From contig JASLYC010000084.1 of NCBI GenBank assembly GCA_030739975.1, forward strand, positions 1-64,000: a DNA stretch of 64,000 bases, given 5' to 3'. Made by a program: the position numbers and the translations under genes. This DNA is from Gammaproteobacteria bacterium. GTDB lineage: Bacteria; Pseudomonadota; Gammaproteobacteria; PS1; Pseudothioglobaceae. Positions within the stretch are counted from its first letter, which is position 1, and every line of letters begins with the position of its first letter. The notes beneath the pieces are model-generated. The model was not told where the DNA came from. It did no database searches and saw only the letters and a list, made by a program, of their open reading frames with translations. Below, in pieces: positions 1 to 64,000 of this stretch.

Positions 1-972
1 AACTCAGCATTTGCTGAAATTAAGCCAGCTGTTGTTTACGATGTTGCTGGAAAATTTGATAAATCTTTCAATGAGGCCGTGTTTAGAAACGGTGTACAAA
101 AATTTAAAGCAGATACCGGTATAAGGGTAACTGAAGTAGAGCCAACCAATGACGCTCAAAAAGAGCAAAGCCTTAAAAAGCTTGCAAAGCGAGGCAATGG
201 TCCGATAGTTGCAGTTGGTTTTTCTATGGCTAGTGGCGTTGAAGCTGCTGCAAAGGCCTACCCAGATACGCAATTTACTATAATTGACATGGTGGTTGGA
301 GAGCCTAACGTACAAAACATTGTCTTCAAGGAGCATGAAGGATCTTTCCTTGTTGGTGTTCTAGCAGCTATGAAGTCCGAAAGCGGTGTTGTTGGCTTTG
401 TGGGGGGTATGGATATTCCACTTATACGTAGGTTTGCTTGTGGCTATGAACAGGGTGCTAAATATCAGGATAACAACATAGAAGTACTACAAAAGATGAC
501 AGGCTCAACTGGTGCAGCTTGGAACAACCCTACAAAGGGTGGAGAGATTACACGTAGCCAGATTGAATCTGGAGCTGACGTTGTATATGCTGCAGCTGGC
601 GGTACAGGAATAGGTGTATACCAAACTGCTGCTGATATGGGCAAGTATGCAATAGGTGTTGACTCAAACCAAAACTATATGCAGCCTGGGACTATGCTAA
701 CTTCAATGGTTAAGAGGGTTGGTGATGCTGCATACAATAGCTGGAATGCTGGATTAAATGGCACTTGGAAGCCCGGATTCCAGGCCCTTGGTTTAGCAGA
801 AGGTGGAGTTGATTGGGCTCTAGACGAGCATAACCGTGACCTAGTAACTGCTGATATGGAGGCACGCGTTAACGACTTAAAAGCAAAAATTATTGCTGGT
901 GACATAGTTGTACATGACTATATGTCTGATAGCAATTGTACGCCACCCAAAGGTGTAACCTTTTCTAACTAA
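1..972 (+). CDS. BMP-family ABC transporter substrate-binding lipoprotein (nucleoside-type), 5' end outside window
   Basis: Frame 1 is open from base 1 (NSAFAEIKPAVVYDVAGKFDKSFNEAVFRNG...); BMP family motifs (GFSMASGVEAAAKAYPDTQFTIID, GFVGGMDIPLIRRFACGYEQGAKY); followed by a sugar/nucleoside-type ATPase and two permeases. Confidence 0.93.
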   Translation, partial: NSAFAEIKPAVVYDVAGKFDKSFNEAVFRNGVQKFKADTGIRVTEVEPTNDAQKEQSLKKLAKRGNGPIVAVGFSMASGVEAAAKAYPDTQFTIIDMVVGEPNVQNIVFKEHEGSFLVGVLAAMKSESGVVGFVGGMDIPLIRRFACGYEQGAKYQDNNIEVLQKMTGSTGAAWNNPTKGGEITRSQIESGADVVYAAAGGTGIGVYQTAADMGKYAIGVDSNQNYMQPGTMLTSMVKRVGDAAYNSWNAGLNGTWKPGFQALGLAEGGVDWALDEHNRDLVTADMEARVNDLKAKIIAGDIVVHDYMSDSNCTPPKGVTFSN

Positions 973-984
973 CATTTATGATTC

Positions 985-1025
985 AAAATACCCCGGGTTA
1001 TCTTGTAGCCTGGGGTATTTTTGTT
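985..1025 (+). terminator. Rho-independent terminator or attenuator between substrate-binding protein and ATPase genes
   Basis: AAAATACCCCGGG-TTATCTTGTAG-CCTGGGGTATTTTT: 13-bp stem with one G-U pair, followed by a T run. Confidence 0.85.
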
Positions 1026-1054
1026 CTGCTGAATATTAGCTGCCCTCTCTAGCA

Positions 1055-2611
1055 ATGGAAGAATCTAAATACGCAATTGAATTAGTAGATATTGACAAAC
1101 GTTTTGGCCCTGTTTACGCCAATAACAAGGTCTGCTTAAAGGTCGAAACAGGAAGCGTTCACGGTATTATTGGAGAAAATGGTGCCGGTAAATCAACGCT
1201 GATGAGTATATTGTATGGTTTCTATAAAGCAGACTCAGGAAATATTAAGGTCTTCGGAAACAAACTTCAATTTAACGACTCTCACCAAGCTATCAAGTCT
1301 GGTATCGGCATGGTGCATCAACACTTCATGTTGGTAGATAACTTCACTGTAATTGAAAATGTAATCCTTGGATCTGAGGGCGGATCTCTTCTGCATGAAG
1401 GACTTAAATCAGCCAGAGATGAATTAACTAGGCTAGGAAAAGAGTACGGCCTCAAGGTTGATCTTGATGCAACTATTGAGTCCCTATCTGTAGGCTCTCA
1501 GCAAAGGGTTGAAATATTGAAGGCGCTATATAAAGGAGCTAAAATATTAATCTTAGACGAGCCAACTGGTGTACTCACACCTCAAGAAACTCAGGACTTA
1601 TTTAGAATTTTTACAGCCCTAAAAAAAGAGGGTGTAACTATAATACTTATCACCCATAAGCTTCATGAAATTATAAGCATTACTGATAATGTCTCGGTTA
1701 TGCGCGGCGGGAAGATGGTGGCACATCGTCAAACATCAAAAACTAATCGTGAAGACTTAGCTGAACTTATGGTAGGAAGAAAGGTTTTATTGCAGGTCAG
1801 CAAGGACGAAAAGATTAGGGGCGAGGTTTTACTAAAAGTTAGCAATCTTAGTGTCCGTGACAGTAACAATATTGATCGCCTGAACGACATAAGTTTTGAG
1901 ATTCATGCTGGTGAAATTGTCGGCATTGCAGGTGTATCTGGAAATGGCCAGAGTACCCTTCTTAAAGTCTTATCTGGAATCACTCCTGTCTCTTCAGGAA
2001 CTATTGAAATTCTTGGGCACAAAATGGATGCAGACAATCTTATCTATCCTGATCAACTTAGAGAGCTTGGCCTAGCACATGTCCCAGAGGATCGACAAAG
2101 AATGGGCCTTATTGGTAATTTTACTGCAAGCGAAACATCGATTATCGGATACCACAACGATAAAAGAATCAACGACAAGTTAATACTAAACAACTCAAAA
2201 GTAAGAGAAAACTGCAAGAATTTAATGTCTGACTTTGATGTAAGGCCAGGGAATCCAGACTTGAGGTCTGACAATTTTTCTGGTGGCAACCAACAAAAGC
2301 TAATTGTGGCTCGAGAGTTTGAGCGTGACCCTAAAATACTACTAATAGGACAACCTACTCGTGGTGTTGATATTGGGGCAATTGAATTCATTCACAAAAG
2401 AATCATTGCTCTTCGTGATTCAGGCAGAGCTGTCTTGTTGGTCTCTGTTGAACTTGAAGAGATTATGTCCATAAGTGATAGAATTGTGGTCCTTTGTGAC
2501 GGACAAGTAAGTGGCAGAATTGATAGCAAAGATGCCGATGAAAAAACTCTAGGGATGATGATGGCTAATGTTTTTAGTAAAGAAGACAATTTAGAAGCGC
2601 TATCAGGTTAA
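1055..2611 (+). CDS. ABC transporter ATP-binding protein, tandem ATPase domains (nucleoside/sugar type)
   Basis: Walker [10 protein letters not shown], Walker [14 protein letters not shown], second domain [31 protein letters not shown]. Confidence 0.94.
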
Positions 2612-2627
2612 CTTATTAAGGCTAATT

Positions 2628-3731
2628 ATGGATCGCAACTCTCGTATCAATTGGATTAACAGGTTAATACTGCCTGCATTAAATGTTCTGAGTGCTTTTA
2701 CAGCTACCGCAATAATTTTTATACTGATTGATGTAGACCCTATTGAAGCTACTCAAATATTATTGTATGGAGCATTTGGCTATCAGGAAGGCTTTGGGTA
2801 TACACTTTATTACGCTACAAATTTTATATTTACTGGTTTAGCTGTTGCTGTAGCTTTCCATGCTGGCCTTTTCAACATTGGTGGTGAAGGGCAGGCCTAT
2901 ATTGGGGGTTTAGGAACTGCAATTGTTATATTGCTACTAGATCCTAATACTAGTCCCTGGATATTTATACCTGGAAGCATTATTGGTGGGCTTTTGTTTG
3001 GAGCCTTGTGGGCTTTAATACCGGCATATCTACAGGCCTATCGTGGAAGCCATATAGTTATTACAACTATAATGTTTAATTTTTTAGCGTCCTCATTAAT
3101 GGTATACCTTTTGGTAAATGTTTTGAGAGAGACAGGACAAATGCAACCAGAAAGTCAGCTATTTTCTGAAAATTCTTGGCTTCCTTTTATTCATAATATT
3201 GTTGCAAAATTTGGATTTTCTTTAGAGGAGTCGCCATTAAATGTATCTATTTTTATAGCTTTATTGTTCTCATTATTGATTTGGATTTTTATCTGGCATA
3301 CGCGATGGGGTTATGCAATTCGCGCTACAGGTTTGAATTCTACAGCTGCAATCTATGCAGGTATAAAACCTAAACGCATCATAATTCTTTCGATGTGTAT
3401 ATCTGGCTCATTAGCTGGACTCGTTGGAATCAATGAACTCGTCGGATACCAACATAGACTTATAATGGATTTTCATTTTGGTTATGGGTTTGGAGGAATT
3501 GCTGTTGCCTTGATGGGTAGAAATCACCCTATAGGGATTATCATAGCTGCTTTGTTGTTCGGAGTTTTGTACCAGGGAGGAGCCGAATTGGCTTTTGAAT
3601 TGAGCAATATTTCAAGAGATATTGTTGTCGTAATGCAGGCACTTATTATTTTATTTTGTGGTGCGCTGCAGTATATGTATAGCCCATGGATTATTAGAAC
3701 ATTTGCCCCTATCGAGAAGGAAGATTCATGA
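2628..3731 (+). CDS. ABC transporter permease (nucleoside type)
   Basis: Multi-TM protein, FNIGGEGQAYIGG motif typical of BPD_transp_2 permeases; operon context. Confidence 0.92.
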   Translation: MDRNSRINWINRLILPALNVLSAFTATAIIFILIDVDPIEATQILLYGAFGYQEGFGYTLYYATNFIFTGLAVAVAFHAGLFNIGGEGQAYIGGLGTAIVILLLDPNTSPWIFIPGSIIGGLLFGALWALIPAYLQAYRGSHIVITTIMFNFLASSLMVYLLVNVLRETGQMQPESQLFSENSWLPFIHNIVAKFGFSLEESPLNVSIFIALLFSLLIWIFIWHTRWGYAIRATGLNSTAAIYAGIKPKRIIILSMCISGSLAGLVGINELVGYQHRLIMDFHFGYGFGGIAVALMGRNHPIGIIIAALLFGVLYQGGAELAFELSNISRDIVVVMQALIILFCGALQYMYSPWIIRTFAPIEKEDS

Positions 3732-4702
3732 ACGACTTCTTCTTAACTATTATTCTTACTCTTGATGCCACGATTAGAGTCTCTACCCCTCTTATTCTTG
3801 CTTCTATGGCTGGTCTGTTTTCTGAACGGTCTGGTGTTGTTGATATTGGACTAGAGGGTAAAATGCTAGCCTCTGCATTCATTGCTGCAAGTGCTGCTAC
3901 TGTTTTTGGTTCACCTTGGATAGGCTTATTGGCTGGAATTTTAGCCTCATGTAGTTTATCTATGTTGCACGGTTTTGCCACTATTACTCATCGTGGAGAC
4001 CAAATTGTAAGCGGTGTTGCTATAAATATTTTTGCAGCAGGTATGTCTATTATTCTAGGTTTAGCATGGTTCCAGCAGGGAGGCCTTACCCCTACACTGA
4101 CAAGTGACCAGCGCTTTCTATCTCTGTCATTACCTGGGGTAGATTTATTTAACAACATACCTGTTATTGGAACGATTTATAGGGAGTTGTTTAGTGGTCA
4201 CAATTTAATAGTTTATTTGGCATTTCTAATCGTGCCTTTTATCTGGTGGGTTGTATATCGTACACGATTTGGCTTGCAATTGAGAGCGGTTGGGGAGAAC
4301 CCTAAGGCGGTTGACACTGCGGGACTTTCAGTTAATATGCTTAGGTATAAAGCTTTACTAGTAGGAGGACTGTTGTGTGGCATTGCTGGGGCTTACTTAA
4401 GTATAGCTCATAATGCGCAGTTCACTAGAGACATGACAGCTGGACAAGGCTTTATAGCCTTAGCGGCCCTTATATTCGGAAAGTGGAAACCCTACACCGT
4501 TTTATCTGCATGCTTGCTTTTTGGTTTTTTAGATGCTTTAGCTGTACGCCTACAGGGTGTTGTTATTCCGGGATTTGGTGAAATTCCTGTTCAATTAATT
4601 GAGGCCACACCATACCTATTAACAGTTATACTTTTAGCTGGGTTTATTGGTAGGGCCATACCTCCAAAGTCAGTCGGGCAACCTTACATTAAAGAACGAT
4701 AA
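3728..4702 (+). CDS. ABC transporter permease (nucleoside type)
   Basis: Multi-TM, SERSGVVDIGLEGKML motif; overlaps previous gene by 4 nt. Confidence 0.92.
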   Translation: MNDFFLTIILTLDATIRVSTPLILASMAGLFSERSGVVDIGLEGKMLASAFIAASAATVFGSPWIGLLAGILASCSLSMLHGFATITHRGDQIVSGVAINIFAAGMSIILGLAWFQQGGLTPTLTSDQRFLSLSLPGVDLFNNIPVIGTIYRELFSGHNLIVYLAFLIVPFIWWVVYRTRFGLQLRAVGENPKAVDTAGLSVNMLRYKALLVGGLLCGIAGAYLSIAHNAQFTRDMTAGQGFIALAALIFGKWKPYTVLSACLLFGFLDALAVRLQGVVIPGFGEIPVQLIEATPYLLTVILLAGFIGRAIPPKSVGQPYIKER

Positions 4703-4704
4703 TT

Positions 4705-5100
4705 ATGAGTGATTCTGAGCACATTGATTTGTTAAGAAACGCTATGCAAAATGCATATGCACCATACTCTAACTATAAAGTTGGTGCACTAATTATTTCT
4801 GAAAATGGCGCTAAACATGTTGGCTGTAATGTAGAAAATGCTAGCTACCCTCAAGGTCAATGTGCCGAATCAAGCGCTATCTCAGCAATGATAGTTTCTG
4901 GGGATAAGTATATAAAACAAATATATATTATGAGTGAAGATAAAGCTGGAGCTACTCCTTGTGGTGGATGTAGGCAGCGTATACGAGAATTTTCTGATTC
5001 AGACACCTTAATAAAGCTATGCTCTAGTGACAAGACTGTCAAAACATTGAGTATTTCTGACCTACTTCCGCATTCATTTGGACCAGAAAACCTAAAATGA
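4705..5100 (+). CDS. cdd: Cytidine deaminase
   Basis: AYAPYSNYKVGA, NVENASYPQGQCAE, PCGGCRQ zinc motifs. Confidence 0.95.
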   Translation: MSDSEHIDLLRNAMQNAYAPYSNYKVGALIISENGAKHVGCNVENASYPQGQCAESSAISAMIVSGDKYIKQIYIMSEDKAGATPCGGCRQRIREFSDSDTLIKLCSSDKTVKTLSISDLLPHSFGPENLK

Positions 5101-5909
5101 GCAAAGTAGATGAATGCGTAAATATAATTAATGACATAACGTCAAAATTTAACCCTAGAGTTGGGGTAGTCCTTGGGTCAGGTCTTGGCTCTTTCGCAAA
5201 TAAGGTCAAAGAAAAAACCGTAATTAGCTTTAATGAGCTTCCAGGGTTCCCTACTGCTGGAGTTGGAGGTCACGAGGGAAAACTAATACTCGGCTTTATC
5301 GGCAATACAAAGATTGCTATCCTCCAAGGAAGATCTCATTACTATGAAAACGGGAAGTCAGATACTATGGCTATTGCAATTCGCACTTTGAAGGGAATAG
5401 GTTGTGAGGGCTTAGTGCTAACTAATGCAGCAGGTAGTATGATTACTGAGGCTCCACTAGGAAGCATTATGCTTATAACTGACCACATTAATATGACAGG
5501 TGTGTCACCATTATTTGGTGTTCAAGGTAATGACCGCTTTGTTGATATGAGTGAAGCCTATAGCAACAAATTAAATTCTATTATGAGAGATGCATCCGAG
5601 ATAAACAATATTAATTTTTTCGAAGGAATTTATGCATGGATGTGTGGCCCTCAATTTGAAACTCCTGCTGAAATTCGTGCACTAAAAGTTTTGGGTGCAG
5701 ATGCTGTTGGAATGTCTACTGTACCAGAAGTGATAATTGCAAGACATGCAGAAATACCATTATGTGCCATTTCTGTTTTGACTAATTATGCTGCTGGCAT
5801 GAGCGATACCGCTCTAAGCCACGAACAGACAGTTGTGTTTGCTAAAAAAGCTGAAAATTCAGTCAACAATTTATTAACTTCATTTCTTAATTATTTTGAT
5901 AACAGTTGA
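5097..5909 (+). CDS. Purine-nucleoside phosphorylase
   Basis: VGVVLGSGLGSFA, GRSHYYE, TNAAGS, MSTVPEVIIARH motifs of trimeric PNP. Confidence 0.94.
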   Translation: MSKVDECVNIINDITSKFNPRVGVVLGSGLGSFANKVKEKTVISFNELPGFPTAGVGGHEGKLILGFIGNTKIAILQGRSHYYENGKSDTMAIAIRTLKGIGCEGLVLTNAAGSMITEAPLGSIMLITDHINMTGVSPLFGVQGNDRFVDMSEAYSNKLNSIMRDASEINNINFFEGIYAWMCGPQFETPAEIRALKVLGADAVGMSTVPEVIIARHAEIPLCAISVLTNYAAGMSDTALSHEQTVVFAKKAENSVNNLLTSFLNYFDNS

Positions 5910-5936
5910 TTTGCTGTTATAGTTTAATTATATGAA

Positions 5937-6917
5937 GTGAAAATTAATATGGACAATAATAATTCTATTCTAACAAGAAATCCCGGCACTGAATTTCGGT
6001 CTGATGTTTTTTCAAAAATAAAAATAAACCGAAGCGCTGTTGAAAAAAGATGTGCAGAATATTCTGCTCGCAGAAGCATAAAAAAACAAGACCAAGCTGC
6101 ATGGCTAATGAAGGCAATTAGTCTTATTGACCTTACAACTTTATCTGGCGATGATACTAAAGCTAGAGTAAAGAGATTGTGCAGGAAGGCAATTAACCCG
6201 CTAAATGATAAGCTAGTAAAAAATCTCTCAATTGAGTCGCTAAAACTCAGTACAGCGGCCGTTTGTGTATACCACGATATGCTTTCTGCTGCAAAAAAGT
6301 CTCTCGAAGGTCATAATATTAATCTAGCTGCAGTATCTACTGGTTTTCCTGCAGGCCTTTCACCACTACCTTTGAGGATTGAAGAAATAAAATATTCGGT
6401 AGCCGCTGGTGCTGACGAAATTGACATAGTGATTAGCAGGAGACATGTATTAGAAGGAAACTGGGAGGATCTTTATAGTGAAGTTAAATCCTTTAGAAAG
6501 GCATCGGGGAAGGCACATTTGAAGACTATTTTAGCTACAGGTGAAATAGGAAATTTGGCTAATATAGCTAAAGCATCACAAGTATGCATGATGGCTGGTG
6601 CTGACTTTATTAAAACATCCACAGGTAAAGAGCCTACAAACGCTACCTTGCCGGTTAGCTTGGTAATGTCAAGAATGATTAAGGACTACTACGAACTAAC
6701 AGGCTACAGGGTTGGTTTTAAACCCGCAGGAGGAGTAAGTGACAGTAAAACCGCTCTGCAATATATGATAATGATGAAAGAAGAACTCGGCAGGAGGTGG
6801 CTGGAACCAGACTTAATGCGATTCGGCGCGTCAAGTTTGTTGGGAGATATTGAGCGCCAACTAGACCATTACTCTAGTGGTTACTATTCGGCGCATTACC
6901 GTCATCCTTTAGCATAG
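5937..6917 (+). CDS. deoC: Deoxyribose-phosphate aldolase (GTG start)
   Basis: DeoC/LacD aldolase motifs: AGADEIDIVI, KTILATGEIG, GADFIKTSTGK, GFKPAGGV. Confidence 0.93.
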   Translation: MKINMDNNNSILTRNPGTEFRSDVFSKIKINRSAVEKRCAEYSARRSIKKQDQAAWLMKAISLIDLTTLSGDDTKARVKRLCRKAINPLNDKLVKNLSIESLKLSTAAVCVYHDMLSAAKKSLEGHNINLAAVSTGFPAGLSPLPLRIEEIKYSVAAGADEIDIVISRRHVLEGNWEDLYSEVKSFRKASGKAHLKTILATGEIGNLANIAKASQVCMMAGADFIKTSTGKEPTNATLPVSLVMSRMIKDYYELTGYRVGFKPAGGVSDSKTALQYMIMMKEELGRRWLEPDLMRFGASSLLGDIERQLDHYSSGYYSAHYRHPLA

Positions 6918-6926
6918 GAGAAATTT

Positions 6927-9290
6927 ATGACATTAATGGATTCCTTTAAAGATTTAGAATACAGCCAAGCAATGGAGTCTGACGCAATTGCAATTGAATG
7001 GCTGAAAAAAAACAAAAACAGGTTTGGTCAGTACATTGATGGAAAATTCATAAGCCAAAAAAATGCAAAACTTATTGATGTAACCAGTCCTAACGATTCA
7101 ACACTTTTAGCTAAGATTGAAACTTCTGATAATAATCAAATCGAAAAAGCTGTTGAAGCCGCAATAAGGTCTCAAAAAAGCTGGTTTGATATGGGAGGTC
7201 ATGAAAGGGCAAAAATACTTTACTCTCTAGCACGCTCATTGCAAAAACATGCTAGATTGGCAGCCGTACTAGAGACCCTAGACAATGGCAAACCAATAAG
7301 AGAGAGTAGGGATGCAGATATTCCTCTGGCTATAAGACATTTTTATTACCATGCTGGCTGGGCACAACTACAAAATAGTGAGCTCTCTGAATACGAACCT
7401 GTAGGTGTGGCCGCACAAATTATTCCTTGGAATTTTCCGTTACTAATGTTGGCATGGAAAGTTGCTCCAGCCATTGCTATGGGCAACTCTATAATCCTAA
7501 AGCCAGCTGAAAATACCCCTCTAACAGCTATGCTATTTTCTCATCTCTGCCATGATGCTGGAGTCCCCAATGGAGTTATAAATATAATCAATGGAGGCGC
7601 AGAGACTGGTGCAACTCTTGCAGCGCATCCTAATGTAGACAAGGTTGCTTTTACAGGTTCAACTGCGGTAGGCAGAGAAATACGAAAATCTACGGCGGGA
7701 CAAGGCAAGAAATTGACTCTAGAACTGGGAGGAAAGTCTGCATTTATTGTTTTTGATGACGCAGACTTGGATTCAGCTGTTGAGGGGTTGGTTGACTCTA
7801 TATGGTTTAACCAAGGAGAGGTTTGTTGTGCCGGTTCTAGACTATTAGTTCAGTCAAGCATCGAAGAAAAGTTGCATAAAAAAATAAAAAAAAGGATGGA
7901 GAAACTGCGCCATGGGAGATCTCTAGACAAATCAATTGATATAGGTAGTCTAGTCAGTGATACACAGTTTAAGCGTGTTAATAGTATAGTAAATGACGGG
8001 TTAACAAAAGGTGGCAAACTATTTCAATCGGGTTGCCCTCTGCCAAAAAATAATTATTACCCTCCAAGCTTGATAACTGATATAGATTCTAGCCACCCAT
8101 TGTCTCAGGAAGAAATATTCGGTCCAGTTCTTATATCTATGAGCTTTAGGACACAATCTGAAGCTATAGATTTAGCTAACAATACAAGGTATGGCTTGTC
8201 AGCCAGTATATGGAGTGAGAATATTAATCGGGCAATGGATGTCGCTCCAAAAATAAAGGCAGGAGTAATATGGATAAATAGCCATAATAAGTTCGATGCC
8301 TCTTGTGGATTTGGTGGAGTAAAGGAATCTGGATTTGGACGCGAAGGTGGCAAGGAAGGGCTTTATGAATATCTAAAACCAAAAAAATTTGTTGTCGGTA
8401 AGACTATGGCAACTAAAAAAGCACCTAAAAAACATGACAACAGTCAAATCGACCGCACCCTAAAGTTCTACATAGGGGGTAAACAAGTACGGCCCGATGG
8501 GGGCTATAGTGTTCCAGTATATAATTCAGACTCAAGTTTAGAGGTTTGGGTCGGTTCTGGAAATCGTAAAGACATCAGAAATGCAGTTAGTGCAGCTTGC
8601 AAGGCTGAAGGCTGGAACTCTCAGAGCGCTCATAATCGCGCTCAAATACTTTACTACTTTGCTGAAAACTTATCAATTCGTAAAAATGAATGGGTTGAGC
8701 GTTTACAAATCAATTGCGGCTTAACCAATAATATGGCTGTCAAAGAATTTAATGAAAGCGTTAGTCGTTTGTTTAGTTATGCTGCATGGACAGACAAGTA
8801 TGACGGCTTAGTTCATAATGCTCCATATCGAGGAGTTACCTTAGCTTTGCCTGAAGCAGTAGGAGTAATTGCTCAGATTGCTCCAGATTTACAGCCATTA
8901 ATTAGTTGCATATCTCTTATAGCACCAGCAATTGCAATGGGTAACCGAGTTATTTTTATTCCTGGAATTAGTAACGCCAATATAGCCCTAGAATTAACTC
9001 AAGTAATTGAGACATCCGATATTCCTCCAGGAGTAATTAACATAGTTAGTGGAGACCAGAATTTACTTGCCGAACAGTTAGCAGGACATGCCGAAGTTGA
9101 TTCGCTTTGGTGTTGGACAACACCAAGTACTGTTAGTTTGATTGAGTCAACTAGTATTGAGAACCTGAAACGCCTTTGGTGTAATAAAGATAACGATCGT
9201 GATTGGCTAATCAAAAAACAAAGTGAGGGGCTTGAATTTTTACGCCAATCCACAGAAATAAAAAATATATGGACTCCTTACGGAGATTAG
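6927..9290 (+). CDS. Two-domain aldehyde dehydrogenase, ALDH16-like
   Basis: N-terminal complete ALDH (QIIPWNFPLLMLAWKVAPA, LELGGKSAF, FNQGEVCCAGSRL with catalytic Cys) followed by a second, degenerate ALDH domain lacking an obvious catalytic Cys. Confidence 0.9.
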   Translation: MTLMDSFKDLEYSQAMESDAIAIEWLKKNKNRFGQYIDGKFISQKNAKLIDVTSPNDSTLLAKIETSDNNQIEKAVEAAIRSQKSWFDMGGHERAKILYSLARSLQKHARLAAVLETLDNGKPIRESRDADIPLAIRHFYYHAGWAQLQNSELSEYEPVGVAAQIIPWNFPLLMLAWKVAPAIAMGNSIILKPAENTPLTAMLFSHLCHDAGVPNGVINIINGGAETGATLAAHPNVDKVAFTGSTAVGREIRKSTAGQGKKLTLELGGKSAFIVFDDADLDSAVEGLVDSIWFNQGEVCCAGSRLLVQSSIEEKLHKKIKKRMEKLRHGRSLDKSIDIGSLVSDTQFKRVNSIVNDGLTKGGKLFQSGCPLPKNNYYPPSLITDIDSSHPLSQEEIFGPVLISMSFRTQSEAIDLANNTRYGLSASIWSENINRAMDVAPKIKAGVIWINSHNKFDASCGFGGVKESGFGREGGKEGLYEYLKPKKFVVGKTMATKKAPKKHDNSQIDRTLKFYIGGKQVRPDGGYSVPVYNSDSSLEVWVGSGNRKDIRNAVSAACKAEGWNSQSAHNRAQILYYFAENLSIRKNEWVERLQINCGLTNNMAVKEFNESVSRLFSYAAWTDKYDGLVHNAPYRGVTLALPEAVGVIAQIAPDLQPLISCISLIAPAIAMGNRVIFIPGISNANIALELTQVIETSDIPPGVINIVSGDQNLLAEQLAGHAEVDSLWCWTTPSTVSLIESTSIENLKRLWCNKDNDRDWLIKKQSEGLEFLRQSTEIKNIWTPYGD

Positions 9291-9291
9291 C

Positions 9292-10623
9292 ATGGGTAGT
9301 AACTTTTTACCACAAGAATTAATTAGGAAAAAACGGGACGGAAAAGCTTTGACCGACCCTGAAATTCGATTCTTAGTAAAAGGTATATGTAACCTTTCAT
9401 TAACTGATGCACAGCTAGGAGCGTTTGCCATGGCTGTATTTCATAATGGAATGGATATGGAAGAAAGGATTAGTCTTACTAAACAGATGATGCATTCTGG
9501 CAAAGTGCTTGATTGGGGCAATCTAAATCTTGAAGGCCCTGTCGTAGATAAACACTCTACAGGTGGTGTAGGTGACAAGGTCAGCATAATTCTTGCACCA
9601 ATAGTTGCAGCCTGCGGCGCTTTCGTGCCGATGATATCGGGCCGAGGTCTGGGTCATACCGGTGGAACCCTAGATAAATTATGTAGCATACCTGGTTATG
9701 ACGCTACACCAAGCAAACAAAAATTTAGAAATACAGTAAAACAAGTGGGCTGTGCAATTATAGGTCAAACCTCTGAATTGGCTCCAGCAGATAAAAGGCT
9801 CTATGCCACAAGAGATGTCACTGCAACTGTTGAGTCTATTAGCCTTATCACATCATCAATTCTCTCAAAGAAACTAGCCTCTGGGCTAGATGCCCTTGTA
9901 ATGGATGTAAAAACTGGTAGTGGAGCATTCGCTGATAACTATGCAATGGCAAAAGAACTAGCAACTAGTATTGCTCGCGTAGCGACTGGCTTAGGGGTGC
10001 CTACCCGCTGTCTTATTACTGATATGAATCAGGTATTAGGTAGTAGTGTTGGTAATGCAGTTGAAATTTTGGAGTGTATAGATTTTTTGTCTAATCCGTC
10101 TGCTGCAGATAAAAGGTTATTTGATATAACTATTGAGTTAGCTGCAAACATGCTACAAATAAGTGGCATACATTCAGACCTTAAATCTGCCTCCAGAAAA
10201 GTACAGAAAGTAATTAATAGTGGTTTAGCTGCAGAGACATTCTCAAGAATGGTCAGCTCATTGGGCGGCCCAACAGATTTAATCCATAACGCAAACAAAT
10301 ACCTAAAACCCATGGATGTTATTAGCCCGGTTAAGTCAATCAGATCTGGTTATATATCTTCTATGAATGTTCGTGAAATAGGCATGAGTATGGTCACCCT
10401 TAAGGCAGGTAGAACTAGTGCATCTGACTCTATAGACCATGGCATTGGTTTAACAGGTATGGTCCAAATAGGGCAATGGATTGAGCAAGGACAAGAGCTT
10501 GCATATGCCCACGTTCACAATGACAATGACGCTAACTTCTTGCAGCACGAATTAACTAAATCTATTACAATTTCAGATGAAATTCCAGTCAAAAATCCAT
10601 TAATTTATGAAGTACTTGAATAG
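9292..10623 (+). CDS. deoA: Thymidine phosphorylase
   Basis: VDKHSTGGVGDKVSIILAPIVAACGAFVPMISGRGLGHTGGTLDKL signature. Confidence 0.96.
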   Translation: MGSNFLPQELIRKKRDGKALTDPEIRFLVKGICNLSLTDAQLGAFAMAVFHNGMDMEERISLTKQMMHSGKVLDWGNLNLEGPVVDKHSTGGVGDKVSIILAPIVAACGAFVPMISGRGLGHTGGTLDKLCSIPGYDATPSKQKFRNTVKQVGCAIIGQTSELAPADKRLYATRDVTATVESISLITSSILSKKLASGLDALVMDVKTGSGAFADNYAMAKELATSIARVATGLGVPTRCLITDMNQVLGSSVGNAVEILECIDFLSNPSAADKRLFDITIELAANMLQISGIHSDLKSASRKVQKVINSGLAAETFSRMVSSLGGPTDLIHNANKYLKPMDVISPVKSIRSGYISSMNVREIGMSMVTLKAGRTSASDSIDHGIGLTGMVQIGQWIEQGQELAYAHVHNDNDANFLQHELTKSITISDEIPVKNPLIYEVLE

Positions 10624-10638
10624 AGCTATTAGGTACAT

Positions 10639-11853
10639 ATGAAAAGAGCGATTATTATAGTTTTAGACTCATTAGGAATTGGTGCCAGTGCTGATGCAGA
10701 AAGTTATGGAGATAATGGTTCCAATACGCTTGGACATATCGCTGATTATTGTGCCGAAGGAATGGCAAATAACGAACTTAGGAGGGGCTATCTAAATATT
10801 CCAAATCTGCAGAGATGGGGTTTAGTGGCTGCTGCAAACAAGAGTTGTGGCAAAGAATTACCAACAAAACAACAAATAAATCCTATAAATGCATATGGAT
10901 ATGCCCGTGAAATAAGTAAAGGAAAAGACACTCCGAGTGGGCACTGGGAAATATGTGGATTGCCGGTACCTTTGCAGTGGGGCACATTCCCTAATAAAGA
11001 CTCATGTTTCCCAAAAAAACTTATGCAAACACTCATTGATGAGGGTAAGCTAAACGGCACACTCGGTAATAAGCATGCCTCTGGAACAACAATATTGCAA
11101 GAGTTTGGCGAAGAACACATCAAATCAAAGATGCCTATATGCTATACCTCCGCTGACTCAGTATTCCAAATTGCTGCACATGAAGATCACTTTGGATTAG
11201 ATCGCCTTTACGAGCTTTGTGATATTGCAAAGAGATTGGTTGAACCATTTAATATAGCTCGTGTTATTGCTAGACCATTTGTAGGCAATAGCTCTGCAAA
11301 CTTTGAAAGAACAGCAAACCGAAGAGACCTGACAACTCCACCCAACGGAGTGACCTTATTGGACCATATTCAAAGTGTCAATGGTAATGTAGTATCTATA
11401 GGAAAAATTAGTGATATTTTTGCCCACAAAGGCGTAACCCATAAATTCAAAGGTGAGAGTAATATGTCACTAGTCGACCAACTATTGAAACAAATGGACA
11501 GGTTCAAAGATGGGCTACTATTTGTTAACCTTGTTGATTTTGATAGCAAATATGGTCATCGTAGGGATGTTGCTGGTTATGCCCATGCACTGGAACAATT
11601 TGACGCAAGAATTCCAGAAATTGAAGAAAGAATAGCAGGTAATGACTTAGTTTTAATTACCGCTGATCATGGCTGTGACCCTACATGGGTTGGCTCTGAC
11701 CACACCAGAGAACATGTGCCAGTTCTATTTGTTGGAAATAATATAAAGCAGCAATATATAGGTGAGAGAAGTAGCTTTGCAGATATGGGTCAAACTATTG
11801 CTAAACACCTAAACTTAAAAAACCTTGCACATGGCATTGCTTGCAATTTATAG
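10639..11853 (+). CDS. deoB: Phosphopentomutase
   Basis: IIIVLDSLGIGASADAESYGDNGSNTLGHI; LITADHGCDPTWVGSDHTREHVPVL. Confidence 0.96.
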   Translation: MKRAIIIVLDSLGIGASADAESYGDNGSNTLGHIADYCAEGMANNELRRGYLNIPNLQRWGLVAAANKSCGKELPTKQQINPINAYGYAREISKGKDTPSGHWEICGLPVPLQWGTFPNKDSCFPKKLMQTLIDEGKLNGTLGNKHASGTTILQEFGEEHIKSKMPICYTSADSVFQIAAHEDHFGLDRLYELCDIAKRLVEPFNIARVIARPFVGNSSANFERTANRRDLTTPPNGVTLLDHIQSVNGNVVSIGKISDIFAHKGVTHKFKGESNMSLVDQLLKQMDRFKDGLLFVNLVDFDSKYGHRRDVAGYAHALEQFDARIPEIEERIAGNDLVLITADHGCDPTWVGSDHTREHVPVLFVGNNIKQQYIGERSSFADMGQTIAKHLNLKNLAHGIACNL

Positions 11854-11878
11854 TGTGCTAACAAAAAAAATTTATTAA

Positions 11879-12868
11879 ATGGATAATCAAATAAAAAATA
11901 TCCCAAAAGTAGAGCTTCATAGCCATCTTGAGGGGACTATTTCGCCCCCATTGGTTAGGAGGATAGCAAAGCGAAACAGCATAACACTTAAGGATGGACT
12001 TTTTACAGATGAAGATAAGTTTGCTTGGGAGGACTTTGTTGGTTTCTTAAACGCCTATGACGAGGCTAGCTTCTGTTTACGTAAATCAATAGACTATGAA
12101 GATATCACTTATGAGTACTTCAAGTCGTGTGCACTTGAGGGGGTAATTTATGCTGAAACTTTTATTTCACCTGACCATGCAGATGCAGTTGGTATAAGCT
12201 ATCAAGAGATGATACTAGGTTGCGCAAAGGGTATAGAAAGGGTAGAGAAAGAATTTGACATAGTAGCCAGGTTAATTATTAGTTGTGTAAGACATCTAGG
12301 GCCTGAAAAGGCAATAGAAGTGGCAAAACTTATGACTGACAACCCTCACAAATATGTTGTAGGTTTTGGTATGGGTGGAAATGAATATATGTACACAATG
12401 AATGACTTTTCTCCTGCTTACAATATCGCTGTTAACGCTGGATATCCATGTACAACTCATGCAGGAGAGGTGTGCGGACCAGAGAGTGTTTGGGACGCTA
12501 TTAATTGCCTTCCGGTAAGTCGCATAGGGCATGGTGTTAGAAGTGTCGAAGATAGAGAGCTTCTAACAGAGCTTGCAAACCGCAATATTGCTCTTGAGAT
12601 TTGCCCTGGCAGCAATTTAGCGCTAAACGTTTATCCGAACTGGGAAAGCCACCCTCTTAATGAAATTCTTGGTTCAGGTATAAGTGTAAGTTTAAATTCA
12701 GATGACCCTGCATTCTTTGATACCACTGTTGGCAAGGAATATCTAAATGGTTCTAAATTTTTTAACCTTAGCACTAAAGAATTGTGCAACATTTCTGCTA
12801 TGGCTATTAAGGCTTCATTTGTTGACAAAAAAACAAAATCTAGACTTTTGTCAAAAATTCCACAATAG
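11879..12868 (+). CDS. add: Adenosine deaminase
   Basis: PKVELHSHLEGT, THAGE, RIGHGVRS, LNSDDPAFF. Confidence 0.94.
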   Translation: MDNQIKNIPKVELHSHLEGTISPPLVRRIAKRNSITLKDGLFTDEDKFAWEDFVGFLNAYDEASFCLRKSIDYEDITYEYFKSCALEGVIYAETFISPDHADAVGISYQEMILGCAKGIERVEKEFDIVARLIISCVRHLGPEKAIEVAKLMTDNPHKYVVGFGMGGNEYMYTMNDFSPAYNIAVNAGYPCTTHAGEVCGPESVWDAINCLPVSRIGHGVRSVEDRELLTELANRNIALEICPGSNLALNVYPNWESHPLNEILGSGISVSLNSDDPAFFDTTVGKEYLNGSKFFNLSTKELCNISAMAIKASFVDKKTKSRLLSKIPQ

Positions 12869-12879
12869 CTTGCTTGCAA

Positions 12880-13290
12880 CTAATCATTTATTGATACTAC
12901 TTCTACTTGGAATGAAACATCACAGCCGGCTAATGGATGGTTGAAGTTTACTGTTATATTGTCCCCATCAATCTTTTCAATACAACCAACATAGGAATCT
13001 CCGGTGGGGGTTTTAAACTCTACAGCTACGTCCTCCTTAATCAACATGTCAGGCAAAAACTCCGATCGATTCATTATTTGAATGGCCTCCTCATGTATAG
13101 GGCCAAAAGCTTCATCTGAAGTCAACAGAAAAGTTTGTAATTGACCCAACACAGCCTGCTCTACACAAGACTCCAAGCACCTATCTAACTGGCCATCGCC
13201 AACCTTAAATACAAGTATTGATTCTCCTGACTCGTCAACCAGAGAACCATTAGAATGCAATAGCTTATACTTTATTGAATAACCCGGCAT
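12880..13290 (-). CDS. fkpB: FKBP-type peptidyl-prolyl isomerase, SlpA/FkpB-like
   Basis: SlyD/SlpA-like architecture: MNRSEFLPD, NHPLAGCDVSFQVEV C-terminal motif. Confidence 0.82.
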   Translation of the reverse strand: MPGYSIKYKLLHSNGSLVDESGESILVFKVGDGQLDRCLESCVEQAVLGQLQTFLLTSDEAFGPIHEEAIQIMNRSEFLPDMLIKEDVAVEFKTPTGDSYVGCIEKIDGDNITVNFNHPLAGCDVSFQVEVVSIND

Positions 13291-13335
13291 TGAATTGTAG
13301 TTGATAAATAAAATTAATTAATAAAAAATATTTTA

Positions 13336-14178
13336 TTAATTATTACTTAGTGCTTTCAATATTTTGTGAACCTTTGCTGATAGCTCTGAGCGATGAACGA
13401 TCATATCAATAGCTCCTTTTTCAAGTAAAAATTCACTACTTTGAAATCCCTCTGGAAGATCCTCTCCAACGGTTTGCTCTACTACTCGTCTACCAGCAAA
13501 ACCAATTCTTGCGCCTGGTTCAGCTATGTGTATGTCTCCTAGCATGGCGAAACTTGCAGAAACTCCTCCCATCGTTGGGTCTGTCAAAATTGATATAAAA
13601 GGTATTTTTTTGTCTGCCAACATCTTTACCGCTAAAGAGGTTTTTGCCATCTGCATTAAAGATAACAGACCCTCCTGCATACGGGCACCGCCAGAAGCAG
13701 AAAAACAAATAAAAGGGCATTTTGTTTTAATGCTTTCGTTAATTGCACGAACAAACTTTTCCCCAACAACTGAACCCATTGAGCCACCCATAAAATTAAA
13801 ATCCATAGCTGCAACAACAACTTTCATGTCCTGAATTGTTCCCTTTTTCACAACCAAAACGTCCTTCTCATTTGTGCTTTTTTGCGCTGCTGAATACCTG
13901 TCTTTATATCTTTTTTTGTCCTTAAATCTAAGGGGGTCAACTGACTCAATGTCTTTTGCTATTTCTACTCTACCTTTAGCATCCAAAAAGCTGTCTATAC
14001 GCTCTCTTGCAGAAATAATCATATGATGGTCGCATTGAGGACATACATATAATCTCTGCTTCAACTCTTCCTCATAAAGAGTCGTTTCACATTTAGTACA
14101 CTTACTCCATAGCCCTTCAGGAATGTTCTTTTTGACTGCACTCGTAATGGTTGGAAGTATTTTTTCTAGCCAGCTCAT
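13336..14178 (-). CDS. accD: Acetyl-CoA carboxylase carboxyltransferase subunit beta
   Basis: Zn finger ([26 protein letters not shown]), [22 protein letters not shown]. Confidence 0.96.
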
Positions 14179-14193
14179 ATTTATTATTTTAAA

Positions 14194-14994
14194 TTAATTA
14201 ATAGCATCAGAAATTTCATTAGCAAATTTAGCAACACTCTCTATCATTTTATCCTTGTATTTTGCATTTTTTTCAATAAATGACACAATTGTAGAGCCTA
14301 CAATAACAGCATCTGCTGATTTAGAAACTGCCTTTGCAGACTCTGCATCCTTAATTCCGAACCCAACACCTACAGGTAAATCTACATATTTTCTTATTCT
14401 TTCTAAATGAAAGTTTACAGAATCAATGTTTAAATTTCCTGCACCAGTTACGCCCTTTAAAGATACATAATAAACAAATCCGGAGGCTAAATCTGCAAGT
14501 AGCTTGAGCCTATTATCAGTTGTGGTGGGAGCCACAAGAAATATTAAATCGATTCCTACCTTATCTAGTAAAGCCTTAAGTTCTTGAGCTTCTTCAGGAG
14601 GCATATCAACAACCAAAACTCCATCAACTCCACATTCTATGGCCTGATTTGCAAAATCTGCATAGCCAAATACCTCTATCGGGTTTAGATACCCCATAAG
14701 TACGACTGGGGTATAGGTGTTGTTCTGTCTAAACCTTTTAACTAGCAACAAAACATCTTTCAAACTTACTCCATCTGATACTGCTCTGTTATGCGACTTT
14801 GCTATTACAGGTCCATCAGCCATAGGGTCTGAAAAAGGCACCCCTAACTCAATAATGCTCGCTCCATTCTCTACTAAAGAATTCATTAAATCATAGGTAT
14901 TATCAATACCGCTATCGCCAGCAGTAATAAAGGGTATAAACGCTTTGCGATTATTTTTCTTTAAAGATTCAAAAACTTTACTAAGACGAGACAT
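14194..14994 (-). CDS. trpA: Tryptophan synthase alpha chain
   Basis: FIPFITAGD, IELGVPFSDPMADGPVI, VGFGIKD. Confidence 0.96.
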   Translation of the reverse strand: MSRLSKVFESLKKNNRKAFIPFITAGDSGIDNTYDLMNSLVENGASIIELGVPFSDPMADGPVIAKSHNRAVSDGVSLKDVLLLVKRFRQNNTYTPVVLMGYLNPIEVFGYADFANQAIECGVDGVLVVDMPPEEAQELKALLDKVGIDLIFLVAPTTTDNRLKLLADLASGFVYYVSLKGVTGAGNLNIDSVNFHLERIRKYVDLPVGVGFGIKDAESAKAVSKSADAVIVGSTIVSFIEKNAKYKDKMIESVAKFANEISDAIN

Positions 14995-15034
14995 AATTAA
15001 TTAAAGTAGCATTAGAAAATAAAATTTTATCACA

Positions 15035-16081
15035 CTATTGTTTAGTACTAAACTCATGCACACTGTCTACTAGGTCTTTCATTCTTTCCGGATTAACATC
15101 AGGAGAAATGCCATGGCCCAAGTTAAATACATGGCCAGTATTGTCACTGTATTGCGAAAGAATCTTTTTGACTTCTTCACGAATTGTGTCCCTAGAAGCG
15201 TATAAAACACAAGGGTCTAAGTTGCCTTGTAATGCGACCTTGTCTCCTACTCTAGTCTGTGCATCACCTAACTCTACTGTCCAGTCTAGTCCAATCGCAT
15301 CGCATCCGCTTAAAGCTATCTGTTCCAGCCACATACCTCCTCCCTTAGTAAATAAAGTTATCGGTATTATTTTTCCATCATGATGACGATTGACTCCTTT
15401 AACTATTTTCTCCATATACCTGAGAGAATAGTCTTCATAACTATCTTTATTAAGAAGTCCTCCCCATGTATCAAAAACCATAACAGAATCTACCCCAGCT
15501 TCAATTTGACCATTTAAGTAATCAATAATAGTGTCTGCAAGCTTATCAAGTAACTTATGCATATGGCTAGGGTTCTCGTACATTAGACCCTTAACTTTTG
15601 AAAAATTTTTGCTAGAACCGCCCTCAACCATGTATGTTGCTAATGTCCAAGGGCTGCCTGTAAATCCAATCAAGGGAACCCTTCCATTCAAAGATTTCTT
15701 AATTAGCGAAACAGCATCTGTCACATAAGAAAGCTCTGAGCCGATATCGGGCTTTACTAGCCCATCTATGTCGGCTAATCTTCTAATAGGTTTAGAAAAT
15801 TTAGGGCCCTCTCCTTCTGTGAAATAAAGACCCAAATCCATCGCATCGGGAATAGTCAGTATATCTGAGAACAATATTGCAGCATCTAGATCAAAACGCT
15901 CAATAGGCTGCAATGTTACTTCGCAAGCCATATCTGGAGATTTGCAAAGGGTTAGAAAATCGCCCGCCTTTTTACGAGTAGCGCGATATTCTGGAAGATA
16001 ACGCCCTGCCTGCCTCATTACCCAAATTGGCGTCCTTGATACTGGCTTTTTTAATAGTGCGTTTATATAGTCAAAAGACAT
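15035..16081 (-). CDS. hemE: Uroporphyrinogen decarboxylase
   Basis: [49 protein letters not shown]. Confidence 0.97.
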
Positions 16082-16193
16082 AATAGTGAAATATTTTAGT
16101 GATTAAATGATTATATAGATAATTGTTAAGATAGCTAATATTTATATGTTTTTATAATTCTCTGCTTATCTTTTGTGTAATATTATTAAACAT

Positions 16194-16214
16194 AAAAAAA
16201 GCCACATAAGTGGC
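16194..16214 (-). terminator. Rho-independent terminator downstream of rpmE
   Basis: On the minus strand: GCCACTTATGTGGC followed by TTTTTTT. Confidence 0.8.
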
Positions 16215-16237
16215 TTCTTTAATACTTCTAGGTTGGC

Positions 16238-16450
16238 TTATCTCTTAAATGAACCATAACGTGACTTAAATTTTTCAACACGTCCTGCAGTGTCCATAAT
16301 TTTTTGTTTGCCGGTGTAAAAAGGGTGGCAGCTAGAACACACGTCTAAATGTAGCTCGTCTTGTTTTTTTGTTGAACGGGTTTCAAAAGAATTGCCACAA
16401 CTACATACAACTTTAATCATATCGTAGTCTGGATGAATTTCTGTTTTCAT
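16238..16450 (-). CDS. rpmE: 50S ribosomal protein bL31
   Basis: [27 protein letters not shown]...[13 protein letters not shown]; Cys-containing type. Confidence 0.97.
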
Positions 16451-16609
16451 ATCACTATATATATTGTAATCTTGTAAGGGGGTAGATTATATACTAAGTG
16501 TCGCTTTCAAGGCAAGACTTTTAGCCTAATTTAAGTCATAAACAGAGCAAATAAACAAAGATGATATTGTTAACATAATCGCTCTCATTTTAATTGTTAT
16601 TAATTGCCA

Positions 16610-16639
16610 TTGACAAGTGATAGGTATAATAGCTATATA
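16610..16639 (+). promoter_or_regulatory. Putative sigma70 promoter upstream of glmU
   Basis: TTGACA - 18 nt - TATATA, about 60 nt upstream of the glmU start. Confidence 0.4.
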
Positions 16640-16700
16640 GAAAAAAACATCTTTAGCACTCCGTTTATTATTTAATGAATTCATCAATAATATATTTTTT

Positions 16701-18062
16701 ATGACAGATATTCAAGGCATTATTTTGGCAGCTGGCAAAGGCACTAGAATGTATTCAAACATACCTAAAGTTCTGCATACCGTTTCAGACAAAACCTTGC
16801 TAGAGCATGTATTAAATAAGGCCCATAAAGTATGTAATAAAATTCATGTAGTGTATGGATTTAAGGGTGAACAAGTAAAAAGTTCGATTGAAGATAGATC
16901 CGTTAATTGGGTTGAGCAACGGGAACAACTAGGGACTGGACACGCTGTATCTCAAGTTGTTCCTCAAATAGACAATGAGTCAATATCTTTAATTATGTAT
17001 GCAGATATACCTTTAATTAAAGAGTCGACACTAGATAAGTTAATTAAAGAGGCTGATAAGTTTGGCATATCACTTTTATCAACCAAACTAGAGAGTCCAG
17101 ACGGATATGGCCGCATTATTCGTAAGGATGGAGAAATAAAATCCATAATCGAACACAAAGATGCCACCAAGGAGCAATTAATCATTAAGGAAATAAACAC
17201 TGGTTTTATTGCAATTAAGAGTAAGCTATTAAAAAAATATTTAACAAAAATTGACACAAGCAACAAACAAAATGAGTTCTATCTTACTGACATCATTGCA
17301 TCTGCGGTCGATGATGGTAGAATTGTCGGTTCAATAATTACTAAGGACAAGTTTGAAGTGGCTGGGGTTAATGACAAAGTACAACTAGCAGAACTTGAAA
17401 GAGATTTTCAGAAAAATCAAGCACTGGAATTTATGCGCCAAGGTCTAACCATTAAAGACCCTTCACGTTTCGATTGCAGAGGTAAACTCAAGTTTGGACA
17501 GGACTGCACTATTGATATCAATGTTTTGATAGAAGGAGAAGTATATATAGGTGATAACTCCTCTATATCCCCCAACTGTATTATAAAAAACTCTAGCATT
17601 GGAAAGAATGTCTCTGTATTGCCAAATACCGTTATTGAAAATGCAGTAGTGGGTGACAACGCTAGTATAGGGCCATTTGCAAGGATACGTCCACAAACCA
17701 AAATAGGCAATAATACCAAGGTCGGAAACTTTGTTGAAATAAAAAAATCTAGCATCGAAGAAGGCTCAAAGATTTCACACTTAAGTTACATTGGTGATAC
17801 GTCGGTTGGACGCAATGTTAATATTGGTGCAGGAGTAATTACTTGTAATTATGACGGCTCTAACAAGCATAAAACTGATATAAGAGATGGCTCCTTTGTT
17901 GGCTCTAACTCTCAATTGATTGCGCCTGTGGTAATTGGAGAGAATGCCACTATCGGTGCTGGCTCAACAATTACTAGTGACGCACCTAATGACGCTTTAA
18001 CTTTGACAAGAACAAAGCAGTCTACCTTCAAAAAATGGCGTCGCCCTAAAAAAAATAAGTAA
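16701..18062 (+). CDS. glmU: Bifunctional UDP-GlcNAc pyrophosphorylase / glucosamine-1-phosphate acetyltransferase
   Basis: LAAGKGTRMYSNIPKVLH, hexapeptide repeats, GAGVITCNYDGSNKHKTDI. Confidence 0.97.
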   Translation: MTDIQGIILAAGKGTRMYSNIPKVLHTVSDKTLLEHVLNKAHKVCNKIHVVYGFKGEQVKSSIEDRSVNWVEQREQLGTGHAVSQVVPQIDNESISLIMYADIPLIKESTLDKLIKEADKFGISLLSTKLESPDGYGRIIRKDGEIKSIIEHKDATKEQLIIKEINTGFIAIKSKLLKKYLTKIDTSNKQNEFYLTDIIASAVDDGRIVGSIITKDKFEVAGVNDKVQLAELERDFQKNQALEFMRQGLTIKDPSRFDCRGKLKFGQDCTIDINVLIEGEVYIGDNSSISPNCIIKNSSIGKNVSVLPNTVIENAVVGDNASIGPFARIRPQTKIGNNTKVGNFVEIKKSSIEEGSKISHLSYIGDTSVGRNVNIGAGVITCNYDGSNKHKTDIRDGSFVGSNSQLIAPVVIGENATIGAGSTITSDAPNDALTLTRTKQSTFKKWRRPKKNK

Positions 18063-18064
18063 TA

Positions 18065-19234
18065 ATGTTTAGACTCCCCCGTAATGTTTGGATTTTAGCC
18101 TTAAGCTCGTCGCTATTTATGTCTCTTAGCGTATTTATTATTTTTATAGGCGGCATAATAGGTCAATCAATTAGCCCAATAAAGAGTCTATCGACATTGC
18201 CAGTAGCAATGATAGTTATTGGTACAGCTGTTAGTATATTCCCTATAAACTACATTATGTCTAAGATTGGAAGAAGGTACACATTTCTTTCTGTTTGTGT
18301 ATTTACAATAATAAATGCCATATTAGCGGTCACATCTTTATATTTGCAGTCATTTAATCTGTTCTGCTTTTCAACATTTCTCTTTGGTGCTACTGTTGCC
18401 ACAATGCAACAATTCCGATTCGCAGCAATTGAAAGTGTAAACAAAGATCAGATCACATCAGCAACCTCTTTAGTTTTACTTGCAGGACTTATATCTGCCT
18501 ATCTTGGTCCAGAAATAGCAACTAATGGCAAAAACTTATTTGAAGTCCAATTTGTAGGTTCATTTGTATTGCTTGCAATTTGCTTTGTTGTAGCCTTTGT
18601 ATTGCTTAGCCTTTTTAAGCCGGCAAAGAAACTAGCGTTGCCAAAAGATAATTCAAAAAGAAAACTAATAGAGATAATAAAACAGCCTACTTTTATTGTA
18701 GCGATGTCTAGTGCAGCGTCTGGTTATGTAATTATGTCTTATGTTATGACTGCAACCCCAATAAGCATGCATAGCATGGATGGATTTTCTTTAGAACAAA
18801 CTAAGTTTGTTATTCAGAGTCATGTCATTGCAATGTTTTTACCGTCTTTATTTACCCCAATGATTGTTAAATTATTGGGCCTTAATAGAATGTTGATTAT
18901 TGGTATTTTGTTATATTTTGTGTGTGTAGCTATAGCATTATTAGATCATCTATTAATCAACTACTGGGTTTCACTTGTATTGTTGGGACTAGGGTGGAAT
19001 TTTTTGTATATTGGCGGTACAGCATTATTACCCAGTTCATACGAAGAAAATGAAAAATTCAAAGTCCAAACTGTTAATGATTTTTCAATTTTTGGTTTTC
19101 AGGCTTTTGCCTCTCTATCGGCAGGATGGTTTGTATTCAATTATGGGTGGGAGTCAGTACTATACTCTGTAGTGCCCATAATATTGATTCAGTTTTTTAT
19201 TCTTTTATGGTGGCTCAAACACAAAAAAACTTAA
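18065..19234 (+). CDS. MFS transporter
   Basis: About 12 TM segments, IGRRYTF loop motif. Confidence 0.8.
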   Translation: MFRLPRNVWILALSSSLFMSLSVFIIFIGGIIGQSISPIKSLSTLPVAMIVIGTAVSIFPINYIMSKIGRRYTFLSVCVFTIINAILAVTSLYLQSFNLFCFSTFLFGATVATMQQFRFAAIESVNKDQITSATSLVLLAGLISAYLGPEIATNGKNLFEVQFVGSFVLLAICFVVAFVLLSLFKPAKKLALPKDNSKRKLIEIIKQPTFIVAMSSAASGYVIMSYVMTATPISMHSMDGFSLEQTKFVIQSHVIAMFLPSLFTPMIVKLLGLNRMLIIGILLYFVCVAIALLDHLLINYWVSLVLLGLGWNFLYIGGTALLPSSYEENEKFKVQTVNDFSIFGFQAFASLSAGWFVFNYGWESVLYSVVPIILIQFFILLWWLKHKKT

Positions 19235-19274
19235 CGATTTAATTTTGTCAATAACTATCGATTTAAAAAAATAA

Positions 19275-20363
19275 TCAGTAAAGGTATTCTCTATAAACTC
19301 TTTTAGTAATTTTTGTAAATATTTCATAGGATATAGTGTCGGCGCAGCGAGCTACATCATTAATTGAAACATTCTCTCCAAACAGTTCGGCAATATCATT
19401 GATTTTAGTTCCAGGAATATTTGTCAGGTCTATCGTAAGCATGTCCATTGAAACTCTACCAACAATATGAGTGATGCTACCATTTATATATACAGGGGTT
19501 CCGGTAATTGCATGTCTGGGATAGCCATCTCCATAACCAAAAGCTACCACTCCAACTGTCATGTCCTTTGGACAAATAAATGTGCCTCCATAACCGATAT
19601 TGTCGCCCTTGTTGTAATTTTTTATAGAAATAATTGGAGCTGTAACAATCATTGTTGTCAATAAATTTTGGTCGTGCTGGTTGTAGTCAATTGGTGATGC
19701 CCCATAAAGCATAATGCCTGGACGAATAAAGTCTTGAGAAGGATACACCTTAGTTAATACGCCAGCAGAATTTGAAATTGACAGTTTGAATTTATATTTT
19801 TTTTTCAGTGCATTATATATTGAGCTTATTTTATGCATTTGTCTGTCGGTAACCATGTTTCCAACTTCGTCTGCACAAGCAAAATGGGTCATTAGCACAA
19901 TTTCTTTTACATTTTTACTAGAAGAAAGCTTTTCAAATGCATCAACAATCGTATCATCTTGAAATCCTAGCCTCCCCATTCCAGAGTCATACTTTAAAAA
20001 CACTGTCAATGGCTCAGAGTAATCTTTATTGAGTATCCAATTTAAGCCTTTATTAGAATTAACACAGATTAAAAAGTTATTTTTGTTGGCGTAATCAATC
20101 TCATCAAACTCAAAAACACCTTCCAACAAGAGTATCGGGCTTTTTACTCCAGATTGGCGAATTTCTATCGCCTCTTCTATGCAAGCAACACCAAACAAAT
20201 CTACCTCGCTATCCAAATAACTTGCAACTTTTATCGCGTTATGGCCATACGCATTAGCTTTCACAATTGCAACTGCCTGTGCGCCTGGTACACAAGATTT
20301 TGCGTACAAATAGTTATGCTTAATTGCTGCTAAATTAATCCTAGCAACTGTATTCCTACTCAT
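19275..20363 (-). CDS. alr: Alanine racemase
   Basis: PLP-Lys motif AIVKANAYGHNA; YDSGMGRLGF; RPGIMLYGASP; GRVSMDM. Confidence 0.95.
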   Translation of the reverse strand: MSRNTVARINLAAIKHNYLYAKSCVPGAQAVAIVKANAYGHNAIKVASYLDSEVDLFGVACIEEAIEIRQSGVKSPILLLEGVFEFDEIDYANKNNFLICVNSNKGLNWILNKDYSEPLTVFLKYDSGMGRLGFQDDTIVDAFEKLSSSKNVKEIVLMTHFACADEVGNMVTDRQMHKISSIYNALKKKYKFKLSISNSAGVLTKVYPSQDFIRPGIMLYGASPIDYNQHDQNLLTTMIVTAPIISIKNYNKGDNIGYGGTFICPKDMTVGVVAFGYGDGYPRHAITGTPVYINGSITHIVGRVSMDMLTIDLTNIPGTKINDIAELFGENVSINDVARCADTISYEIFTKITKRVYREYLY

Positions 20364-21619
20364 TACTGATAGCGCTCTATACCTAAACCGTCAAGGTCAA
20401 CCTGTGTATTATCGCCAGAAATAATTAACGATATCAACTTTCCAGAGCCTAACCCCATTGTCCAACCTAAGGTACCGTGTCCAGTATTCAAGAAGAGGTT
20501 CCTATATTGTGTTTTTCCTATAATAGGAGTTCCATCAGGTGTCATTGGACGCAATCCAGCCCAAAACTCATTGTCCGTTGTTTCTTTGGTAGCCTTAGGA
20601 AAAATGTTATTAATGACAAAGGTAGTTATCTCTTCTCCTTTATTTGATAGGCTCTTGTCGTAGCCAGTTAACTCTGCAATCCCTGCAACCCTGACCTTGT
20701 CTCCTAGCCTGGTAATTGCTACCTTGTAAGTTTCATCCACCAAAGAGCCCTGCGGCGCATCCAGATCCTCTTTAACAGGCAAAGTAATTGAATAACCTTT
20801 GACAGGATAGATAGGTAACAAGACCCCTAAAGGCTTCAATACCGATGACGAATCACACCCCAAAGCAACCACATAATTGTCAGCCATATATTCGCCATTA
20901 CTAGTCTCTATAGATGACACATTGCCATCTATAGTGTTAATTTTATTTATTTCAACTCCGTATTCAAAATTCACGCCTAGAGTTTTACACTTCTCAACCA
21001 GTTTGTTGACAAACATAAAACAATTTGCGCTCTGGTCCTCTATTAAACGCAAACCTCCCTTAATTTTATTTTTTACATGCCTTAGACCTGGCTCAGCTTT
21101 AACACAACCTTCTGCATCTAGTACTTCATATTTAACACCATATTTTTCATAAATGGCTATGTCCTTTTTACATTCAGCTAGCTGCTTATTTGTCCTAAAA
21201 ATTTGGAGCACTCCGTTATTTCTTAACTCAAAATCAAAATCATTCTCATTGATAAATTCCGCGACAGTTTTTTTTGAGAAAGAAGAAACACGCATCATTC
21301 TAGATTTATTTGTAATATACCTATTGGTTGTGCAGTTTCTTAGAATGCTAATAATGAACTTTATAGTTATAAATGACAACCTAGGATTAACAATAAGTGG
21401 TGCATACTTACTAAACATCCATCTTATTGCTTTATATGGAACTCCGGGAGCTGCCCAGGGTGATGACATAGCATAAGATAGCTGACCGGCATTGGCATGG
21501 CTTGTTCCCATAGCTGCACCATCTTCACGATCAATCACAGTTACATCATAGCCAGCTTTAGCCAAATAATAGGCAGAGCTTACTCCAATTATTCCACTTC
21601 CCGCTACTAGTACTTTCAT
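20363..21619 (-). CDS. dadA: D-amino acid dehydrogenase, FAD-dependent
   Basis: VLVAGSGIIGVSSAYYLAKAGYDVTVIDR; C-terminal GLRPMTPDGTPIIG and NTGHGTLGWTMGLGSGK; abuts alr with TAATG. Confidence 0.92.
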   Translation of the reverse strand: MKVLVAGSGIIGVSSAYYLAKAGYDVTVIDREDGAAMGTSHANAGQLSYAMSSPWAAPGVPYKAIRWMFSKYAPLIVNPRLSFITIKFIISILRNCTTNRYITNKSRMMRVSSFSKKTVAEFINENDFDFELRNNGVLQIFRTNKQLAECKKDIAIYEKYGVKYEVLDAEGCVKAEPGLRHVKNKIKGGLRLIEDQSANCFMFVNKLVEKCKTLGVNFEYGVEINKINTIDGNVSSIETSNGEYMADNYVVALGCDSSSVLKPLGVLLPIYPVKGYSITLPVKEDLDAPQGSLVDETYKVAITRLGDKVRVAGIAELTGYDKSLSNKGEEITTFVINNIFPKATKETTDNEFWAGLRPMTPDGTPIIGKTQYRNLFLNTGHGTLGWTMGLGSGKLISLIISGDNTQVDLDGLGIERYQ

Positions 21620-21808
21620 AACTTCTTTGCTTTAATAAAATGTAGGCAAGCATTTTATTATCTTTATCAATAAAAATGCAAAATTCAGTATAAATGAATA
21701 ATTGTTACAAAATATGATATTTAGTTACAAACAAAGTATATTACACATTAAGCTTTACAATGCCACTATTATCTTCGTCTTGTAACATACGCAATACAGA
21801 GTACCAAA

Positions 21809-22540
21809 ATGCTAATTAACTCAAATTATCAAATAAACAAGCTGGACATACCAAATGATGGATGCTCTGTTATACCTAAAGTGGGCATGATAATTCTAGA
21901 TACTGACCTTACTTGTGAGCGAGATTTCGCTCGCCTTAAGGTTGAGCGTAATTCTAATTTCGACCTCTACTACAACCGTGTAGCTTTCAAAAACCCTATG
22001 ACGGTTGAAAGTTTAAGGGAAATATTAACCAAACTCCCTGTAGCCGCAGATGCAATATTGCCAGGAATTGAGCTTGATGCCTTGATATTTAATTGCACCT
22101 CTTCGTCAGCCCTTCTAGGAGATGAAACTGTAATTAATGCTATACCATCAAAGGCAGCCCATACATTTACTACCGCATCTGCAGTGGTTGCAGAAATGAA
22201 AAAAGCCGATGCCAAAAATATAAGCATGCTTTGCCCTTATCCAGAAAGTGTAAGCATTGGTTTAGCAGACTATTTTTGTTCATGTGGGCTAAATGTTACC
22301 TCTCTTACATATTTAGATATTCAAGACGACAGAGATGTTGCAAATATCAGTGCTGAGCAAATAATCAGTTCAGCCCTCAAAGCTCTCGAACCTAGCTCAG
22401 ACTCTTTGTTTATTTCTTGCACAGCTTTAAGGTCTGCAGAACTGGTAAATACATTAGTTACAAAAACTAAGAAAAAAATATTTACCAGCAATTATTCTAC
22501 CTTTAGACACCTAGAGTCAGTCATAGGTCAAAACCGATAG
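21809..22540 (+). CDS. Asp/Glu racemase / arylmalonate decarboxylase / maleate isomerase superfamily protein
   Basis: Two-Cys layout (FNCTSSSALLGDE and FISCTALRS), typical of the superfamily. Confidence 0.75.
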   Translation: MLINSNYQINKLDIPNDGCSVIPKVGMIILDTDLTCERDFARLKVERNSNFDLYYNRVAFKNPMTVESLREILTKLPVAADAILPGIELDALIFNCTSSSALLGDETVINAIPSKAAHTFTTASAVVAEMKKADAKNISMLCPYPESVSIGLADYFCSCGLNVTSLTYLDIQDDRDVANISAEQIISSALKALEPSSDSLFISCTALRSAELVNTLVTKTKKKIFTSNYSTFRHLESVIGQNR

Positions 22541-22548
22541 GTCTATCT

Positions 22549-23442
22549 GTGGGTTATATTTTTTCCATTATAGCCATAGCATTATGGGCATTTAATTTTA
22601 TTATTGCTGTTATTGCAAACAGTCATATATCGGCAATAGAGCTTTCATTTTATCGCTGGCTGGTGGCATTTATAATTCTCTTGCCCTGGATAGTTAAGCT
22701 GGCCCCTAAAAAGAAATTAATAATATCTAATTCCAAGTATATTATTTTGCCAGCAATTTTTGGTGTTGCAATATTTAACACTGCTCTGTACTTAGCTGCA
22801 AACTATAACTCATCATTTAATCTTTCTCTTATAGCTATAAGTGCCCCTATTGTGGTAATTGCTATAAACCGATTTGTTTTTAATATTGTTTACTCTAGAG
22901 CCTTATGGTTTGGAGTTTTAGTTGCTACTATTGGAGTTATGGTTTTAATTAGTAGAGGCGATATAAATGCTCTTACTAAAATGAATTTCTCAATTGGCGA
23001 CCTATTGATGTTTGTTGCAGCTACGTCTTGGGGTATTTATACCGCAACACTTGAACACAAGCAGCCCAGAGAATTTACTCAGATAGAGTTTTTAGCTCTT
23101 ATAACTACAATCGGTCTGTTAATACTTATTCCGGTATTTTATTGGCAGGTTAAAAGCTATGGTTTTAGTCAATACAGCTCTGATAACATGGCTATGATTT
23201 TGTATTTAGGAATATTCCCGTCCGTAATCTCTTTTTACAGTTGGAACAAGTCAATTGAGAAAATTGGAGCAACCAAAACTGGAGCAACCTACTACTTTAT
23301 CCCGGTTTTCGTGTTTATATATAGTAGTATTTTTTTGGATGAAAAGATAACCTATACCGAAATGCTAAGTTTTTTACTCATATTTTCAGGACTACTGACA
23401 ATAAATTTTACTAGAAGTAATCAACCAACTAGTGCTCACTAA
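22549..23442 (+). CDS. EamA/DMT family permease (GTG start)
   Basis: About 10 TM, duplicated EamA fold; WALNF-like N-terminus. Confidence 0.88.
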   Translation: MGYIFSIIAIALWAFNFIIAVIANSHISAIELSFYRWLVAFIILLPWIVKLAPKKKLIISNSKYIILPAIFGVAIFNTALYLAANYNSSFNLSLIAISAPIVVIAINRFVFNIVYSRALWFGVLVATIGVMVLISRGDINALTKMNFSIGDLLMFVAATSWGIYTATLEHKQPREFTQIEFLALITTIGLLILIPVFYWQVKSYGFSQYSSDNMAMILYLGIFPSVISFYSWNKSIEKIGATKTGATYYFIPVFVFIYSSIFLDEKITYTEMLSFLLIFSGLLTINFTRSNQPTSAH

Positions 23443-24023
23443 TCAAGCATATTTAGCATAGCTTTTTCAAGGCTTGTGCGATCTATATTTTTGCCTAAAT
23501 CCTTGCCAAAATGTATATGCACTTTCCTTCTAAAGAAAAACCTCTGACTAGCCTTTACCTCTTTTGGCGCTTTGGAGAGTAGACTACCCCACATATTCTC
23601 TACAACAAAAGGCAGAACAGTGACATCTGTATTGGTCTCAGATAATATTTTTTCAAAACCTCTTTTTAATTGCAAAAGATTCCCTGTTCTGGATATTTCT
23701 CCTTCTGGAAATATACCGACCATTTGCTTGTTTTCTAGTGCACTGACAACATTTCTAAGTGCATTTCTACTATTCGAAGGATTGACACAAATTATTTTTA
23801 TAGCTCGCCAAAACCACCTAAGGAGTGGAATGTTGTAATAGTCTTCATGCATTACGAAGTGAATAGTCCTTGGTGTAGCCCATTGTGCAAACACCCAATC
23901 AATATAACTGATGTGATTTCCAAGAAGCATTACAGGGCCCTCTCTTGGTAAGTTCTCAACTCCGCTAATTTGTAGTTTATACCTCAAACCAAAAACAGCG
24001 ATTACTAGCAATCGGCGCACCAC
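23439..24023 (-). CDS. 1-acyl-sn-glycerol-3-phosphate acyltransferase family protein (PlsC-like)
   Basis: GNHISYIDW (NHxxxxD motif) and FPEGEISRTGN. Confidence 0.9.
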   Translation of the reverse strand: MVRRLLVIAVFGLRYKLQISGVENLPREGPVMLLGNHISYIDWVFAQWATPRTIHFVMHEDYYNIPLLRWFWRAIKIICVNPSNSRNALRNVVSALENKQMVGIFPEGEISRTGNLLQLKRGFEKILSETNTDVTVLPFVVENMWGSLLSKAPKEVKASQRFFFRRKVHIHFGKDLGKNIDRTSLEKAMLNMLD

Positions 24024-25354
24024 TAAAAGCTTGATTTAAGTTTACTGAGCACCAAGCTAAAACCTATTATTGCTATTGCAGCGTTCAAATAAAGAATGTA
24101 TTCACTATTTACATTTAGCGCCGCCACTGAGGCTGTAATAATTAAAAAAACTAGCATCAAGAAGTTCTGTATCCAGTTCTTTCCAGCCAAAACACTGCCC
24201 AATCTATCTAGCTCGGTATTGCCCTGTATAAGTGCATTAAATGGCACTATAGACATGCCTGCTCCAAGCCCAAAAATAAAAATATCTGCAGCCACTGCCA
24301 CCAATAACAATTGAACTGGCTCAGTAAGCCCTATATCTACTGTTGTGTTTGTAAGAATGCTTGATAACGAAAGTAGAGGCATTAAGCTAGAACATATAAC
24401 AATTAGGGATGAACCTATATAGATATTACCTACCTTTACTGCATTTTGACTTCTTCTGCCTGACAAGTAGGCGCCTATCATAATACCAACAATTGACAAT
24501 GCCAACATTGCCTGAACCATTAATGGGCTCTGAATGCCTAAATTAACTTTTGCGTGTGCAGGAAACACGGCTATTAAGTTTTGTGAGATAGCCCAAAACA
24601 TTGCTGTGCCGAGTATTGAATACCATGTAACTTTATTGCTACGCAAAAGAGATAAGTTTCTAATTAAGTAATAACCCATAATAATTTTATTAACAGACAG
24701 CCTTGCAGATGAAAATTTAGTCTCATAAAAACGAATCCCAAAGGTAGATAACCACTCAATTACTGATAGTGCTACCAACATCCATCCTACTGGGGCAATT
24801 AATATTACTATATCTTCAGGTGTTGAGTATTGTTGAGAATCAAGATAAACCTCAAATAAATAAGAAAAGAAAACTGTTCCCAGCAGAATGGATGTAAGTG
24901 TTATTGCCATAACATAGGCGTTACCAACACTTAAACCTTTTTTTCCCAAACACTCCTTGATGTAGCCGTATTTTGCTGGAGAATAAATGGCACTCTGTGT
25001 AGCAATCAAAAGAGTGAAACCAAAAGCCCAAACGTATTCTCCTTGGTAGTAAGAATAGGTAATGCCAAGAGTTATCAGTACCGCAAAAAAAGCACTCCAA
25101 CGCATAATAGTTGGCTTGGCAAACCTATCAGATAGGTGTCCAGAAACAGTAAAAAACACTATAAATGGCAGCAGTATTAGGCCATTTACTAGTGTAGTTA
25201 GTATGATTTGAGTCTGCTCATCATAAACCTTAAATATGGTATTTTGAATTGTAATCTTGTGCCCTAAATCTACAAAGGCGTTTATAAACAGAACAACCAA
25301 ATAAATTGAAAAAACACCAGCTCTTTCTCTAAGAATAATATTTTTATTCGTCAT
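24023..25354 (-). CDS. MFS transporter, LplT-like (lysophospholipid transporter)
   Basis: FVDLGHKITIQNTIF..., SPAKYGYIKE motif typical of LplT/Aas MFS domains; 1-nt overlap with plsC-like gene. Confidence 0.8.
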   Translation of the reverse strand: MTNKNIILRERAGVFSIYLVVLFINAFVDLGHKITIQNTIFKVYDEQTQIILTTLVNGLILLPFIVFFTVSGHLSDRFAKPTIMRWSAFFAVLITLGITYSYYQGEYVWAFGFTLLIATQSAIYSPAKYGYIKECLGKKGLSVGNAYVMAITLTSILLGTVFFSYLFEVYLDSQQYSTPEDIVILIAPVGWMLVALSVIEWLSTFGIRFYETKFSSARLSVNKIIMGYYLIRNLSLLRSNKVTWYSILGTAMFWAISQNLIAVFPAHAKVNLGIQSPLMVQAMLALSIVGIMIGAYLSGRRSQNAVKVGNIYIGSSLIVICSSLMPLLSLSSILTNTTVDIGLTEPVQLLLVAVAADIFIFGLGAGMSIVPFNALIQGNTELDRLGSVLAGKNWIQNFLMLVFLIITASVAALNVNSEYILYLNAAIAIIGFSLVLSKLKSSF

Positions 25355-25589
25355 TAATGTACAAGTGTTTGTATTTATTATTCTTATTATGACAGAAAAT
25401 ATATTGACTTAATAGATAAAGCAATTTTGTAATTAATAATAATATGTACTTAGTTCAAACACATAATTACTTTTATATCTGTCAAGGTGAAAATAAATTG
25501 ACAAATATCTTTTTTTACAATAATATCAACCTCATAACATTGACTGAATGGTCAATTTAAATAGCCTTTTCATTTATGGAGATCATCCA

Positions 25590-27128
25590 GTGTCAGCCAA
25601 AAGAAACAGAAGAAATGGTGGAAGATTGGCAAAAATTGCTCATAGAAAAAAAACATCTCAGATGGAGGCGCCTAATTTTTTAACGCGCGACATACCTTGC
25701 TATGAATTACTAAATGAAGAAGAATTGGTTCGTATTGAGGATCACGCAGACTGGATTCTTCAAGAGGTAGGTATAGAATTTTGGGATGACAAAGAGTCTT
25801 TAAAACTATTTAAAGATGCTGGAGCAACAGTCAAAGGAAATAGAATCCGTTTTGACAAAGGGCACGCTTTAGAGCTATGTAAAACTGCTCCTAGAGAATT
25901 TGAAATGCACGCAAGAAACCCTAAAAGGTCGACAATTTTTGGAGGTAACAGACTAATTTTCGGCCCAGCATATGGTTCCCCTTTTGTTTACGATTTAAAG
26001 AATGGCAGAAGGCCAGGTACTATGAATGACTTTAATAATCTTATTAAACTTGCGCATATGACTCCTTGGCTTCACCATACAAGTGGCACTGTTTGTGAGC
26101 CTGTAGATATACCTGTTAACAAGAGGCATTTAGATATGGTATATGCACATCTTAAGTATTCTGATAAACCATTTATGGGGGGTGTTACTGCTCCTGAAAG
26201 AGCTGAAGATTCTATTGAAATGGCTAGAATAGTATTTGGTAAAGAGTTTTTGAAATCAAATTGCGTCATTCAGGGGAATATTAACGTTAATTCACCCCTA
26301 GTTTATGACAACACTATGTCTGAAGCTCTTAAAACATACGCTAGAGCAAATCAGGGGGTTGTAATTACGCCTTTCATTCTTGGAGGGGCAATGTCTCCAG
26401 TTACAATGCCTGCAGCGGTTGCCCAGGCGCATGCTGAAACTATGATTGGTGTTGCATTAACACAATTAATAAGCCCAGGATCCAGCGCTGTATATGGTAA
26501 TTTTTTAACTACAATGGATCTTAAGACTGGTGCACCAACATTTGGCACTCCAGAATCTTCATTAGCTACTCTTGCAGTTGGGCAGATGGCAAGAAGATTA
26601 GGGCTACCGTTTAGAGCTGGAGGTCATTACACAGCCTCTAAGGTGGCTGACGCACAATCAATGCAGGAGTCTGCTGATTCAATGTTTCCAGCATTCTTGG
26701 CGGGCGCTAACTTTGTCCACCAAGCGGCAGGTTGGCTTGAGGGTGGGTTAGTGGTTGGTTACGAGAAATTTATTCTTGATTCTGAACGTCTCGGGATACT
26801 TCACCGTATGGGATTAGGCATGAATATCGATGAAAAAACTTTAGCCTTTAGTGCTTATCGTGAAAATTTACCTGGAGAAAACTTTTTAGGGACAAAGCAT
26901 ACTGCTGAAAACTTTGAGAATGCAAACTTTAGATGTGAATTGGCTGATAATAATTCTTTTGAGCAGTGGGAAGAGGACGGTTCAAAAAATGCTGAGCAAA
27001 GAGCATATGAACGCTGGAATCAGATGCTTGAGGAGTACGTTGAACCGCACTTAGACGAATCAATAGATGAAGAGTTGATTGGCTTTATTACCAAAAAGAA
27101 AGAGAGTATGGTAGACGAATGGTATTAA
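25590..27128 (+). CDS. Trimethylamine/quaternary-amine methyltransferase (MttB/MtgB superfamily), non-pyrrolysine
   Basis: SAKRNRRNGGR N-terminus, GGHYTASKVADAQ, LAGANFVHQAAGWLEGG; no in-frame TAG. Proposed GTG start at 25590 with GGAGA at 25578 (ORF track starts at 25548). Confidence 0.88.
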   Translation: MSAKRNRRNGGRLAKIAHRKKTSQMEAPNFLTRDIPCYELLNEEELVRIEDHADWILQEVGIEFWDDKESLKLFKDAGATVKGNRIRFDKGHALELCKTAPREFEMHARNPKRSTIFGGNRLIFGPAYGSPFVYDLKNGRRPGTMNDFNNLIKLAHMTPWLHHTSGTVCEPVDIPVNKRHLDMVYAHLKYSDKPFMGGVTAPERAEDSIEMARIVFGKEFLKSNCVIQGNINVNSPLVYDNTMSEALKTYARANQGVVITPFILGGAMSPVTMPAAVAQAHAETMIGVALTQLISPGSSAVYGNFLTTMDLKTGAPTFGTPESSLATLAVGQMARRLGLPFRAGGHYTASKVADAQSMQESADSMFPAFLAGANFVHQAAGWLEGGLVVGYEKFILDSERLGILHRMGLGMNIDEKTLAFSAYRENLPGENFLGTKHTAENFENANFRCELADNNSFEQWEEDGSKNAEQRAYERWNQMLEEYVEPHLDESIDEELIGFITKKKESMVDEWY

Positions 27129-28615
27129 ACTTTATCTCCAACCGCACGACTTAAGCCATCAGGTTTAGGCAGCTTTTTATGTGCGCTATAAATGCCTTCC
27201 ATTCTATTTATTACTAAATCACTAGGCATACTAGCTCCACGTGTTTTTAAGTCAACATGAATCAGCATGTGTTCCGCAGTAGCTAATAACCTTCCGTCAT
27301 CGTGATGGAGCCAGTGAAAAAGATGTAGTTTTTTATTTTTGCCATAAATGACCTGAGTTTTAGAATATATACTCTCTCCAATTAGAACTTCATCTAGATG
27401 CTGAATATGGGTTTCAACAGTAAAGTAAGACCCTACATTGGCGATATATTCTTTGTCAACACCAATAATTGCCATCAGCTCTGTAGTTGACTCTGAGAAG
27501 CATTCAAGGTACCTAGACTCTGTCATATGACCGTTGTAATCAGCCCACTCTTTAGGGATATGAGTTGAAAAGGTAACTATTGGTTGAGATACATCCAACT
27601 CTGAAAACTCAACTTTACTATTTGAGTTAGACAAAGCAGCATCGAATTCTTTCAGAGCATTTCCAGCACCCCATCTATTCTCTTTTAAAACTTTTAAAAA
27701 ATCAACCAGATTATCGTCACGTTTTTGCATCAGCTCGTCAATACTAAATTGACCTGATTGTTGATCAGACTGGCTAGAAACCTTATCTATTAACTCATCT
27801 GTGAATTCAGGAACATCCATCAAGTGTGTCCATGGCCATTCAAGACAGGGTCCAAACTGAGAAATAAAATGACGCATACCGGCGTCACCACCTGCTAGCC
27901 TATACGTTTCAAATAGTCCCATTTGTGCCCATCGAAGACCAAAACCGTAACGAATAGCATCATCAATTTCTTCAGTTGTAGCCACATCATCATTCACAAG
28001 CCATAAAGCTTCTCTCCAAACCGACTCAAGAAGTCTATCAGCAATGAATGCAGGTATTTCTTTTTTTATATGAAGCGGAAACATTCCAATATTAGTAATA
28101 ATATTACAGGTTTCGTTGATTACACCTTTAGATGTTTCTTTGCCTCCAACTATTTCAACTAGAGGTAAAAGATAGACTGGATTAAATGGGTGAGCAACAA
28201 CTAACCTCTCTGGATGCATCATTTCTGACTGTAAGTCTGAAGGAAGGATTCCTGAGGTTGACGAAGTAATAATTAAATCTTTTGAAGCAGTTGATTCAAT
28301 CTCATCATAAACAGATTGTTTTACTGATAGCCTTTCTGGGACGGCTTCAATGATTAATTCTGAAGATTTTGCAACATCAGAAACTGAGGATGAAAATGAA
28401 AGTCTACCTTTTTTTGGTAGAGAAGATTTGAGTAAATTTTTGTATGCCCTTTCTGCATTTCGAATAACTTTTCCAATATTATTTTGTGCGCCTTTTGAAG
28501 GTTCAAAGACAAAAACATCAATTCCATTGAGTAGTAGTCGGGCAATCCATCCACTCCCAATAACGCCCGCTCCTATAACGCCTGCAGACTTAATATTTTT
28601 CATGCTTATCCCCAA
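27125..28615 (-). CDS. L-carnitine dehydrogenase fused to C-terminal hotdog thioesterase (betainyl-CoA thioesterase type); start may be 28603
   Basis: 3-hydroxyacyl-CoA-DH-like NAD domain (VIGAGVIGSGWIARLLLNG, HPFNPVYLLPLVEIVGG) plus C-terminal DYNGHMTESRYLECFSESTTELM. Confidence 0.9.
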   Translation of the reverse strand: MGISMKNIKSAGVIGAGVIGSGWIARLLLNGIDVFVFEPSKGAQNNIGKVIRNAERAYKNLLKSSLPKKGRLSFSSSVSDVAKSSELIIEAVPERLSVKQSVYDEIESTASKDLIITSSTSGILPSDLQSEMMHPERLVVAHPFNPVYLLPLVEIVGGKETSKGVINETCNIITNIGMFPLHIKKEIPAFIADRLLESVWREALWLVNDDVATTEEIDDAIRYGFGLRWAQMGLFETYRLAGGDAGMRHFISQFGPCLEWPWTHLMDVPEFTDELIDKVSSQSDQQSGQFSIDELMQKRDDNLVDFLKVLKENRWGAGNALKEFDAALSNSNSKVEFSELDVSQPIVTFSTHIPKEWADYNGHMTESRYLECFSESTTELMAIIGVDKEYIANVGSYFTVETHIQHLDEVLIGESIYSKTQVIYGKNKKLHLFHWLHHDDGRLLATAEHMLIHVDLKTRGASMPSDLVINRMEGIYSAHKKLPKPDGLSRAVGDKV

Positions 28616-29517
28616 CGCTTCTCTAGCTTCAATTTCTCACGAGCCTGCTGTGGGCCAAGAATTGTGCATCCCATGCCTTCAGCAGTTTGAGCTGCTTTTT
28701 TAACAAGATCACCGTTTGTAGCAAGAACACCACGTTTGAGATAAATGTTATCTTCTAGTCCTACACGAATATTGCCTCCAGCAAGAATCGACATTGCCAC
28801 AAAAGGTAATTGGTTTCTGCCAATTGAGAAGGCTGAGAAGACCCAGCCTTTAGGAATACTGGATGTCATTGCTAAGAATGTATGCATATCATCTGGAGCA
28901 CCCCAAGGAATTCCCATGCATAATTGTATCATTGCTGGGTCGTCAATTAGGCCTTGGCTTTTTAACCAGATTGCGAGTTGTAAATGTCCAGTATCGAAGC
29001 ACTCTATCTCTGGCCTTACGCCAAGCTCTTGAACCTGTTTAGCCATCTCACACAAGACTGAAGGGGTATTGGCCATTACGTAATCACCTTCTCCAAAATT
29101 CATTGTCCCACAATCAATGGTACATATTTCAGGGAGTATGTTTCGAACGTGATTAAGCCTTTCAGATGCTCCAACCATATCTGTTCTATTTTCATTAAGT
29201 GGTAGTGGTTTTTCAGAAGAACCAAATACAAGGTCACCACCCATGCCTGCAGTAAGGTTAATAATCATATCAACATTTGATTCACGAATGATATCAACAA
29301 CTTCGCCATAGAGTGCAGGGTCACGAGCTGGAGCTCCTGTTTCTGGATTACGAACATGGATATGCACTATTGCCGCTCCAGCTTGTGCAGCTTCAATACA
29401 AGAATCTGCTATTTGCTGAGGCGTAACAGGGACCTTGTCGGACCTGCCTGTTGTATTTCCTGAGCCAGTAACTGCACAGGTAATAAAGACTTCTCTTGAT
29501 GGTTGTAGGCCAATCAT
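28606..29517 (-). CDS. BKACE (beta-keto acid cleavage enzyme) family protein, probable dehydrocarnitine cleavage enzyme
   Basis: VFITCAVTGSGNTTGRSDKVPVTPQQIADSCIEAAQAGAAIVHIHVR; MNFGEGDYVMANTP; NIRVGLEDNIY. Confidence 0.9.
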   Translation of the reverse strand: MIGLQPSREVFITCAVTGSGNTTGRSDKVPVTPQQIADSCIEAAQAGAAIVHIHVRNPETGAPARDPALYGEVVDIIRESNVDMIINLTAGMGGDLVFGSSEKPLPLNENRTDMVGASERLNHVRNILPEICTIDCGTMNFGEGDYVMANTPSVLCEMAKQVQELGVRPEIECFDTGHLQLAIWLKSQGLIDDPAMIQLCMGIPWGAPDDMHTFLAMTSSIPKGWVFSAFSIGRNQLPFVAMSILAGGNIRVGLEDNIYLKRGVLATNGDLVKKAAQTAEGMGCTILGPQQAREKLKLEKRWG

Positions 29518-29644
29518 AATAAATCCTCTAGTAATTATTGATGCCTTATTATGGACAAAATTAAAGCTATATATAGGATATTATGTTAATGCTCAATGAT
29601 TCATGTGCTATACTTTTTACGCTATTTATTCTACATAATACGAA

Positions 29645-30628
29645 GTGAGCATATTCTTAAGGACAGAGGCAACACTCAGGGCAACAATACTAGTTCTGCC
29701 AGAATCATCTATGTTAGTACTTGCATCCCTGATTGACCCAATGAGAGCCGCAAATAGACTTTCTAAAGGCAGTCATTTTATCTGGAACATTGTAACAATA
29801 GATGGTTTACCAGTTACATGTACTTGCGGTATTGAAATTAAACCAGACGGAAAATTTAGAGAGACTAAATCAGGAAATTTATTTTTTATTGTTTCTGGAT
29901 TTAATCAATTTAAATATATTAATAACAAGGGGTTTAGTCTATTGAGGAGCCTTGCTTTAGATTTTGATGCAATGGGCGGTGTAGATACTGGGGCATGGAT
30001 TTTAGGTAGAGCCGGTCTTTTGGATGAAAAATATGCAACCACCCACTGGGAAGATCTTGAAGACTTTGGTGACTATTTTAGAAAAACCAATGTACAGCCA
30101 GACCGTTTTGTCATTGATGGAAATGTGATTACGGTTGGTGGCGCATCTCCAACATTTGACTTTATGTTACACTTGATTAGATCAAGGCTGGGTTACCCTT
30201 TAGCTTTAGAGGTTGCAAGTGTTTTTATTTATGACGAGACACATTTCGCAAACGATGCACAGCCGCTTGTATCGTTGGGATTATTAAATGATTTTGAGCC
30301 ACGTGTAAGTAAGGCAATACGTATCATGGAGTCTAGCCTTGATGAGCCAATAATAGTCAGCGAAATTGCAAAAAAACTTTCAATTTCTAGTCGCAGACTA
30401 GAAAATCTTTTTCGACAACACTTACAAACATCGCCAGGTTTTTACTACTTAAACTTGAGACTTCAGAGGGCAAGAAAATATGTTACTGACACGCTTTTAC
30501 CTATGCAAGAGATAGCTATAAGGACAGGCTTTAATAGCCTGTCGGCATTCTCAAGATCGTTTAAAAATAGCTACCAAAGCACTCCAAGTGCTTACCGTCA
30601 AAAAATGTCCAAAGCTGGGCTTAATTAA
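29645..30628 (+). CDS. GATase1-like/AraC-family transcriptional regulator (CdhR/GlxA-like)
   Basis: DJ-1/PfpI-like N-domain plus C-terminal HTH_18 (LSISSRRLENLFRQHLQTSPGFYYLNLRLQRAR); divergent from the BKACE-carnitine dehydrogenase genes; GTG start. Confidence 0.88.
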   Translation: MSIFLRTEATLRATILVLPESSMLVLASLIDPMRAANRLSKGSHFIWNIVTIDGLPVTCTCGIEIKPDGKFRETKSGNLFFIVSGFNQFKYINNKGFSLLRSLALDFDAMGGVDTGAWILGRAGLLDEKYATTHWEDLEDFGDYFRKTNVQPDRFVIDGNVITVGGASPTFDFMLHLIRSRLGYPLALEVASVFIYDETHFANDAQPLVSLGLLNDFEPRVSKAIRIMESSLDEPIIVSEIAKKLSISSRRLENLFRQHLQTSPGFYYLNLRLQRARKYVTDTLLPMQEIAIRTGFNSLSAFSRSFKNSYQSTPSAYRQKMSKAGLN

Positions 30629-30727
30629 TAATATCTCAAAAAAAACTATTATTATTTTTCACTTGTTTTAAATATTTATTAGGTTTAACATTAGTTCATT
30701 TTAAGTTTATATATTTAGAAATCCATT

Positions 30728-33145
30728 ATGAGAGATAATGCAAGGGTTGTGGTTATTGGGGGCGGTGTTGTCGGCTGTTCAATTCTATTTCACCTCGCTA
30801 AGATGGGTTGGAAAGACGTCGTTTTACTTGAAAGGAATGAACTAACTTCTGGGTCAAGCTGGCATGCTGCCGGTTCATTTCATACAGTGAGTTCTGACCC
30901 TAATGTTTCAAAACTTCAAGATTACACAATCAGCCTTTATAAAGAAATTGAAGAAACCTCTGGCCATTCAATCAGTATGCACAAAACAGGAGGATATTAC
31001 TTAGCCTCAAATCAGAATTGGCATGACTACCTAAAGCGAGAACGCTCTAATGCAAGGTCACTAGGCTTGAATCAAGAGTTTGTGTCTCTAGAAGAAGTTG
31101 TCGATAAGCATCCATTGATCAACCCTGATCATTACGTTGCCGCTCTTTGGGACCCATCTGATGGCGATATTGATCCTTCAGGAGTTGTTTACGCATATGC
31201 AAAATCGGCTCGTGTACATGGGGCTAAGTTTTATACTCATACTCCAGTCATTGAAACCAACCAAAGGTCTGATGGTTCTTGGGATGTTGTTACTGAGAAA
31301 GGCAATATTCATGCAGAACATATTGTAAATGCTGGTGGCCTTTGGGCTCGTGAACTTGGCCGAATGTCTGGGATTCATTTGCCTGTAGTTCCTATGGAAC
31401 ACCACTATTTAATTACTGAAGAAATTGAACAAATTGCTAGTTTGGATGAAGGTCAACGTTTACCAAGTTGTATCGACTTTGAAGCGAATATTTATACTCG
31501 TCAAGAGAATACTGGTATGTTATTGGGAACGTATGAGCCTCAATCTACACCGTGGTCATTGGACGGCACTCCACAAACTTTTGGGCATGACCTGCTTGAG
31601 CCAGATTTGGATCGTATTGCTGATCGATTAGAGTTAGCTTTTGAACGTATTCCTGCGCTAGGAACAGTCGGTATTAAAAATATTATTAATGGGCCATTTG
31701 TTTTTTCCCCTGATGGAAATCCAATGGTTGGGCCTGTTCCAGGTATGAAGAATTACTGGACAGCTGTTGGTGTTATGGCGGGTTTTTGTCAAGCAGGTGG
31801 TGTCGGAAAAACATTAGCAGAATGGATGATTGAGGGTGAGCCCTCTGTGGATGTTTGGGCAATGGATATTGCGCGTTTTGGTGATTTTGCCACCCCTGAT
31901 TGGGGGGTTATTAAGTCTTCTGAAAACTATGAGCGTCGCTTTGTAATGACCTTTCCTAATGAAACACTGCCTAAAGGTAGGCTTCAGAAAACAACATCTA
32001 TTTATGATCGTTTAACCCAAATAGGTGCAGTCTGGCAAGATTCTTTTGGTCTTGAAAATGCACTTTGGTTTGCTAACTCACCGGAGGATGCTTATGAAGA
32101 ACCAACATTCCACAGATCAAGGTCGCATGATTACGTAGCCAAAGAGGTAAAAGCTGTTCGCGAATCAGTTGGTGCAATGGAGATTGCGAACTTTGCTAAC
32201 CATAAATTTACTGGCAAAGGTGCTAGAGCTTTCTTAGGGGGTATTCTTGCAGGGCACATTCCAAATCAGGGGCGAGTTAATTTATCCCCCATGCTATTAG
32301 AAAGTGGAAAATTATATGGTGATTTAACGGTGTCCTGTATTGATGAAGAAACTTACTATTTGTTTGGCTCAAGTGTCGCACAAAATATGCATCTTCGTTG
32401 GTTTGAAAAACAACTAGAAGGCATTGAGGATGTAGAATATAGAAACATGACAGATGACATTCATGGAATTTCAATATCGGGTCCAAATTCTAGAGAGCTA
32501 TTATCTAGGCTAACTCGAGAAGATGTCAGTTCTAAAGCTTTCAATTTTCGCGATATTAAAAACACATTTATAGGTAGCGTTCCAGCACTATGTATAAGAA
32601 TCTCATTTACGGGTGAGCTTGGTTATGAAATATATGTTGCGCCTCAATACCAATTAAAACTTTTTAAAGAGATTCAGGAGGCTGGAAAAGACCTTGGTTT
32701 AAAGTGGTTTGGCGGAAGAGCATTAATGTCAATGAGGCTAGAGAAAAGTTGGGGAGCCTGGACAATGGATTTTAGGCCTGACTTTACTCTAATAGAGTCA
32801 GGGCTTGATTTTTTTGTGGATTGGAGCAAAGACTTTATCGGTAAAAATGCGGCTTTAAAAGAAAAGAAAGATGGTGTAGGTAAACGTCTATCGGTTATAG
32901 AGATTGAAACTGAAACTGATGTTAGTGGTGATGAAGCTGTTATGTATGATGGTAAATGTGTCTCATACATAACATCTGGTGGCTATGGACACTCAGTTGG
33001 AAAATCTCTTGCAATGACTTACCTTCCAGTGGGACTAATAAAAGAGAGTGCTGAACTTGAGGTAGAAATATTGGGTGTATTTCATAAAGCAAATGTCGTC
33101 TTAAAGCCATTATATGACCCTAGTGGCTCTAGAATGCGTTCATAG
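30728..33145 (+). CDS. FAD-dependent oxidoreductase with C-terminal GcvT-like aminomethyltransferase domain (dimethylglycine/sarcosine dehydrogenase family)
   Basis: VVVIGGGVVGCSILFHLAKMG, SGSSWHAAGSFHT (covalent-flavin His context), C-terminal GcvT fold (FTGELGYEIYVAP). Confidence 0.9.
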   Translation: MRDNARVVVIGGGVVGCSILFHLAKMGWKDVVLLERNELTSGSSWHAAGSFHTVSSDPNVSKLQDYTISLYKEIEETSGHSISMHKTGGYYLASNQNWHDYLKRERSNARSLGLNQEFVSLEEVVDKHPLINPDHYVAALWDPSDGDIDPSGVVYAYAKSARVHGAKFYTHTPVIETNQRSDGSWDVVTEKGNIHAEHIVNAGGLWARELGRMSGIHLPVVPMEHHYLITEEIEQIASLDEGQRLPSCIDFEANIYTRQENTGMLLGTYEPQSTPWSLDGTPQTFGHDLLEPDLDRIADRLELAFERIPALGTVGIKNIINGPFVFSPDGNPMVGPVPGMKNYWTAVGVMAGFCQAGGVGKTLAEWMIEGEPSVDVWAMDIARFGDFATPDWGVIKSSENYERRFVMTFPNETLPKGRLQKTTSIYDRLTQIGAVWQDSFGLENALWFANSPEDAYEEPTFHRSRSHDYVAKEVKAVRESVGAMEIANFANHKFTGKGARAFLGGILAGHIPNQGRVNLSPMLLESGKLYGDLTVSCIDEETYYLFGSSVAQNMHLRWFEKQLEGIEDVEYRNMTDDIHGISISGPNSRELLSRLTREDVSSKAFNFRDIKNTFIGSVPALCIRISFTGELGYEIYVAPQYQLKLFKEIQEAGKDLGLKWFGGRALMSMRLEKSWGAWTMDFRPDFTLIESGLDFFVDWSKDFIGKNAALKEKKDGVGKRLSVIEIETETDVSGDEAVMYDGKCVSYITSGGYGHSVGKSLAMTYLPVGLIKESAELEVEILGVFHKANVVLKPLYDPSGSRMRS

Positions 33146-33160
33146 CGGGTTAGTTTTTTT

Positions 33161-34477
33161 ATGAGCTTTACTAGTAACACAAGATATAAAAATAAAATTG
33201 GCTCCCGTATAGAAGTTATAGAAGATATCTATTCGCTTAATAAGCATGCCCTTGGACCAGGCGCACTAGCGGAGTCAGAATGGTCTGCTGCTGGCTTGCC
33301 TGAGCCAGATATGGGGCAAATTCGAAAATATCGACTCAAAAGAGTTCGTGAAAAGCTAGTCGAATTTGACTGCGCAGGAATCCTACTTTATGACCCACTA
33401 AATATTCGTTATGCTACAGACAGTACTAATATGTCTTTGTGGACTTCTCATAACGCTGCCAGGTATGCTCTCGTTATGACCGAAGGACCAGTTATTATTT
33501 TTGAGTTCGATGCTCACGAATTTCTTTCAAATCATAACCCATTAATTACTGAAGTACGTCGTGCAATGACTTATCTTTACTTTACAGCGGGAGAAAAAAG
33601 TAAAGCTAAAGCTAGAATTTGGGCTTCTGAAATTGCTGATATAGTTAGAGAGCATGGCAATGGTAATAAACGCTTAGCATTAGATCATTGTGCTCTAGAA
33701 GGAGTTAAAGAGCTTAAGTATCTTGGTCTAGAACTCGCTAATGGCGAAGAAGTTATGGAGCTTGCGAGACTAATAAAGTCAGATGAAGAAATTATTGCTA
33801 TGAGGCGCTCTATTTTTGCATGTGAAAGATCAATCGAGTTGATGCGCAATTATTTTAAGCCTGGCATTACAGAGCAAGATCTTTGGAGTCGTTTTCAAAT
33901 GGAGGCTGTCTCTAGAGGGGCTGAGTGGATTGAAACCAGGCTTCTTGCCTCTGGACCAAGAGCAAATCCATGGTATCAAGAGTGCTCATCACGTCCAATA
34001 CAAAGCGGTGAGCTTATGGGTTTTGATACTGATTTAGTTGGTTCTTATGGTTATTGCACTGACATGTCTCGCACATGGTTATGTGGAGATGTCAAGCCAA
34101 CCAATGAACAAAAAGAAATCTATACCATGGGCTATAACCAAATACAAGCCAATATAGAATCATTACAGCCAGGACTAACCTTTAAAGAGCTAACACTTAA
34201 TGCTATGGAGTATCCCAAAAATGATTTTCGTCATTACTCAGTTCATTACCATGGAGTGGGGCTTTGTGATGAATTTCCTGCGATACCATTTAGTTGGGAG
34301 TTAAATGAGAACAGTTTTGATGGTGTTTTGAAGCCTGGGATGGTAATGTGTGTCGAGACATATGTTGGTCGCTATAGTGGTGGTCCAGGTGTTAAGCTTG
34401 AGGAACAAGTTTTAATAACTAATAATGGTTATGAGCTCTTGACGAACTATCCATTTGAATCAGACCTATTACTTTAA
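33161..34477 (+). CDS. M24-family protein resembling DMSP lyase DddP
   Basis: DPLNIRYATDSTNMSLW, GAEWIETRLLASGPRANPWYQEC, GFDTDLVGSYGYCTDMSRTW, YSVHYHGVGLCDEFP; recalled DddP metal ligands and catalytic Tyr/Asp positions appear present. Confidence 0.82.
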   Translation: MSFTSNTRYKNKIGSRIEVIEDIYSLNKHALGPGALAESEWSAAGLPEPDMGQIRKYRLKRVREKLVEFDCAGILLYDPLNIRYATDSTNMSLWTSHNAARYALVMTEGPVIIFEFDAHEFLSNHNPLITEVRRAMTYLYFTAGEKSKAKARIWASEIADIVREHGNGNKRLALDHCALEGVKELKYLGLELANGEEVMELARLIKSDEEIIAMRRSIFACERSIELMRNYFKPGITEQDLWSRFQMEAVSRGAEWIETRLLASGPRANPWYQECSSRPIQSGELMGFDTDLVGSYGYCTDMSRTWLCGDVKPTNEQKEIYTMGYNQIQANIESLQPGLTFKELTLNAMEYPKNDFRHYSVHYHGVGLCDEFPAIPFSWELNENSFDGVLKPGMVMCVETYVGRYSGGPGVKLEEQVLITNNGYELLTNYPFESDLLL

Positions 34478-34482
34478 TTAAC

Positions 34483-35559
34483 GTGATCAATATTCCAAAA
34501 AAAATGAGCGCAATTTTAACAACAGGGCACGGTGGTTTCGAGGTGCTTGAATTTCGCAATAATGTAAAAGTCCCGCAGCCAAATTCTGATGAAGTATTGA
34601 TTAAAGTTTTAGGGGCCGGTATCAATAATACAGACATAAATACGCGGACTGCCTGGTACTCCAAGTCAGTCAAAGGTGAGACCAATGCAAAAGACTCACA
34701 AGGAAAAGATGATGATGGAAGCTGGTCAGGCGACCCTATAGATTTCCCAATTATCCAGGGTGCTGATTGCTATGGTGAAATAGTTGCTGTAGGAGTTGAT
34801 GTCGATGCAGAGCGAATTGGTGAGCGAGTTTTAGTTAGAACAATGCAACAACACCCTGTAGGCTCTAGGCCTTATGAGTGTTGGACAGTAGGATCAGAGT
34901 GTGACGGTGCTTTTGCAGAGTATATGGTCGCGTATAGTGACGAGAGTTTTAAGATTGAGAGTGATTGGACGGATGCCGAACTAGCATCCATTCCTTGTTC
35001 TTACTCAACAGCAGAAAATTTACTAGAAAGGTCAGATGTTAAAGAGGGTGAAGTTGTTCTGATAACTGGGGCTTCTGGTGGAGTTGGATCTGCCGCTATT
35101 CAGCTGGCAAAGAGACGAGGTGCTAGAGTAGTTGCTATAGCCAGCAAAGTAAAGGCAGATGCAGTTAAAGAAATAGGCGCTGACGAGGTCATTAATCGAG
35201 AAGATGAATTAAGAGGCACTATAGAAAATGAAAGCATTGATGTTGTTATCGATTTAGTTGCTGGAGAGGATTGGGGAGATTTGCTTGATGTTTTAATAAA
35301 AGGCGGCAGATATGCGGCTGCAGGTGCAATCGCAGGGCCAATAGTTGAACTTGATGTTAGAACCCTTTATTTAAAGGATTTGGTATTGATTGGTTGCACA
35401 TTTCAGGATCGTAAAGTATTTCAAAATTTAATTGGCTATATCGAAAGAAACGAAATTAAGCCTTTGGTTTCAAAGACCTACCCTCTTGAAAATATTGTTA
35501 ATGCTCAAAAAGACTTTTTATCAAAAAAATATGTAGGAAAGCTCGTGCTTATACCTTAA
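34483..35559 (+). CDS. MDR-family alcohol dehydrogenase / quinone oxidoreductase-like protein (GTG start)
   Basis: GAGINNTDINTR, VVLITGASGGVGSAAIQLAKRRGARVVAIAS. Confidence 0.88.
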   Translation: MINIPKKMSAILTTGHGGFEVLEFRNNVKVPQPNSDEVLIKVLGAGINNTDINTRTAWYSKSVKGETNAKDSQGKDDDGSWSGDPIDFPIIQGADCYGEIVAVGVDVDAERIGERVLVRTMQQHPVGSRPYECWTVGSECDGAFAEYMVAYSDESFKIESDWTDAELASIPCSYSTAENLLERSDVKEGEVVLITGASGGVGSAAIQLAKRRGARVVAIASKVKADAVKEIGADEVINREDELRGTIENESIDVVIDLVAGEDWGDLLDVLIKGGRYAAAGAIAGPIVELDVRTLYLKDLVLIGCTFQDRKVFQNLIGYIERNEIKPLVSKTYPLENIVNAQKDFLSKKYVGKLVLIP

Positions 35560-35620
35560 TGCAATCAATGATAGTTAAGCAAATTAATATTTTTCAAGCA
35601 GATATTATTAGTAGTCGAAT

Positions 35621-35761
35621 ATGTTGTCTTATAAAAGAATTGGAAGTGGGGCACCTTTAGTATTGATTCATGGTTATCTAGTTGGGTAATCTATGTGGAA
35701 ATCTCAGGAAGAATTATACAAGGCAAAAAAGAGTTTAAATAGGCCTATTTATTCCCATTTG
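35621..35761 (+). pseudogene. Degraded alpha/beta-hydrolase 5' remnant
   Basis: MLSYKRIGSGAPLVLIHGYLVG*SMWKSQEELYKAKKSLN: alpha/beta-hydrolase N-terminus (PLVLIHGYLxGS.MW), in-frame TAA, rest of gene missing. Confidence 0.7.
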
Positions 35762-36079
35762 AAATACCAATAAGAGGCATCCGCTATTAGTTTGTGATGA
35801 GTGCACACTTCCTGGCTCAAACGTAACAAAGTCACCCTTTCTAAATACTGTATTATCTGAATCAGTTAACTCTCCATCTAAAACTAAAAACTCTTCAAAA
35901 CCAGTATGCTCATGAGGGATAGATTGAGCGCCAGGTTCTAGCTTCAATATAAAACTCCCAAAACCTTTCTTTTTATCAAGGCTAACTATATGCCAACTCA
36001 TTTTTTCAATGATTGAGCCGTACCTGTCAAAGGGCTTAAATTCAACATCGAATGGATTAGTAATTCTTCTTTTATCCAT
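35735..36079 (-). CDS. Cupin-domain protein
   Basis: IPHEHTGFEEFLVLDGELTD...FEPGSVHSS cupin motifs. Confidence 0.85.
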   Translation of the reverse strand: MDKRRITNPFDVEFKPFDRYGSIIEKMSWHIVSLDKKKGFGSFILKLEPGAQSIPHEHTGFEEFLVLDGELTDSDNTVFRKGDFVTFEPGSVHSSQTNSGCLLLVFQMGINRPI

Positions 36080-36253
36080 AATAATTCTCTAAGTTTTTAT
36101 CCAAATAATTATAAGTAATTGTCTAACTAGTATTTAATAATATAATTCAACTCAACTCGAGCTTATTATTATTCTCACTGAATTGTCCTTTATTGATTGA
36201 AAAATAAAGGAGAAAGTGTACAATTATTGTTCTTTTTAAGCATTTAATAATAT

Positions 36254-37702
36254 ATGTCTAAATTATCTAGAAATTTCATTGCAGGTGAATGGTCACAAGG
36301 AGCCAGCACAATACCTAACATCAACCCTTCAGACACGAATGACTTGATTGGAGATTTTGCTCAAGCAGATATTTCACAACTAGAGGATGCTTTTAGTTGT
36401 GCACAAATTGCTCAAAAGGAGTGGGCTGAAACTGGATTAGAAAAACGTCAAGCTGTATTAATGAGTATTGGCGAAGAGATGATGGCTCGTAGTACAGAGT
36501 TAGGAGAATTACTGTCTCGAGAAGAGGGAAAGCCTAAGGCTGAAGGCAAGGGTGAAGTATATAGAGCTGGACAATTTTTCACTTACTATGCGGCTGAAGT
36601 GCTACGTCAAAGTGGTGATACAGCTGACTCCGTGAGGCCTGGTATTGAGGTTGATGTTCGAAGAGAGGCTATGGGAACTGTTGCTATTATATCTCCCTGG
36701 AATTTTCCTACTGCAACAGCAAGTTGGAAGATTGCGCCTGCTCTAGCTTTTGGAAATGCCGTTATATGGAAACCAGCAAACCTTACCCCGGCAAGTGCTG
36801 TAGCACTTACTGAAATTATATCCAAACAAGATATTCCTAAGGGGTTATTTAGCCTAGTCATGGGTCCTGGCTCTTCTATAGGCCAAGCTTTAGCAGAAAG
36901 CCCTAAAATACATGCTATAAGCTTTACTGGTTCGTACGATGTTGGTCGCACAATTGCCGCAGCGGCTGCAAAAAATTTAACTAAATTTCAATTAGAGCTT
37001 GGCTCTAAAAATCCTTTAGTTGTTATGGACGATGCAGATATAGATATTGCTGTTGCTGCTGCAACTGGTGGTGCATTTGGCAGTACAGGCCAAAAATGTA
37101 CCGCATCATCTAGGCTCATTGTTCATCAGGATATCCATGACGAGTTTGTTGATCGTATGAAGCTTTCTACATCTGCTCTTAAGGTCGGACATGCACTTGA
37201 AGAAGGCACTCAAATAGGTCCTGCAGTAAGTGAGAAGCAACTTAAATCAAACCTTGACTATATGAGCTTAGCCAGAAAAGAAGGGTGTGAGGTGGTTTGT
37301 GGTGGTGATGCTCTTGATCTTGGCACTCCTGGATATTATATGCAACCAGCATTATTGACTGGTGGTGACAACTCTATGAGGATTAATCGTGAAGAGTTAT
37401 TTGCACCAATTGCATGTGTAATAAAAGTTGCAGACTATGAAGAAGCTCTAATGCTAGCCAATGACACTGAGTTTGGACTGGTTTCTGGAATTATTACCCA
37501 ATCCCTATCAAGGGCAACTCATTTTCGTAGAAATTCAGAGACTGGATGCGTGATGGTCAATCTGCCTACAGCTGGAACCGACTACCACGTCCCATTTGGA
37601 GGCAGAAAGAATTCTAGCTTTGGCCCTAGAGAGCAAGGTAAATACGCAAAAGAACTTTATACACAGGTAAAGACTTCTTATATTTCATCTGGAACCCCAT
37701 AA
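36254..37702 (+). CDS. NAD(P)-dependent aldehyde dehydrogenase
   Basis: IISPWNFPTATASWKIAPA, FQLELGSKNPLVVMDDADID, FGSTGQKCTASSRL. Confidence 0.93.
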   Translation: MSKLSRNFIAGEWSQGASTIPNINPSDTNDLIGDFAQADISQLEDAFSCAQIAQKEWAETGLEKRQAVLMSIGEEMMARSTELGELLSREEGKPKAEGKGEVYRAGQFFTYYAAEVLRQSGDTADSVRPGIEVDVRREAMGTVAIISPWNFPTATASWKIAPALAFGNAVIWKPANLTPASAVALTEIISKQDIPKGLFSLVMGPGSSIGQALAESPKIHAISFTGSYDVGRTIAAAAAKNLTKFQLELGSKNPLVVMDDADIDIAVAAATGGAFGSTGQKCTASSRLIVHQDIHDEFVDRMKLSTSALKVGHALEEGTQIGPAVSEKQLKSNLDYMSLARKEGCEVVCGGDALDLGTPGYYMQPALLTGGDNSMRINREELFAPIACVIKVADYEEALMLANDTEFGLVSGIITQSLSRATHFRRNSETGCVMVNLPTAGTDYHVPFGGRKNSSFGPREQGKYAKELYTQVKTSYISSGTP

Positions 37703-38688
37703 TGAGCAATAGACCCCTTTTTATAGATGGGCTTCAATATAATAATTGGAGTGAGGAAATCTTTCAGCAAATACATCAAGGTGGGCTTAGCGCTATTCAT
37801 GTAACAATATGCTATAACGAAGACTTCCAAGAAACTGTTCAGAACATGATTGACTGGAACAGATATTTTCAGAAGTACCCCGATTTAATATTTTTAGGTC
37901 GTAATGCAGAAGACGTTCGTAGGGCTCAATTAGATGGTAGAACAGCTATATTCTTTGGTTTTCAAAACTGCTCACCTATTGAAGATAATATAGGGTTAGT
38001 TGAAATATTACACAGCCTTGGCGCAAGGTTTATGCAGCTTACTTACAATAATCAAAGTCTTTTAGGTACTGGTTGTTATGAGACAAATGATTCTGGAATA
38101 ACTAGAATGGGAAGGCAAGTCATTAAAGAGATGAACAGAGTGGGTCTTGTCGTTGATATGAGTCATTCTGCAGAACGCTCCACACTTGAAGCAATTGAAA
38201 TATCTGAACGGCCAATTGCAATTACTCACGCAAACCCTACTTTTTGGCACCCAGCTTTAAGAAATAAGTCTGACGATGTGATTAGATCTCTGGGAGCCAA
38301 TGGTGGGATGTTGGGATTCTCAATCTATCCTCACCATTTAAAGAATAAGTCTGACTGCACTTTACAAAGCTTCTGCGAAATGATTGCTGATACTGCCGAC
38401 ATGATAGGAATTGAGCATCTAGGAATTGGTAGTGATTTATGCCAGAATCAGCCAGATAGTGTTGTTGAATGGATGCGAAATGGAACCTGGTCCAATGAAG
38501 TTGATTTTGGTGAAGGGTCATCTTCTTTTTCTGGTTTTCCTGAACAGCCTCATTGGTTTAAAGACAACAGAGACTTTTCAAATATTGAAGCTGGACTAAA
38601 AGAAAAAGGCTTTAGTGATAAAGATATAAAGGCTGTATTAGGTCAAAATTGGTTGAATTTTTTCGATTCATCCTTTGAGCCACTATAA
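37702..38688 (+). CDS. Membrane dipeptidase-like, peptidase family M19
   Basis: GRTAIFFGFQN, RFMQLTYNNQSLLGTGCYE, GLVVDMSHSAERSTLEAIEISERPIAITHANP, GSDL; TAATG junction with ALDH. Confidence 0.9.
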   Translation: MSNRPLFIDGLQYNNWSEEIFQQIHQGGLSAIHVTICYNEDFQETVQNMIDWNRYFQKYPDLIFLGRNAEDVRRAQLDGRTAIFFGFQNCSPIEDNIGLVEILHSLGARFMQLTYNNQSLLGTGCYETNDSGITRMGRQVIKEMNRVGLVVDMSHSAERSTLEAIEISERPIAITHANPTFWHPALRNKSDDVIRSLGANGGMLGFSIYPHHLKNKSDCTLQSFCEMIADTADMIGIEHLGIGSDLCQNQPDSVVEWMRNGTWSNEVDFGEGSSSFSGFPEQPHWFKDNRDFSNIEAGLKEKGFSDKDIKAVLGQNWLNFFDSSFEPL

Positions 38689-38696
38689 AAAATTAA

Positions 38697-40394
38697 ATGA
38701 ACCGCGGAAAGTATTCAGAAGAACAATTGATGCGGCCACCTGAAATGGTTATGCGTCTTGATAGAATGGGATCATCCCATCAAACTAGACTTAGCTTTAT
38801 GCGCTCTTTGGTTAGGAGAATGTCAAACGAGAAGTGGCAATTTGAATGTCTTCGGCGTGACGTAGATAATGGCGGTTTTGGAGTTAGTGTTTATGCCGCT
38901 AAGACTCCCAATAGAACTTATTCTCTTATTGCTTTTACCCAAGACATACCACCAAACAAACGTACAGACCGCGTAATAGCTGAAGTTTGGGATGCTACAT
39001 TTAGTTTGTTTGACGGTATACCAACTCAAAGTGATATAGACTATTTAGCTCTAAACACCCCTAAGCAAGAAGGCGGCAGATTTCGTCCTAGTGAACTTGT
39101 TTTAGCAAGAGCGAACAAAAGTTTGAGGCTTTTTGAGCATGTTATATCTTCACTAGCAAAAGGCAATCAGCCAGACATAGGTTTGCTATCCTCAGTAGGA
39201 TACCTTATGCGAACAACTGCTGTATATGGTAGTGGTAAGTTTGGTTGTGCTGATAGAGATAAAATTGCAAACAGGGAAGAATGCAGGGGTGCATTTCAAA
39301 TTGAGCTTTTGGCTGTTTACCTGATAAGGTGGTTTACAGTAGATTTAGTAGAGTACTTAGCAAAAAAAAGAGGTGGCAATAAAGCTGCTAAGCTCAATTC
39401 ATCTATCAGTCAATTTCTAGGTATTGGCAATTCTACAGGGCTAGGAATGGCTCCATTTCTATTGAAACATCCTACTCTAATTCATCGCTGGGCTATGGCT
39501 AAAGAAACAGCGTTAGCAAGAGTAAGAGGAATTAAGGTGCCAAAAAAAGAAACTCTTGAAAGTTTTATTAAGTCGTTAGAACAAGTTAGTAAGCACCTTG
39601 CTGAATGGAGAGTTGGTGATGAAGTGCAGACAGAAAAAATTAGTTGTCTTAAGGGTGAAATTAGATCACTAATTAAATTGTCTAGTAATGACTCTATGTT
39701 AAAGGCACCCTATCCATGGAATCATATTTATAAGCATACTGAGGAGAATTTCTCTCTAGAGTGCCAAGAAATTATTGTGTCCCTTGTTATTGAGCCGCAT
39801 GGTTACTTGGTTGATGATCTAGCTGAATCCATGTTCTCCGAATCTATACCAAAAATTGATGTAAATATGAAGCTTGGTAATTTAAAAGAAATAATAAACA
39901 CTTACTATAATTGGGCAACTAGCATAGATTTTACAGAGCCTAATTCTCAGCACCATTTTTGGTATTACTCTGAAGACAAGTTAGAGCCGCGTTTTGGTTC
40001 TCGTGATGAGGAAGATGGCTCTGACCAAGAGATGCCATTAACCATAGGTAGGGACGTAAATGAGCTTAATAAAGTTTTACTGACAAATAGAGATACAGTG
40101 TTGGTGGGAGAGTTTGTACTATCTCAACCTCAATTTAGACACATAATACGACGCATTCAGAATACTTTTCATAATCCATATTCGGAAATACAGGATAACT
40201 TATTGGACGAGTCTATGATGCCATTAAATTTATTGCGCTTCAAGTTGGCTTTTTTTGGAGCATCTAAGTTTGACCCAAAATCAGAGCTTTGGACTAGGAT
40301 ATCAATGTACCAAGGCGCTCCAGTGCCAGAAAATTTATCTACTGCTGGATATGACAACTGGTATTTCCCAGTTATACCAAAAGAATCAATATAG
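38697..40394 (+). CDS. Uncharacterised 565-aa protein
   Basis: Long ORF in operon with neighbours; no fold or family I can name; conserved-looking blocks LRRMTTAVYGSGKFG-type (actual: LMRTTAVYGSGKFG), GNSTGLGMAPFL, HHFWYYSEDKLEPR, QPQFRHIIRRIQ. Confidence 0.9.
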   Translation: MNRGKYSEEQLMRPPEMVMRLDRMGSSHQTRLSFMRSLVRRMSNEKWQFECLRRDVDNGGFGVSVYAAKTPNRTYSLIAFTQDIPPNKRTDRVIAEVWDATFSLFDGIPTQSDIDYLALNTPKQEGGRFRPSELVLARANKSLRLFEHVISSLAKGNQPDIGLLSSVGYLMRTTAVYGSGKFGCADRDKIANREECRGAFQIELLAVYLIRWFTVDLVEYLAKKRGGNKAAKLNSSISQFLGIGNSTGLGMAPFLLKHPTLIHRWAMAKETALARVRGIKVPKKETLESFIKSLEQVSKHLAEWRVGDEVQTEKISCLKGEIRSLIKLSSNDSMLKAPYPWNHIYKHTEENFSLECQEIIVSLVIEPHGYLVDDLAESMFSESIPKIDVNMKLGNLKEIINTYYNWATSIDFTEPNSQHHFWYYSEDKLEPRFGSRDEEDGSDQEMPLTIGRDVNELNKVLLTNRDTVLVGEFVLSQPQFRHIIRRIQNTFHNPYSEIQDNLLDESMMPLNLLRFKLAFFGASKFDPKSELWTRISMYQGAPVPENLSTAGYDNWYFPVIPKESI

Positions 40395-41126
40395 ATGAGC
40401 AATGATAAATTAACAATTTCTCTTAATGAGGTACTATTCTTCTTCACACGTGCAGGCTTTGGTGTTAACGCCCCTGTCGGTGTCGCTGAAGACTTTGCTC
40501 GTAGCAATATATGGATTGCCGAAAATGGGTTCGACCCTTGTTTATGTAGTCTTAATGCTTTAGAGAGTATAGATAAGAAAATAAGTAGTCTTGATGTGCA
40601 ATATAAAGAAACAAAAAAAGGTATTAGTTTTTATAGCTCAAAGGATGTATATTTGTCATCCCTTGTCGCCTCTGTAGCAGCTATAGATAGAATTAATCTA
40701 GATATTCAAGACAAAGAATTGGTTATAGAAAATGTTGACTATCCTATCCTTGTTGTTGCTGCAATGGGAGCTAATAAGTGTATTGGTTTGCAGGTAACTT
40801 GGCAAGATGAAATAAAAAATGAACACCTAGTAAAGTTTACTTCTTTGGATACATGGGAGTTAGTAAGTTCTAATTTAGAGCATGTAGAGTTAAGCAAGGG
40901 GGCTAGTATGACTATTCAGCCTATATCTAGTGAAACCAAACAGGCTTCTAGGGTAAGTACTAAAAAATATATTATAAGTAAAGAAAAGAATAAAATATTG
41001 CAAAGTGGTGTCGATGTGGGAGAAAACTGGCAAGGAGTTTACAGCTTTTTTTCACGGTGTTTAGTTAAATCAACTGTTGAATCACGTGCCTCAGGAGCAG
41101 GAGCGGGGTTAGTTGATACAGATTAG
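40395..41126 (+). CDS. DUF3726-like protein of unknown function
   Basis: N-terminal ISLNEVLFFFTRAGFGVNAPVGVAEDFARSNIWIAENGFD and C-terminal SRASGAGAGLVDTD resemble DUF3726 as I remember it; starts immediately after the upstream stop. Confidence 0.75.
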   Translation: MSNDKLTISLNEVLFFFTRAGFGVNAPVGVAEDFARSNIWIAENGFDPCLCSLNALESIDKKISSLDVQYKETKKGISFYSSKDVYLSSLVASVAAIDRINLDIQDKELVIENVDYPILVVAAMGANKCIGLQVTWQDEIKNEHLVKFTSLDTWELVSSNLEHVELSKGASMTIQPISSETKQASRVSTKKYIISKEKNKILQSGVDVGENWQGVYSFFSRCLVKSTVESRASGAGAGLVDTD

Positions 41127-41143
41127 ATCAAGGGAAAATTATT

Positions 41144-42145
41144 ATGAATACAACTACATTAAATAGAAGTGAAATAGAAAGTATAGCCTCTAAAGCGTTA
41201 ATGAAGGCAGGCGCAAGTCATACAGTTTCTGCCTCGATGGCAAGAGGGGTCGCCGCCGCTGAGATGGATGGAATTGCTAGCCATGGCTTGGTCTATGTAC
41301 CAATATATTGTGAACATCTAAGCTGTGGCAAGGTCAACAAAGGTGCAGAAATTATTGTTAACCAAGCAGCTATTAGTGCTATTAAGATTGACGCAGATAG
41401 TGGCTTTGCACATCCTGCAATTGACGCAGGCTTTGAACAGTTTATTAAAAGTGCCAGTGAAAATGGTTGTGCCGCAATGTCAGTTAGGAACTCCTATAAC
41501 TGTGGAGTGTTAGGATATCATACTGAGCGCATAGCTAAAGCAGGTTTGACGGGTCTAGGGTTTACCAATGCTCCGGCTTCAATAATGCCTGTAGGAGGAG
41601 ATACCACTGTAATAGGAACTAACCCGTTTTCACTTGCTTTGCCAGATGGAAATAATGGTGTCGCCTTTGTTATTGACCAGTCTGCTAGCGTTGTTGCTAA
41701 GAGTGAAATTAAAATGCATGCACAAGCAGGAAAGCCTATCCCAGAGGGTTGGGCTTACGATGCAAAAGGAAACCCCACGACCAATGCTGATGAAGCAATG
41801 AAGGGCTCAATGGCGCCAGTTGGTGGTTATAAAGGTTTTGGGACAGGCTTGATGGTCGAATCTTTTGCTGCTGTTATGGCTGGAGCAACGCTGGGCAAAG
41901 ATGCTAGCCCTTTTGCTGGTACAGCAGGAGGTCCTCCTAGAACCGGACAGTTCTTTTTTGCTGCATCTCCAGATGTTTTTTCTTCTGATGTATTCAATGA
42001 AAGAGTATTTTCACTAAAAGAGTCCATAGAGTCTCAACCAGGAGCACATCTGCCGGGTAGTAGGCGCTTTATAACAAGAACAGAGCACGAAATAAATGGG
42101 GTTGATGTTAGTGTTGAATTGCTAGATAAAATTCAAGCTCTCTAG
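41144..42145 (+). CDS. Ldh2/malate-lactate dehydrogenase-like family oxidoreductase
   Basis: EMDGIASHGLVYVPIY, GGDTTVIGTNPFSLALPD, GGYKGFGTGLMVE. Confidence 0.9.
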   Translation: MNTTTLNRSEIESIASKALMKAGASHTVSASMARGVAAAEMDGIASHGLVYVPIYCEHLSCGKVNKGAEIIVNQAAISAIKIDADSGFAHPAIDAGFEQFIKSASENGCAAMSVRNSYNCGVLGYHTERIAKAGLTGLGFTNAPASIMPVGGDTTVIGTNPFSLALPDGNNGVAFVIDQSASVVAKSEIKMHAQAGKPIPEGWAYDAKGNPTTNADEAMKGSMAPVGGYKGFGTGLMVESFAAVMAGATLGKDASPFAGTAGGPPRTGQFFFAASPDVFSSDVFNERVFSLKESIESQPGAHLPGSRRFITRTEHEINGVDVSVELLDKIQAL

Positions 42146-43548
42146 CACTGTATCAAGCTCACTGCAAGACCGCCTAAGGCTGTCTCCTTGTATTTGTCAG
42201 ACATATCGAGTCCGGTCTTTCTCATAGCTTCAATGCATTCGTCTAGAGAAATTAAATGGTCTCCACTTTCCCTAAGAGCTAGAGAACTTGCGGTATAAGC
42301 CTTTACTGCACCAAAACCATTACGCTCAATACATGGAACTTGAACAAGGCCTTTGACTGGGTCACATGTCATTCCTAAATGGTGTTCGAGAGACATTTCA
42401 GCAGCATTTTCAATTTGCTTACTAGTTCCCCCTCTAACATCACAAAGAGCTGCTGCTGCCATAGCTGATGCAGAGCCAACCTCTCCTTGACATCCAACTT
42501 CAGCTCCAGAAATTGAACTATTATATTTAATCAACCCACCTATAGCTGATGATGTAAGTAAAAACTGACGTATCTGTTCAGGTTTGGCTGCCTTGTGTTT
42601 GTAAAAAAAATACAGTGTCGCAGGGAGAACACCTGCAGCCCCATTGGTTGGTGCAGTAACAACCATATGTCCAGCTGCATTTTCCTCATTAACTGCCATT
42701 GCATAGGCACATAGCCAGTCACTGACAGTGGTGTTTTCTGAGTCGTTATTTAGTTGCTCGTATAATTTTTTTGCACGCCTAACTGTGTTAAGCCCACCAG
42801 GCAAAATACCTTCATTATTTAATCCATTCTCTACACAACTTTTCATGGCATGCCATATATCGTCAAGCTTAGAGTTGAGCTCATCCTGTGAAATATTACA
42901 AAGCTCATTCGCTTCCTTCATCTGCCATATAGCTTTCTTGCTATTTGCTGACATTTCCAGCATTTCTTTGGAATTATTAAAAGGGTAAGGGTGCTTGCTT
43001 TTGCCTCTTTTTCTAGTAGGTCTGTCACCATTTTCTATTTCTTTCGCAGTTACAATAAAGCCACCTCCAATAGAAAAAAATGTTTGTGTTAACAACACTT
43101 CCTTGGAGGAATTTATTAGCTCGAAAATCATCCCATTAGGGTTTTGCTTAAATGAGTTCTTAGTATCAAAAATGATATTTGATTTTGGAGAAAAATTACA
43201 GCTACCTGACCCCTGTACACTTACAGATTTTTTGCTCCATATTTTCTCTATAAGCTCATCCAAGTTCTCATCGATTACTGTATTAGGCAGGTACCCGTGA
43301 ATACCCAGAGCAATAGCCTTGTCCGTTGCATGGCCAATACCCGTATACGCCAAAGAGTCTCTCAATGTACAATTAATTGTAAGATCAGAATTATGGTTAT
43401 TTGCAACAACGCCTTCCACGTCATGCATAAACCTATTTGCTGCAACCATAGGGCCCATAGTATGAGAACTAGACGGTCCAACACCTATTTTAAATAAATC
43501 TAAAACACTTATAAACACTATTACCCTCCTCCCCAAGATAATAGGCAT
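42142..43548 (-). CDS. sdaA: L-serine ammonia-lyase, iron-sulfur (true start probably internal, near VFISVLDLF)
   Basis: [63 protein letters not shown]. Confidence 0.95.
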
Positions 43549-43796
43549 ACTGTTAATACAGCATGCTATAAATTTGAATTATAAGCTTTTTTTATACTCA
43601 TATATCAATAGAATTAGTAACTGTATTTATTATTAATATGCAACAATTGATTGCTGAATATACTGAGTTAGTGGCAAAGCAATCCTAATATAATTAAATT
43701 CAACCTTTCATTAATTGAATTAATAATCTATTTAACTACTGTGTACAGAGACTATAATAAATTCCTCATAATTTTATATAATATTCATACAGCCAA

Positions 43797-46664
43797 ATGA
43801 ACACAAGTCGGTCAATTAATACGTCGAAATTGTTGCCAAATAGTGATGTTTTTTGTAATAGGCACATAGGTTCAAGTGTTGCTCAACAAAAGGCTATGTT
43901 GGAGCATTTAAATGTTGAAACATTAGATGAACTAATAGATAAAGTTGTTCCTAGGGCAATACGCAGAAAAAAACAAATCAATTTGGATAAGAATTATTCT
44001 GAAGCTGATGCATTAGCAAAAATAAAACAAATTGCGCAAAAAAATACATTAATTAAATCTTTTATTGGACAAGGTTATTACAACACAATAACCCCTGCAG
44101 TTATACAAAGAAATGTTTTAGAAAATCCAGCTTGGTATACTGCATACACGCCTTATCAGGCTGAAATATCTCAAGGAAGAATGGAAGCTATGATGAATTT
44201 TCAAACAATGGTTTCCGACCTTACAGGTATGGAGCTTGCAAATGCGTCTATGCTTGATGAAGCTACAGCTTGCGCTGAAGCGATGACATTTTGCCAGCGC
44301 TTGAGTAAGTCTAAAAGCAATATTTTTTTTGTGGCTGAAGACTGTCACCCGAAAAACATTGAAGTTGTGCAAACTCGTGCAAGGCCACTTGGCATAGAGG
44401 TAATAGTTGGCAACCCATCAAAAGATTTTGATAGTCTAGAACCTTTCGGGGTTTTGTTGCAATACCCAAATACTTATGGTGAATATAGCAACCACTCTAA
44501 GCTAATTGAAACCATGCACAACAAAAAGGCTATGGTTGCATTTAGTGCAGATCTACTAGCTTTAACACTTCTAAAAACTCCAGGAGAAATGGGTGCAGAT
44601 ATTGTAGTTGGAAATACCCAAAGATTCGGTATACCTCTTGGATATGGGGGGCCTCATGCAGCCTATATGGCGACCAGAGAAAAGTTTAAACGGGCTTTGC
44701 CAGGCAGACTCATTGGACTATCAGTTGATTCGCAAGGAGGGCCGGCTTATCGTCTTGCTCTGCAAACAAGGGAGCAACATATTAGGCGCGACAAGGCTAC
44801 AAGTAATATCTGTACAGCGCAAGCTTTGCTAGCGATTATGGCTGGCATGTATGCAATATATCATGGCCCACAAGGATTAACTGATATTGCTAGAAGAGTG
44901 CACCAATTGAGCAGCATTTTTTCTGAAGGATTAAAAAGCCTTGGAGTTAAAGTATTAAACAATAATTTTATTGACACTGTTACCTTTGAAGTCAGCAAAT
45001 CTAAGGCTGTTATTGATACAGCACTTAAGTTAGGATTTAATATAAATCATATTTCAAAAAACACTTTATCGGTCTCTTTTGATGAAACAACTAAGCCTGA
45101 TGACATTGAAAGGCTTTGGAAGATTTTCAATAAGAATTCTGAATTAAATATCGAAGATGTTCAAAGGTTAACAAAAACTAAAATTAGCTCGGATTTAAAA
45201 AGGCTATCTAACATTTTAACTCATGAAGTTTTTAACAAATACCACTCAGAAACTGAGATGATGAGATATATTCGATACCTATCAGACAAAGATTTAGCGT
45301 TGGATAGAGCCATGATACCTTTAGGTTCGTGCACTATGAAGCTTAACGCGGCATCTGAATTAATGCCTGTATCTTGGCCAGAATTTTCACAAATTCATCC
45401 TCTTGCGCCTTTAGATCAGGCCAAAGGTTATCAACAAATCATAAGTGAGCTAGAAACAATGTTATGCGAAGCTACTGGGTATGACGCAATATCTTTGCAG
45501 CCAAACTCTGGAGCACAAGGTGAATATGCTGGTTTGTTGGCGATTCGCGCCTATCAAAGCTCAATAGGAGAGGGGCACCGTGATGTATGCCTTATACCGG
45601 CATCGGCACACGGAACAAACCCTGCTTCAGCACACATGGCTGGATTAAAAGTTGTGGTGGTAAATACTGCCGATAACGGCAATATAGATTTGGATGATTT
45701 AAAAGATAAGTGTGAAAAAAATAGTAACAACTTATCCGCAATAATGATAACCTATCCCTCTACTCATGGCATCTTTGAGAAAGACGTTAAAAAAGTATGT
45801 AGCTTAATACATAAACACAATGGGCAAGTTTATATTGATGGCGCTAACATGAATGCTATGGTAGGAGTCTCTGCTCCGGGAGAGTTTGGTGGCGATGTAT
45901 CGCATTTAAACTTACATAAAACGTTTGCAATTCCTCATGGCGGTGGTGGTCCAGGAGTTGGCCCAATAGGAGTAAAGTCGCACTTATCTAATTTTTTACC
46001 CAAAACCCCACTTAATAACAATTCAGTAGGCTGTGTATCTGGCGCTCCCTGGGGATCTGCAAGCATACTTCCTATTAGCTGGATGTATATAACTATGCTT
46101 GGCAATAATGGGCTATATCAGGCTACAGCGAATGCTATATTAAATGCAAACTATTTGGCCTCTAGACTATCAAAGCATTACCCATTACTATATAGTGATG
46201 ACAATGGAATGGTTGCCCATGAATGTATTATAGATATCCGACCTATAAAAGAAAAGATAGGTGTAAGCGTTGATGATATTGCCAAAAGACTAATCGACTA
46301 CGGCTTCCATGCGCCAACTATGTCTTTCCCTGTCCCCGGAACTCTAATGATAGAACCTACAGAGTCCGAATCTAAAGATGAGTTGGATAGGTTTTGCGAT
46401 GCAATGATTCAAATAAAAAATGAAATCAAAGATATTGAAAATAACAAAAACTCAATAACAGACAACCCGTTAATAAATTCCCCGCATACAGCAGAAATGG
46501 TAACATCTTCTGTTTGGGAACACTCTTACTCCAGAGAAAAGGCAGCTTACCCAATACCAAGCCTAAAAAGGGTTAAATATTGGTCTCCTGTGGCAAGGGT
46601 TGACAATGTATATGGAGACAAGAACCTTGTTTGTTCTTGTCCAAGTATAGAATCTTATGAATAA
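43797..46664 (+). CDS. gcvP: Glycine dehydrogenase (aminomethyl-transferring), P-protein
   Basis: [73 protein letters not shown]. Confidence 0.98.
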
Positions 46665-46670
46665 TTTGGC

Positions 46671-47177
46671 ATGAAATCAATAATAGTAACTGTACTTGGA
46701 AATGACAAGCCAGGACTAGTTGATAGCCTATCAGAATTCATTGTCAAGCATAATGGGGACTGGGTTGACAGCCGAATGTCACACCTTGGCGGTAAATTTG
46801 CTGGAATACTAAGTATAAATATGAACGATATAGATGTAGACACATTTATTGAAGATATATCTAATGCTGAGATGGGATTACAGTTATTGTGCGAAGTTAC
46901 AGAGCCATCTTTAGCTGCAGAATATAATAACTACCATATTGAACTCGTTGGCCAAAATAGGCCTGGAATAATACATAAAATATCTCATGTGCTTGCCGAG
47001 TTTAAGGCCAACGTAGAGGAGCTTAGTAGCGAAATAGTTGAGGCGCCAATGTCAGGAGAGCAGCTATTTAAAGCTAATATAAACATACATTTACCAGTAT
47101 CAATTAGCAAACTAACAATCAAAAAGAGGTTAGAAAAACTAGCTAATGAATTCGTAGCTGATATAAAGTTAAAGTAG
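46671..47177 (+). CDS. gcvR: Tandem ACT-domain glycine cleavage regulator (GcvR-like)
   Basis: VLGNDKPGLVDSLSEFI and VGQNRPGIIHKISHVLAEF ACT motifs; directly after gcvP. Confidence 0.78.
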   Translation: MKSIIVTVLGNDKPGLVDSLSEFIVKHNGDWVDSRMSHLGGKFAGILSINMNDIDVDTFIEDISNAEMGLQLLCEVTEPSLAAEYNNYHIELVGQNRPGIIHKISHVLAEFKANVEELSSEIVEAPMSGEQLFKANINIHLPVSISKLTIKKRLEKLANEFVADIKLK

Positions 47178-47181
47178 TTTT

Positions 47182-48390
47182 CTAGCCCTTAATAATGTTA
47201 TTCTCTGGGCCGAAGGGGAACTCAGTAATGTCATAAGCGCTATCTTCTGTAATTACCATAACATCATGTTCACGGTAACCCCCGGCACCAGGTTGCCCCT
47301 CTGGAATCATAATCATTGGCTCCATAGAAACTACCATGTTTTTTTCAAGTACAGTGTCAATATCTTCTCTTAGTTCAACTCCTGCCTCTCTACCATAGTA
47401 GTGAGATAGGACTCCAAATGAATGCCCATAACCAAAGGTGCGACTTTTAAGTAGGCCATATTCTTCAAAGATCTTATTTAGTTCAAGAGCAATATCTTTG
47501 CACGCTACACCTGGTTTAATTAGTTTCATTCCTTCCTCGTGAACTTTAACATTTATTTCCCAAAGCCTTAATGACTCTTCATCGACGTGATCGAAAAATA
47601 GCGTTCTTTCAAGTGCAACATAATAACCAGCAATCATTGAGAAACAGTTGAGGCTTAGAATGTCACCCTTGCCAACTTTTCTTGTAGTAACAGGATTATG
47701 AGCGCCGTCGGTATTAATTCCAGACTGAAACCAGGTCCAAGTATCCATCAGCTCCGAGTGAGGGTATCTCTTTGCAATCTCTCTAACCATTGCTTGAGTC
47801 GAATGAAGTGCCACTTCATGCTCTGGAGCACCCTCTTTGATAGCTTCAACCAATGCTGCACCACCTATGTCGCAAACATTGGCGCCCTGTATAATGTGGG
47901 CAATTTCTTCATCAGATTTAATCGAACGCATTTTCATACAATCTATTGATATATCAACAAATTCAGCACTTTCAAATGCATTTTTTAGCTTATCTAGACG
48001 CTCCTTTGTTATATGGTCGTGCTCAATACCGATCCTGCCTTTATTTTGTACTAGTTGCTGTAATGCATAAAAGAAACTATCTTTTTGCCAGTCAGTATAA
48101 ACAAGATTTTCACCAAAGGTGCGACGCCAAGGTTGCCCGCCATCAATATTTGCAGACACTGTTGTAGCCTTATTATGAGTAATTACTAAGGCATATGGGC
48201 GGCCAAATGAGCAATAAAGAAAATCACTGTAATAGTTTATCCCATGAATTGATGTAAAAATTACCGCATCAATATTATTTTTTGCCATGTGCTTTCTTAA
48301 GCATGATTGACGGTTTTTATATTCCAAATCACTAAATGTGTGGACAATATTCTCACCGTTAGGAATAAATTTTGTTCTTGGCATATTCAT
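47182..48390 (-). CDS. Creatinase (creatine amidinohydrolase), M24 fold
   Basis: Near collinear with Pseudomonas creatinase from memory: NYYSDFLYCSFGRPYALV, SANIDGGQPWRRT, FQSGINTDGAHNPVTTRKV, FGYGHSFGVLSHYYGREAGVELREDIDTVLE. Confidence 0.92.
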   Translation of the reverse strand: MNMPRTKFIPNGENIVHTFSDLEYKNRQSCLRKHMAKNNIDAVIFTSIHGINYYSDFLYCSFGRPYALVITHNKATTVSANIDGGQPWRRTFGENLVYTDWQKDSFFYALQQLVQNKGRIGIEHDHITKERLDKLKNAFESAEFVDISIDCMKMRSIKSDEEIAHIIQGANVCDIGGAALVEAIKEGAPEHEVALHSTQAMVREIAKRYPHSELMDTWTWFQSGINTDGAHNPVTTRKVGKGDILSLNCFSMIAGYYVALERTLFFDHVDEESLRLWEINVKVHEEGMKLIKPGVACKDIALELNKIFEEYGLLKSRTFGYGHSFGVLSHYYGREAGVELREDIDTVLEKNMVVSMEPMIMIPEGQPGAGGYREHDVMVITEDSAYDITEFPFGPENNIIKG

Positions 48391-48506
48391 ACCCTCTCCT
48401 CTATTTATATCAACCTTCGAATGTTAATAAATTTCCCCTAGGAAAGCAAGCTTTTTCTATAAGATGTATGCTTGTTCTGAAACAAGAATAAATTAGCAAT
48501 ACCTCT

Positions 48507-49373
48507 TTAGTGGCTTTGCTTTAAATGGCTTTCACGAATGTATGTGTATATACCTGAAACCACAATTACTAAAGCCCCGCTTAGTGTAAATAGGTCCGGC
48601 CTTTCTGAAAGGATTATGACTGACAAAAGCATAGCAAATACCAGCCTAGAATAACGAAATGGCGATATAACTGATACATCACCATCTCGAGTAGCAAGCA
48701 CGACTGCGTAATAGCCAATTACGCCAACAAATGTAGCCGATATAAAATAAGTTACTTCAACCGAAGAAGGAATAACCATAGCTGAATAGAAAGGCATAGC
48801 AATAAAACCAGAAATGCCGCACGCTAAAAATGCATATATAGAAACTGTTGTTGTTGAGATACTAGCCTTCATGGTGCGAGTAGATAAATCTCTTACCGCT
48901 AAAAATATAGTCGCAATAACTGCTAGAAGTGATTCCGGCATAAAGCTATCAAAACCTGGGCGCAAAATTAATAAAACCCCAAAAAATCCAACCATCACAG
49001 CTGTCCAACGACGCCAGCCAACTTTTTCTTTTAAAAATAATGCTGCTCCCATCGTCACCATTAATGGGGTTGTCATTAAAATCGATGCTGCAGATGACAG
49101 TGGGGTCAAGGCAATCGCAGAAACAAAAAATAATGCTGCAAACAGTTCGCACAAAGTTCTGATAATAACTGAGCTATTCAATAGATCTCTTTGCAGAATT
49201 GGCGCATGAGTCAGAAGAGCGGTAATTATAAGTACGGAAGCCCCACTAAAGCCTAGAATAATTAATATCTGTGATACTGGTAGATGTGATGAAAGAAGTT
49301 TAATAAACAAATCCTCAAGAGCAAACCCCGCCATAGCAAGAATCATAAATAAAATACCGCGTAAATTTTGCAA
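48507..49373 (-). CDS. EamA/DMT family permease
   Basis: About 10 TM, duplicated EamA organisation. Confidence 0.88.
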   Translation of the reverse strand: MQNLRGILFMILAMAGFALEDLFIKLLSSHLPVSQILIILGFSGASVLIITALLTHAPILQRDLLNSSVIIRTLCELFAALFFVSAIALTPLSSAASILMTTPLMVTMGAALFLKEKVGWRRWTAVMVGFFGVLLILRPGFDSFMPESLLAVIATIFLAVRDLSTRTMKASISTTTVSIYAFLACGISGFIAMPFYSAMVIPSSVEVTYFISATFVGVIGYYAVVLATRDGDVSVISPFRYSRLVFAMLLSVIILSERPDLFTLSGALVIVVSGIYTYIRESHLKQSH

Positions 49374-49475
49374 ATTTCACCTTGTAGTTAGTTAACTTAA
49401 CTCTTCTAAATCATATGAAGTATAAGGTTATTTTTATTTCTTATTATTAAATTAAGTAGATCTGTATATTTAGTG

Positions 49476-51077
49476 CTATTGGTTCAGTATCATTTTCGCG
49501 CCCATTTCTGCAATCATCATGGTTGGTGCTGAGGTATTGCCACTGACAATGGTTGGCATAATTGAGGCATCAATAACACGTAAATTTTTCATACCTCTTA
49601 CCGTTAAATTTTCTGGCGAAACCACTGCTAATTCATCAACCCCCATTTTACAAGTACCTACTGGGTGATAGACTGTCAGTGCTGTTCTGCGTATGTATTC
49701 TAATATCTCCTTATCGCTCTTTATTGTTTTTCCTGGTGCCATTTCTTTGCCACGAACTTCGTCAAATTCTGATGACAACAAAACTTCTCGGGCTTTTTTT
49801 ACCGCCTCTATTATTGTGTTTTCATCTCTAGGATCAGACAAAAAATTGTGATCTATAAGCAACTTAAATTTTGACCCTTCCTTAGTCAACTTGATAGTTC
49901 CAGCGCTATAAGGCCTTAATAAGCAAGTAAAAAGCGAGTAGCCGTGACCAAATTCAAACCTCCTGCCACGATGGCTTCTATAAATGGGGGTGAAATGAAA
50001 CTGGACATCTGGAGAGTTATTGTTGGTATATTTGGTTTGTGCAAAGCCGCCAGCTTCGACATAGTTCGTTGTCCACCAGCCCATCTTGTTAAAGAAGTAC
50101 CTAAACGGAGCGGTAATTACGTAAGGCAATAAAGACCTCCATGAAACACCTATTGATTCAGCTTTTTTAGAACGTACAGTGACCATAGAGTCTAGGTGGT
50201 CCTGAAGGTTCTCACCAACTCCAACTAAGTTGTGCTTGCAAGTTATGCCTATCCCTTCAAGGTCTTTTTTATTCCCAATACCGGAAGCGAGAAGTATCCT
50301 AGGTGAATCTATAGTGCCAGCGCTAAGAATTATTTCCTTGTTGCAAGCTAGCTTTTTATCTTCTTCATTAATTATTATATTAACAGACTTGGCACAGTCG
50401 CCTTCAATATCAATTGATACAACCTTCGAACGGGTAAGGATTGTAAGGTTTGGCCTTGAAAGGATGGGCTCGACAAAGGCTGTATAGGAACTCACTCGAG
50501 TACCCTTGTTTTGAGTTACATTATAAACTCCAAGGCCCAATTGTGAACCGGCATTAAAGTCCGAATTCTGAGGTAAGCCAATTGTTTTCCCAGCCTTAAT
50601 AAAACGCTTAATAGTAGCATTAGGATCTTGTGGCTTTACTACTGGCAGCTCTCCTTCGGATGAGTGATATTTTGATTCGCCGCCTGTCTGATCATTTTCA
50701 AGTTTTTTAAACATAGGCAGAACTTCTTCATAAGACCAGCCTTTACAGCCTAGATCAGCCCAGTTATCATAATCATTTTTGTTGCCACGCATGTAGACCA
50801 TGCCATTAATTGAGCTTGACCCCCCAAGACACTTGCCACGATTGATAGTTATGATGCGGTTATTTAGATTCTTTTGAGGTATGCCTTGATATGCGTAATC
50901 AAATTTTTTATGGCCATAGACCCCAAAAATTCCTGCAGGAATTTTAATCCATGGGCTTTTGTCACTTCCACCCCCCTCAACCAAACAAACTCTATTCTTA
51001 GGATTTGCGCTAAGACGATTGGCTAATACGCAACCAGCAGAACCAGCGCCAATAATAATGTAATCGTAACTAGTCAT
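49476..51077 (-). CDS. GMC-family oxidoreductase (choline dehydrogenase-like)
   Basis: YDYIIIGAGSAGCVLANRLS, GGSSSINGMVYMRGNKNDYDNWA, YHPVGTCKMG, SGNTSAPTMMIAE. Confidence 0.9.
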   Translation of the reverse strand: MTSYDYIIIGAGSAGCVLANRLSANPKNRVCLVEGGGSDKSPWIKIPAGIFGVYGHKKFDYAYQGIPQKNLNNRIITINRGKCLGGSSSINGMVYMRGNKNDYDNWADLGCKGWSYEEVLPMFKKLENDQTGGESKYHSSEGELPVVKPQDPNATIKRFIKAGKTIGLPQNSDFNAGSQLGLGVYNVTQNKGTRVSSYTAFVEPILSRPNLTILTRSKVVSIDIEGDCAKSVNIIINEEDKKLACNKEIILSAGTIDSPRILLASGIGNKKDLEGIGITCKHNLVGVGENLQDHLDSMVTVRSKKAESIGVSWRSLLPYVITAPFRYFFNKMGWWTTNYVEAGGFAQTKYTNNNSPDVQFHFTPIYRSHRGRRFEFGHGYSLFTCLLRPYSAGTIKLTKEGSKFKLLIDHNFLSDPRDENTIIEAVKKAREVLLSSEFDEVRGKEMAPGKTIKSDKEILEYIRRTALTVYHPVGTCKMGVDELAVVSPENLTVRGMKNLRVIDASIMPTIVSGNTSAPTMMIAEMGAKMILNQ

Positions 51078-51107
51078 GCATTATGCTTGTTTTTATATGG
51101 CTCAGTT

Positions 51108-51971
51108 TCATTGGTGGCCATGATTGCCGGAATATTTATTCGTTGATGGTGTCTGCCAACCTTTCAAACTGTCTTTATTTGGTTTATAGATTTCAATTTG
51201 TAAGGGGTAGCAATCAGCTAGATCACTCGAATGTGTGCTAGAACAGTCTCCTCCTGGACAAGCCGATAAAGCACCCAATATATCAATTTCAGCAAAAAAC
51301 TCTAGGTAGTCTCCTGGCTTTACAGGGCTAGCCTTCATAAAGTATTGGTGAGTATCCTTTGTGAAACCTGTACACATAAAAACATTAAGGACATCGTGCA
51401 CCCATTTTTCTGCCTCAAATATTGACTTTCCAGTTTCATATGACAGGGCTCTTGTTAAGTTTGAATGGCAGCATTGGTGGTAGTTATCTCCAGACAATAA
51501 TTTATGGGTATATGGGTCGCATCTAGTGCCAATAACGTCATGAACACTACTCCCGTCTTCATCCCAACCATACCAATCTAGAGTGTCAAAAGTAATTGTT
51601 GCCATAGGTCTAAAAAATGGAAAGTTACTCCACATCTGGTCTCCGGTACTTAGGTGCGTTCCGTGTAGGGCTCTTGTTTTTCCACTATAAAAATGCTCAT
51701 CCAAGTTGTCCCTATTCCAAAGGTTTAGGTCTCCGACTTGAGGACCCTCAGTGCTAACAATTCTAAAAAAGTTGCCCGCGCTAACAGTGAAAGTTGCAGC
51801 CTCTCTTGGAGGCACAACTAACTTATCTACCATTACCATTTTTTCACGCATTAGTTGATAATGACTAAGGTTTGGGAGCGGTAAATTATCTGTTGGGTAA
51901 GCTATTACAGGCTTATTCTCACGAAAATAATTTGCGTTTTTAGGTTCCTTGGATTGGGGATTTTTTTTCAA
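51108..51971 (-). CDS. DUF1989 / urea carboxylase-associated family protein
   Basis: VPPREAATFTVSAGNFFRIVSTEGPQVGDLNLWN; HQCCHSNLTRAL; ALSACPGGDCS motifs. Confidence 0.85.
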   Translation of the reverse strand: MKKNPQSKEPKNANYFRENKPVIAYPTDNLPLPNLSHYQLMREKMVMVDKLVVPPREAATFTVSAGNFFRIVSTEGPQVGDLNLWNRDNLDEHFYSGKTRALHGTHLSTGDQMWSNFPFFRPMATITFDTLDWYGWDEDGSSVHDVIGTRCDPYTHKLLSGDNYHQCCHSNLTRALSYETGKSIFEAEKWVHDVLNVFMCTGFTKDTHQYFMKASPVKPGDYLEFFAEIDILGALSACPGGDCSSTHSSDLADCYPLQIEIYKPNKDSLKGWQTPSTNKYSGNHGHQ

Positions 51972-52079
51972 TGTTATATAAATTAATAAGCTCTATTTAC
52001 CAAGAATTGTCGCACAATATTCGCACCTTAAGTGCTTAATATTCGATTAATTTAGTTAGTAATTATTGTCTGAATTTGT

Positions 52080-52244
52080 TTACAAAAATGGCTTACTGAA
52101 ATGCCTTTTTAGAATCCCTTTCTTTTCTAGGCGTTTCTCGTACTCTGTAATATTGTTAACGAGCTTTCTATCGTAGTAATAGATTACTAAAAAACACCCA
52201 AACAAAAATAACAATACCAAAATAAGTAGTGTTGTTTCGGTCAT
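52080..52244 (-). CDS. Small single-TM protein (54 aa), translationally coupled to sbmA/bacA-like gene
   Basis: Own reading: MTETTLLILVLLFLFGCFLVIYYYDRKLVNNITEYEKRLEKKGILKRHFSKPFL; ATGA overlap with upstream stop; absent from ORF track because of length. Confidence 0.65.
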   Translation of the reverse strand: MTETTLLILVLLFLFGCFLVIYYYDRKLVNNITEYEKRLEKKGILKRHFSKPFL

Positions 52245-53275
52245 TTTGCCTCCTCATACTTAGCCAAGTTTGATTCAAATTCGTGCAATCTTTTCCAAAT
52301 CGATCTCAGCTCTGTAATAGTTGTCCAGTTGTGTAAGAATAGTGCAAATCCGCCATGCACTTTACTAAAAGCGTTAGATACTTGAACCATAATGCCTAAA
52401 GTTATTGCGCCAGTAAATAAGCTTGGGCCCATAACAAGGTAAGGGGCAATAATCATGAACTGGTCATAAAAAACCACCCAACAATCGAAATAACCATAGT
52501 GCAAGTAAAGACGATAGTAGTTAAACTTGATTCCCAAAAAGAGTTCTGCAAGGGTGTCCGACTGTGCATAATTTGCCTTGTCGTCTTCCCCGAGCACCAA
52601 ATCCTTTCTAAATGCTGCTTCAACCCTTTGATTGTTGTATTCCAATCCAGGCAGCTTCCAACCAACAAACCATGAGATTGCTAGGCCTCCTAAAGAAATT
52701 ACAAGGGTTAGCCAAACAAGCGAACCTTCTATATCTCTAATAACTGGAATATCTATCTTGTCGCTAAACCCGTACAAAATTGGAATAAAGGCGATCAATG
52801 TCATTATCGAACGAATAACTTGTAAGCCCATTGACTCAATTAATTTTGCCCAACGATTACAATCCTCTTGTATCCTTTGGCTTGCGCCTTCAATCTCTTG
52901 ATCTACAGCTTGCCATTTAGGTATATAGTTAAAGGTTATTGCCTCTCTCCATCTAAGACCGTAAATTCTTGTAAACCATCCAGTAAAAATTGCTAAGGCG
53001 ATATATGGAAACGCTATCACTGCAAATGACGGGGTACCTTCAAACCCTGTCAGTATATAGTCCAAAGAAATCAATTGATCATAAAGCTGTGTAATGCCTT
53101 CTTGTGGTTTATCTACGTAGTCTTTTGCATTTTGAAGAAGGTCATAAAAAACACCGTACCACTCGTTGATTGCAACAGTCATTTGTACCTGCGCCCAAAG
53201 AGAAATAATAAGTGCTAAGGCGCCTCCATAAGCCCATAGCGCCCATTCTTTTGATCTATAAAATGACTCTATCAT
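52241..53275 (-). CDS. SbmA/BacA-like peptide transporter family protein
   Basis: GLRWREAITFNYIPKWQAVDQEIEGASQRIQEDCNRWA, GWKLPGLEYNNQRVEAAFRKDLVLGEDD, match the SbmA pattern. Confidence 0.9.
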   Translation of the reverse strand: MIESFYRSKEWALWAYGGALALIISLWAQVQMTVAINEWYGVFYDLLQNAKDYVDKPQEGITQLYDQLISLDYILTGFEGTPSFAVIAFPYIALAIFTGWFTRIYGLRWREAITFNYIPKWQAVDQEIEGASQRIQEDCNRWAKLIESMGLQVIRSIMTLIAFIPILYGFSDKIDIPVIRDIEGSLVWLTLVISLGGLAISWFVGWKLPGLEYNNQRVEAAFRKDLVLGEDDKANYAQSDTLAELFLGIKFNYYRLYLHYGYFDCWVVFYDQFMIIAPYLVMGPSLFTGAITLGIMVQVSNAFSKVHGGFALFLHNWTTITELRSIWKRLHEFESNLAKYEEAK

Positions 53276-53352
53276 GAAGCTCCTTTATATTCAGTCAAAC
53301 TTAGTTCAGGCGCCTTAATAACCTTTGTATTTTGGAGTACCTTAATAAGCAA

Positions 53353-54551
<1,199 letters not shown>

Positions 54552-54555
<4 letters not shown>

Positions 54556-55160
54556 TTATTTACCTGCCTTATAAATTGCTTTATTTTATCAATATCTTTA
54601 ACACCTTTTGAACTTTCAACGCCACTAGACACATCAACTGCGTATGGTTTTACTATGTTAATTGCCTCACTAACTGTTTCATGGTTCAATCCTCCAGCCA
54701 AAATAATTGGAGTATCGACTTTAACCTTCGCTAAAGACCATTCAAAGCTTTCCCCGGTGCCACCATATGACGACTCTTTAAAAGAATCTAGCAACAGACC
54801 GCTCGCTTTGGAGTACTTTTTTGCCATGCTAGCTATATTGGTTTTGTCATTAACTCGAAGGGCCTTGATAAATGGCACTCCATATTGCTTACACTCTTCG
54901 TGACTTTCTTCTCCATGAAATTGCAGGGTATCTAAAGGCACTTCGCAAAGTACTTCATCAATAAACCTCGAATCTGCATTAACAAAAAGGCCGACGCGGT
55001 TTATGAATGGCGGCAATGCGTTGATAATTTCATTGGCAGCCTCAACCTCAACATTTCTGGGGGATTTGTCGTAAAACACAAGGCCTACAGCGTCAATACC
55101 AAGCAAACATGCTTGTTTTGCATTTTCAGCCTGAGTGAAGCCACATATTTTAATTTTCAT
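54552..55160 (-). CDS. trpF: Phosphoribosylanthranilate isomerase
   Basis: [40 protein letters not shown]. Confidence 0.95.
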
Positions 55161-55165
55161 TATTC

Positions 55166-55894
55166 TTAGTGTTTAGTTTCATTAATAGCATCTTTAGCTA
55201 TTTGTGCTCTAATTTTATCTTGATCAACCCACCACTCATTTGCAGTCAGCACATCAAGTGCGCCAGAAAGTTTTTTTAAAAAAACCTCTGGCTTATCAAG
55301 TTCAAGTGTTTTCCGCCAAAGATCAAAAGAAGACTGGTCACTTATATGTGAATGCTTGTCAGCTACACTAGTCAACATCTGCAACGCAAAAAAAGTTAAG
55401 TCGTCATCTTCACCACAACGAGCTGAGGTTATATAGTGTGCGACTGCAGCTGCCACCGCTCTTGTGTCTGCCTCCTCAGGAGACTCGTCAATTAAGTGTT
55501 GGATCATGGCAACAGTAATTTCTGGATTAATTGGGAATACTACTCCCAACCATATCGCATGGGCTAGAGCCTTTAATGATTCTGGTCCTTCAGATAGGTA
55601 CATCACATCACATGCCTCAACTGCCAACTCCCACAATTCTGCTTCGTGGGCCAAATTAAATGCCTCAGAAGATTTTTTCCACGCATCAGAGCCCTCATAC
55701 CTCTCGACCTGTATTCTTCCTATCTCGATTAGTGTCTGAATTCTTTCATCTACCGGAGAGGTATTGTTTTGTTCTAAAAGCTGCCCTTCGAAATACTCTA
55801 GTCTTGCCTTTAATTGCTCTTCGTTAGCATAAACGTCTTCGGAGTCGTCCCCATCAAAAATGTCGCTACCCTTGTTTATATACTTAAATCCCAT
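55166..55894 (-). CDS. Uncharacterised acidic, helical-repeat-like protein (242 aa)
   Basis: Long ORF between trpF and topA; TPR-like composition (EAFNLAHEAELWELAVEACDVMYL); no confident family. Confidence 0.8.
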   Translation of the reverse strand: MGFKYINKGSDIFDGDDSEDVYANEEQLKARLEYFEGQLLEQNNTSPVDERIQTLIEIGRIQVERYEGSDAWKKSSEAFNLAHEAELWELAVEACDVMYLSEGPESLKALAHAIWLGVVFPINPEITVAMIQHLIDESPEEADTRAVAAAVAHYITSARCGEDDDLTFFALQMLTSVADKHSHISDQSSFDLWRKTLELDKPEVFLKKLSGALDVLTANEWWVDQDKIRAQIAKDAINETKH

Positions 55895-55908
55895 AATAAT
55901 ATTCGTAA

Positions 55909-56091
55909 TTAATAGAAAGCAGCCTCTAACCTATCTTCCCAGTTTTCAGGGGTGTCTCTATAGTCGGGCTTAACGTCCATTTTAAAAAAACGCTCTGAAT
56001 TTGATGTAGAGATTGAATTTATGATTAAAACCAAATCTTCAAATGAATCAATATCAGTATACGCAATCATAACTTCACTTAATAACAACAT
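55909..56091 (-). CDS. Small uncharacterised acidic protein (up to 60 aa; start possibly at MIAYTDIDSF)
   Basis: ORF immediately upstream of and co-oriented with the 242-aa protein. Confidence 0.55.
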   Translation of the reverse strand: MLLLSEVMIAYTDIDSFEDLVLIINSISTSNSERFFKMDVKPDYRDTPENWEDRLEAAFY

Positions 56092-56174
56092 ATAACTAAA
56101 TGCATGGCAAATGATTGATATTTTACACTGGAGCTATATTAATTGTTTTATAACGAAATTGTAGCTTGATTTTG

Positions 56175-58511
56175 CTAGGCCTTTTTTGTGGGTTTTTTCT
56201 TTTTTTTCTTAGCTGCTTTAGATTTAATCTTGCCAGAAATCGCCTTTACACATTCTTCAAGGCTTAGTTCAGATGGGTCTTTATCTCCAAACAGCTTCTT
56301 TATGGTGATATTTTTTTGCCCTTTGCCGCGCTTCTTTCCGTTCCAAATATATGGACCAAAACGACCGTTGAGTATCTGAATTTCAGAGTCATCGAACTTT
56401 TTGATTATTCGCTCTGCATCAAACTTTTCTTTTGCTGCTATAAGTAATAATGCGTCCTCAATAGTTACTTCTTCTGGCGTGTGTTCTTTTAGTGAAACGT
56501 ATTTATTTCCGTATTGAATATATGGCCCAAACCTACCATAGTTAGCCTTTACCTTTGTCCCATCTGCGGTCTCTCCAACATTACGCGGCATATTAAAAAG
56601 CTCTAGAGCCTCTTCAAGAGTAATATTTTCAATATCTTGGCCACGCCTAAGTGAGGCAAATGTGGGCTTTTCTTCATCGTCTTGTTGACCAATTTGGGCG
56701 AACGCACCGTAACGTCCAAAACGTACACTAACTGGTTTTCCTGATTTGCTATCGTGCCCTAAAACACGTTTTCCATGGGTTTCGTCCCTTGATATATCTT
56801 TTGCAACTTCAATCTGTTCATGGAATGGGGTATAAAAATCCTTTACTACACTTTGCCAAGCAATGTCTTCAGTGGCAATCTTGTCAAAACTTCTTTCTAG
56901 GTTAGCAGTAAACTCGTAGTCAACTATGTTGCTGAAATTTTTTACTAAAAAATCATTCAACAAATAAGCAACATTTGTAGGGAATAGTTTGTTTTTTTCT
57001 GCTCCTGTTTTTTCAAAAGCAGTAGACTCTTGCAATTCATTGGATACAATTTCAATCAACTGGTATTCGCGCTCGTAGCCCTCTCTTGTTTCCTTGGAAA
57101 CATAGTTCCTGTCTTGCACTGTAGTAACCATAGTTGCAAAAGTTGACGGTCTTCCAATGCCCATTTGCTCAATTTTTTTCACTAAAGAGGCTTCTGTATA
57201 TCTAGCTTTCGGTCGTGTGAAGCTCTCCTTGGCGCTATATGAATTCAAACTCAAAAACTCTCCAGGGTTTAGTTTTGGTAACAACCTGTCTTCTGACGAC
57301 ATATAGTCGTATGTACTAAGGAATCCAGGAAATATTAAGACCTCACCTTTGGCAATAAAAGTCTCGTCCCTATTAGATATTTTTATATGTATTTTAGTTT
57401 TTTGCAATTTAGCGTCACTCATTTGTGATGCCAATGTGCGCTTGTATATTAGTGAATATAGTTTGGATGACAGTTCATCAAGTCCGAAAATGCTGGGCTT
57501 CGTTAGGTCGGTAGGCCTTATTGCTTCATGCGCCTCTTGTGCGCTAGTGTTTTTTGTTTTGTACCTCCTAAGGTGATGATAATCCGCGCCAAATTTCTCT
57601 TTGATTTGCTTTTCAGCCTCCTCAATTGCAATCTCAGAAAGGTTAAGTGAGTCTGTTCTCATGTAAGTTATAGCGCCGTCTCTATATAGATTTTGGGCTA
57701 TAGACATAGTCTGTTTAACTGAAAGACCTAACTTTTGGGAGGCCTCCTGTTGCAAGGTTGAAGTAGTGAATGGAGCCTTTGGTGAACGAATAGATGGTCT
57801 CTCGCCTATATCTATAACAGTTAAATCAGCGTTTACTAAATCTCTAGAAAAGTTTAATGCTTCATCTTTATTGGAAAATTCTTTGTCAAGTTTTACTTCA
57901 ACAGCATCGCCATCACTGGTAACTAGTTCTGCCTTAACTTTAAAAGAACTTTGGGCAACGTGATTTGTTATTTCTCTTTCCCTCTCAACTACAAGACGAA
58001 CAACTGGCGACTGAACCCTACCAGCGGAACGCGCTCCAGAAATCTTTCGCCATAGAACAGGAGATATCTCAAAGCCAACTAGTCTATCAATTACTCTACG
58101 AGCCTGCTGGGCATCAACTAAATGATGGTCAACAGTTCTTGGGTTTGCTACAGCCTCTGTGATAGCGTTTTTTGTTATCTCATTAAAGACTATTCTAGGA
58201 GTGTCAATAGGCAGTTTTAATGACTCAAGAAGATGCCACGCTATTGCCTCACCCTCACGATCCTCATCAGTTGCTAGATAGATAGTGCTAGCATTTTTTG
58301 CTAGCTTTCTTAATTCAGCTACGACCTTCTTCTTATCGTTACTGACAACATAGGTTGGCTGGAAATTATTCTCAAGGTCAATGCCCATGTCTTTTTTTGG
58401 CATATCACGTATATGGCCAATACTAGACTTAACTATATAGCCTTTACCTAAAAAGTTTTCTATTGTTTTTGCTTTTGCTGGTGACTCAACAATAACAAGA
58501 CTTGTCGACAT
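56175..58511 (-). CDS. topA: DNA topoisomerase I
   Basis: SLVIVESPAKAKTIENFLGKGY, ATDEDREGEAIAWHL, ITYMRTDS, Lys-rich C-terminus. Confidence 0.98.
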   Translation of the reverse strand: MSTSLVIVESPAKAKTIENFLGKGYIVKSSIGHIRDMPKKDMGIDLENNFQPTYVVSNDKKKVVAELRKLAKNASTIYLATDEDREGEAIAWHLLESLKLPIDTPRIVFNEITKNAITEAVANPRTVDHHLVDAQQARRVIDRLVGFEISPVLWRKISGARSAGRVQSPVVRLVVEREREITNHVAQSSFKVKAELVTSDGDAVEVKLDKEFSNKDEALNFSRDLVNADLTVIDIGERPSIRSPKAPFTTSTLQQEASQKLGLSVKQTMSIAQNLYRDGAITYMRTDSLNLSEIAIEEAEKQIKEKFGADYHHLRRYKTKNTSAQEAHEAIRPTDLTKPSIFGLDELSSKLYSLIYKRTLASQMSDAKLQKTKIHIKISNRDETFIAKGEVLIFPGFLSTYDYMSSEDRLLPKLNPGEFLSLNSYSAKESFTRPKARYTEASLVKKIEQMGIGRPSTFATMVTTVQDRNYVSKETREGYEREYQLIEIVSNELQESTAFEKTGAEKNKLFPTNVAYLLNDFLVKNFSNIVDYEFTANLERSFDKIATEDIAWQSVVKDFYTPFHEQIEVAKDISRDETHGKRVLGHDSKSGKPVSVRFGRYGAFAQIGQQDDEEKPTFASLRRGQDIENITLEEALELFNMPRNVGETADGTKVKANYGRFGPYIQYGNKYVSLKEHTPEEVTIEDALLLIAAKEKFDAERIIKKFDDSEIQILNGRFGPYIWNGKKRGKGQKNITIKKLFGDKDPSELSLEECVKAISGKIKSKAAKKKKKKPTKKA

Positions 58512-58996
58512 TATTGAAGCGTATGATTGTCATCAGAGAAAACAATAGATTCAAGCCATTGGGCTGAAACAATCTCGTCTGAACTGTTACCCAGAACCAT
58601 CATTACTACCCACTTAAGGTCCTCTAAAGAAAGGCTTGAGTCCCCTAAAGACATTACTTGGTTGATAATCATCTCACGCTGACTGGTGTCAAGCTGACCA
58701 ATATTTTCCATAAACAATAAAAATCCACGAGACTTTGCATCTATTTTGGACTTCTCTTCCTCGCTATAGATTCGCATCCCGCCATTGGCTGCTTCAAATG
58801 ACATAGACTTGCCATCTTGGAGTGTTGCAATATTTTCCAGCCAACTTAAAGCTTTGTCGATTTTACCTGTCTCAAATCCTGCCTCTGATAGATGTGCTTT
58901 AAGCGCTATATCATCAATCTGGCTTGATTCCTGTTCTGCCTCTTCAAAGAGATAATCAAACATGTAGGTTAAGACGTCAAGGATGTTATTAGTCAT
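58511..58996 (-). CDS. smg: DUF494 family protein Smg
   Basis: DVLTYMFDYLFEEAE N-terminus, LEDLKWVVMMVLGN C-terminal; next to topA. Confidence 0.93.
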   Translation of the reverse strand: MTNNILDVLTYMFDYLFEEAEQESSQIDDIALKAHLSEAGFETGKIDKALSWLENIATLQDGKSMSFEAANGGMRIYSEEEKSKIDAKSRGFLLFMENIGQLDTSQREMIINQVMSLGDSSLSLEDLKWVVMMVLGNSSDEIVSAQWLESIVFSDDNHTLQ

Positions 58997-59120
58997 AATT
59001 TATAAATTGGTTAATGTAAAGCTTTATTGTTCTATCCGCTATCAAAACTCTGGAAGAAAAATCAACCAGAACAAACTCATTTGTTATTACTTGGGGGCGT
59101 AAGAGCATTTTTTCAACCAT
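58989..59120 (-). CDS. Possible 43-aa small ORF overlapping the smg start
   Basis: Own reading: MVEKMLLRPQVITNEFVLVDFSSRVLIADRTIKLYINQFINYD; overlaps smg by 8 nt; weak evidence. Confidence 0.3.
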   Translation of the reverse strand: MVEKMLLRPQVITNEFVLVDFSSRVLIADRTIKLYINQFINYD

Positions 59121-59437
59121 CTAGCCATCCATTTTGAGATAGTAATGAGTGTATTTTAATATTATTATCAACTCCATACATACATTTTTATATACATAAG
59201 TTAGAATTATTAGTTATGTTGTTAATAATCTTTAGTTATTACTAATAAATATTGCTTTCTTTAGTAAGTTGCTCTTTGATTTTATTAATTGTTAATAATG
59301 CTAAATTAGCAATATATATTTAGTGACAAATTGTCTTTATATTAAGAAAAAATTTTGTATTTATATCTTTTTGCTGATAAATTGAGCTCTTTACTATATT
59401 AAAACTTTATTATAATTAACTTAAAAAAGGTTATAAC

Positions 59438-60064
59438 ATGCCCGTTCATGAAGTTTTACACCCTTTAGTTAAGCACAAGATTGGCTTAATTCGAAAATCA
59501 GATATTAGCACAAAAGCCTTTAGAGAGCTTGCTTCTGAAATTGGAACACTACTGACTTATGAGGCAACGACATCTTTACAAACAGAAAAGGTCGAAATAG
59601 ATTGTTGGTCAGGCCCTACCAATATTGAAAAAATATCTGGCAAAAAAATTACTGTGGTGCCAATCTTGCGTGCAGGAATAGGTATGCTTGATGGGGTGCT
59701 CAATGCGATACCAAACGCTAAGATTTCGGTTGTAGGACTTTACCGTAACGAAGAAACGCTTAAACCGGTTACATACTTCAAAAAAATGGTGTCCGATATT
59801 AGTCGGCGCAAAGCTATGATTATTGATCCAATGCTTGCAACAGGGGGGACTTTGGTTTCTACAATAGATATTTTAAAAGATGCTGGATGTAAAGATATTA
59901 TTGGTATTTTTTTGGTTGCGGCTCCAGAAGGAATAAAGCTTGTTAATAAACATCATCCAGACGTTGAAATATATACAGCTGCTATCGATTCGCATCTAAA
60001 CGAAAATGGCTATATTATTCCTGGATTAGGTGACGCTGGAGATAAGATTTTCGGCACAAAATAA
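59438..60064 (+). CDS. upp: Uracil phosphoribosyltransferase
   Basis: [37 protein letters not shown]. Confidence 0.97.
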
Positions 60065-60231
60065 CAAGCCATTTAACTAATTAATATTGATAATATATTT
60101 CTATAATTTATGACGATGTTTTAGTTTGTTGCATATATAGTATTTACTTGTCTGTTTTATAGGTATTCATCAATACAACATTACAAATAAAATATGGTAA
60201 AATTGCCCGCTTTTATTGGCAAATATATATT

Positions 60232-60366
60232 ATGAAAAGAACATTCCAACCCAGCGTACTGAAACGCAAGCGCACACATGGTTTTAGATCAAGAATGAGT
60301 ACCCGCTCTGGTCGCGCAATAATTAACGCACGCAGAAAAAAAGGACGCAAACGTTTAGCTGCCTAA
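60232..60366 (+). CDS. rpmH: 50S ribosomal protein bL34
   Basis: Own translation: [44 protein letters not shown]; below ORF-track length cutoff. Confidence 0.99.
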
Positions 60367-60370
60367 ACCT

Positions 60371-60706
60371 ATGGACAATAGGCTAACGCGCCAAGCCAAA
60401 ATATTAAAGGCCTCTGAATATAAAGAAGTTTTTAGTTCTGGCCAGAAGAGAAAGGGCGAATACTGGACTGTAATAGCAAAGCCAAATAATTTATCTTTGC
60501 CGAGACTTGGTTTAGCAATTTCTAAAAAAGTCTCTCGTCTTGCAGTAGAAAGAAATCGTCTAAAAAGGATTGCTAGAGAAGTCTTTAGGAATTCAAAAAC
60601 AGACTTGGCAAGCTTGGAATTTGTGGTTATGTCCAAAAATAATACGAACGCTAATAATTCAGCATTATCAAGAGAACTTCTCATGTTGCTGAAAAAGTTT
60701 AACTAA
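60371..60706 (+). CDS. rnpA: Ribonuclease P protein component
   Basis: [28 protein letters not shown]; between rpmH and yidD. Confidence 0.96.
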
Positions 60707-60708
60707 TC

Positions 60709-60936
60709 ATGATGCGCAAACTTATACTTATTCCCATTCGCTTTTATCAGCTTTTTATAAGCCCTTTGCTGGGTTCGAATTGTAGATTCTCACCGACATG
60801 TTCAGAATATGCCTTTGAAGCTGTGAAAGAGTTTGGAGTCATTAAAGGTCTAAAGATGAGTGTAAAAAGGATTGGCAAGTGCCACCCATGGCATGAAGGC
60901 GGATTTGACCCGTTACCAAAAAAACATAAATACTAA
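60709..60936 (+). CDS. yidD: Membrane protein insertion efficiency factor
   Basis: [45 protein letters not shown]. Confidence 0.97.
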
Positions 60937-60949
60937 AATAAATTAAACT

Positions 60950-62578
60950 ATGGACAATCAAAGACTATTTATTGTAATTGCAATTTTATTAAGTGTGTTC
61001 CTATTGTGGGACAAGTGGACCTTTAGAAATGCTCCCAGCTCTAATGTAAATAACGTAGAACAGAGTAGTGCAGTTTTAATAAACGAAAATATTGAAACAG
61101 CCTCTGACGTTCCAAATATTGAAACTGAAGCAGTAAGTCTAGATATAGATAAGAATGAGTCATATGAGAGCCACCCCTACACAAATATTAAAACTGACCT
61201 GCTCACAGTTGAGGTTAGTCACAAGGGTGGGGCCATACAAAATGCATATTTAAATACTTATCCGCTCGAGCTAGGAAGCCAGGAAAAGTTTCAACTTCTT
61301 AGCAACAAGAAGGGCTCTGTTTTTCAAGCCCAAAGCGGCTTAGCTTCCAAAGAGGAGTCTCTGCCAAGCCATTTGTCAATGTTTAGCTCTGATAGGTCTA
61401 ACTACGAAATGACAAATAATGAATTAGTTGTTCCGTTTACTTGGAAGAGTGAAAATGGCGTTGAGGTCACAAAAACTTACCGCTTTAAAAGGGGCAGCTA
61501 TATTATTGAGCTTGATTACGAAATAATTAACAACTCAAATAACCCTATTGGAACTAAAAGCTATGTTCGGCTTGAGAGAGACTTTTTAGAGCAATCTAAC
61601 ATGATGATGCCTACATTTACAGGCGGTATTGTTTATGATAAAGCCTCAGATAGTGTACAAAAAAATAAATTTGAAGACTGGTCTGACTTTGACACTGAAA
61701 TAGATGAAAGATCCATAGGTGGCTGGATGGCTATGGTTCAACAGTACTTTGTTGCCGCCTGGGTTCCTAAACAAGACGAGGAACAAAAATATTCTGCTAC
61801 TGTGGTTAACAACCTATATAAGCTTACTGATGTGGGCCCACAAATAACAATAAATCCAGGCACAAGTGTTACTATGTCGCCTCAAAAACTTTATATAGGG
61901 CCTAAAGAATATGGCAACGTTGAAAAGGTAGCAACAGGCTTAAATTACACTCTAGATTATGGCTGGCTAGATATACTTGCAGACCCTCTTTCGTGGATTA
62001 TTCACAAGGTTAATTATTATGTAAATAGCTGGGGATGGTCCATAATTATAATCACATTTATGATTAAACTGGCATTCTACCCTCTGTCTGAAAAGTCCTA
62101 CAAGTCAATGGCAGGAATGAGAAAACTGGCCCCAAGACTAGAAAAAATTAAAAAGACTTATGGTGACGATAAGCAAAAAATGGGCCAAAAAACCATGGAG
62201 CTTTACAAAAAAGAAAAAATTAATCCGGCTTCAGGGTGTCTACCTATAATCGTTCAAATTCCTGTATTTATTGCTTTTTATTGGATGCTATTAGATACTG
62301 TAGAGCTTAGACAAATGTCGTTCTTTTACTTGCCAGACCTGTCAGCAAAAGACCCTTACTACATCTTACCGATACTTATGGGCGCCTCTATGCTTTTTCA
62401 GCAAAAGCTAAACCCTCCTCCTGCCGACCCGATGCAGGCCAAAATAATGATGGCTTTGCCATTTGTGTTTACTATATTTTTCTTGTGGTTCCCGTCGGGG
62501 TTAGTTCTTTATTGGGTGGTAAACAATACTTTATCTATAGCACAACAGTGGACAATCAATAAACGCATTAATGGTTAA
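60950..62578 (+). CDS. yidC: Membrane protein insertase YidC
   Basis: N-terminal TM, periplasmic domain, KLAFYPLSEKSYKSMAGMRKLAPRLEKIKKTYGDDKQKM. Confidence 0.98.
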   Translation: MDNQRLFIVIAILLSVFLLWDKWTFRNAPSSNVNNVEQSSAVLINENIETASDVPNIETEAVSLDIDKNESYESHPYTNIKTDLLTVEVSHKGGAIQNAYLNTYPLELGSQEKFQLLSNKKGSVFQAQSGLASKEESLPSHLSMFSSDRSNYEMTNNELVVPFTWKSENGVEVTKTYRFKRGSYIIELDYEIINNSNNPIGTKSYVRLERDFLEQSNMMMPTFTGGIVYDKASDSVQKNKFEDWSDFDTEIDERSIGGWMAMVQQYFVAAWVPKQDEEQKYSATVVNNLYKLTDVGPQITINPGTSVTMSPQKLYIGPKEYGNVEKVATGLNYTLDYGWLDILADPLSWIIHKVNYYVNSWGWSIIIITFMIKLAFYPLSEKSYKSMAGMRKLAPRLEKIKKTYGDDKQKMGQKTMELYKKEKINPASGCLPIIVQIPVFIAFYWMLLDTVELRQMSFFYLPDLSAKDPYYILPILMGASMLFQQKLNPPPADPMQAKIMMALPFVFTIFFLWFPSGLVLYWVVNNTLSIAQQWTINKRING

Positions 62579-62617
62579 TAAGGTTTTAGATAAAATGCAT
62601 CGACGTCCACTACTATA

Positions 62618-63487
62618 TTGGTTGGCTTGGTGTCTATCTTTAACAAACTAGATGAGTACAAATACTGGAGAGACGAAAAGCTTGAAATGGCAGTCACATC
62701 TGTTGACGATTGCGTTGTTCCAATAGTTGACCCATTTAATTTAAGCCATAATGAAAAAGAAAAGTTAACAGAACTATGTACTCGCAATAACTTTGCACTA
62801 TTTCAACTACAAAAACAAGAAAGCTATGTCGATGCATTTATTAAGATTAATAGCCAACTTGGTCTAACTAATTATGACAAACACCTATACTCACAAGATA
62901 GCGGTATAGCCAAAATAACACAAACTAATAACCAAGAGCAAGCTGAATTTATACCATACACAAACAGGCGTATTGGTTGGCATACCGATGGCTATTACAA
63001 CCCACCCGAACAAAGTATAAGGTCATTTGTACTTTTATGCATTAACAAAGCCGCAAGTGGAGGCAAAAGCACTTGGATAGATCACCAAATACTATATATT
63101 CTGCTACGAGAAAATAATCCAGAAGCAGCACACGCATTAACCCATGCTAGAGCTATGACTATCCCTGAACATATAACTAATGGAGTAATTCGCAGACAAA
63201 AATCTGCCGGACCTATTTTCTTTATTGATGAAAAGTCAGGTCAACTATCTATGCGCTACACTCAAAGAAAAAAGAACGTCCAATTCTTAAATTCTGTTGA
63301 AATAAAACAGGCAATTGAAGTGTTAGATAATTTACTAGCCACCAATTCAAAGTACCACTTTAAGCTATTGCTTGCGCCTAGGCAAGGAATTATTTGTAAC
63401 AACGTAATACATAAACGCGAAGATTTCATTGACGACCCTGCTGTTCCACGTTTGCTATTAAGGGGAAGATACTTTGACAGGGTTTAG
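62618..63487 (+). CDS. TauD/TfdA-family Fe(II)/2-oxoglutarate-like dioxygenase
   Basis: HxD motif GWHTDGYYNPP, distal His in IICNNVIHKREDF; family fold pattern. Confidence 0.8.
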   Translation: MVGLVSIFNKLDEYKYWRDEKLEMAVTSVDDCVVPIVDPFNLSHNEKEKLTELCTRNNFALFQLQKQESYVDAFIKINSQLGLTNYDKHLYSQDSGIAKITQTNNQEQAEFIPYTNRRIGWHTDGYYNPPEQSIRSFVLLCINKAASGGKSTWIDHQILYILLRENNPEAAHALTHARAMTIPEHITNGVIRRQKSAGPIFFIDEKSGQLSMRYTQRKKNVQFLNSVEIKQAIEVLDNLLATNSKYHFKLLLAPRQGIICNNVIHKREDFIDDPAVPRLLLRGRYFDRV

Positions 63488-63547
63488 TCGCTTGCATTAT
63501 TGTTTCAGTTAAGCGATATTATCTATACCTTAATATATAATAAAATT

Positions 63548-64000
63548 ATGAATGCAAAAAAAAGTCTTCACTCAAAAGCCAGTCAAATAAGACTCATTAT
63601 TTTTGATGTTGATGGAGTTCTCACAGATGGGGGTTTGTATTTTTCTGACGAGGGGCACGAACTAAAACGCTTCAACTCTCTGGACGGACACGGCATCAAA
63701 ATGATTCAAGAATTTGCAATCGAGCCTGCTGTTATTAGTGCTCGATCGACAAAAACTGTTGAATATAGAATGGCTAACTTAGGGGTTAAACACTTCTATC
63801 AGGGGCAAGAAAATAAGCTTATAGCATACAAAGAGCTAATTAGTAAACTAAACCTGAAACCTCAGCAAGTGGCATATATGGGCGACGATGTTTTAGATTT
63901 ACCTGTAATGCTAAATGTTGGACTACCGATAGCTGTTGCAAATGCTCATGACCTTGTCAAGAAGAACTCTGCTTTTGTTACAAAAAAGGCTGGAGGAGAT
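63548..64000 (+). CDS. kdsC: 3-deoxy-D-manno-octulosonate 8-phosphate phosphatase (HAD), 3' end outside window
   Basis: LIIFDVDGVLTDGGLYFSDEGHELKRFNSLDGHGIKM; VAYMGDDVLDLPVM. Confidence 0.93.
   Translation, partial: MNAKKSLHSKASQIRLIIFDVDGVLTDGGLYFSDEGHELKRFNSLDGHGIKMIQEFAIEPAVISARSTKTVEYRMANLGVKHFYQGQENKLIAYKELISKLNLKPQQVAYMGDDVLDLPVMLNVGLPIAVANAHDLVKKNSAFVTKKAGGD

Follow-up and report, generated by a model that had tools for sequence, protein, structure and literature searches.

Analysis of a 64,000-nucleotide stretch of DNA (the window) revealed a gene encoding a DddP-type M24 metalloenzyme (the M24 protein) whose branch is sister to the DMSP lyases; the protein has an intact active site and its gene lies in a conserved block with genes encoding an MttB-superfamily methyltransferase and a DMGDH-type flavoprotein (Table 1). 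With a probability of about 0.5, this protein is a DddP-type onium-carboxylate lyase that has a nitrogen betaine as its substrate and functions within a cobalamin-dependent demethylation route. It deserves more interest as a member of the DddP-type subfamily that does not serve DMSP than as one more DMSP lyase.

Table 1. Features of the locus around the DddP-type M24 gene in the window.
Feature	Position	Strand	Evidence
MttB-superfamily (MtgB-like) cobalamin-dependent methyltransferase, non-pyrrolysine, 526 aa	25548..27128	+	PF06253, 711 bits
L-carnitine 3-dehydrogenase fused to thioesterase; outside conserved block	27125..28615	-	NCBIfam NF005716, 713 bits (cut-off 592)
BKACE beta-keto acid cleavage enzyme (likely 3-dehydrocarnitine); outside conserved block	28606..29517	-	PF05853
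GlxA/GbdR-like AraC-family regulator	29645..30628	+	NCBIfam GbdR, 220 bits (under cut-off of 480)
DMGDH-type flavoprotein, 805 aa, FAD domain, FAO_M and GcvT folate domains	30728..33145	+	Pfam DAO, FAO_M, GCV_T, GCV_T_C
DddP-type M24 metalloenzyme, 438 aa	33161..34477	+	sequence searches, alignment; AlphaFold model nearest DddP structures
MDR-superfamily reductase, quinone/enoyl-reductase-like, 358 aa	34483..35559	+	motifs GINNTD, GADCYGE
Aldehyde dehydrogenase, downstream; kept beside block in L026 and L027	36254..37702	+	profile searches, locus comparison
M19 dipeptidase-family protein, downstream; kept in L026 and L027	37702..38688	+	Pfam, locus comparison

The open reading frame of the M24 gene has an ATG start and no internal stop codons, and Pfam searches detected Peptidase_M24 and Creatinase_N in its product. 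In phmmer searches against the PDB the DddP structures 4rzy and 4b28 ranked first (E-values of about 1e-116 to 1e-112), more than 90 orders of magnitude ahead of the second-ranked family, the Xaa-Pro dipeptidases (1e-19), and identities over the aligned part were 45% to the DddP of R. lacuscaerulensis (RlDddP) and 43% to that of R. denitrificans (RdDddP). The resemblance to DddP, which the preliminary description had read from the blocks DPLNIRYATDSTNMSLW, GAEWIETRLLASGPRANPWYQEC and GFDTDLVGSYGYCTDMSRTW, is far beyond chance, and all three blocks are present in the protein. An AlphaFold model made with 22 homologues as input (pLDDT 85, pTM 0.85, with low confidence in segment 91-97 around W94) shares with DddP the pita-bread M24 fold and the N-terminal domain; in a fold search of the PDB four DddP entries ranked first (TM 0.88-0.89), followed by prolidases (TM about 0.66), creatinase and ectoine hydrolase.

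Two M24 enzymes, creatinase and the ectoine hydrolase DoeA, open C-N bonds and have roles in the catabolism of osmolytes or N-methyl compounds; the sarcosine made by creatinase is a substrate of DMGDH-like oxidases. The M24 protein might accordingly be a hydrolase of the creatinase, ectoine hydrolase or prolidase type that splits a conjugate to free dimethylglycine, sarcosine, N-methylproline or a similar N-methylated amino acid for demethylation by DMGDH, as the M24 fold, the appearance of creatinase and DoeA in the fold search, the DMGDH gene as immediate neighbour and the nearby M19 dipeptidase-family gene would allow. We regard this as unlikely, since the closest relatives by fold are the DddP structures (E-values of 1e-49 versus 1e-24 for M24 hydrolases; identities of 40-42% versus 15-24% for the nearest hydrolases), the identity to creatinase and DoeA is 16-18% with differing active-site residues, D370 and D291, the latter being the sixth metal ligand, are typical of DddP rather than of hydrolases, and RlDddP lacks Val-Pro peptidase activity (PMC5395565).

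Regarding the active site, all nine metal-ligand and catalytic residues of DddP, the roles of which were taken from PMC4108388 and PMC5395565, are present in the M24 protein according to the alignment. The six metal ligands D289, D291, D301, H364, E399 and E414 correspond to D295, D297, D307, H371, E406 and E421 of RlDddP, and the residues of DMSP binding and proton abstraction are represented by W94 (W95 in RlDddP), Y359 (Y366) and D370 (D377). The Tyr/His/Asp spacing given for YSVHYHGVGLCDE in the preliminary description is right, Y359, H364 and D370 aligning with Y366, H371 and D377, but it does not discriminate DddP, being present in every neighbouring branch. The complete signature W-DDD-Y-H-D-E-E was found in 39 of 39 rows of the DddP clade, 10 of 10 of a clade around Mesorhizobium, 7 of 7 Rieske-linked rows and 19 of the 20 rows of the M24 protein's own clade, the remaining row containing undetermined residues; in some deeper branches glycine occupies the D377 position (11 of 98 rows) and F or Y the W95 position. 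Because the nine residues are equally complete in the sister and Rieske-linked branches, the signature does not diagnose DMSP cleavage, and the residue match was rejected as proof of DMSP activity (the residues do not DISCRIMINATE). Positions that separate the clades, given as RlDddP versus window side in RlDddP numbering, include H333/Q, G282/S, A103/Y and F155/W, the last two being Y102 and W154 in the M24 protein. An aromatic residue beside H364 (Y363) was also considered as a marker of nitrogen betaines and discarded; it is frequent in two betaine-linked clades, yet occurs in 11 of 39 DddP rows.

For phylogenetic placement, 167 DddP-like genes were sampled, the sources being named contigs, plasmids and genomes that had been drawn evenly; 20 of the 369 Gammaproteobacteria genomes and 41 of the 399 Pseudomonadota genomes had such genes, the window's own genome being counted in both. 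Maximum-likelihood trees were made with 99 rows and, with bootstrap, with 79 rows, functional fungal DddPs not being among the rows. The DddP clade, comprising roseobacter DddP, Oceanimonas, Pseudomonas and others, had support of 100/100, and the M24 protein was placed outside it in a clade of 20 rows (99/97) together with members from Chloroflexi, Acidimicrobiia and Denitromonas. A third clade is formed by Mesorhizobium, Aminobacter, Ahrensia and relatives, and the tree does not settle the branching order among the three. Constraining the window group into the DddP clade was rejected (AU p 3.3e-8), a p-value that is optimistic because the tested group was picked after the tree was seen. On the NCBIfam DddP model NF043017, which has a curated cut-off of 600 bits, the M24 protein scored 471 bits; six members of the DddP clade scored 610-850 bits, the one Mesorhizobium protein scored reached 481, those of Acidimicrobiia, Denitromonas and an Anaerolineae relative 472, 515 and 502, and Rieske-linked proteins 362-441, so that among the members scored the cut-off agrees with the split between the DddP clade and its sister branches. 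The preliminary description had named placement outside the functional DddP clade together with loss of catalytic residues as evidence against its proposal: the former was found, while the catalytic residues are retained.

The placement and the score both argue against the M24 protein being a working DMSP (or DMSOP) lyase, that is, a divergent DddP making DMS and acrylate, the proximity of DMGDH then reflecting general osmolyte catabolism. No AcuI for acrylate scored above the cut-off in the 87%-complete host genome, where the top match was the neighbouring MDR (labelled 'Zn-alcohol dehydrogenase'; 59 bits against a cut-off of 440), which has quinone/enoyl-reductase-like motifs and was rejected as AcuI on this score; and the conserved partners of the M24 gene, including those in Mesorhizobium and Acidimicrobiia, act on N-methyl compounds. 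DMSP cleavage nevertheless has in its favour that the DddP catalytic and metal residues are intact, that DddP is by far the nearest structural family and that the host meets DMSP, given a DmdA-like DMSP demethylase above the cut-off (contig C38:562-1653; 418.6 bits versus 410). In addition, the DddP of Fusarium graminearum, only 32% identical to RdDddP and thus more distant from it than the M24 protein is, was reported to enable E. coli to cleave DMSP (PMC4108388). Taken on both sides, a DMSP lyase is improbable. Where the preliminary description had left the substrate as DMSP or an analogous onium compound, a betaine is the better supported alternative, the partners being genes of betaine demethylation rather than of DMSP metabolism, and the reading as a DMSP lyase has partial support.

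Regarding the gene neighbourhood, the DMGDH gene lies on the same strand 15 bp upstream of the M24 gene and is its conserved partner; the best PDB matches of its product are mitochondrial DMGDH (E-value 1e-175). The gene order in sister clades is MttB-family, DMGDH and DddP-like M24, and this block was found in SUP05 relatives, in Mesorhizobium, Aminobacter, Ahrensia and Afifellaceae, and in the Acidimicrobiia loci L085 and L094. The MttB gene is directly upstream of DMGDH in L027 and L149; the window alone has carnitine and regulator genes between them, and apart from these genes has MttB next to the DMGDH gene. Of the carnitine/DMGDH locus seen in the preliminary description, the DMGDH part stands, and a carnitine dehydrogenase-thioesterase, BKACE and a GbdR-like regulator are indeed nearby, but the link to carnitine is confined to this locus: in the relatives G001 and L027 the MttB-DMGDH-M24 block is kept and carnitine genes are missing, so that these were rejected as a conserved partner.

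Neighbours were counted within 5.5 kb and only at loci with enough upstream sequence. DMGDH, MttB and Rieske genes were present at 8, 8 and 0 of nine loci in the SUP05/window clade, 43, 43 and 0 of 47 in the Mesorhizobium clade, 2, 4 and 0 of 12 in the remainder of the window's 20-row clade, 1, 2 and 4 of 30 in the deep and Rieske branches, and 3, 1 and 3 of 36 in the DddP clade, counts which are not independent events because many loci are close relatives. On the tree, seven changes of the DMGDH neighbourhood are needed by parsimony. Among evenly drawn genomes, a DMGDH with at least 40% identity to that of the window was within 5 kb of 6 of 66 DddP-like genes, as compared with 1.16 expected from the DMGDH copy number and size of each genome (p 0.001); by genus, 5 were observed versus 1.13 expected (p 0.006). 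The M24 gene and the orthologues of DMGDH (84-90% identical) and of the MDR occur together in the same five of 25 family genomes, which belong to two genera, and none of them in the other 20. It is thus very unlikely that the neighbourhood is a loose catabolic island in which nothing connects the M24 gene functionally with DMGDH or MttB; DMGDH copies are common genome-wide (up to 14 per genome) and the nearby carnitine genes vary among close relatives, but the adjacency exceeds the per-genome expectation, is almost universal in two clades and recurs in Actinobacteria, and the co-occurrence of M24, DMGDH and MDR in the 25 related genomes is without exception. Outside the window's own genera and the SUP05 group, some other DMGDH can be nearer to that of the window than the one adjoining the M24 gene, and the idea that the M24-linked DMGDH is always the nearest orthologue was not upheld there.

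The MDR, which lacks the catalytic-zinc motifs of alcohol dehydrogenases, is conserved as a partner only in SUP05 relatives and in Paracoccus yeei, where a 61%-identical relative is directly upstream of an annotated dddP. On plasmid pTT13-1 of P. yeei (L105:6718-10396) this dddP (850 bits) lies between the MDR relative and a gene for a cis-3-hydroxyproline-dehydratase-like MR/MLE protein. An MR/MLE gene is also near the DddP-like gene in the SUP05 loci L023, L025 and L030; as a clue to proline-type betaines this neighbour is suggestive only. In the locus L034 and other Mesorhizobium loci, a gene for a homocysteine methyltransferase (BHMT/MtgE-like, 568 bits), kept in most loci, is downstream of the block, together with genes for a phosphonate-binding-type substrate-binding protein and a fatty-acid-desaturase-like protein. 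Genome G597 has two copies of the DddP clade (L172 and L157), one of them without the block; the other (796 bits) is near DMGDH (63-64% identical to that of the window), MttB and a GlxA-type regulator, which indicates that the betaine link occurs inside the DddP clade too.

Distant DddP-like genes of Rhizobium and Paraburkholderia are clustered with a Rieske oxygenase nearest to Stc2/GbcA and with its reductase, the Rhizobium clusters additionally holding a hydroxyproline epimerase and betaine ABC transporters, while the broader surroundings of the Oceanimonas, Denitromonas and Pseudomonas members include genes for a Rieske protein and a BCCT transporter. The window locus resembles the rhizobial stachydrine/hydroxyproline-betaine clusters (Stc2-type), in which a DddP-type M24 gene with the full signature is part of the operon (L108, L169, L171); these clusters differ in having a Rieske oxygenase instead of MttB and DMGDH, and their M24 proteins are about 43-44% identical to that of the window.

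The host genome (1.5 Mb, 95 contigs) has a single copy of the M24 gene. The 25 genomes of the family are small (0.9-1.7 Mb), and the close relatives, with 82-85% identical protein, are MAGs labelled as SUP05 cluster, Thiotrichales, Woeseiaceae or Gammaproteobacteria, which points to a marine gammaproteobacterium of the SUP05/Thioglobaceae type as the probable host. On contig C72 (positions 4000-23000, L188), genes encoding MtgC-like B12-binding, DUF1638, MetF-like, pterin-binding MtgD-like, RACo/RamA-like and MttB/MtgB-like proteins and a separate DMGDH were detected, a set that by sequence matches the aerobic cobalamin pathway of glycine betaine (PMC12478193) and provides the corrinoid machinery on which an MttB enzyme depends. 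Demethylation of glycine betaine by MtgBCD was demonstrated aerobically in Ruegeria pomeroyi, SUP05 and Hyphomicrobiales were reported to have MtgBCD homologues, and it was suggested that additional copies of MttB serve other methylated compounds (PMC12478193); a word search of that paper found no mention of an M24 enzyme. The window has in common with that system an MttB-superfamily enzyme and a DMGDH-type step, with mtgC, mtgD, metF and ramA-like genes elsewhere in the host. Its MttB belongs to a non-pyrrolysine family whose superfamily includes MtgB, is 48% identical to the MttB/MtgB-like protein beside the mtgC/mtgD-like genes of C72, and the nearest solved relatives of the SUP05 block MttB include glycine betaine methyltransferase. 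As a difference, the block of the window is a second MttB/DMGDH set: since C72 has its own mtg-like set and DMGDH, the genes of the window are additional and could share the corrinoid core of C72. The L-serine ammonia-lyase and GcvP genes further down the window are consistent with the same C1 route.

A lyase acting on a nitrogen betaine would, by analogy with RlDddP, hold the carboxylate of the substrate at its two-metal centre and the onium head by W94 and Y359, while D370 would abstract the proton next to the carboxylate, so that the beta-linked onium group would leave by beta-elimination and an unsaturated acid would remain. Judging from motif and position, the zinc-less MDR could reduce this product; the functions of the neighbours suggest that a corrinoid protein would receive a methyl group from the MttB-family enzyme and that DMGDH would oxidise further N-methyl groups onto folate, an order of steps which we infer. 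Candidate substrates are betaines, such as beta-alanine betaine, that carry the onium group in the position beta to a carboxylate, and neighbours in some clades hint at proline-type betaines. Several points count against the lyase reading: the glycine betaine route via MttB and DMGDH needs no lyase, which leaves the lyase step without an obvious place; the functional yet divergent DddP of F. graminearum suggests that DMSP activity may be old and common to the whole family; the chemistry is read from residues that partly vary in deeper branches; and, as noted above, the MDR has a narrow distribution as a partner and the M24-linked DMGDH is not the nearest one everywhere. No activity reports for the branch of the M24 protein were found in the literature searched, and the search gave nothing useful on homarine operons.

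For the DddP-type family as a whole, we tentatively suggest, with more doubt than confidence, that its members originally broke C-N bonds in the catabolism of nitrogen betaines, in partnership with cobalamin-dependent (MttB) or Rieske demethylation in different phyla, and that DMSP cleavage in roseobacters is a derived or side activity. If this is true, many of the 'dddP' genes counted in the environment, a large share of the total, would not represent DMS production, and it would help to explain the Km of 14-17 mM of roseobacter DddP, the millimolar Km being an open puzzle (PMC5395565). The MttB-DMGDH-M24 block suggests an unassigned step in the aerobic cobalamin betaine route, which was described in 2025. 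As the Mesorhizobium-type proteins of this analysis, outside the DddP clade and below the cut-off, are found in betaine-demethylation operons, surveys that use profiles and count such genes as DMSP lyases may put the potential for DMS production too high. The substrate of the M24 protein is probably a betaine, and for now its gene should not be counted among those that produce DMS; being in a separate clade with its own clade residues, below the curated cut-off and linked to MttB and DMGDH, it differs from the proteins of the clade above the cut-off, for which the name 'DddP' should be kept for the present.

A SUP05-family genome (G020) has a second, deeply divergent DddP-like paralogue with 34% identity (L145, C23:94046-95182). 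The window also encodes a second M24 protein (47182-48390, minus strand) that is not of the DddP type, with PepQ-like and DoeA-like scores of 93 and 74 bits, far below the cut-offs; its gene adjoins those for an EamA transporter, a choline-dehydrogenase-like GMC oxidoreductase and a DUF1989 protein.
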